Positions 1 through 26,880 of a stretch of 26,880 bases of DNA are shown here, one piece after another; position 1 is the stretch's first letter; the number at the start of each line of letters is the position of its first letter. The DNA comes from a virus, in IMG/VR virus record IMGVR_UViG_3300030101_000592, positions 1-26,880 of that record. One strand, given 5' to 3'. A program made the translations under genes and the position numbers. The notes under the pieces were generated by a model. It was not told the DNA's origin. It did not search any database and worked only from the letters and a program-made list of their open reading frames with translations.

Positions 1-935
1 AAAACGGACACTACAAGGCTATAGAGTTTACAGGCACACCCGGTGGGACATGCACGGTGACACTCGCTCAGAACGATCATGCACGAGTGTATATGTTCCT
101 AAACAGCACAAATCAGACTGTTTCAGTAACTCAAGGCTCTGGTAGCAATGTCACAATAGCAGCTTCTGAGGGCGCTGTTGTTCTTGCTGATGGTGCGGGA
201 AGCGGAGCAGCCGTTAAAGATCTTGTAGTAAAAGCAGGTTCGTATGTAGCAGGTTCTATTGTCAACGCTGATATAAATGCTTCTGCGGCTATAGCCGACA
301 CAAAACTAGCTACGATTTCCACAAGTTCAAAGGTATCTAACTCTGCCACCACCGCTACTAACGCAAACACTGCAAGCGCCATAGTTGCAAGAGACGGCAG
401 CGGAAACTTTTCTGCAGGCACAATAACGGCTACCTTATCGGGTAATGCTACTTCAGCTACTTCAGCTACTTCAGCAACCTCTGCTACTACTGCGGCAGCA
501 TTAACAGGGAACGTTACGAAATCTGGCGACTTTACGGTAGATGCCTCTGGAGACATAAATCTAGACGCTGATGGTGGAGACATAGTTCTTAAAGATGGTG
601 GTACAACGCGAGGAAGTTTTGACATTGGGACAGCAAGCACTGTCAAAATAAAGGCGGGGACTACTGAGGAATTAAGGGTCACGACCTCTGGTCTCAATGT
701 GCTTAATGGATTGCGAGTCGGGGATACGGGTACACCAACAGACAACGACATTCATGCAACTGGAACAATAAGTGCAAATGATGCTATTTCAATTACTGGA
801 GGATCAAACAACTGGACCTTTGAAGTTTTATCTAACAATTTATTTATTTATTACGCAGGTTCTAAAAAAATGAAACTAGATACGTCTGGTAATTTAACTG
901 TCATTGGTAACGTAACAGCGTATGGAAGTATCTAA
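1..935 (+). CDS. Tail fibre protein, 5' end cut by window edge
   Basis: The reading frame is open from base 3 with no in-frame stop, so the gene starts left of the window; the GTG at 57 is internal. About 310 C-terminal residues are visible. They are rich in Ser, Thr, Ala, Gly and Asn, with short beta-strand-like repeats such as INLDADGGDIVLKDGG and SGNFSAGTITATLSGN. Such repeats are usual in trimeric phage tail fibres and in marine phage fibre genes. A small Ala-Thr-Ser tandem repeat lies near the middle. No enzymatic motif or chaperone-like autocleavage domain is evident at the C terminus. The stop overlaps the next start by one base (TAATG), so it is translationally coupled to the glycine-rich adhesin-like gene. 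The likely role is host recognition or extension of the fibre shaft. The fibre class is supported by composition and context only. Confidence 0.7.
   Translation, partial: NGHYKAIEFTGTPGGTCTVTLAQNDHARVYMFLNSTNQTVSVTQGSGSNVTIAASEGAVVLADGAGSGAAVKDLVVKAGSYVAGSIVNADINASAAIADTKLATISTSSKVSNSATTATNANTASAIVARDGSGNFSAGTITATLSGNATSATSATSATSATTAAALTGNVTKSGDFTVDASGDINLDADGGDIVLKDGGTTRGSFDIGTASTVKIKAGTTEELRVTTSGLNVLNGLRVGDTGTPTDNDIHATGTISANDAISITGGSNNWTFEVLSNNLFIYYAGSKKMKLDTSGNLTVIGNVTAYGSI
447..473 (+). repeat. Tandem 9-base repeat inside the tail fibre gene
   Basis: Three perfect copies of GCTACTTCA lie in frame and encode Ala-Thr-Ser three times. Degenerate copies follow to about 491. The unit is a multiple of three, so gain or loss of copies would change fibre length without a frameshift. 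Confidence 0.85.
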
Positions 936-1924
936 TGGCGCTTCCAAGCAGCGGTACACTTAGTTTAAATGAGATCCATGTGGAGGCAGGGGGTAGTAGT
1001 GGTTCGCTTGCTTCGATAAATGACAGTGACATACGAGGTCTTATAGGAAAAAGTTCAGGTGCGGCTATGAGCTTTTCTGAATGGTATGGAGCCACGGCTA
1101 ACGTTGACTTACCCATACCCGGTAGCGGCACAAATATTAACGGACAAAGTCAATACCAACAAATTACAGTTTCTACTTATATTAGTTCTGGAGGACAACT
1201 TACTATTCCGTCATCTTTGTGGATTTGGTCGGATGATACCTCTATTGCGGCTCTCACAATCGACATACCTTGCACTATTGTAAACAATGGTAAAATTATA
1301 GGAAAAGGTGGTGCTGGGGGCGCTGATAGAGATGGTCATGGTGCAGCAGGTGGCATGGCTATTAAAATAAATAGCAGTGTTTCAAACGTTACTATTACTA
1401 ATAACTCAGGTGCATACATTGCAGGTGGTGGAGGAGGTGGAGGTTCTTTCTCTCAGGCTGGCGGTGGCGGTGGCGCTGGAGGTGGTGCAGGTGGTAAATC
1501 TAGTGCTAGTAATGCCACTGGTGGTGCAGGTGGTATATTAAACGCATCTGGGGCTGCTGGTAATGGATTTGGCGGTGGCGCTGGATCAGGAGGCGAAGCT
1601 GGTGGATCTGGCGGTATAAGAGATGAAACTGGTAGTGGTAATAATTATGGAACTGGCGGTTCAGGTGGTGGTAGAATATTGCCGGGTTCAGCAGATGGAA
1701 GTAGCTTTGGTGCAGGTGGCGCAGGTGGAGTAGCAGGTTCAGCAGGTAGGCAACAAGGCAACTTTCAACAAGGTGCAGGTGGCGGTGGCTGGGGTGCAGC
1801 AGGTGGTTCTAACTCATACGGGGGCTATACAGCTTCTGGCGGTGCAGCAGGCAAAGCGGTAGAAGATAGCGGAAATTCATATACACTTAGCAATAACGGA
1901 ACTATTTATGGGGCAACGACATGA
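935..1924 (+). CDS. Glycine-rich tail adhesin-like protein
   Basis: This 329-aa protein has two parts. Residues 1-52 form a compact domain of the type found at the N terminus of many phage tail-tip proteins (MALPSSGTLSLNEI, then LIGKSSG and MSFSEWYGA). A beta-rich segment follows at about 70-160. Residues 163-310 are dominated by Gly runs separated by Ala, Ser and Asn. Known family parallel: polyglycine type II helix sandwiches in receptor-binding adhesins such as gp38 of phage S16, where loops between Gly helices contact the receptor. The same architecture is inferred here; sequence homology to gp38 was not tested. It starts inside the fibre stop codon (TAATG) and ends in an ATGA overlap with the next gene. 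Its position directly after the fibre fits a distal tip adhesin. It could instead be a simple structural Gly-rich protein. Confidence 0.6.
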   Translation: MALPSSGTLSLNEIHVEAGGSSGSLASINDSDIRGLIGKSSGAAMSFSEWYGATANVDLPIPGSGTNINGQSQYQQITVSTYISSGGQLTIPSSLWIWSDDTSIAALTIDIPCTIVNNGKIIGKGGAGGADRDGHGAAGGMAIKINSSVSNVTITNNSGAYIAGGGGGGGSFSQAGGGGGAGGGAGGKSSASNATGGAGGILNASGAAGNGFGGGAGSGGEAGGSGGIRDETGSGNNYGTGGSGGGRILPGSADGSSFGAGGAGGVAGSAGRQQGNFQQGAGGGGWGAAGGSNSYGGYTASGGAAGKAVEDSGNSYTLSNNGTIYGATT

Positions 1925-4122
1925 CTTATACTGATCTGCGTTTTAAGCCCGGAATAAACAAAGAGATTACACCATATTCTGAAGAGAATGGTTGGGTTGA
2001 TTGCGATAAGATACGATTTAGGTTTGGTTATCCAGAAAAGTTAAACGGTTGGGAAAAGAACTCTACAAAGGCTTTTTTAGGCTTGTGTCGTGGATTACAC
2101 GAATGGGTGGCTTTAAATGGTGAAAAGTTTTTAGGCGTTGGCACAGAACAAAAGTATTACATAAAACAAGGTACTGATTATAAAGACATCACTCCTATAA
2201 GAGAGACCACCTCTGCAGGAGATGTAACCTTTTCTGCAACAAACGGATCTCCCGTCATCACAGTTGCTGACGTAAATCATGGTTGTGTTGTAAATGACTT
2301 CGTTACTTTTTCAGGGGCAGCGTCTCTTGGGGGCAACATAACGGCGGCGGTACTTAACCAAGAATACCAAGTTACAGAAGTCGTTAACGGTAACTCATAT
2401 AAGATATCCGCACGAACAGCTAGCTCCATTGAAAGTATAACAATAACGGGCGGTTTAAACGCAACAGCGGTAAATGCAAATAGTAGTGATACAGGTAACG
2501 GTGGCAGTAGTGTCGTTGGCACGTATCAAGTAGGAACTGGTCTCAATTCATCAGTTGACGGCACTGGTTGGGGCGCAGGTTTGTTTGGTGGTACAAACAA
2601 CGGCGCTTTACAAACAACTTTAAACGAGGGTGGTACGTTAAGTGATAGTGATACAACTATCACGGTGACTTCTGTCACGGGTATTGTAGCCTCAGACGTA
2701 GTGCTTATAGGTGGCACAGAGCTTGTTCTTGTTGGTGGCATAAGCTCAAGTAATCTGACAAGTTGTACACGAGGACATTTAGGAACAACAGCTACTTCTC
2801 ATGCAAACGGTTCTATAGTAAGATTGGCTTTTGGGAACGCTGATACGGCAAATGATTTTAACGGGTGGGGGTTAGGCGTTGCAACTGGAACTCAAACTAC
2901 TACCACAAACCTCCGTATATGGTCACATGATAACTTCGGCGAAGATTTAATTTTTAATGAGCGTAATGGTCAAGTGTTTTATTGGGATAAAACTAATGGC
3001 GTTTCTACTCGTGGAGTAGAGCTTTCTACACTTACTGGCACTCCAACTTCTGTACCTCAAAAAGCGGCTCAGATCCTTTTATCTGATCGAGACAGGCATG
3101 TAATTGTGTTTGGTGCAGACGGGTTAGGAGCAACATCGTCTACTGCTAAGGGAGACGGAGTTCAAGACCCCATGCTAATAAGGTTTTCTGACCAAGAAAA
3201 TCCAATAGATTGGTTTCCAACAGACACAAACACAGCAGGTGATTTAAGAATTGATTCTGGCTCAAAGATCATGCAAGCCGTTGAAACAAGGCAACAAATA
3301 CTTGTATTTACAGATGTAGCTATCTACGCGATGCAGTTTATCGGACCCCCGTTTACGTTTGGTATCAATCTTATTTCTAGCAATATAAGCATCGCAAGTC
3401 CAAGAGCTGCCGTTGCTGTGGATGACGCTGTATACTGGATGGGCGCTGCGGAGTTTTACGGGTATACAGGTGCTGTTCAACGTATACCTTGCACAGTACG
3501 AGATCATGTTTTCAATGATTTTAACACCGCTCAGTCGGACAAAGTTATGGCGGGGGCAAACATATCGTTTTCTGAAGTATGGTGGTTCTATCCATCGTTA
3601 AGTTCAGACGAAAATGACAGGTATGTCGTATACAACTATCAGGAAGACATATGGTTTATTGGAACGCTAGACAGGACAGCGTGGCTAGATCGTGGGATAT
3701 CTGCATTGCCTGTAGCTACGGGAACAGATAACTATTTGTTTAGCCATGAGACTGGCGCAAAAGCAGATGGTGCAGCGATGACTTCTTTTATCGAATCTGG
3801 AGACCTTGGTATATCTGACGGTAATCAATTTTCTTTTGTAAGTCGTGTTCTACCAGATCTTAATTTTAGAGATACTAATGTGAATAACACTACAGTAGAT
3901 TTTATTTTAAATGCCAAAAACGCTCCGGGTCAGGCAGCGCAAACAACTAATACAGATACGATTACAAAAACATCCAACGTGCCTGTAGATCAGTATACAA
4001 GTCAATATCAGACTAGGTTACGAGGACGTAGTTTCACGTTTAAAGTTCAATCCACAGATGCTAATGTATTATGGCGTTTGGGAATTCCTCGTGTTGATAT
4101 TCGTTCGGACGGGAGAAGATAA
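1921..4122 (+). CDS. Large tail structural protein (podovirus tail tube/knob or P22 gp10-like)
   Basis: This 733-aa protein has no signal peptide or membrane segment. The N terminus carries a block common in podovirus tail proteins: DLRFKPGINKE (residues 5-15), then CDKIRFRFGYPEKLNGWE (28-45), then GLHEWVALNG and ITPIRE. Residues about 100-170 (SPVITVADVNHG, then a GNSYKI strand) and about 235-305 (CTRGHLGTTATSHANG) look like inserted beta-sandwich repeats. The remaining C-terminal 420 residues are beta-rich with regular aromatic strands, as expected for a nozzle or stabilisation protein closing the tail. It starts by ATGA overlap with the adhesin gene and ends by TAATG overlap with the next. 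I favour a tail tube or DNA-stabilisation role from the N-terminal block and the location, but cannot separate T7 gp12-type from P22 gp10-type proteins without a profile search. Confidence 0.6.
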   Translation: MTYTDLRFKPGINKEITPYSEENGWVDCDKIRFRFGYPEKLNGWEKNSTKAFLGLCRGLHEWVALNGEKFLGVGTEQKYYIKQGTDYKDITPIRETTSAGDVTFSATNGSPVITVADVNHGCVVNDFVTFSGAASLGGNITAAVLNQEYQVTEVVNGNSYKISARTASSIESITITGGLNATAVNANSSDTGNGGSSVVGTYQVGTGLNSSVDGTGWGAGLFGGTNNGALQTTLNEGGTLSDSDTTITVTSVTGIVASDVVLIGGTELVLVGGISSSNLTSCTRGHLGTTATSHANGSIVRLAFGNADTANDFNGWGLGVATGTQTTTTNLRIWSHDNFGEDLIFNERNGQVFYWDKTNGVSTRGVELSTLTGTPTSVPQKAAQILLSDRDRHVIVFGADGLGATSSTAKGDGVQDPMLIRFSDQENPIDWFPTDTNTAGDLRIDSGSKIMQAVETRQQILVFTDVAIYAMQFIGPPFTFGINLISSNISIASPRAAVAVDDAVYWMGAAEFYGYTGAVQRIPCTVRDHVFNDFNTAQSDKVMAGANISFSEVWWFYPSLSSDENDRYVVYNYQEDIWFIGTLDRTAWLDRGISALPVATGTDNYLFSHETGAKADGAAMTSFIESGDLGISDGNQFSFVSRVLPDLNFRDTNVNNTTVDFILNAKNAPGQAAQTTNTDTITKTSNVPVDQYTSQYQTRLRGRSFTFKVQSTDANVLWRLGIPRVDIRSDGRR

Positions 4123-4520
4123 TGTCTATAGCACCTATTCCGTTTTTCCCAGTACCGCCGCAACAATATAACCAACAATACATGGCAGAGATTGTCCGTG
4201 CGTTTTCTGTGTTTGCCACGCAAATTACTAACCCTGCGATAGCCAAGCCAGTGCTTATCGAGATACCTACTTCTTCACAATCTGGAGATGAGGTTGGCAC
4301 AGTGTATGAAACAAACACACTTCTCAGGATAAAATCGGCTACGGCGGCTAGTAATACGGCTGGCATACCGCTACCCACATATACCGTGGCAAGCTTACCT
4401 GCCGTTGAGACAGGGACTTTAATATACGTTTCTAATGGCGCTGCGGGCAGTCCTGTAGTTGCTTTTGGTGACGGTTCGAATTGGTTAAGATGCGATACTC
4501 GTGCGGCAGTATCTACATAG
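4122..4520 (+). CDS. Small virion-associated protein of unknown function
   Basis: This 132-aa soluble protein begins with a Pro/Gln-rich segment (PIPFFPVPPQQYNQQ, residues 5-19). It ends in a short beta module, TGTLIYVSNGAAGSPVVAF followed by GDGSNWLRCDT. That C-terminal module is familiar from many phage tail and fibre-associated proteins, where it precedes or follows trimeric fibre segments. I do not recognise the whole protein. Its coupling to the tail gene (TAATG) suggests a tail accessory or structural role. It is followed by a 9-base gap and then a putative holin gene with its own ribosome-binding site, so it is probably the last tail gene before the lysis region. Confidence 0.5.
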   Translation: MSIAPIPFFPVPPQQYNQQYMAEIVRAFSVFATQITNPAIAKPVLIEIPTSSQSGDEVGTVYETNTLLRIKSATAASNTAGIPLPTYTVASLPAVETGTLIYVSNGAAGSPVVAFGDGSNWLRCDTRAAVST

Positions 4521-4529
4521 GAGACTAAG

Positions 4530-4754
4530 ATGGCGCATACTATTATAGACGATTACAAGATATTTCCTAGACTGATGATGCTTGTAGTTACTATACTTAC
4601 TTATCAGTCTGTACACTGGTACATGTCTCTACCTGACCCCTCAAATGGACAGGCCGGGCTGGTAAGTGTATGTATGGGCGCATTGACGGGGTGTTTTGGG
4701 ATCTGGATGAACAAAGAAGCCAAGACTGATCGTGGAGGTATAAGTAATGGTTAG
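4530..4754 (+). CDS. Small two-helix membrane protein, holin candidate
   Basis: This 74-aa protein has two predicted membrane helices: about residues 13-32 (RLMMLVVTILTYQSVHWYM) and 42-60 (AGLVSVCMGALTGCFGIWM). They are joined by a short Pro/Asp/Gln loop and followed by a charged tail (KEAKTD). Small size, two helices and a charged C terminus fit class II or similar holins. The gene sits at the head of a region that also encodes an endolysin. A clear GGAG precedes the ATG by seven bases. The stop overlaps the next gene by eight bases. A non-holin membrane role is possible, because a second membrane protein at 5556-5939 is an equally good holin candidate. Confidence 0.55.
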   Translation: MAHTIIDDYKIFPRLMMLVVTILTYQSVHWYMSLPDPSNGQAGLVSVCMGALTGCFGIWMNKEAKTDRGGISNG

Positions 4755-5559
4755 AAGCTATTTTGAAAAGCTCAACAGCCCAACTCTAGCTGCTCCAAGC
4801 GCCGCTCCAAGCGCTGGTATAAAAAGTATTCCAAGACCAAAGAAAAGACCTGTTAATCCAAAAGTAGCGCATATGAATCAAGTCAAAAGGCACTTTGAAA
4901 TTCTTGGTACAGACAACCCTTTTGAACGGGCGCATGGGCTAATGAGAGGATCCATAGCTTCTGGCGGAAGTGGAGCTGACCGTCCATATAAGGATCTTAA
5001 AGATCTTGGTGATGGTGGCGGGCCGGGTAGAAGCGGTTCACGTTTCTTCATGCGAGATACAAGTGCTATGGATACTAATAATGATGGCTATATATCCGAA
5101 GAGGAAGCCATTACGTTCCAAAACAAGGATAGGGGCGCATATAACAAGGCGGTGGGTGGCATAGGAGCTGTTTCCAACGCTCTTGGCATACGTCCACTAG
5201 GTTCATATGAGAATGAAAGGACTAGAGGACCAAGAGGTACAAACATAGGAACAAGCGGTCTAGCAAATTACTTTGCTGGTGGGGGTCCATTTGGAGCTTT
5301 GTTTGGTGGCGGGCCTAATGCCAAGCAGAGAGCGATGCCTTCAATGGACGCTAATCAGCGGTTTACATTTGAAAATCTTAAAGCTTCTGGCATGTCAGAT
5401 GAAGAAGCCATAAAGTTTCTTGGCAGCAACTATTCTCCCCCTGCCCCGTCAACGTACACTAGTACCGACTATCTTATGGATGCTTCAAGATACAATCCTC
5501 CAATAAACATGAACATGGGCGGTATCATGCAGTTAGCTAACTTTGGGAGATCCGTATGA
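4747..5559 (+). CDS. EF-hand-containing protein of unknown function
   Basis: The product is 270 aa. The N terminus is rich in Ala, Pro, Ser and Lys (residues 10-40). Residues 109-120 form a canonical EF-hand calcium loop, DTNNDGYISEEE: Asp at positions 1 and 5, Asn at 3, Gly at 6, Ile at 8 and Glu at 12. Only one complete loop is visible, as is common in bacterial and phage EF-hand or dockerin-like proteins. The C terminus ends in MGGIMQLANFGRSV, a short GGI-type motif also met in neighbouring virion proteins. A strong GGAGG lies upstream of the ATG, which is inside the previous stop region, and the end overlaps the next gene by ATGA. The likely role is a virion or lysis-associated protein with structural calcium. 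No enzymatic motif is seen. Confidence 0.55.
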   Translation: MVRSYFEKLNSPTLAAPSAAPSAGIKSIPRPKKRPVNPKVAHMNQVKRHFEILGTDNPFERAHGLMRGSIASGGSGADRPYKDLKDLGDGGGPGRSGSRFFMRDTSAMDTNNDGYISEEEAITFQNKDRGAYNKAVGGIGAVSNALGIRPLGSYENERTRGPRGTNIGTSGLANYFAGGGPFGALFGGGPNAKQRAMPSMDANQRFTFENLKASGMSDEEAIKFLGSNYSPPAPSTYTSTDYLMDASRYNPPINMNMGGIMQLANFGRSV

Positions 5560-5939
5560 TAGGACAGTTAATCGGCCCAGTAGCGAACCTAGCTTCGTCT
5601 TGGTTACAAGGTAAAGCTGACAAAGCTAGTGCAAATGCAAAGTTAAAGCTTGTCGAGGCTGAAAGCAAAGCAGCAATACTAATGTCAAAAGAGACCTCGA
5701 CTGCGGATTGGGAGAGGATCATGGCAGAGAGTACAAAGAACTCTCTCAAGGACGAGTTTGTAACTGTGATTGTGCTAATTCCAGTTATTTTGTGTTTTAT
5801 TCCGGGGCTAGAAGATGTTGTAAAGAACGGCTTTGCCCGTTTGGATGAGCTACCAGAGTGGTACACTTGGTTAGTTTTCGCTGTATGCTCTGCGGCCATA
5901 GGAATACGGGGCGGCAAACAATTTATGGGGAGAAAATAA
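5556..5939 (+). CDS. Membrane protein, GTA-type 3TM-like holin candidate
   Basis: This 127-aa protein begins with an amphipathic, Ala/Lys-rich helical segment (residues 12-50, AKLKLVEAESKAAILMSKE). Two hydrophobic helices follow, at about 68-85 (EFVTVIVLIPVILCFIPGL) and 101-118 (WYTWLVFAVCSAAIGIRGG). The order resembles the family described as holin of 3TMs for gene-transfer-agent release: an N-terminal helical region, an Asp-Glu/Phe junction into the first helix, and a C-terminal Gly-rich basic end. It is coupled at both ends, by ATGA with the EF-hand gene and TAATG with the next gene. Function is inferred from membrane topology and from the endolysin 600 bases downstream. It may act with, or as an antagonist of, the smaller membrane protein at 4530-4754. 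Confidence 0.55.
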   Translation: MIGQLIGPVANLASSWLQGKADKASANAKLKLVEAESKAAILMSKETSTADWERIMAESTKNSLKDEFVTVIVLIPVILCFIPGLEDVVKNGFARLDELPEWYTWLVFAVCSAAIGIRGGKQFMGRK

Positions 5940-6115
5940 TGGGAGCGGGTCAAAAACATTACTTTAGAGATGGCACAGAACATAAGGGCGGCACTCATAA
6001 AATGCCAAATGGTCAAGTGCATTCAGGTAAGAACCATAGCAAAAACAGCAAACGTCTGTTTCACCTTCGGGAATTAAGCGCTACAGCAAAAAAGAAAGCT
6101 AAGAAAAATGGCTGA
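5939..6115 (+). CDS. Small basic His/Lys-rich protein
   Basis: This 58-aa protein starts at the ATG inside the previous stop (TAATG). A longer in-frame version from 5858 would overlap the holin-like gene by 80 bases and is rejected. The sequence is Gly/His/Lys-rich at the start (KHYFRDGTEHKGGTHKMPNG) with a basic tail ending KKAKKNG. I recall similar small proteins beside lysis genes in marine phage genomes, with no known function. There is no membrane segment. The four histidines in the first half could bind metal, but no standard zinc motif is present. The end overlaps the next gene by eight bases (ATGGCTGA). Confidence 0.55.
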   Translation: MGAGQKHYFRDGTEHKGGTHKMPNGQVHSGKNHSKNSKRLFHLRELSATAKKKAKKNG

Positions 6116-6518
6116 TAAACTGCCAAAAGTAAGCATTGCTGTAGTTGGGGTTGTAATAGCTCAAATCGGTGGCTTTATTTGGTGGACTGCACAACAGGCC
6201 AGTACAATATCAAATCTTGAAGAGACGGTGAGTGTTCTGACTGTTGAGAACAATGCTACAGATAGGACAAATCTCATTAGAGATGTAGAACAAAACACTG
6301 AAAAACTTGATGAAATGATCGACATACTTGCAGAGATTTACGAAGATATGGAAGATGGTGACAACGAAATCTGGGAGGAAGTAGATCAAATTCACGAAGA
6401 TGTCGGTGGTATGGCTAGCCATATGATGGAAATTGTTAAAGTTCAGGCTCGCGTAAAGTCTTTGGAAAGCACGTTGGAGTATCTTACAAGATCCCCTGCA
6501 CACTCAGATGCGAGATAA
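6108..6518 (+). CDS. Membrane-anchored coiled-coil protein (possible spanin-like)
   Basis: This 136-aa protein has one N-terminal membrane anchor at about residues 8-27 (SIAVVGVVIAQIGGFIWWTA). A long acidic helical region follows to about residue 125, rich in Glu, Asp, Ile, Leu and Met with heptad-like spacing. That organisation (short inner tail, single anchor, periplasmic coiled coil) matches i-spanins of the Rz type and also some phage membrane accessory proteins. The position immediately before the endolysin supports a lysis role. I found no embedded o-spanin lipoprotein gene with a lipobox in another frame, so the spanin reading is tentative. The ATG lies within the stop region of the preceding gene (eight-base overlap). 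Confidence 0.5.
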   Translation: MADKLPKVSIAVVGVVIAQIGGFIWWTAQQASTISNLEETVSVLTVENNATDRTNLIRDVEQNTEKLDEMIDILAEIYEDMEDGDNEIWEEVDQIHEDVGGMASHMMEIVKVQARVKSLESTLEYLTRSPAHSDAR

Positions 6519-6534
6519 CCTATAGGAGAAAGTT

Positions 6535-7011
6535 ATGAGTTTTAAATTAAGTAGACGTAGCCTCGATAGGCTAGAAGGAATTGATGACGGACTACAAGCC
6601 GTTATTAAAATGGCTATTACGCTCACAAAAACCGATTTCGGAGTGGTGCAGGGTATGAGAACCGTCGAACAGCAAAAGGAGTTGGTAGCCTCCGGCGCAT
6701 CTCAAACGATGCGCTCAAAACACCTTGAAGGTAAGGCTTTCGACATCATGGCCTTTGTGAACGGACGGGCAAGTTGGGAGTTGAATTTGTACGATGATTT
6801 GGCTGACGCAATAAAAGAAGCCGCTATTAACCTTAACGTGCCTATATGTTGGGGTGCAGCATGGGGTACACCAGAAATGCCATATCCTATGGATATTCGT
6901 AAGTGGGAAGGCACTATGGAAGAAGCTATGAATGCGTATATTGACTTGAGACGATCTCAAGGAAGGCGTCCTTTCATTGATGGGCCGCATTTTGAGCTTA
7001 TAGATGATTGA
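6535..7011 (+). CDS. M15-type D-Ala-D-Ala/L-Ala-D-Glu peptidase endolysin
   Basis: This 158-aa protein matches the peptidase M15 (VanY/endolysin) fold. GMRTVEQQKELVASGAS (residues 40-56) is followed by the zinc motif SKHLEGKAFDI, with His63 and Asp70 as ligands. Near the C terminus DGPHFEL supplies Asp149 as the likely catalytic acid and His152 as third ligand. The segment between (residues 105-148, WGAAWGTPEMPYP onwards) is longer than in minimal M15C endolysins, where a short WGGDW-like stretch leads to PHFEL. It should cleave peptide cross-bridges in host peptidoglycan. No signal peptide is seen, so it would need a holin to reach the wall. A clear AGGAG precedes the ATG. It closes the lysis region and is followed by a 46-base gap containing a promoter candidate. 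Confidence 0.85.
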   Translation: MSFKLSRRSLDRLEGIDDGLQAVIKMAITLTKTDFGVVQGMRTVEQQKELVASGASQTMRSKHLEGKAFDIMAFVNGRASWELNLYDDLADAIKEAAINLNVPICWGAAWGTPEMPYPMDIRKWEGTMEEAMNAYIDLRRSQGRRPFIDGPHFELIDD

Positions 7012-7036
7012 TAGATAAAAGGTTTAGTGTTACACT
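7008..7036 (+). promoter_or_regulatory. Sigma70-like promoter candidate before the ejection-protein genes
   Basis: TTGATA (7008-7013) and TACACT (7031-7036) are separated by 17 bases, the optimal sigma70 spacing. The first matches the -35 consensus at five of six positions and the second the -10 at four of six. The -10 hexamer sits in AGTGTTACACT, a near-palindrome. This is one of the very few non-coding gaps on the + strand, and the next start (7058, with GAGG upstream) is 22 bases away. Inferred from sequence only. Confidence 0.4.
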
Positions 7037-7057
7037 ACAACAAATATTGAGGTAAAC

Positions 7058-8521
7058 ATGCTCCCACTTCTGTTTAGTTTAGGACTTCCAGCTTTAGCAC
7101 CCTCTATAGGATTAGGTGCTGTACCCGCCTTTGCGCTGTCAGGTATTGGTGCAGGGCTTGGAGAGTTCTTTCAAACAGGTGACGTTGGTAAAGGCATAAA
7201 AACAGGGCTTCTTGCAGGGCTTGGTAGCAAGTTGTTTGGCGGTCTCGGTGGGGGTGTACAAGGACTTAAAGGCTCAGTAAGTCAACAAGCTCTCACAGCA
7301 GGTGAGCAAGCTGCAATGCTTCCCGGAGTGTTTCAAGATACCGTTGTAGGTGCAGGAATTAAAGCTCCCATGTCAGGCATCCTTGGTGAAAAAGCTGCGG
7401 CAGGGCTTCTTCAACCCGGCATTATGACAGGGGCTACCATAGGTTCAATGGCAAGTGCTGCTCAAAATCAACCTGAGTCACGTAAATCTGACGATGATGA
7501 CTTTGAAGCTCCGATGCCTAACCCACCAAAAAAGGTAACAGATTTCTCTGGTGACCCCTTAGACACAAGCAAAGAAAAGAACTACTTTGATTATAGATTT
7601 ACCCCTCAACCAGACTTAGAGTATCCATACATAGACTATGGCACAGCACAAGAAAAGTTTCGCAATCCCAGTATTGATCGACCCATACCGTTCAGAGAAG
7701 GTGGTTTTATGCTCGGCGCTTCAAACCCTATGTTTATGGGATTGGGTCAAGGGATTCGCAGGGCTATGGCATCGCAGGATAACGAGAAAGTTGATGCATT
7801 TGTGCAGAAAGTAGAAAACGATGCTCGTGCAGAGTTCGGAGATATATTCCAACCACAACAGATGCAAAAGCCACAGTTTGGTTTAGCACAATTTCAACAA
7901 TTAAGAGACAGGCGATTCCGCCCAGAAGAAATTAACACTACTGATGAGTTTCTTATAGGTCCGGGTGGTGGGGGCCGTAATCCTAATTACACAGGTCCAA
8001 AAACCGAACTTCCAAGTTTTGGAGACGCAATGGCTGGCAAAGGAGGAGGCATCAAGCCCGTAGGCAACATGTTTCAACGTGCGCTTGGTTTTGCCCAAGG
8101 TGGAGAGATTGAGGATATGAACGAAAAAGATATCATCCTTGAAGCCATTTTAGCTATCAAAGGTATGAAAAGCTTAGAAGAAGCACAGATGATTTTAGGC
8201 AAGTTTTTATCTGAAAATGGAGAAGAAGCGTTACGTGACTTAATAAAGTCTGTAAAATCAGGTGAGTATGACGATACCGTAGCCCGTTTTGCAGCAGGTG
8301 AAAAGGGCATGGTGCGTGGACCTAGTGATGGATCAGGTAAAGATGACAAAGTGCCTGCTACAATGGACAACCAACAAGATGTTCTCCTGACTGAAGGAGA
8401 GTTTGTAATGCGTAAGCCTACAACTGATGCGCTTACAAAAGCATATGGGGGCGGTTTCTTAGATAGGATCAACGAAGCCGAAAAAGATGCACCGAAGGTG
8501 TTGGAGAAAATGGTGGGGTAA
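7058..8521 (+). CDS. Internal virion/ejection-type protein, Gly-rich N terminus
   Basis: This 487-aa protein begins with a hydrophobic Gly/Ala/Leu-rich stretch (about residues 1-90) that is not a cleavable signal but could insert in or associate with membranes. The middle is acidic, polar and Pro-rich (residues 145-220). The C-terminal part is helical and contains a block familiar from marine podovirus structural proteins, DVLLTEGEFVMRKPTTDAL, followed by YGGGFLDRINEAE. The order membrane-active head, disordered middle, helical tail fits small DNA-ejection proteins stored inside the capsid. It starts 22 bases after a promoter candidate, with GAGG as ribosome-binding site. The next gene begins at the base after its stop. 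I cannot name the family. Confidence 0.5.
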   Translation: MLPLLFSLGLPALAPSIGLGAVPAFALSGIGAGLGEFFQTGDVGKGIKTGLLAGLGSKLFGGLGGGVQGLKGSVSQQALTAGEQAAMLPGVFQDTVVGAGIKAPMSGILGEKAAAGLLQPGIMTGATIGSMASAAQNQPESRKSDDDDFEAPMPNPPKKVTDFSGDPLDTSKEKNYFDYRFTPQPDLEYPYIDYGTAQEKFRNPSIDRPIPFREGGFMLGASNPMFMGLGQGIRRAMASQDNEKVDAFVQKVENDARAEFGDIFQPQQMQKPQFGLAQFQQLRDRRFRPEEINTTDEFLIGPGGGGRNPNYTGPKTELPSFGDAMAGKGGGIKPVGNMFQRALGFAQGGEIEDMNEKDIILEAILAIKGMKSLEEAQMILGKFLSENGEEALRDLIKSVKSGEYDDTVARFAAGEKGMVRGPSDGSGKDDKVPATMDNQQDVLLTEGEFVMRKPTTDALTKAYGGGFLDRINEAEKDAPKVLEKMVG

Positions 8522-8941
8522 TTGAAGGTAAGCACTGTTCCGAAAGAAACAGTCAAGTATATATGGAAGGATGTTGAAAGGGTACTGAAGAAAAGTGTCG
8601 ATACTGCTACAGGTAAGGTAAATCTGATAGACGTATTACATGGGATTTTAAATGACACTTATGTTCTTTGGGTTGTATTTGATGGCGAAGAAGTAATAGC
8701 AGCCATAACTACAAGAATAATAGAGTACCCTCAACGTAGAAGCATGGCACTTGATTGGGTTGGTGGAAGTAGAATGAAAGAGTGGCAAGATATGGCAATA
8801 AAAAAGATTACTAACTTTGCTGTACTAAATGATTGCCAACACTTGGAAGGATATGGGAGAAAGGCTTGGGGTCGTGCATTGAAAAGGCACGGGTTCTACC
8901 CCGAATACATTGCGTACCGCATGGAGATAAAAAATGGGTAA
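8522..8941 (+). CDS. GNAT-like small protein, TTG start
   Basis: The product is 139 aa. The frame begins with TTG directly after the upstream TAA. No in-frame ATG occurs until the middle of the protein, and GGTGGGG and GGAG lie just upstream, so TTG is the most reasonable start. The middle has a beta-hairpin (WVVFDGEEVIAAITTRI, residues 43-59) and the end reads EGYGRKAWGRALKRHGFYP. That combination recalls the acetyltransferase (GNAT) fold used by T7 internal virion protein gp13 and related phage proteins, which usually lack acetyltransferase activity. No clear acetyl-CoA loop (R/Q-x-x-G-x-G/A) is present, so a structural or assembly role is more likely than catalysis. It overlaps the next gene by eight bases. 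Confidence 0.5.
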   Translation: MKVSTVPKETVKYIWKDVERVLKKSVDTATGKVNLIDVLHGILNDTYVLWVVFDGEEVIAAITTRIIEYPQRRSMALDWVGGSRMKEWQDMAIKKITNFAVLNDCQHLEGYGRKAWGRALKRHGFYPEYIAYRMEIKNG

Positions 8942-10190
8942 AGGCAGACAACCAGCAGAAACGAATGTAAGCACAGGGCTACCTGACTACGTTGATCCGT
9001 ATTTTAAAAGGCTTTTAAAGGGTGCTGAAGAAGCTACAATGCCGTTTGACCCTGAAACTGGCGAGTCTACTTACACTCCATACGGAGAAGAACGCCTAAC
9101 AAAATCAGCGGATTATACAGATATAACAGGTGCGCGAGATCAACTACGCGGTATCCTAGGCGGTGGGATTCCGGGCATGCAAGAGGCATATGATGCACAA
9201 CGTGCAGGCATCACAGGACTTACCTCACTTGCTGAAAGCCCTACAACATTTACCGCTGGCACAGCAGATCCATACAGCGGATTTACAGAATCTCAGTTTA
9301 CGAGAGGCGCAGGCACTGAGTTTGATTTTGGTGATGCACGACAGTTTACGGGTGATGAGGTTCAGAGGTACATGGACCCATACATGCAGAACGTTGTAGA
9401 CATACAAAAACGTGAGGCAGTTAGAGACTTTGATAGGGGTCAAGCAGGTAGAGATGCCTCTGCAGTGCAAGCAGGAGCATTTGGGGGTTCTCGTCAGGCA
9501 GTTGCACAAGGTATGGCAGAACAAAATCTGCAAGATCGTTTGGGTGATATACAGCAGATTGGTAGTCAAGCAGCGTTTGACAGAGCAATGCAAGCATTTG
9601 AATCGGATCGAGCTGCTGAAATGGGTGTACAGGGAAGCCAAGCTGCTGAAGCTGCTAGGGTACAAGGCATTGACATCGGCGAGTTGGGACGCACTGAAAG
9701 CGCTGCTGCTACCGAAGCCGCACGTAGGCAATCCGCTGAAGCCGCAGAGCTTGCACGTACACAGGGTATAGATCTTAGCGAAGCTGCTAGAGTACAAGCC
9801 GCTCAAGAGGCGCAGCGCATGGGTACGGCTGGCTTATACGGAGATTTAATGGGCGCAGGTAGAGGTCTTGTAGGTCTTGGTGAGCTTGAGCGTGGCACAG
9901 GCATACAGGACGCACAGATGCTTGAAACCATTGGTAGTGACATTCGTGCAGAGGATCAGGCACGTCTCGACCTTAATTATCAAGATTTCTTACGACAACA
10001 GGACTATCCAATCAGTCAGTACGAACGCTTTGCAGGTCTTTTGAGCGGTGTACCTACAGGAAGCTTAGATCGAACATCCATGCAGTATGCAGCGTTTAAC
10101 CCGATACAGGCTGCTATGGGTACAGGTCTATCAGCATTGGGACTGTATAGAGGTCTCGGCTACGGTGGCGGAGGAGGTATGTACGGATGA
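8934..10190 (+). CDS. Internal virion-type protein with Ala/Gln/Glu helical repeats
   Basis: The product is 418 aa. Residues 1-60 are polar. Residues 145-225 contain QRYMDPYMQNVVDIQKREA, followed by GAFGGSRQAVAQ, a block I associate with ejection or internal proteins of marine podoviruses. Residues 235-296 are an Ala/Glu/Gln/Arg helical repeat region with two copies of a similar unit, ARVQGIDIGELGR and ARTQGIDLSEAAR. Residues 360-374 read SQYERFAGLLSGVPTG, and the C terminus is Gly/Tyr-rich. There is no signal peptide. The start has GGAG upstream and lies inside the previous stop region; the end is ATGA-coupled to the next gene, with GGAGGAGG serving that start. The likely role is a capsid-internal protein that forms part of the ejected trans-envelope conduit. 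Inferred from position and architecture. Confidence 0.5.
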   Translation: MGKGRQPAETNVSTGLPDYVDPYFKRLLKGAEEATMPFDPETGESTYTPYGEERLTKSADYTDITGARDQLRGILGGGIPGMQEAYDAQRAGITGLTSLAESPTTFTAGTADPYSGFTESQFTRGAGTEFDFGDARQFTGDEVQRYMDPYMQNVVDIQKREAVRDFDRGQAGRDASAVQAGAFGGSRQAVAQGMAEQNLQDRLGDIQQIGSQAAFDRAMQAFESDRAAEMGVQGSQAAEAARVQGIDIGELGRTESAAATEAARRQSAEAAELARTQGIDLSEAARVQAAQEAQRMGTAGLYGDLMGAGRGLVGLGELERGTGIQDAQMLETIGSDIRAEDQARLDLNYQDFLRQQDYPISQYERFAGLLSGVPTGSLDRTSMQYAAFNPIQAAMGTGLSALGLYRGLGYGGGGGMYG

Positions 10191-12145
10191 GAGAAACTAT
10201 AATAGAGCAAACCGAACTCCTTAAAGATCTGCCAGATTCGGTCTTAATAAAAGAAATGAAACAACCTACAGGCAACCTAGCACCGCCTGTGTTTATAACT
10301 AGTGAACTAAAACGCCGACAACGTTTTCGTGATGAGTTTAAGAGACGTGAGGCACAAGACATGCCTACCGTTGCCGAAGAAGTAGTAATGGCTGCAGGTG
10401 TGCCGCAGCAAGGTATCATGCAGATGGCGAGAAGCATGGCTCCAAAAACAAACATGGGGCAGAACACAGGCATGGCTGACATGATGCCAAAACAGCCTAC
10501 TATGGGCATGTCTGGAGGAGGCATAGTCAAGATGCAGCCCGGTGGTATGATGGGGGCTACACCTGTTGTATTGAATGGATTTAAATACAATGTGTTTCCA
10601 GATGGACGTGTCGTACCTGATATGATAGGACAGCCAGCTACGCCGTTAGATCCTAACATGACTAGTCAAAGACAGATTATAGAGCAAGCTATGGCGGCTG
10701 CTAATAATCAAACAGTTATACCAGAAGAGCCATTAGGCGTTACAACACAAGATATGGCTTTAGCTGACGTTGAGGCTCGTAAAGCTGCATATGAGGCAGC
10801 AAATCCTAATGCGTCGCAAACTGATCAAGAACTTCTCTCTTTTGGTATGGAAAGGCTTTTGACTGGCGCAAGCTCTTTGGGAGATATAACAGATCATCTT
10901 GGTAGGTTCAGTGACAGCACACAAGATAGAATGTATTCAAGATTACTGCCACCGACAGACCCTAAGTCAGATCCAACCGCTTCAGTTACAACAACAGAAT
11001 TAGATACTGGTGCTATGACTCCTAAAAGCCTTACTAATATGGTCACCAATGCAATAGATGCGTCAGCAGTAGAAAAGGATCCAGAGTATTACAAATACAT
11101 ACCGCCAAATTTAAGATCTTTAGCAGACGTGTTGTTAAAAGACAGAGTGGAGACGATAGGATCAGCGGTAGACCTTGTAACTAGTGCGCCAGAAGCGATA
11201 AGTTCTAAAAAAGCAGAACTATCACAGATACTGGCCGATCCTAAACTTGATGACAAGCAGAGAGCTATTCTTGAGTCAAAAATTTCAGGGCTAAATTTAA
11301 TTTCGGGCGCAGGGCAAGCGCTAGACGATGCTGTAGGTGATATTATTGGTATATATCAAAGATTTGTAGCTAGCCCTGCTTATCAGCTCGCTGGAGCAGT
11401 AGCAGCGCCAGTGGACGCCGTAGCTGGAACGGACATCTCAGACGCTATGCTTGGAACAGCTTATGACATAAAGCAGCGGGGAAATAAAAACATTAGCGAA
11501 GGATTTGTACCCGGACTGGCAATAGATGCTGTGCTTGGTACAGGCCCTTTACCTAAAAAAGATACCCCAGAAGAATTAATAGAAAGTCTTGATGAGGAAG
11601 ATAAAACTGCAACTATAAACAAAGCCGCAAATATAGTGAAAGACGCTATAGGCGAAGACACGTTAGCTACAGCTTCAGGCGCACAAGGCTCACAGGCAGC
11701 ATCACAAGCGCAGCAGGGATTTACTGCTGATGATTGGTTTCAAATAGCGGCTCTTGGAGCGATGATTAGCTCAGGCAACCCGGAAGATTTGCAATCGGCG
11801 GCTAAAACGTTTTTAGCTATGGAGTCGAAAAAAGCAGACAGAAAAGCGCTAGAAGAGAGAGCTGAAAAAGATAGAGCTTCAAGAGAAAAGATTGCACAAA
11901 CTGCCGCTGATGCACAGGCAAAAGCTTTAGGTCAGAGAATTGACAAAGCTGCTAAAGATGATTTGAAAGACAGGTATGCGTTGCTGGGCGGAGAAGAAGC
12001 TTATCAAATCTTGTCAGCGCAACTGAAAAAAGATAAAAAACTACCCGCCGAGGCACTGCAAACACTTACCACTTTGCAAAGCATACGAGAAAAGCTAATA
12101 GGCGCAAAAGATCTAAAGAAAATAAATGTAACAGGCACAGCGTAA
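10187..12145 (+). CDS. Internal virion-type protein, 652 aa
   Basis: The N-terminal block (LLKDLPDSVLIKEMKQPTG, then PPVFITSELKRRQRFRD, residues 12-48) and TVAEEVVMAAGVPQQGI are familiar from the gene just before the giant internal protein in marine podoviruses. A Met/Gly-rich, flexible segment follows at about 80-130, including GGGIVKMQPGG. Residues 340-430 alternate hydrophobic Ala/Val helices with charged segments. From about 540 to 610 a highly charged Lys/Glu/Ala coiled coil is seen. There is no enzymatic motif. A strong GGAGGAGG precedes the ATG, which overlaps the previous stop (ATGA). An 11-base gap with only a weak ribosome-binding site separates it from the giant gene. The likely role is a partner of the giant ejection protein. 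Function unproven. Confidence 0.5.
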   Translation: MRETIIEQTELLKDLPDSVLIKEMKQPTGNLAPPVFITSELKRRQRFRDEFKRREAQDMPTVAEEVVMAAGVPQQGIMQMARSMAPKTNMGQNTGMADMMPKQPTMGMSGGGIVKMQPGGMMGATPVVLNGFKYNVFPDGRVVPDMIGQPATPLDPNMTSQRQIIEQAMAAANNQTVIPEEPLGVTTQDMALADVEARKAAYEAANPNASQTDQELLSFGMERLLTGASSLGDITDHLGRFSDSTQDRMYSRLLPPTDPKSDPTASVTTTELDTGAMTPKSLTNMVTNAIDASAVEKDPEYYKYIPPNLRSLADVLLKDRVETIGSAVDLVTSAPEAISSKKAELSQILADPKLDDKQRAILESKISGLNLISGAGQALDDAVGDIIGIYQRFVASPAYQLAGAVAAPVDAVAGTDISDAMLGTAYDIKQRGNKNISEGFVPGLAIDAVLGTGPLPKKDTPEELIESLDEEDKTATINKAANIVKDAIGEDTLATASGAQGSQAASQAQQGFTADDWFQIAALGAMISSGNPEDLQSAAKTFLAMESKKADRKALEERAEKDRASREKIAQTAADAQAKALGQRIDKAAKDDLKDRYALLGGEEAYQILSAQLKKDKKLPAEALQTLTTLQSIREKLIGAKDLKKINVTGTA

Positions 12146-12155
12146 AGGTTGTATC

Positions 12156-15100
12156 ATGGGCGTATACAACTATGTCGATCAGCAAACAGGACAAGCCTAT
12201 GAATTTACTATAGCAGGTGATACTCCTAGCGACACTGAATTTGCCAGAATAAGACAAGTATTAGAGACAGATCGCTCAGAAACCAGAGCAAGGCTAGAAG
12301 AACGATTTGGAGAAGGCTCCGTTGCTGAGTTTGATGATGGCACTGCTTTGGGTCGTGGGTTCGCTCGTGGTAAAAAACAATTTAAAGAAGCGATTGGCGA
12401 AACTATAGGTACGATTGGAGAAGAAACTGGTATCGGTTTCTTAGAAGATTATGGGGTTGGTTTAGAAGAACGCGCCCGTCAAGAACTAAACGAACTAATG
12501 TTACAACAACCAGAACGCATGCAATCTACAGACGTAGAGGGATTTGGTTCAGGGCTTACATTTATCGGTGAGACTTTCGGTGAGCAAATACCACAACTTG
12601 GCGCAGGTCTTGGCGCAGCGGCTACAACAGCCGTTCTTGCTCCTACAGCTCCGTTTGTTGCAGGTGCGGCAGCGGCGGGCGTTGCAACTGCACCCATACT
12701 ATTTGGTAACAACATACAGAGACAAGAAGACGAAGTTGCTGCAGGCAGAAAAGAAAGTGTTGATGTAGGGGCAGCTCTGACAGCCACGTTTGGGCAGGCA
12801 GCACTTGAAGGTATAGCTGACAAGATCTTGTTAGGTGGGTCTTTAGGCCCATTATTCACGACGCAAGGTAAGAATCTATTTGTTAGAACCGGATTCCGTG
12901 CAGGCTCAGGCGCAGGATCGGAATCCCTAACTGAAGTCGGGCAACAAATGCTTGAACGCTCTCAGGCGGGGCTACCCATCGACAGTGATGACGCTATCGC
13001 AGAATACCGTGAAGCAGCTATTGCAGGTGGGCTAGTCGGTGGCGGCGTACGAACTACTGTCGGCGCAGTTGGGGACACATTTGCAGGAGCTAGACAGGAA
13101 AGAGAAAGGGCTGAACGAGAGCTAGCAAACATACTTGATGATGACACTACGGCTGACATTACACCTACCTTAATTACAGACGAGATGCTTACAGAACTAG
13201 GAGTGGCTAACAGACCTAAAATGCCGATTCGCACGAAAGTAGTCGGTAAAGATATATCTGATCCAGAAGCACAAAAAGCTTTAAGAGCCTACGCTAAAAA
13301 CGCTGTAGTAAAGAAAAAAGATCCTAAGATAGGAGAGAAAATTGAAGCATTTATCAGATCAGCTCCCGCTAACGTCGAAGGAGCTGGAAGAAGCGTTGAG
13401 AGTGGTGAACCTAGCGTGGCTGGAAGCGGAAGGGTTGGAGGTGGAGTTGAGAGTGCCAAGAAGCCTACATCATCTAAAGACAAAGGAGTGGGAGCTGGTG
13501 TGTCAGCTTCTACTGATACTACAGACACAACAGGAACAAAGTCAGATACATTAACTGATGACCAGAAAAGAATACTTCTTATTTTACAAAGAGCTAGAGC
13601 TAGACAGCTTGAAGAATCTGTACAATTAGTAACTCCACCAGAAGCGAATAGTCTTGTAAAAGCTGGTCTTATGAGCAAAGAGGACGCTTTGCTTAATCCT
13701 ATGGCAACAGCTAGAGTAACAGAGCTACTAGCTGAAGACCCAAAAGCAGTATTATCTCGTGTTGGGCCAAAGAAAAAGTTAACTTTTAAAGATTTACCCG
13801 TTCCAGAAACAGATACAGAGACAGCGGCTAGGATCGCCACCACAGACGCAGATGTAAGTGCTTTAGGTGCAGAACAGGGAGCTGAGCTTTCTGCAACAGA
13901 GAAAAAAGCTGCGGATGATTTTGTTAAGGAGATGCAACTGCAAGAAACTGCGGCAGAAGAAGAGGCAACAGCAAAACGAGGGGCTGCGTTTTCTCCAGCA
14001 GAGAGAAAAGCGATTAGGGATTTTATTGACACTAAACCTGAGTTTGCGCCGTTATTTAAGGCAGAAACCCCTAAAAAGGTAAAACGTGTGCTGCTAGGAC
14101 AACGCGCTGCATTAATACGTGATATGTACGGATTAGGTGAAGTACCCGGAGTAGTACGCACACGACCAAACATACCCATAACAGGTATAGAAGGTGTTGA
14201 GGGAATAGTCGATACTAAGGTTGAAGATACTCCAGAGTCTATAGCAAGAGCTGAAGCCTTTAAGTCTGTTTTAAAAGAAGAAACAGACATTGCCCAACAA
14301 GAAAAGCAAGCCGAGTTGAACACTCAATTTGAACAGCCGCCAAAAAATAGAGTTGGACAGATATCAAAAGCAGAGACACAAGCCGCTAAAGAATACGATG
14401 CAATAGGAGACGGGGAACCCGATACGACAACCGTTGCAGACAAACAAGCTGTCATAGATTTAAAAGCGTCCAAAGCTAAAGATCGTGATAGCAAAGCAGA
14501 TGCTGCTTATATATTCTTTAATAAAAAACGTAGACCTGCAGATGCTTTGACAATTATAGGCGCTTTGAAATCACAAGGTACTAAGTTTAGCGAAACGAAA
14601 ACAGAAGATACGCCTACAAAAGAATTTTTATATTACAAAGACATGACCAGAGACAAGGCTAGACTAGCTTCTGAATGGGTAAAAGAAAACATGTCTAAAC
14701 AAGCACAAGACATAGTATTAGATTACGAAGTCGCTTACGGAAAAAGTACAATATCTGCAGCCCTTTCGGATAAGATAGACGCAGATATAATAGCAACAAG
14801 AGAAAAAGAGGCGGCGGCGACGGGTCCAAAACAAAAGCCCAAAAAACAGACAAAACAAGAGTTTGATCTAAAAGAAGTTAAACGTGACGATACGGCATTA
14901 GAAACAGCAAAACGTTTTGACGAAGGGATGTTTTTAGAAAAACCAGTAGCCTCATTAGACTTACGCCTCCTACCAGATGCCATACAAGCATTGGAAAACA
15001 ACAATTTAGGTGTAGCATTACGCACCTTGTCAGCTACTAGTCCTGTAAAACGTGTGCAACAGATAGCAGCTAGATTTGATAAGGTGGTAGGCACTACAAA

Positions 15101-18100
15101 GGTGCAGGTGCTTGATAGCCTTGAACCTACGTTAGGGCGTGAGGCTTCAGGTTTCTTTGAGCCTGAAACAAATACTATATTTATAAATAGAAATACTGGT
15201 ATGAACGCTCATACGTTACTACACGAGATGGGTCACGCGGTCACCTCTGCTTCTATAGCGGAAAACAAGTCTTCACCAACTACAAAACAGCTACAAACTA
15301 TCTTCAACACTGTGCGTGAGCAAATCGGCGAAGTATATGGCACTAGAAATTTAGATGAATTTGTATCCGAAGCATTAAGCAATCCACAATTTCAGTCGGC
15401 CTTAGCTTCAATAAGGGTAGACAGTGACAGAACTTCTTTATGGAGCAAACTTCGTGACAGCTTTAAAAAGATCCTACGCAGGGCATTAAGATTGCCACCA
15501 ACCTCTGCGCTTACAGAAACAGACAGTATAATAGATGCTATCATAGCACCTGCTCCAGAATATCGTGATGCTCCAAGAATACCGCTCATAACAGAAACAA
15601 AGTCGGGCGCTAATAAATTACTTACCAATATGGTAAACGTAGTGCCAGAAACAACACAAAATACGTTAGCTGACTTTGCAGATATAGCGTACAATGAAAA
15701 CGCCAAACCTGTTGTTAGGAACTTTTTTCTAAGTCTGCTTCCGTCAAATATTTTATCTGACATGGCTAAGTCTAAGATACCTTTTGCACCAGAACTAAAC
15801 ATATTAATAAACGAAATGAGTGGTTTGCTTAGAAACAAAACAGACATACTAAACTCACTATCTAATGAGTTGTTTAAATGGAAAAAAGCAAACCCTGAAC
15901 AATCTAAAATACTAAATAACCTCATACCACGCAGCACGTTTTTACGTGTTGATCCGTCTGTAGATGTCAGCACCTATAAGAATGATCGTCAGAGGACAGC
16001 AGAGCATGCAGACCTACTCGCTCTTTACAATCAGTTAGATCCTCAAGGTCAGAAGTTATACCAACAGATGAGAAATTACTTTCAGGATACATACAATGAC
16101 GTGATAGCAGCGTTGGAAACAAGACTAGAAGCTACCATGCCTGAAGGTGAGGCAAGAGTAAGCTCTATGAAGAGACTGGCGGAAGTATTACAAAAAGAAT
16201 CGGGTGTCATACGTCCGTACTTCCCACTCACACGCAAAGGCGACTATCGCCTATCCTATACTGGCCCTGATTTGTTGAATCCTCAGAATAAAGCAGGAGA
16301 ACGTTATGTAGAGTATTACCCTACGCTTAAAAAGGCGGAGCAGGCTAGGGATAGAGCAAGTAGGGTAACAGTTGATGGGGTTGGCACTGCAGACTTTGAA
16401 ATTTCTTTAGCCTCCAAACCTATGGATATAGAAAGAAGTCCTCCACCTAGATTTGTTATGCAAATTATAGACGCAGTAGATTTACGTAAAGATAAGTTTG
16501 CTAATGAACAAGACTATAAAGAAGCCATGCAAGCAATTATAGATTTATCTCTAGACGCTATGCCTGAACGATCTTTTATGCAAAGTTTTAGACGACGTGG
16601 AAATAGACGAGGGTTCTTAGGCGACACTACACCTACGGGTATGGGTGATATGGAATTTGACGCTTTTACAATGTTAAAAGAAAAAGGGCGTAATCTAAAC
16701 AGACAGCTAGTGCAGATGCAGTATGCAGCTAAACTAGAAAACTTTAGAAAAAAGCTAGCTATGCCTAGCAAAGAAGGGTCAAAACAAAGCTACCTTACTG
16801 ATCCTGTGACTGCACCTATAGCAGGGAAAATGAACCAAATAGCTAAGTTTGCTCAGGCTCCAAACATACCAAGAGCCTCACAAATAGTTAATAGTATAGG
16901 TTTTGGCTATACTATGGGTTTGAACTTTTCTTCTGCTTTCATTACTTTCTTTGACGTTGGCATGTCCTCCATGCCTGTACTCGCGGGTAAGTACGGTATT
17001 AGTAATACAACAAGAGCGTATGGCGATGCTGTAAGACTATTTACTAAAGCTCCTACAAAACGAACAGTTATGCTTCCGGGAGCAGACGGTACACCAACAC
17101 CTCAAGAGATAAATATGGGTGCTGCAGGTAAATCTTCCGGTAATTATGGAGATGCACTACCAGACGATATGAAGAAATTGTTTGTAGACAGAGCTATAGA
17201 CAAGGCCACGTCACAAGGACAGTTCAACCAGTCGTTTACACAAGAAGCTTTAGAAGTAGGTAAGGACGCGCCGCTTGAAACATTTAACCGTTATATGAGC
17301 TTTATGTTTCATCACTCAGAACGGTTCAACAGAGAGACCACATTCATTGCAGCGTATTTGGCATCCGCTAGAAAAGCATTGCAAGAGGGCAAGACACTCG
17401 ATGCTGATTTAGCAGATAAACTAGCGCAAGATGCCATAAACGATACTGAATTTACCCTTGGCGGGACAGCCGCTGCAGGACGTCCGACCATAGCACAGAC
17501 TGGTGTGGGTAACGTTGCCTTCTTATTTAAACGCTTTGCGATAAGTAAGTACTACATGATGCTACGTCTAGGTAGAGACGCTATGAAAAATATGGACCCT
17601 AAAGAGAGAAGGGCAGCACAAAAAGGACTGGCAGGATTTATAGGGATGTCAGGTCTTTTGGCAGGGTTGGGTGGGATGCCACTGATGGGAGCTTTAGGCG
17701 TACTGTACAACATGTTTACAGATGACGATGAAGATGATTTTGAAGCAGCTACACGTAAGCTAGTAGGCGAAGGTGTCTATGGTGGGCTAGCAAATCAAAT
17801 TCTTGGGGTAGATCTAGCTAATCGTATATCCATGAACAGTCTTATATATCGTAAACCCATTATAGAAAAAGATCAAAGTAACCTATGGACGTTGATAGAA
17901 CAGCTCGGCGGTCCCGTTGTAGGCGTTTATCTAAGTGCAGAACGTGGCGTAAAAGATATATCAAACGGTGAGATTTATAGAGGTATAGAATCTATGGTTC
18001 CAGCCGCTTTTAGGAACGTAATGAAAACTGGACGGTTTGCGGTTGAAGGCGCTACCACACGCAGAGGTGATCCGATTACAGAAGATATTAATCCATACAA

Positions 18101-18461
18101 TATAGGGATGCAGTTTTTGGGGTTTGCTCCAAACACTTACATACAATCCTTAGAGTTCAATAAAAACAATCGTCGCAGACAAGAAGCCATAAATAGTAGG
18201 CGTACTAAACTATTACGTCAGCGTAACATGGCTAGGAAAGAAGGCGACTTTGAAGAAGTATACGAAATAGATAGGTTAATAGAAGAGTTTAACGCTTCTC
18301 TGCCAAGCGGTGCATCCAAGTCTAGAATAACCAATGAAACTAAAAAAAGGTCATTTGCATCTTTTGGTAGGACAACGCTAAAAATGCGTGGAGGTATGAC
18401 GTATACCCCGTTCATGGAAGAAAGTTTGAACGAGTTCGATCAAGGTTTTAACTTATTTTGA
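12156..18461 (+). CDS. Giant internal virion (ejection) protein with zinc-protease motif
   Basis: The product is 2101 aa and the largest gene here. Residues about 140-185 are an Ala/Gly/Thr-rich hydrophobic stretch. Residues 380-850 are Lys/Glu/Ala-rich and probably extended or helical. A zincin motif HEMGH at 1023-1027, within HTLLHEMGHAVTS, is followed 45 residues later by DEFVSEAL, where Glu1072 (or Glu1068) is a likely third zinc ligand. Next come PYFPLTRKGDYRLSY (about 1355-1370) and further conserved-looking helical blocks. A hydrophobic segment at about 1824-1854 (GLAGFIGMSGLLAGLGG) precedes a basic C terminus. Size and position match the large gp16-like component of podovirus ejectosomes or polyvalent phage proteins. 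T7 gp16 carries a transglycosylase, whereas here the recognisable enzyme is a metalloprotease. The function on entry, such as processing envelope or host proteins, is inferred. Confidence 0.7.
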   Translation: MGVYNYVDQQTGQAYEFTIAGDTPSDTEFARIRQVLETDRSETRARLEERFGEGSVAEFDDGTALGRGFARGKKQFKEAIGETIGTIGEETGIGFLEDYGVGLEERARQELNELMLQQPERMQSTDVEGFGSGLTFIGETFGEQIPQLGAGLGAAATTAVLAPTAPFVAGAAAAGVATAPILFGNNIQRQEDEVAAGRKESVDVGAALTATFGQAALEGIADKILLGGSLGPLFTTQGKNLFVRTGFRAGSGAGSESLTEVGQQMLERSQAGLPIDSDDAIAEYREAAIAGGLVGGGVRTTVGAVGDTFAGARQERERAERELANILDDDTTADITPTLITDEMLTELGVANRPKMPIRTKVVGKDISDPEAQKALRAYAKNAVVKKKDPKIGEKIEAFIRSAPANVEGAGRSVESGEPSVAGSGRVGGGVESAKKPTSSKDKGVGAGVSASTDTTDTTGTKSDTLTDDQKRILLILQRARARQLEESVQLVTPPEANSLVKAGLMSKEDALLNPMATARVTELLAEDPKAVLSRVGPKKKLTFKDLPVPETDTETAARIATTDADVSALGAEQGAELSATEKKAADDFVKEMQLQETAAEEEATAKRGAAFSPAERKAIRDFIDTKPEFAPLFKAETPKKVKRVLLGQRAALIRDMYGLGEVPGVVRTRPNIPITGIEGVEGIVDTKVEDTPESIARAEAFKSVLKEETDIAQQEKQAELNTQFEQPPKNRVGQISKAETQAAKEYDAIGDGEPDTTTVADKQAVIDLKASKAKDRDSKADAAYIFFNKKRRPADALTIIGALKSQGTKFSETKTEDTPTKEFLYYKDMTRDKARLASEWVKENMSKQAQDIVLDYEVAYGKSTISAALSDKIDADIIATREKEAAATGPKQKPKKQTKQEFDLKEVKRDDTALETAKRFDEGMFLEKPVASLDLRLLPDAIQALENNNLGVALRTLSATSPVKRVQQIAARFDKVVGTTKVQVLDSLEPTLGREASGFFEPETNTIFINRNTGMNAHTLLHEMGHAVTSASIAENKSSPTTKQLQTIFNTVREQIGEVYGTRNLDEFVSEALSNPQFQSALASIRVDSDRTSLWSKLRDSFKKILRRALRLPPTSALTETDSIIDAIIAPAPEYRDAPRIPLITETKSGANKLLTNMVNVVPETTQNTLADFADIAYNENAKPVVRNFFLSLLPSNILSDMAKSKIPFAPELNILINEMSGLLRNKTDILNSLSNELFKWKKANPEQSKILNNLIPRSTFLRVDPSVDVSTYKNDRQRTAEHADLLALYNQLDPQGQKLYQQMRNYFQDTYNDVIAALETRLEATMPEGEARVSSMKRLAEVLQKESGVIRPYFPLTRKGDYRLSYTGPDLLNPQNKAGERYVEYYPTLKKAEQARDRASRVTVDGVGTADFEISLASKPMDIERSPPPRFVMQIIDAVDLRKDKFANEQDYKEAMQAIIDLSLDAMPERSFMQSFRRRGNRRGFLGDTTPTGMGDMEFDAFTMLKEKGRNLNRQLVQMQYAAKLENFRKKLAMPSKEGSKQSYLTDPVTAPIAGKMNQIAKFAQAPNIPRASQIVNSIGFGYTMGLNFSSAFITFFDVGMSSMPVLAGKYGISNTTRAYGDAVRLFTKAPTKRTVMLPGADGTPTPQEINMGAAGKSSGNYGDALPDDMKKLFVDRAIDKATSQGQFNQSFTQEALEVGKDAPLETFNRYMSFMFHHSERFNRETTFIAAYLASARKALQEGKTLDADLADKLAQDAINDTEFTLGGTAAAGRPTIAQTGVGNVAFLFKRFAISKYYMMLRLGRDAMKNMDPKERRAAQKGLAGFIGMSGLLAGLGGMPLMGALGVLYNMFTDDDEDDFEAATRKLVGEGVYGGLANQILGVDLANRISMNSLIYRKPIIEKDQSNLWTLIEQLGGPVVGVYLSAERGVKDISNGEIYRGIESMVPAAFRNVMKTGRFAVEGATTRRGDPITEDINPYNIGMQFLGFAPNTYIQSLEFNKNNRRRQEAINSRRTKLLRQRNMARKEGDFEEVYEIDRLIEEFNASLPSGASKSRITNETKKRSFASFGRTTLKMRGGMTYTPFMEESLNEFDQGFNLF

Positions 18462-18497
18462 AAAAGAACCCCTACCGGAACAGCTTACAGTAGGGGT
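18461..18497 (-). terminator. Intrinsic terminator for the leftward replication operon
   Basis: An eight-base perfect stem (18468-18475 with 18490-18497, core CCCCTAC/GTAGGGG) encloses a 14-base loop. Read on the - strand it is followed at once by TCTTTTT, a good U-tract. Read on the + strand no T-run follows. It therefore stops leftward transcripts just before they would run antisense into the giant protein gene. Confidence 0.75.
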
Positions 18498-18524
18498 ACT
18501 CTACATATAGTAGGTAAGTTCTAA

Positions 18525-18580
18525 TGGAGAACAACATCGAGTATCGAGTTGTCATATCTCGTATATCACATAGTTCTCCA
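18525..18580. repeat. Inverted repeat between the convergent operons
   Basis: TGGAGAAC (18525-18532) is matched by its complement GTTCTCCA (18573-18580). A second nested pair, ACAAC (18531-18535) and GTTGT (18548-18552), lies inside. The right arm overlaps the 3' end of the last leftward gene. It could help rightward termination or RNA stability, although a T-run follows only about 12 bases later. The left arm resembles the GGAGAAC ribosome-binding context used by several leftward genes. Function unknown. Confidence 0.45.
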
Positions 18581-18778
18581 CACACGTAAACCTAATTTTT
18601 CGTTTTCTATACAAATTTGCACTTCAAACTCCCATGCTTTCATTTTTGCAACACTTTTTAACTGTTTTGTGCCTTTTTCTGTGTTTATACACGGTAGGAA
18701 GAACGAAGAACCCACATCCATAGTCTCCCAGTTTATGGTAATTCTAAGCCCATCAGGGTTTAGATCGTCAAGTTTCAT
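18566..18778 (-). CDS. Conserved-looking 70-aa protein at the end of the replication operon
   Basis: The 70-aa product starts MKLDDLNPDGLRI, then has METMDVGSS-like and FFLPCINTEKGTKQL segments, and ends LGLRVWRTM. I recall small proteins of this pattern (VGSSFFIPC, INTEKA, RVWRT) beside replication genes in phages, with no assigned function. The layout of strand, conserved Cys, helix, strand suggests a compact folded domain. The start at 18778 overlaps the primase-helicase gene by 11 bases. An in-frame ATG at 18793, with GAAGGG upstream, would add five residues and is a fair alternative. It is the last gene before the leftward terminator. It could be a small replication accessory, but nothing shows what it does. 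Confidence 0.6.
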   Translation of the reverse strand: MKLDDLNPDGLRITINWETMDVGSSFFLPCINTEKGTKQLKSVAKMKAWEFEVQICIENEKLGLRVWRTM

Positions 18779-21467
18779 TACTTTCTGGTTCATCAAACCC
18801 TTCAAACCTCATTTGTAGCACGTCCTGCGGAGGCATGTTAAAATCTGTGCCTTTTGTCAGTCGTTTCTTTACACGCTTTGCGTTCTTCTTCTGTTTGAGA
18901 TCATCAACTAGAGACGCATAGTTTATCTGTTGATCTGTACACCAATCCTTAAAAGGTTTGATACGCAAGAAAAGTTCCTTGGTATCGGGTTCGTACCTAG
19001 CCACTAACTGCCCACGCGGTACGGCAGTAACAGGTACTAGCTGATCTAAGCCGTTGTCGTGCCTACCTCGTAAGTCCTCGGTGCTTTCAATTTTGAGTAT
19101 GTTATTGTAGTTTTCTGATATGTAATTACCCAGTGTATCGTCCACAGAAGCTCCGATATCATTCACAAACGTATTCCTACGTATTAGTTCTTTGACCACC
19201 CACTTGTATACTTTACCTACGTCATAGTTAACAAACCCCAATTTTTTAGCGATCATTAGCCCTGCTATTATTACAGCGTTGCCATTAGACCAGAAACGGT
19301 TTTCAGGTCCAAGCCCTGCCGCTCCGTCTAATTTTGTCTTTATAGACTGCACGATCTTACGCGCCTCTTCTTTATTGTTTATCACCCATTGTATATATTT
19401 CGGTCCTATCCAACCGTAATTTACTTGAATGTCTTCATGAAGATCTGCTGTAATTCGTGTGTCTTCTGCACCAGATATTAGCTTTAAAACCTTTATTTCA
19501 AACAACCGCTGCATCTCTGCTTTCGGCGTAGCTTTGTCACGGCTCAATATTTCCCATGCACTAGTGTTGCCAGAGCTAAGAGCTAACAGTTTCCAAGGCT
19601 TGCCGCGCACACGCTCTTCATTGCCATTTGCTGACAGCCTGTTCTTCTGACGACCACCCGAAACTTGGTACACATACTCAGACATCTCTGAGCTTGTCAC
19701 ATTAGTCATCTCATCAGATATTAGAGGTAAGCTATGCATGACTTCACCACGGTTCATACGTGAGTTGTGCGTATCTGATTTCTGTAAGGATAGTAGCTCT
19801 GGGTTACCCCACAAAGACATAGCTGCATACTGCGCTGTTGTCTTACCTACACCCGTACCCCCGAATAGATGAACTGCCATACTGTTTAGCCCTGTTAACG
19901 CCATCAGAGGAGACCCAAAACCTACACCAACCACGTATTGATGCATCTCGAAGCCCTCCCTATCGTAGAAGTTTAGAAGTTCTATGTTCTTTTCCTCTGA
20001 TCCTTTTGGCTCAAAAGAGTCCATAAACCCTGCTGTTTTAGAAGAAGGTGGATTATAAGTTATTTTATCTCCCTCAACTAATCTCTCTCCCAGTACAAAA
20101 GATTCCATGTCATCATCAACCCAACCAAACTGTCTATGTGCTTCAGATGCTGTTGATGTATGTTGTAGTTCATCTACCCATTTTGTTGTATATGCCATAA
20201 GTTTATCCAAATTTTTGCCCCATGCAGTGACGCCTTCTCTTGCCATGCTCTTACGAAACTCCTCTCTAGAAGTTATATGTGTAAGAGGCACAGTAAATTG
20301 ACGCACACCGTCACGAGGTAAGTGTAAGCGAAAGGCTAATGTTTCGCCAAGTTCTTCGTCGTGTAAGCGACGAGTAATGTAAATGTCGTGGTGATATATC
20401 TGTTCTTCTTCTATCTCTCCGTCAGCATTGCTGCTACGCAGAAAAACCCCGCCCATCGCCCCCCTAAAATAAGGCTTAGGAAACGCAGGTATATCGCATT
20501 CTTTATTATCAGCTTCTTTAAACCGAAACGCTAGTTTATTTTCAAAGCCCTTTGCTCTTGCTCTGTTCACCAAAGATCCAAAGCTAGTACGGTTAGGATT
20601 AAAAGATTCCCAAGCTTTTATAACGTCTTCATGGCCTTTATAATTAGCGGGACTCTTCTCGCAAAAAACTCCCTCTGAGAACTTTAAAAATAACGATAAA
20701 AAGTTTTCGTCAGTGGCTTTTAAACTATGCCCAACTGACACCCACTCTTCTCGATCTTCTGGATCTAGAAAAGCTAGCATTTCTATTATTTGTTTTTCAT
20801 CAGGTATTGTGTTTTGGAAAAGGGCATCAACCTCGTTTGCGACTGGCTTTGTAACTATATCCAGTTTCTGCACGAATGTAGATAGACATACAGGTTCTAG
20901 CGAGCCTACCCCCAGTAAAGATACAGGAAGAGGTGAGTCACTCTTATAGTTGTTCGTTTTGGGTATACGTAATATGCGAGCCACATCAGCGGTTACTGCA
21001 GGATCAGCCAATAATCCTTTTGTATCGCAAGTTTTCTTCAACCGCTCTGCCGCGTCTGTCCACTCCTCTGCCGAAACTGCTTCGGTAAGGGGCCAGTAAA
21101 CATGTACACCGCGCCCGCTGTTGACCATTGTAGGTTTAGGCAGGGAGAGATCTTTACAGAAGTTACGTAATGCGGCCACGGCGAGCTGCTGCGTGGCGTA
21201 TTCCTTCGAAGGCCCACAATCCAGATCGAGGAACAAAGCTTTTAATTCTTGAGCGTTGTTACCTTTACGACTAGTAGGTTCTTTAAATGTACTGAGTGCG
21301 AAGTATACGTCTAATCCATCGTTGTTATATTTATTTGCCGCTCTCTCTACCTCTTCAATGGTATCGTAGAACTTTTGTATCCGTATATTATCTTTCGCTC
21401 TCGCAGCGAATACACAGTAGTTTCCGTTACTACTCAGTACCCCCTGTAAAAATTCTGCTGTTTCCAT
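18768..21467 (-). CDS. PrimPol-DUF927 primase-helicase
   Basis: The product is 899 aa from the ATG at 21467, which has GGAG seven bases upstream; a longer frame back to 21527 would cross a strong hairpin and lacks a ribosome-binding site. The N-terminal part is an archaeo-eukaryotic-type primase (PrimPol): DxD metal motif in LFLDLDCG (Asp81, Asp83), SGRGVHVYW (Ser117, His122), then DVARILRIPKTNN (161-173). Residues 220-310 look like a PriCT-type linker. The C-terminal part is a DUF927-type P-loop ATPase: Walker A GGTGVGKTT (536-544), Walker B LISDEMTN (Asp585, Glu586), and a sensor-like LALSSGN at about 628. It should synthesise primers and probably unwind or load on DNA at phage replication origins. 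No DnaB or T7 gp4 type helicase is visible, so this may be the main replicative helicase. Confidence 0.85.
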   Translation of the reverse strand: METAEFLQGVLSSNGNYCVFAARAKDNIRIQKFYDTIEEVERAANKYNNDGLDVYFALSTFKEPTSRKGNNAQELKALFLDLDCGPSKEYATQQLAVAALRNFCKDLSLPKPTMVNSGRGVHVYWPLTEAVSAEEWTDAAERLKKTCDTKGLLADPAVTADVARILRIPKTNNYKSDSPLPVSLLGVGSLEPVCLSTFVQKLDIVTKPVANEVDALFQNTIPDEKQIIEMLAFLDPEDREEWVSVGHSLKATDENFLSLFLKFSEGVFCEKSPANYKGHEDVIKAWESFNPNRTSFGSLVNRARAKGFENKLAFRFKEADNKECDIPAFPKPYFRGAMGGVFLRSSNADGEIEEEQIYHHDIYITRRLHDEELGETLAFRLHLPRDGVRQFTVPLTHITSREEFRKSMAREGVTAWGKNLDKLMAYTTKWVDELQHTSTASEAHRQFGWVDDDMESFVLGERLVEGDKITYNPPSSKTAGFMDSFEPKGSEEKNIELLNFYDREGFEMHQYVVGVGFGSPLMALTGLNSMAVHLFGGTGVGKTTAQYAAMSLWGNPELLSLQKSDTHNSRMNRGEVMHSLPLISDEMTNVTSSEMSEYVYQVSGGRQKNRLSANGNEERVRGKPWKLLALSSGNTSAWEILSRDKATPKAEMQRLFEIKVLKLISGAEDTRITADLHEDIQVNYGWIGPKYIQWVINNKEEARKIVQSIKTKLDGAAGLGPENRFWSNGNAVIIAGLMIAKKLGFVNYDVGKVYKWVVKELIRRNTFVNDIGASVDDTLGNYISENYNNILKIESTEDLRGRHDNGLDQLVPVTAVPRGQLVARYEPDTKELFLRIKPFKDWCTDQQINYASLVDDLKQKKNAKRVKKRLTKGTDFNMPPQDVLQMRFEGFDEPESNET

Positions 21468-21484
21468 AATGCTGCTCCAAAATG

Positions 21485-21526
21485 TGTCGTGGTGAGGCGG
21501 AGAAGTATGGAAGCCCCACCACGACA
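21485..21526 (-). promoter_or_regulatory. 14-bp hairpin just upstream of the primase-helicase ribosome-binding site
   Basis: Arms 21485-21498 and 21513-21526 pair over 14 positions with one imperfect pair, which is G-U in the leftward RNA, around a 14-base loop. The arms include GTCGTGGTG and its exact complement. The RNA stem ends six bases before the GGAG (21475-21478) serving the ATG at 21467. No T-run follows, only four T, so it is not a standard terminator. Translational control, RNase processing or a protein-binding site are possible. Confidence 0.7.
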
Positions 21527-21554
21527 ATGACTATTGTTAATGCTTCCCAATGGG

Positions 21555-22262
21555 TTAATCGTCCCAATCATCAACAATAGACGCAAGGTCTTCATCAGGT
21601 GGCGGAGCAGCGCCCTCTGCTTTCTTGGAGACCTTTTTCGGTGCAGGTACTTCATCCTCTTCAACAGGAGCAGTATCTGCTGCACTTAAAAATACTGTGG
21701 ACGGATCATCCTCGTCATCTATAACCCAACCGTCGTCAACCGCAGCAAAAGGAGAATGTTGTTTCTTCTCCACAAGCTTTATAACTTGCACAGCTTTTAT
21801 GCGTAACGACACACCACAAGTACTCATGTTGTAGGGGACTAAGTTTACCCCCAAGTTTACAAGGCTACCGGTCGTAAGTCTAAACTCAGGTGGCAGCTTC
21901 TTGTTATTTGAGTCCACAATTAACGGCGGATCAGTAACCTTACCTTTGAACTGCCCTCTTAGTTGCACTGAACCTATAAAATTGCCTTCATTATCTTTGT
22001 TAAAGACCTCTACAGGTTTCGGCATAGCAGGCCAATTCTTAGCCGCTTCAGCTTTGTAAGCAACCGCCATGTGTTTGTATAGCTCTTTAGCCTGACTTTC
22101 TGTCATTTTAAAGTCCATCTCGTACTTGGCGTTCTCTTCAGTAGGTCCACAAGGCACTGTCTTACCATTAGGTGGAATGGAATTATCATACCTGTAAGTT
22201 TGGTCTAACTTTGGATACAGGGCTTCAACTCTCTCAATTAAATGTATATTGGCTTCCGCCAT
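21555..22262 (-). CDS. Single-stranded DNA-binding-like protein with acidic C-terminal tail
   Basis: The product is 235 aa from the ATG at 22262, preceded by GAGGAG eight bases upstream; a longer start at 22277 lacks this. The first 165 residues are a compact alpha-beta domain. It contains YPKLDQTYRYD (16-26), a GSVQLRGQFKG strand pair (97-107), and a C-terminal strand SLRIKAVQVIKLV (152-164), a pattern typical of phage SSB-like proteins (T7 gp2.5 or DUF2815 type). Residues 175-235 are low-complexity and acidic, ending SIVDDWDD. An acidic tail with an aromatic residue near the end is the hallmark of SSB proteins that recruit polymerase and primase. Its 5' end overlaps the four-cysteine gene by 29 bases. 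An 87-base gap with a hairpin precedes the primase-helicase. OB-fold assignment is inferred. Confidence 0.65.
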   Translation of the reverse strand: MAEANIHLIERVEALYPKLDQTYRYDNSIPPNGKTVPCGPTEENAKYEMDFKMTESQAKELYKHMAVAYKAEAAKNWPAMPKPVEVFNKDNEGNFIGSVQLRGQFKGKVTDPPLIVDSNNKKLPPEFRLTTGSLVNLGVNLVPYNMSTCGVSLRIKAVQVIKLVEKKQHSPFAAVDDGWVIDDEDDPSTVFLSAADTAPVEEDEVPAPKKVSKKAEGAAPPPDEDLASIVDDWDD

Positions 22263-22950
22263 TGTCGTTCTCCTCATATTTGAACCCGTCCACTACTTTG
22301 AACGGTGATTTATCTATAGAAGTCTTTTCTAAGACAACCATAGTCTGTAATGCAGCCATGCTTGCAGCAGGGCTACCCTTTTGTTTTAAAGCCTCTACTC
22401 GCTCTTCATCGTCAAGCGCACGTAAAGCTTTAAAAAACAACTTTGGCATGGTGCTACTAGTATCAAAACTAATTTGTGTCACCACGGAAATAGAATTTGT
22501 CTTATGCCCATGAAGGTATTTTGCATAAGCTTGCATAGGCATGTTACCATCTTTCGCTTTCCCAAATATAGATGTTGCAGGTATGCGAAGTTGATAAATA
22601 GTGTCCATCTGCTCCTCAAGTACGATAGCCAGACGTTGTGAGTACCTACAAGCTCGACCACCCCCCTTGCTCGAACCTTTTATGTTTTGCTCACAGCTCA
22701 TACACCTGTGAGCTTGACGTTGTTCTGACGGTACATCAGAAGAAGGTACTATAGTGTCTAGCGACCAACATGTAGGAGCAGATGGATTTGTTGGATCATA
22801 CTCTGCTTCATAGTAGGTACGAGCCAACTTAGCAGCGTTTACAATAACCACGTTCAACGGATCTGCGGTAATACCCACCCGCTCACCGTCAACGGTCTTT
22901 TTGAAATGACCATCTCCAAGAGTGATATTGTTAAACGCTGTAACTGACAT
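22234..22950 (-). CDS. Four-cysteine protein of unknown function coupled to the SSB-like gene
   Basis: The product is 238 aa. Residues 61-101 contain Cys61, then HRCMSCEQN (Cys83, Cys86), then GGGRACRYSQRLAIV (Cys101). This Cys-x21-Cys-x2-Cys-x14-Cys arrangement is a probable zinc or other metal site. A Gly/Ser/Lys-rich loop just before Cys101 and basic residues after it could contact nucleic acid. The rest is mixed alpha-beta, with LPATSIFGKAKDGNMPMQAY at about 122-142. I do not recognise the family. It starts in the stop of the helix-turn-helix gene (TAATG) and overlaps the SSB-like start by 29 bases, so both are probably made together. A replication or recombination accessory role, such as an SSB partner or loader, is an inference from position only. 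Confidence 0.6.
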   Translation of the reverse strand: MSVTAFNNITLGDGHFKKTVDGERVGITADPLNVVIVNAAKLARTYYEAEYDPTNPSAPTCWSLDTIVPSSDVPSEQRQAHRCMSCEQNIKGSSKGGGRACRYSQRLAIVLEEQMDTIYQLRIPATSIFGKAKDGNMPMQAYAKYLHGHKTNSISVVTQISFDTSSTMPKLFFKALRALDDEERVEALKQKGSPAASMAALQTMVVLEKTSIDKSPFKVVDGFKYEENDNGGSQYTFN

Positions 22951-23156
22951 TACTCGGCTTGCCCTGATTTAGTCACTTCTGACAATGCCGATTCCACATC
23001 ATTCAAACGAAAGCGATACACCTCACCCACCTTTATATAAGTGTCATCAGGTATGTAATCGTTGTTTACCCACTTTCGAACAGTAGATACGGACACTTGG
23101 AAGTAATCCGCTACTTTATTAATATTTACATATGGAGTATCTTCTACTTGCATCAT
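22950..23156 (-). CDS. Small helix-turn-helix DNA-binding protein (excisionase/MerR-like)
   Basis: The product is 68 aa, a single winged-helix-type domain. VNINKVADYFQVSVSTVRKW (residues 9-28) is a clear helix-turn-helix with the typical Ser-Val-Ser-Thr-Val-Arg-Lys-Trp recognition helix. It is followed by a wing, YIKVGEVYRFRLNDVESAL, as in the excisionase/MerR-type HTH_17 family. Such proteins act as excisionases, transcription regulators or terminase small-subunit-like DNA binders. No integrase is visible, so a regulatory or replication-initiator role is more likely here. The ATG at 23156 overlaps the upstream stop (ATGA), and a second ATG follows directly. GAGG lies upstream. The stop is coupled to the next gene by TAATG. 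Confidence 0.7.
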   Translation of the reverse strand: MMQVEDTPYVNINKVADYFQVSVSTVRKWVNNDYIPDDTYIKVGEVYRFRLNDVESALSEVTKSGQAE

Positions 23157-23545
23157 TTGTTTTTCCTCACAGAAACAACGTATTCACTGTCCACATTCAG
23201 ACCTGCAGGTTGAAGATCAGGGTTTTCTTCTAAGAACTGCCTTACGTTGGTTTGGTTAAGGCGCTTTTCAAAAAACTCTAGAAGGTTGTGCTTCTTTACA
23301 AAAGCATACATGGCTTCCCAGTCATTAGTCCAAACGCGCTGTCTGACAGTGCGATAAAATACACCGCTTGCGGTTTTCACACTATCCACCCCTTGCTCTT
23401 TGCAATAGTCCAACATAGCAGCTTTTATCTTGTCTTGCTGTTTAGATAATTTTTCATCTGCTTCTTTGAACTCCGCAGACAACTCAGATCTTTTACTTCT
23501 TATTTTTATAAAAGTCTTTAATAATTTATCGACACTAACGGTCAT
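23153..23545 (-). CDS. Coiled-coil protein of unknown function (Gp157-like layout)
   Basis: The product is 130 aa. Residues 5-50 form a Lys/Glu-rich coiled coil (LLKTFIKIRSKRSELSAEFK and onward). A beta-like segment, VDSVKTASGVFYRTVRQRV, follows at 53-71, then a helical part with EAMYAFVKKHNLLEFFEKRL, and a C-terminal strand EYVVSVRKNK. The order coiled coil, strand pair, terminal VRK strand is reminiscent of phage Gp157-type proteins, but I could not confirm the family. GGAG lies eight bases before the ATG. It is the first gene after a 51-base gap that holds a weak dyad and a promoter candidate. It may act in early phage regulation or DNA metabolism. Function unknown. Confidence 0.55.
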   Translation of the reverse strand: MTVSVDKLLKTFIKIRSKRSELSAEFKEADEKLSKQQDKIKAAMLDYCKEQGVDSVKTASGVFYRTVRQRVWTNDWEAMYAFVKKHNLLEFFEKRLNQTNVRQFLEENPDLQPAGLNVDSEYVVSVRKNK

Positions 23546-23576
23546 TTGTGTTCTCCATTTATAGATACTTTACTGA

Positions 23577-23604
23577 CATATAGTAACTTATACTACTTAG
23601 TCAA
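23577..23604 (-). promoter_or_regulatory. Weak leftward promoter candidate with imperfect dyad
   Basis: On the - strand TTGACT (23599-23604) is followed after 16 bases by TATATG (23577-23582). The first hexamer matches the -35 consensus at five positions and the second the -10 at four. The same region is a partial inverted repeat, TAGTA (23581-23585) and TACTA (23591-23595) with outer GAC/GTC and ACT/AGT pairs. It would drive the 130-aa gene and those beyond. Low confidence: AT-rich gaps often give such matches. Confidence 0.25.
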
Positions 23605-25132
23605 GTATTTCTTTGTACAAATTTATCATTTCTGTGTGTACGTTGATACGATCATCTAAAAGGCGGTAAATACGCTTTTCAGCATTTGACCCCGCTATTT
23701 GTATAACTGTACACTTATGGTTTTGTCCTGACCTATGCACACGTGCGTTTGCCTGTGCATATGTTTCTAGTGATGAAGTCGGTCCCCACCATACAACAGT
23801 GTTAGCGGCAGTAAGCGTGACACCATGAGCAGCAGCCTGCGGTTGTATTATTAGAACACGAGGGTCAGGGTCTGACTGAAAGCGCTGGAATATGTCTGTA
23901 CGCTTAGGCGCAGAAACGTCTCCTCGTATGATCTCGGACGTAACCCCGTCCCGGAGGAGTCTTTCCGATAGCATATCAATCGTGTGTCTAAACGGTACAA
24001 ATACCAGAACTTTTTGACTGCTTTCATCTATAACTTCTTTCAAGACTTGATACCTATTCTTAATATCAAACTGTATCGTATCGCCTTCATCAGTATATAT
24101 AGCCCCTGCACTTATTTGTAGCAGCTTGTTCAAGCTTATAGCAGCGTTGGCGGCTGTAACGTCTTCCCCAACTATTTGCATAACCATTTTCTTACGAAGC
24201 GTTTCGTAATACTTTTTTTGTTGCGTTGTCATATCTACAAAGCGTTTGGTGTAAACCATATCAGGCAAATCTAAACACTCTTCTTTTGTAAAACGTATAG
24301 CGGGTTGCAAAGCTTTAAATACAGTATCCTTAGCTGTATCTTTTGGTTTGTATTTGAACTGTGTTACTTTCCACATGACTATATCTCGCCAAGACCCAAA
24401 AAATCTTGGTACAGACAACGGATTAATCATCTTAGCTAGACCATAAGCATCCAAAGGACTTTGGGCCGCAGGTGTACCAGTCATCATCCACAGCCAAGCA
24501 TCTTCTCCTATGATATTATTGAGCGTCTTCCATCTTTTAGTCTGTACGTTTTTATAGTGCGTGGCTTCATCAACTATAAATAAATCAAACCCACCGTTGG
24601 CTATATCGTCCTTTACAATCTCTACGCCATCGTAATTTATAATTATAAACTCTGCACCGCTGTTGATAATTTTCTTACGCTTCTCTTTCGAACCATAAGC
24701 AACATCAACTGTTCTGTGCATCGCAAAAGAAAACAAATCGTTCCTCCATGCGCTGTCCATAATTGACAGAGGACATACAACAAGAACTCTGTTTACTTTC
24801 CCCTGTTGCATTAAATAGTCAGCCGCCCATATAGAAGACGCCGTTTTTCCTGTGCCTTGTTCGTTAAAGCAAAAGGCTTTCTTGTTCATAGTGAGAAATG
24901 ATGCCGTATCTTTCTGATGTTCGAACGGTTTGTACTGACCCGGCCAGCTATAACGTTTGGTAATAGGTGACGGTATGTTTATATTTAAATTTTTTAGAGT
25001 ATGAACTTCGTCAATACCCCAGTTTACAACAACTTCATTCATAGACACTTCCTTACTCTTTGGGATTACAGTTGTTATCTGTTTAGGGTTACGAACTTTA
25101 AGCAGTAACGCCTTGTCCCTTATTATTTTCAT
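23597..25132 (-). CDS. SNF2-family superfamily 2 helicase/translocase
   Basis: The product is 511 aa. Motifs in order: Q-like region PFEHQKDTASF (69-79), Walker A NEQGTGKT (90-97), motif Ia VCPLSIMDSAW, DEAT box (188-191), TGTP motif III (218-221), domain 2 with LVFVPFRHTIDML (376-388), and motifs V-VI QPQAAAHGVTLTAANTVVWW (430-449) and QANARVHRSGQ (459-470) with the arginine finger. This is a compact SNF2/DEAD-like ATPase of the size common in phages. It would translocate on duplex DNA using ATP, helping replication, recombination or displacement of host proteins. The ATG at 25132 has GGAGAACAAC directly upstream. A short hairpin lies between it and the preceding gene. No nuclease or HARP domain is fused. 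Confidence 0.88.
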   Translation of the reverse strand: MKIIRDKALLLKVRNPKQITTVIPKSKEVSMNEVVVNWGIDEVHTLKNLNINIPSPITKRYSWPGQYKPFEHQKDTASFLTMNKKAFCFNEQGTGKTASSIWAADYLMQQGKVNRVLVVCPLSIMDSAWRNDLFSFAMHRTVDVAYGSKEKRKKIINSGAEFIIINYDGVEIVKDDIANGGFDLFIVDEATHYKNVQTKRWKTLNNIIGEDAWLWMMTGTPAAQSPLDAYGLAKMINPLSVPRFFGSWRDIVMWKVTQFKYKPKDTAKDTVFKALQPAIRFTKEECLDLPDMVYTKRFVDMTTQQKKYYETLRKKMVMQIVGEDVTAANAAISLNKLLQISAGAIYTDEGDTIQFDIKNRYQVLKEVIDESSQKVLVFVPFRHTIDMLSERLLRDGVTSEIIRGDVSAPKRTDIFQRFQSDPDPRVLIIQPQAAAHGVTLTAANTVVWWGPTSSLETYAQANARVHRSGQNHKCTVIQIAGSNAEKRIYRLLDDRINVHTEMINLYKEILD

Positions 25133-25145
25133 GTTGTTCTCCGTG

Positions 25146-25160
25146 GTAGCTTGTAGCTAC
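25146..25160 (-). repeat. Short hairpin before the SNF2 helicase gene
   Basis: GTAGCT (25146-25151) and AGCTAC (25155-25160) form a six-base stem with a three-base loop. It overlaps the stop codon of the upstream basic-protein gene and ends four bases before the GGAG of the helicase gene. On the + strand the stem is followed by TTCTTTTT, but those bases are Lys codons of the upstream gene. A role in translation coupling is possible; chance is not excluded. Confidence 0.4.
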
Positions 25161-25417
25161 TTCTTTTTGGGTGGTTTACTCATCCTTCCACCTGCTGCTC
25201 TATTTTTTGATGGACTTTGTAGCTTTACGCCATCCTTATTAGATCCACCTTTACTCAATGCTTTTTTGTGTGCGATATCTTTACCTTTTCTTTTTACACC
25301 CTTTTTGTCCATTTTCCTACGGGCGCGTTGTCTTTCCATACGATCAGAGTGTTCACCTCTAGCTTTCTGCTGCTTATACTCTTTCTTATAAGGTCTAGGT
25401 TTGTTTTTATATGGCAT
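25157..25417 (-). CDS. Small, highly basic HNH-like protein
   Basis: The product is 86 aa with about a third Lys or Arg. The centre reads GKDIAHKKALSKGGSN (residues 45-60) followed by GVKLQSPSKNR (63-73). Asp47, His50, the Gly-Gly-Ser-Asn turn and Asn72 are arranged as in the core of HNH nucleases (D/H-x-x, GG, N, N-R). The usual flanking zinc-binding Cys pairs and a second catalytic His are absent. I recall near-identical layouts annotated as HNH endonuclease in marine phages, so it may be a minimal nuclease, or a nucleic-acid-binding protein derived from one. The start overlaps the nuclease stop by one base (TAATG). The 3' end is Lys-rich and runs into a short hairpin. Confidence 0.55.
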   Translation of the reverse strand: MPYKNKPRPYKKEYKQQKARGEHSDRMERQRARRKMDKKGVKRKGKDIAHKKALSKGGSNKDGVKLQSPSKNRAAGGRMSKPPKKK

Positions 25418-26088
25418 TAGTTACTCCCATTATGAGGACACTCCATCACTGGACAATGACGCTTGCATAAACCAGAGGGACGGGGGTTCCATACCTCTTT
25501 GTCAAACGCTATTTGCATACTAGCATACTTTGTTAACCATTTCTCCCAAAGAATTGACTCGGAGTCAATTTCATAAGTTTCTTTTATTAAACTACCCGCA
25601 ACTACAAAAAGCAGACCCGCTTTTATTTTTGTTACCTGTGGGTAATGTTTAAATACCGATAGAGCCATAAGCTCAAGCTGCCCTTTATCTGCATATCGTG
25701 CAGATTTGCCTGTTTTATAATCTATAACCCAAGCCATCTCTGCCAGTACATCTACTATTATAAGATCAGCTATACCCCTAAACCACACTCTCTTATCAAA
25801 GAAGTCACAGGGTTCTAAGTCTTCAGTTAGCCCCAACTTCTTTTCACATACTTTTATACCTCTTTTATTGTTTAGAGCGTCTAGCGTAGGCTCTATAAAC
25901 CCAAACTTTTTTGGTAGAGGTGCATCCTTTCCAATATAATCTTCACATGCTTTATGAAACTCAGTGCCATATCGCGTAGCTTCTGTCTCTTCAAAAGGAT
26001 ATTCTTTTAATATACTAACGTGATAGAACTGCTTCGGGCATGTATCAAATGCCTTTGCTTTGCTAAATGACCAAGGTGCTATGCTCAC
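25417..26088 (-). CDS. PD-(D/E)XK exonuclease of RecB/Cas4 type
   Basis: The product is 223 aa. FSKAKAFDTCPKQFY (8-22) is the typical entry motif of RecB/AddB-type nucleases. RYGTEFHKACEDY follows (39-51, His45 and Glu49), and the catalytic core is GIADLIIVD (Asp108), WVIDYKTGK (Asp123, Lys125) and GQLELMAL (Gln137). Cys17 plus a C-terminal Cys208-x3-Cys212-x4-Cys217 cluster resemble the four-cysteine iron-sulphur site of Cas4 and AddB nucleases, though the spacing differs slightly. It probably resects DNA ends during phage recombination, replication or host DNA breakdown. The ATG overlaps the polymerase stop (ATGA). No CRISPR array or other cas gene is nearby, so a Cas4 adaptation role is not indicated. 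Confidence 0.82.
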   Translation of the reverse strand: MSIAPWSFSKAKAFDTCPKQFYHVSILKEYPFEETEATRYGTEFHKACEDYIGKDAPLPKKFGFIEPTLDALNNKRGIKVCEKKLGLTEDLEPCDFFDKRVWFRGIADLIIVDVLAEMAWVIDYKTGKSARYADKGQLELMALSVFKHYPQVTKIKAGLLFVVAGSLIKETYEIDSESILWEKWLTKYASMQIAFDKEVWNPRPSGLCKRHCPVMECPHNGSN

Positions 26089-26880
26089 TCGCAGTCTCCA
26101 TAGGATTTTCCTGTGCCGCTTTCACAATCCACAGGTAAGCCTGTTGCCCAATCGGGTGTCCATCTCATGCACTCCTCAACATACGTTTGAGCCGCTGCTA
26201 CTTCGGTGTCTTCCACACAGCAAACTATTGAGTCGTGTACCGTCAACACCACTTTATATTTCTTACTAATTCTTAGCATTTGTTCACCTATAATACAACG
26301 TGCTAGTGCTTGGCACACATTCTCTATTACCTTGCCACCGTATATTCTAGTGCGCCCCCTACGTGTTTTATAGCTATACTCAATACCCTTTTCGCCTTGT
26401 TCTCCTGACAAATCATCGTAACGCACTAATAACCCTGACGGCAGTACAATACCGCGTTCCGATCCCGAAACTTCCAATATACCTTCTCTACCAAAATGCG
26501 CGGCTCTTTTACTTGCAAGCTGCTGTATCATATGATGAGCGTCGCGCCATACCTTACTAATTTTAAAGTTAGAGTCACGATATATCTGTATTATCCTCCG
26601 GGCCTCGTGGGGTTCGACTTCATACCCAAACGTCTTTAGCTGTGTGCCAAACTTCTCAGCACCCATACCATATCCTGCGCCTAAGATTGTAGTTTTGCCA
26701 ACGAACCGCTGATCCTTTGTGACATCCGCCTCGTCACATTGATATATACGTGACGCCATCTTTACATATACATCCTCACCTTTTGCAAATGCAGCGGTGA
26801 GATCGTCTTGCCCTGCAAACCATGCCAATACTCGCGCTTCAATCTGCGAACTGTCAGCTTCTACTATGGTGTAGCCTTCG
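26085..26880 (-). CDS. DNA polymerase, family A (C-terminal part; gene continues past window)
   Basis: The frame is open from 26879 without a stop, so only the C-terminal 264 residues are visible; an apparent TTG start at 26828 is internal. Motif A is VEADSSQIEAR (catalytic Asp9 of the visible part, Glu14 as the usual dNTP gate residue). Motif B/O-helix is RFVGKTTILGAGYGMG, with Arg58, Lys62, Leu66 and Tyr70 spaced by four as in E. coli Pol I R754, K758, F762 and Y766. Motif C is TVHDSIV (His215, Asp216), with Ser where many family members have Glu. YGGKVIENVCQALAR also matches the family. This is the phage replicative polymerase. Leu at the 762 position is a known marine viral variant. The exonuclease domain, if present, lies beyond the right edge. 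Confidence 0.93.
   Translation of the reverse strand, partial: EGYTIVEADSSQIEARVLAWFAGQDDLTAAFAKGEDVYVKMASRIYQCDEADVTKDQRFVGKTTILGAGYGMGAEKFGTQLKTFGYEVEPHEARRIIQIYRDSNFKISKVWRDAHHMIQQLASKRAAHFGREGILEVSGSERGIVLPSGLLVRYDDLSGEQGEKGIEYSYKTRRGRTRIYGGKVIENVCQALARCIIGEQMLRISKKYKVVLTVHDSIVCCVEDTEVAAAQTYVEECMRWTPDWATGLPVDCESGTGKSYGDCE

What the first reader, a model, noticed from the sequence alone, without database searches (positions are those of the whole stretch)
12156..18461. Giant ejection protein with a complete zincin signature
HEMGH at residues 1023-1027 and a downstream DEFVSEAL glutamate, in the middle of a 2101-aa virion-type protein, are consistent with an active zinc metalloprotease carried in the capsid and delivered at infection. 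In T7 the equivalent giant carries a cell-wall hydrolase instead. A protease could process envelope proteins, other ejection proteins, or host targets.
Basis: partly seen in the sequence, partly recalled or inferred. Interest (0 to 1): 0.5.

Follow-up and report, generated by a model that had tools for sequence, protein, structure and literature searches.

The report
Zinc-protease domain in phage ejection giant
A 2,101-residue protein of an uncultured phage carries an intact, strictly conserved zinc-protease fold of a kind already predicted in proteins that phages inject into bacteria, so it is a sound new member of a known kind whose cutting activity is untested.

Summary
ORF 12156-18461 (+) encodes 2,101 aa with HEMGH at 1023-1027 and DEFVSEAL at 1067-1074. 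Chance would give 0.0013 HExxH. Among relatives fetched by N-terminal motifs, not by the zincin, 50 of 50 with the region complete keep H1023, E1024, H1027, E1068 and E1072. The predicted fold has the zincin core; a structural aligner matches it to the largest ejection protein of phage PhiM1 (Z 9.0), to domain C1 of N4 virion RNA polymerase (7.7) and more weakly to lethal factor. But the idea is in print: Iyer et al. 2017 named zincin MPTases the commonest domain of polyvalent proteins, N4 vRNAP included, and this protein also carries LPD39. T7 is a misleading contrast: phiKMV gp37 and PhiM1's giant have the zincin too. Three of the four phages nearest by terminase have an unrelated giant in the same place without HExxH, so the module is exchangeable. 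Likeliest: a catalytically competent zincin in an ejected polyvalent protein that processes itself or its neighbours at ejection or entry. Zinc binding, activity, virion presence and substrate are untested. New member of a known kind.

The parts
12156..18461 (+). Giant polyvalent-type ejection protein, 2,101 aa
   Evidence: ORF and translation; LPD39; DarB-like PHROG
12156..13145 (+). N-terminal module, residues 1-330; part of it also occurs in giants with other middle parts
   Evidence: 18 loci (L134-L151) match only here; dN/dS 0.15-0.29 in four pairs
12630..12704 (+). Only stretch above the hydrophobicity threshold, residues 159-183; candidate membrane-inserting segment
   Evidence: Kyte-Doolittle, window 19, peak 1.68 at threshold 1.6
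13146..14927 (+). Fast-evolving linker, residues 331-924
   Evidence: dN/dS 0.37-0.44 in four pairs
14973..15575 (+). Zincin (MPTase) domain, residues about 940-1140
   Evidence: AlphaFold2 model, structural matches, profile matches in PDB sequences; dN/dS 0.12-0.13
15210..15236 (+). HTLLHEMGH, residues 1019-1027: predicted ligands H1023 and H1027, base E1024, extra invariant H1019
   Evidence: 50 of 50 complete relatives
15336..15341 (+). Y1061-G1062, aligned with the Tyr-Gly of lethal factor
   Evidence: alignment; Y in 46 and R in 4 of 50
15354..15377 (+). DEFVSEAL, residues 1067-1074: predicted third ligand E1068, with E1072 one turn on
   Evidence: both in 50 of 50; in N4 the first is kept, the second is W
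15723..16157 (+). LPD39, residues 1190-1334
   Evidence: Pfam PF18858, E 4.7e-12, 46.4 bits against a cut-off of 27
15723..18434 (+). Mostly helical C-terminal module, residues about 1190-2093
   Evidence: model; homologous to the end of Parlo's giant; dN/dS 0.07-0.10
8522..8941 (+). 139-aa protein upstream, position of a small ejection protein
   Evidence: phrog_25629, unknown function, E 2.3e-5; similar to DNA of pelagiphage HTVC023P, E 1e-7
8934..10190 (+). 418-aa putative DNA ejection protein
   Evidence: phrog_4287 'DNA ejection protein', E 6.3e-11
10187..12145 (+). 652-aa protein just before the giant; place and size of N4 gp51
   Evidence: no PHROG at E<=0.1, Pfam only far below cut-off, no phage hit at E<=1e-3; N4 gene order

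Best explanation
The ORF is the largest ejection protein of an uncultured phage and a phage-type polyvalent protein: an N-terminal module with one hydrophobic stretch, a fast-evolving linker, a zincin of the N4-C1/PhiM1/lethal-factor type, and a helical C-terminal module that begins with LPD39. Shown here by computation: the fold, complete and invariant ligands and base, purifying selection, kinship with ejected or virion proteins. Inferred: it is packaged, passes through the tail partly unfolded, refolds in envelope or cytoplasm, and the zincin then binds zinc and makes one or a few cuts. Catalysis of some kind 0.62; likeliest substrate the giant itself or a co-ejected protein (0.4; this would free the strongly conserved C-terminal module from the N-terminal part), next a host protein (0.2).
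For: H1023, E1024, H1027, E1068, E1072 in 50 of 50 complete relatives not selected on the motif. Zincin core in the model; VIA Z 9.0 to PhiM1 TEP 278-516 (144 aa, rmsd 3.9), 7.7/7.6 to N4 gp50 2124-2366, 5.2-5.7 in 20 of the 26 lethal factor entries listed. PDB sequence profile hits: PhiM1 gp48 8e-7, an internal virion protein 1.6e-4, lethal factor 0.012-0.22. Predicted viral structures: 22 of 274 matches at E<=0.001, among them a structural protein of phi14:2 and internal (core) proteins of Ab05 and BB8. Zincin homology to phi14:2 g065, whose record cites MS/MS proteomics, and to the vRNAP of Presley. Zincin dN/dS 0.12-0.13 against 0.37-0.44 in the linker. LPD39 and DarB-like matches. Endolysin and ejection-protein PHROGs just upstream. 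Iyer et al. propose processing by such domains (passages).
Against: No zinc, activity or substrate is shown for this protein, nor for N4 gp50 in the passages and sections that I read. Iyer et al. cite N4 vRNAP as packaged unprocessed. Foldseek alone gave no PDB match at E<=0.001, best 0.049; N4's Z is below the tool's caution line of 8. Curated models hit the zincin only under cut-off (DUF6782 16.5 bits against 27; 21.1). Y1061 is R in 4 of 50. The C-terminal module is under stronger constraint than the zincin. Three related phages do without it at the same place. No proteomics for this phage.
Confidence: 0.62

Rival explanations
1. The zincin fold is kept for structure: it belongs to the packaging/ejection unit with the C-terminal module, and proteolysis is not its job.
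For: For N4 a review says that the C-part is essential for encapsidation (PMC8472413 passage), and the CTD inhibits the polymerase (PMC12633501 section 7); vRNAP is cited as packaged uncut. On the PhiM1 chain the zincin match (278-516) is followed by the C-module match (554-916), the order seen here.
Against: A structural role does not need the base E1024, yet it is kept in 50 of 50 and in the giants of N4, phiKMV, Presley, phi14:2 and RHph_TM3_14A.
Confidence: 0.25
2. The zincin is an effector that cuts a host defence or envelope protein after entry, as the first reader suggests (a sub-case of the catalytic reading).
For: Fold of lethal factor, a host-directed protease; Iyer et al. allow it; giants with a similar N-terminus often lack it, as expected of exchangeable cargo.
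Against: Within the family the domain is strictly conserved and slow-evolving, unlike a fast arms-race effector; no substrate known.
Confidence: 0.2
3. It is a cell-wall peptide hydrolase that opens the peptidoglycan, doing by other means what T7 gp16's transglycosylase does.
For: Pfam found no lysozyme or transglycosylase in the giant or in the four proteins before it. The corresponding stretch of PhiM1 was called endolysin/exotransglycosidase-like by its authors (section 7).
Against: Structural neighbours are zincin proteases (lethal factor, PPEP-3, selecase). phiKMV is annotated with a lysozyme motif in gp36 beside the zincin in gp37; Parlo has a transglycosylase and HExxH sites in one giant.
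Confidence: 0.07
4. A non-peptidase HExxH metal enzyme, such as an alpha-ketoglutarate-dependent HExxH oxygenase.
For: One such domain (8s5f) is in the structural list at Z 2.9; the N4 authors name another enzyme class with this motif beside zincins.
Against: Far below 9.0 and 7.7 for the phage domains; E1068 lines up with lethal factor's Glu.
Confidence: 0.03

Closest known systems
Phage-type polyvalent proteins with zincin-like MPTase (Iyer et al. 2017, PMC5512222; passages read)
   Same: Giant late-gene protein; MPTase core of three strands, HExxH helix and Glu helix; an LPD domain (LPD39)
   Different: Few recognised domains: zincin and LPD39 only, no methylase, helicase, ART or RNAP in the Pfam scan; lacks the Asp of the one clade that the passages spell out
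N4 virion RNA polymerase gp50, domain C1 (9pnt, 9pnr)
   Same: Zincin fold (Z 7.7/7.6), HExxH and third Glu, followed by a large helical part; last gene after a protein of about 650 aa
   Different: No polymerase domain here; by sequence only a weak zincin match (hhalign probability 32%, E 5e-4) and none to N4's C2; E1072 is W
PhiM1 tetrameric ejection protein gp48 (8vb2)
   Same: Best structural match of the zincin (Z 9.0); also among the 11 best rows for the C-module (Z 4.5), in the same order on the chain
   Different: 1,263-residue chain; the stretch was called endolysin/exotransglycosidase-like by its authors
phiKMV gp37, internal virion protein
   Same: HEAVH at 423-427 in a like setting, hhalign E 2e-8
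   Different: 1,337 aa; Glu further downstream; W in place of E1072
Rhizobium phage RHph_TM3_14A giant QIG67549.1
   Same: Zincin and C-terminal module aligned over 1,033 columns, E 6e-43; HEATH and EEFVAEAF
   Different: 2,307 aa with an inorganic pyrophosphatase domain
Anthrax lethal factor protease domain
   Same: HExxH, Tyr-Gly and third Glu align; 20 of 26 entries listed at Z 5.2-5.7
   Different: A secreted toxin; only the protease fold is compared

Membership tests
Zincin-like metallopeptidase (MPTase) | HExxH on a helix | tested here: met
   Residues 1023-1027 in model helix 1018-1036
Zincin-like metallopeptidase (MPTase) | Third ligand Glu on a later helix | tested here: met
   E1068 in model helix 1066-1075; 50 of 50 relatives
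[quoted passage not shown]
   H41-53, E58-62, E75-78, E83-87, H94-112, H142-151 in model numbering; feature as stated in PMC5512222
Zincin-like metallopeptidase (MPTase) | Zinc binding and peptide cleavage | not testable with these tools
   Needs the bench
MPTase clade with His after strand 2 and Asp three residues after HExxH (PMC5512222) | Asp at the third residue after HExxH | tested here: not met
   Residue 1030 is T; the extra invariant H1019 lies at the start of the HExxH helix
Phage-type polyvalent protein | MPTase joined to an LPD domain in one long protein | tested here: met
   LPD39 at 1190-1334 above its cut-off
Phage-type polyvalent protein | Gene among late virion genes | tested here: met
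   Structural, endolysin and ejection-protein PHROGs upstream; terminase, portal and capsid in the rest of the record
Phage-type polyvalent protein | Packaged in the virion and injected | not testable with these tools
   No proteomics for this phage
T7 gp16-type largest ejection protein | Fold of the gp16 core | tested here: inconclusive
   9jyy (T7), 7eyb ('core proteins'), 9vvp (phage E1004) and 8vb2 (PhiM1) are 4 of the 11 best rows for the C-module, but at Z 4.5-4.7 and with unrelated proteins at the same Z
T7 gp16-type largest ejection protein | N-terminal lytic transglycosylase (known of T7 gp16; recalled) | tested here: not met
   No such Pfam match in P0001 at E<=1
N4 virion RNA polymerase | RNA polymerase domain | tested here: not met
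   No RNA_pol match in the Pfam scan of P0001; the genome search found none either, but its controls were silent too

The most novel reading that the evidence does not exclude
One exchangeable zincin module sits in the largest ejection protein of phages of quite different kinds (phiKMV and PhiM1 among the T7-like, N4-like, crAss-like, polyvalent giants, this uncultured group) and works as a shared ejection-stage protease that separates the membrane-bound front from the delivered rear of the giant: an unrecognised step of genome entry.
Probability: 0.22. Interest if true: 0.65.

Novelty: new member of a known kind. Interest (0 to 1): 0.34.

Why it matters
Nobody has shown what the zincins of ejected phage proteins cut. 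This family is a clean case: few other recognised domains, a motif invariant over 38-98% identity, three of six histidines in it, and a cultured relative with the same zincin and C-terminal module (Rhizobium phage RHph_TM3_14A). If active, it would place proteolysis in the act of genome entry; if inactive, it would show a zincin fold kept with all ligands for another reason. It also suggests that a domain in the published PhiM1 ejectosome and in phiKMV gp37, both labelled as endolysin-type, should be relabelled.

Tried and rejected
Pfam and PHROG models reach the zincin only weakly: DUF6782 at 16.5 bits under its cut-off of 27, phrog_87 'metallo-protease' E 0.0015; the DUF6782 genome search gave 21.1 bits, still under, and rang in 3 of 14 control genomes. 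phmmer of the single protein found nothing in PDB sequences; only profiles did. Foldseek with model 1 gave no PDB match at E<=0.001. The wider profile A4 lost PhiM1 and kept only 9sfn, E 0.0016, at sequence level.

I expected N4's helical C2 to match the C-module. It was not found by sequence, nor among the rows listed for model 2; the aligner sees only Foldseek's candidates, so this is open. Model 2 (mean pLDDT 70.6, pTM 0.66) is middling; its best Z was 5.1, to an unrelated complex.

I considered that the zincin might be essential for this type of phage. Against: of the four phage records nearest by terminase (46-47% identity) I looked at three (023Pt_psg01, HTVC027P, HTVC023P; not DSL-LC04); the long protein in the same place (1,386, 1,342, 868 aa) has no HExxH and no detectable homology. 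I did not scan the rest of those genomes for HExxH. Also, of the 18 loci sharing only the N-terminal part, 13 have a closed frame of 2,000 aa or more and 9 of these have no HExxH; 7 of 18 were scanned with Pfam and 7 of 7 carry LPD38.

Biases: one search was seeded on HT[LV]LHEM, so its loci cannot test the motif; the count rests. The script kept only ORFs with HExxH, so invariance of that motif in A4 and A5 is circular. Searches hold some contigs twice under different locus numbers. The search for an RNA polymerase in the record had silent controls. The dN/dS values are rough counts with a Jukes-Cantor correction. Lethal factor's residue roles are recalled.

Papers: PMC5512222 passages; PMC12633501 passages, abstract and outline, sections 6, 7, 11; PMC11440229 passages, abstract and outline, section 7; PMC10386132, PMC10925440, PMC7824862, PMC8472413 passages; all others listings only. 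No listing that I saw names a zincin in phiKMV gp37 or PhiM1 gp48; few of those papers were opened.
Full report
What is there. ORF 12156-18461 on the + strand is open and encodes 2,101 aa. HEMGH lies at 1023-1027 and DEFVSEAL at 1067-1074. The protein has six histidines, three of them in HTLLHEMGH; its composition predicts 0.0013 HExxH. The window is part of a 61,942-base virus record. The gene stands last in a + strand block with virion structural, endolysin and 'DNA ejection protein' PHROGs, before replication genes on the other strand; terminase, portal and capsid genes are in the rest of the record.

Conservation. I tested the motif on relatives fetched through two N-terminal peptides (ILFGNNI, TEVGQQM), so not selected for the zincin (76 loci). 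54 have a zincin-profile hit; 50 are complete over it and 50 of 50 keep H1019, H1023, E1024, H1027, E1068 and E1072; Y1061 is Y in 46 and R in 4. The rest: two contigs end just after an intact HExxH, one before it, and in L121 the frame is broken at the motif; 4 of the 76 end before the domain and 18 match only in the N-terminal part. The 50 form 14 clusters at <70% identity, the lowest 38% to the window. dN/dS in four pairs is 0.12-0.13 in the zincin, 0.37-0.44 in the linker and 0.07-0.10 in the C-terminal module, so the zincin is constrained but not the most constrained part.

Fold. AlphaFold2 with 31 sequences gave mean pLDDT 75.9, most blocks of residues 11-210 of the model above 80. The order of elements is helix, three strands, HExxH helix, helix, Glu helix: the MPTase core as Iyer et al. 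describe it (passage). Foldseek alone was weak (best lethal factor, E 0.049). The second aligner, over Foldseek's 1,000 best chains (996 aligned), put PhiM1's tetrameric ejection protein first (Z 9.0, 144 aa, rmsd 3.9, chain 278-516), then N4 gp50 (7.7 and 7.6, chain 2124-2366, which is C1), then lethal factor (20 of 26 entries listed at 5.2-5.7), with PPEP-3, selecase and ArdC at 3.4-3.9. The tool warns that Z under 8 may be a common arrangement; only PhiM1 passes that line. Among predicted viral structures 22 of 274 matches have E<=0.001, including LPD proteins, a structural protein of crAss-like phi14:2 and internal (core) proteins of phages Ab05 and BB8. By sequence, profile A3 finds PhiM1 gp48 (8e-7), the 1,337-aa internal virion protein 9sfn (1.6e-4) and lethal factor (0.012-0.22) in the PDB. 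In that alignment E1068 falls on the Glu and Y1061 on the Tyr that I recall as zinc ligand and catalytic helper of lethal factor.

Relatives. The C-terminal part holds LPD39 and matches 'DarB-like antirestriction' proteins of isolates. hhalign of profile A4 finds zincin plus C-module in the giant of Rhizobium phage RHph_TM3_14A (E 6e-43), the C-module in Serratia phage Parlo (8e-74), and the zincin alone in phi14:2 g065 (1e-10), annotated from MS/MS, and in the Presley vRNAP (9e-8). N4 gp50 has HELVH at 2228 and NEF downstream but is hardly found by sequence (probability 32%, E 5e-4; nothing at the zincin). phiKMV gp37 has HEAVH at 423 in a like setting (E 2e-8). So the giant that stands where T7 has gp16 carries this zincin in at least two T7-like phages.

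C-terminal module. A model of residues 1138-2101 is mostly helical (pLDDT 70.6, pTM 0.66). In the aligner's list (724 chains aligned) four of the 11 best rows are largest ejection proteins: 9jyy (T7), 9vvp (phage E1004), 7eyb (titled 'core proteins') and 8vb2 (PhiM1), at Z 4.5-4.7, mixed with unrelated helical proteins up to 5.1. Suggestive, not proof. On the PhiM1 chain the zincin match (278-516) precedes the C-module match (554-916), the order seen here.

Exchangeability. 18 of the 76 loci share only the N-terminal part; 13 have a closed frame of at least 2,000 aa and 9 of these have no HExxH; seven were scanned and all seven carry LPD38. Of the four phage records nearest by terminase (46-47%), three were examined: the long protein in the same place (1,386, 1,342, 868 aa) has no HExxH and no detectable homology. 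The zincin is thus a module that comes and goes between giants, though fixed within this family.

How it probably works. Iyer et al. 2017 proposed that MPTases of polyvalent proteins process these proteins themselves or act on host targets, and noted that N4 vRNAP is packaged uncut while P1 DdrB is cut before packaging (passages). The 2025 N4 preprint describes C1 as having a conserved HExxH and gives no test of it in the sections that I read. With the base and all three ligands invariant here, I put catalysis of some kind at 0.62; the giant or a co-ejected protein is the likelier substrate (0.4), a host protein next (0.2). A structural role is the main rival (0.25). Virion location is inferred from kinship and gene order.

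Known or new. Family, idea and fold are known; this is a new member. Two points look less well known: PhiM1's domain 268-528 was labelled endolysin/exotransglycosidase-like (section 7; the words protease, metallo and peptidase do not occur in its main text), and phiKMV gp37 is annotated 'with endolysin domain', while both look like this zincin.

Noticed in passing
8vb2_A 268-528 (PhiM1 gp48) and L165:5567-9580 (phiKMV gp37): Both are labelled as endolysin-type domains or proteins, yet match the zincin profile or model and hold HExxH with a later Glu.
   Followed up: partly
window 26085-26828 (-) and L157 65-1120 (-): The family A-type DNA polymerase seems split over two neighbouring ORFs: the 247-aa one matches phrog_17 positions 1021-1234, the 350-aa one 672-1002.
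   Followed up: no
window 23153-23545 (-): A 130-aa ORF in the replication block matches phrog_13900 'minor head protein' at E 3.5e-23, an odd place for a head protein or a doubtful label.
   Followed up: no
L121 near 4,700-4,800: In this distant relative the reading frame of the giant breaks at the zincin motif; assembly error or real loss is open.
   Followed up: partly
L134:6783-15665, L137:9656-19717, L138, L150: Giants sharing only the N-terminal part carry a different HExxH type followed by an E-E-A-x-A-(D/E)-x-F motif; L137 also has an ART-PolyVal domain.
   Followed up: partly
window 8934-10190: A 51-aa stretch matches a 023Pt_psg01 protein annotated 'putative peptidoglycan binding protein'; possible source of cell-wall targeting in the ejection set.
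   Followed up: no
residue 1019 (window 15210-15212): H1019, four residues before the first ligand, is invariant in 50 of 50 but has no counterpart in N4 or phiKMV; role unknown.
   Followed up: no

Follow-up and report, generated by a model that had tools for sequence, protein, structure and literature searches.

A Leu762 family A DNA polymerase (PolA) with exonuclease and polymerase parts is probably the replicative polymerase of a tailed phage of ~62 kb, in which it heads a replication-recombination operon; a primase-DUF927 protein encoded in the same operon is proposed to open and prime the fork. The operon lies in the window, by which we mean the whole stretch of 26,880 nucleotides of viral DNA that was analyzed. 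Since Nasko et al. (2018) and Keown et al. (2022) describe Leu762 PolA with SNF2 and "RecB-like" neighbors and with RNR genes few or absent, the type itself has already been published. What is added here is a likely candidate for the fork helicase, the loss of Glu883, and, for the clade of the window, a correction of the label "RecB-like helicase."

The polymerase at the end of the window is of the Leu762 type

The following polA features were located in the window.

26085..26879, minus strand: family A DNA polymerase (PolA), C-terminal 264 residues (Pfam DNA_pol_A PF00476, 2.3e-29; PHROG_17, 5.7e-51)
26832..26855, minus strand: motif A, DSSQIEAR, with the equivalents of Asp705 and Glu710 (both kept in 80/80)
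26670..26708, minus strand: O-helix from Arg754 to Tyr766, R-F-V-G-K-T-T-I-L-G-A-G-Y (conserved in 81/81)
26682..26684, minus strand: Leu codon TTA, at the alignment column of E. coli Phe762 and T7 Tyr526
26229..26237, minus strand: motif C, His-Asp-Ser, in which Asp882 is kept and Glu883 is replaced by Ser (codon TCA, 26229-26231)

The gene is interrupted by a 10-N scaffold gap (~26881-26890), and the window holds its polymerase half only. The exonuclease half lies past the gap (L002:1865-2920), and a DNA_pol_A_exo1 (PF01612) match was found in L002. Contig L004 shows 100% identity over the 264 PolA residues visible in the window and contains an intact 607-residue exonuclease-polymerase gene. 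The model of this full-length PolA (mean pLDDT, 85.5) matched the Klenow fragment (1kfd) with a Z score of 30.4 over 495 residues (rmsd, 3.5).

The initial annotation had recognized an O-helix of the form R-x3-K-x3-L-x3-Y in the window, with the Leu codon TTA at the place of Phe762 in E. coli polymerase I, and both the position and the residue proved to be as it claimed. The alignment was indexed by E. coli MG1655 PolA (Arg = 754 and Phe = 762) and by T7 gp5 (Tyr). In this alignment, column 762 was Leu in the clade of the window, opposite Phe762 of E. coli and Tyr of T7, and no other residue was found there; the phmmer alignment of the window PolA with Klenow was ungapped at this column. Leu762, Arg754, Lys758, and Tyr766 were each present in 81/81 sequences of a first sample, made up of the window and 80 relatives (72 distinct sequences among the 80 PolA rows, eight being duplicates). 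A second sample, centered on the divergent contig L079, had Leu762 in 80/80 sequences. As the two samples have one contig in common (L179 = L079), the second was counted as 79, and Leu762 was thus found in the window and in 159/159 close relatives. Conservation of this extent in both samples excludes a Leu at position 762 by chance, and the polymerase at the end of the window is confirmed to be of the Leu762 type. The catalytic Asp residues of motifs A and C were kept in 80/80 relatives together with Arg754, Lys758, and Tyr766. The equivalents of the DEDD residues of the 3′-5′ exonuclease (Asp355, Glu357, Asp424, Tyr497, and Asp501), located outside the window, were kept wherever they were readable (70 to 75 of the 80 relatives). 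A small PolA tree, having one Phe and one Tyr sequence only, says nothing on how often Leu762 arose.

PolA heads a conserved replication-recombination operon

Downstream of polA, the operon continues in the following order.

25417..26088, minus strand: PD-(D/E)XK nuclease (RecB/Cas4-like), 223 aa (PF12705, 2.3e-13; PHROG_69 exonuclease), sharing 4 bases with the end of polA
25157..25417, minus strand: basic protein, 86 aa, function unassigned, conserved in the operon (PHROG_4590)
23597..25132, minus strand: SNF2-type translocase, 511 aa, with GTGKT and DEAT motifs (PF00176, 2.4e-23)
23153..23545, minus strand: Mu Gam/Gp157-like protein (weak similarity), 130 aa, conserved (PF22709, 1.1e-05, under its cutoff)
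22950..23156, minus strand: helix-turn-helix protein, 68 aa (PF12728, 5e-07)
22234..22950, minus strand: 238-aa protein, function unassigned (PHROG_27714)
21555..22277, minus strand: gp2.5-like single-strand DNA binding/annealing protein (SSB), 240 aa (PHROG_112, 2.1e-16)
18768..21527, minus strand: archaeo-eukaryotic primase fused to a DUF927 AAA+ ATPase, proposed primase-helicase (PF06048, 4.5e-23; likely start ATG at 21467; DUF927 at 19617-20438)

Beyond the primase-DUF927 gene, a convergent gene (12156-18461) encodes a 2,101-aa protein with an HEMGH metallopeptidase-like motif, which is conserved next to the operon. The gene order recurs in relatives, with some variation at the genes for the 238-aa protein and the SSB. 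Many relatives have just one of these two genes, and the C-terminal tails of the two proteins are alike (hhalign, last ~50 columns; 21555-22950). Using flank thresholds of our own choice (3200, 3600, 4500, 7500, and 8500 bases), we found SNF2 in 47/47 first-sample loci whose sequence extends 3200 bases or more past polA and in 46/46 second-sample loci in which it extends 4500 bases or more past polA. The primase-DUF927 gene was present in 28/28 first-sample loci that continue for 3600 bases or more past SNF2 and in 26/26 second-sample loci at a threshold of 8500 bases. Because SNF2 is conserved as fully as the DUF927 protein, conservation alone does not tell which of the two unwinds.

The nuclease gene appears to be what the published label "RecB-like" corresponds to here. 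This neighbor was rejected as a helicase: it is 223 aa long and is without a UvrD or other motor domain.

The primase-DUF927 protein is a candidate for the replicative helicase

The Pfam model detected DUF927 in 25/30 clade records (G000 and 29 of the longest among the 80; only about four are near full length), and the five misses (L017, L053, L058, L061, and L080) were contigs that end before this gene. In phmmer searches, the protein matched the SaPI replication protein (8tch; 1.2e-10) and, weakly, the SCCmec Cch helicase (5dgk; 3.2e-04). The same two structures formed the top two rows of VIA-align, 5dgk with a Z score of 29.5 (480 residues; rmsd, 11.7) and 8tch with a Z score of 25.3 (457 residues; rmsd, 13.4); the high rmsd of the helicase match indicates that the placement of the domains differs from that in 5dgk and 8tch. 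The N-terminal primase part matched the S-2L PrimPol (6zp9) with a Z score of 19.5 over 176 residues (rmsd, 2.6). The model used was of moderate quality (mean pLDDT, 72.5; pTM, 0.45), with residues 204 to 325 mostly at a pLDDT of <50. Walker A Lys542, Walker B Asp585-Glu586, and the primase residues Asp81 and Asp83 (Asp-x-Asp) were invariant in 23/23 aligned sequences. Judged by sequence and modeled fold, the protein appears to be related to Cch, an active helicase, and is the best candidate for the replicative helicase. In the available text of PMC5862659, DUF927 domains fused to primases are predicted to be helicases, and a staphylococcal DUF927 protein is cited as a proven one; the available text of PMC7581432 states that Cch includes DUF927 and resembles MCM. 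Among the literature entries listed, as judged by the entries themselves, nothing was found that joins DUF927 to phage, SNF2, or virioplankton.

In the arrangement that we consider probable, the primase-DUF927 protein would be a ring-forming AAA+ motor of the Cch/SaPI Rep kind that opens and primes the fork, and PolA would extend the primers made by it. Recombination-dependent steps would fall to the nuclease, the gp2.5-like protein, and SNF2, which in this arrangement would not be the replicative helicase but a translocase that we presume to act like Rad54 or T4 UvsW. The enzyme activities, the ring formation, and the division of labor among the operon proteins are what we infer here; Leu762, the absence of Glu883, the domains, the conserved gene order, and the matches in family and fold were observed directly.

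A second motor accompanies SNF2 in other Leu762 phages

Neighboring helicases were compared across Leu762 genomes, as the initial annotation had proposed, in ten additional phage records (RHph_TM3_14A, KPP25, Rollin, HTVC023P, MW202496, phiM5, DLP4, MJing1, Javan389, and Montesquieu). These were picked by hand and are not a random set: eight came from the matches listed for the present PolA (60 of 1970), Rollin from matches to the present primase, and HTVC023P from matches to the present terminase, SNF2 being no criterion. Polymerase scans returned one locus for the RHph_TM3_14A query and two for the KPP25 query. All ten records had Leu762 and SNF2 (10/10 each), and the comparison showed SNF2 as the constant partner, with a second motor that varied: DUF5906 in seven records, DUF927 in two, and UvrD, near polA, in HTVC023P. 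SNF2, DUF5906, and DUF927 were all absent from T7, which served as a control. Among relatives of the HTVC023P polymerase, Leu762 was found in 80/80, and the loci with room had UvrD (47/47), a separate primase (31/31), and SNF2 (16/16); DUF927 was found in none of these 80 relatives.

DnaB and UvrD were rejected as the motor of the window's clade, as DnaB_C and UvrD domains were each found in 0/30 clade records, most of which are fragments.

These data bear on the suggestion of Keown et al. (2022; PMC9069017) that Leu762 genomes may have no other strand-separating enzyme. PolA would then displace the strand alone, aided by SNF2, and the DUF927 protein would be an origin-binding primase only. 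According to the available text of that paper, in vitro strand displacement occurred only among Leu762 and Phe762 enzymes (some of each), and SNF2 lay beside 9/14 Leu762 enzymes. Since some enzymes of these types displace strands, part of the fork opening may be the work of PolA. However, a second motor beside SNF2 in 10/10 other Leu762 records contradicts the suggestion. The Leu762 group near HTVC023P likewise has UvrD in 47/47 loci with room and SNF2 in 16/16, and the window's clade has a Cch-like ATPase with intact Walker A and B residues in 28/28 and 26/26 loci with room. We therefore regard unwinding by PolA alone as improbable. It is more improbable still that SNF2 acts as the replicative helicase, with the DUF927 protein as a loader or initiator: SNF2 is equally conserved (47/47 and 46/46), present in 10/10 other Leu762 records, and absent from T7, but the genes at its side, for a PD-(D/E)XK nuclease and an annealing-type SSB, recall a recombination module, and SNF2 enzymes are described in the available text of PMC9069017 as translocases that do not separate strands. 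The constancy of SNF2 beside a varying second motor also fits a recombination translocase better than a fork helicase, and we take SNF2 to be the former. The primase-DUF927 protein is our preferred candidate for the fork helicase.

Motif C lacks Glu883 in the clade of the window

Glu883 is the usual neighbor of Asp882, although we did not treat it as defining for membership in family A. Among the 80 relatives of the first sample, residue 883 was Ser in 79 and Ala in 1. In the second sample, it was Ser in 18/80 and Ala in 61/80, one sequence (L246) being unreadable. Across the window and the relatives L004-L083 and L179-L258, with the common contig counted once, residue 883 was Ser or Ala in 159/159 readable sequences. 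Glu883 was retained in E. coli, in T7, in 10/10 other Leu762 phages, and in 79/80 HTVC023P relatives, the remaining one being unreadable. Its loss as a companion of every Leu762 enzyme was rejected, given its presence in the HTVC023P-like group (79/80) and in the other phage records (10/10). Neither Glu883 nor E883A with Klenow was found as a term in the available text of the papers matched.

A 2026 preprint by Keown (PMC13228545) asks, in its available text, what compensatory changes make Leu762 enzymes functional. With T7 Y526L nonviable, how a Leu762 enzyme works remained a question, and the constant loss of Glu883 offers a concrete residue for asking it. It is conceivable, if rather unlikely, that this large clade has a remodeled family A active site in which the loss of Glu883 is a second change that contributes to efficient function with Leu762, and that this second change coevolved with a fused primase/MCM-like DUF927 helicase. 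In that case, the loss would be one compensatory route among Leu762 enzymes; it would not apply generally, given that Glu883 is retained in other Leu762 lineages.

Links of Leu762 to fidelity and lifestyle are not supported here

The initial annotation had expected that the Leu type could be placed here together with its replication partners and had linked it to slower, higher-fidelity synthesis and to lifestyle. The first part stands, as the partners are readable alongside the Leu762 PolA; the second is not supported. In the one in vivo test, described in the available text of the 2026 preprint (PMC13228545), T7 Y526L lost 97% of its activity and gave no plaques, its fidelity was not measurable, and the fidelity of T7 Y526F was unchanged. 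Direct support for higher fidelity of Leu762 enzymes was not found in the available text of the papers. With regard to lifestyle, a phage integrase was rejected for this clade because the domain was found in 0/30 clade records, mostly fragments with only about four near full length. Both states occur among the other Leu762 phages: phiM5 and MW202496 have an annotated integrase, and Leu762 is also carried by HTVC023P, an isolated Pelagibacter phage that we take to be lytic. In this set, lifestyle is therefore not predictable from Leu762.

According to the available text of PMC6302109, the idea that Leu762 marks the slow, high-fidelity polymerase of temperate phages goes back to Schmidt (2014) and Nasko (2018). 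A low RNR content would fit it, and the RNR large-subunit domain PF02867 was found in 0/30 clade records, mostly partial. Against it stand the T7 results (PMC13228545), the 0/30 mostly partial clade records with an integrase domain, and Leu762 in the isolated pelagiphage HTVC023P, and we consider it very unlikely.

The record probably represents a nearly complete genome

The source virus record comprises 61,942 bases. No exact terminal repeat was detected in it, but its ends (window positions 1 to 140 and the end of L003) overlap by ~140 bases with four mismatches, as counted by eye. This overlap makes completeness likely, not proven, and suggests an almost complete genome of ~61.8 kb with a circular map. 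Beyond the window, a gene for a DUF2201 metallopeptidase/VWA protein (L002:7911-9140) adjoins one for a conserved 368-aa presumed ATPase (9340-10446), and the pair is kept in many relatives. These two genes resemble a pair of the MoxR-VWA type.

Comparison with known systems

In seawater, Leu762 PolA has served to mark the lifestyle and replication speed of viruses, and SNF2 has been invoked to explain why these polymerases may displace strands on their own. If primase-DUF927, DUF5906, or UvrD proteins are the real fork helicases, the inference of solo displacement needs revision, and the marker should be read together with these partners.

Nasko et al. (2018; PMC6302109) distinguish, in the available text, five PolA groups divided by residue 762 (Tyr, Phe, or Leu) and linked to helicase type. 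Leu762 Group I has RecB-like (70%) and SNF2-like (55%) neighbors and Leu762 Group II has UvrD-like (68%) and SNF2-like (45%) neighbors, RNR being rare near Leu762 PolA. The phage described here resembles Leu762 Group I of Nasko and Keown in having Leu762, an SNF2 neighbor, a neighbor that presumably corresponds to the "RecB-like" one, and an RNR that is rare or not found nearby. It differs in that the latter neighbor is a nuclease and has no helicase domain and in the additional primase-DUF927 motor; this comparison is with the published descriptions of the group. The terms DUF and AAA+ are absent from the main text of PMC6302109.

HTVC023P resembles Leu762 Group II of Nasko. It has Leu762 and SNF2 in common with our phage, along with a TerL of 47% identity and homologous portal and tail-region (733-aa) proteins. 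In contrast, its O-helix differs (AKTIGLGLMYGM), Glu883 is kept, and UvrD and a separate primase replace DUF927. Between HTVC023P (L088) and the window and L002, the structural module is thus common to both, and the Leu762 replication module is swapped.

Among their replication genes, RHph_TM3_14A and Pseudomonas phage Rollin have homologues of the Leu762 PolA, the PD-(D/E)XK nuclease, SNF2, the Gam-like protein, and the primase-DUF927 protein. The PolA of RHph_TM3_14A is 39% identical to that of L004, and Glu883 is kept in both phages. A protein of Rhizobium phage RHph_TM3_14A (L085:29518-32601; QIG67541.1) is annotated as "putative integrase," yet its matches are to DUF927 and to the family of the window's primase-helicase. 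For the DUF927 part of the phage protein, SCCmec Cch and SaPIbov1 Rep (5dgk and 8tch) were the best matches in both sequence and fold. These are proteins of staphylococcal islands, and the fused primase domain is a feature of the phage protein.
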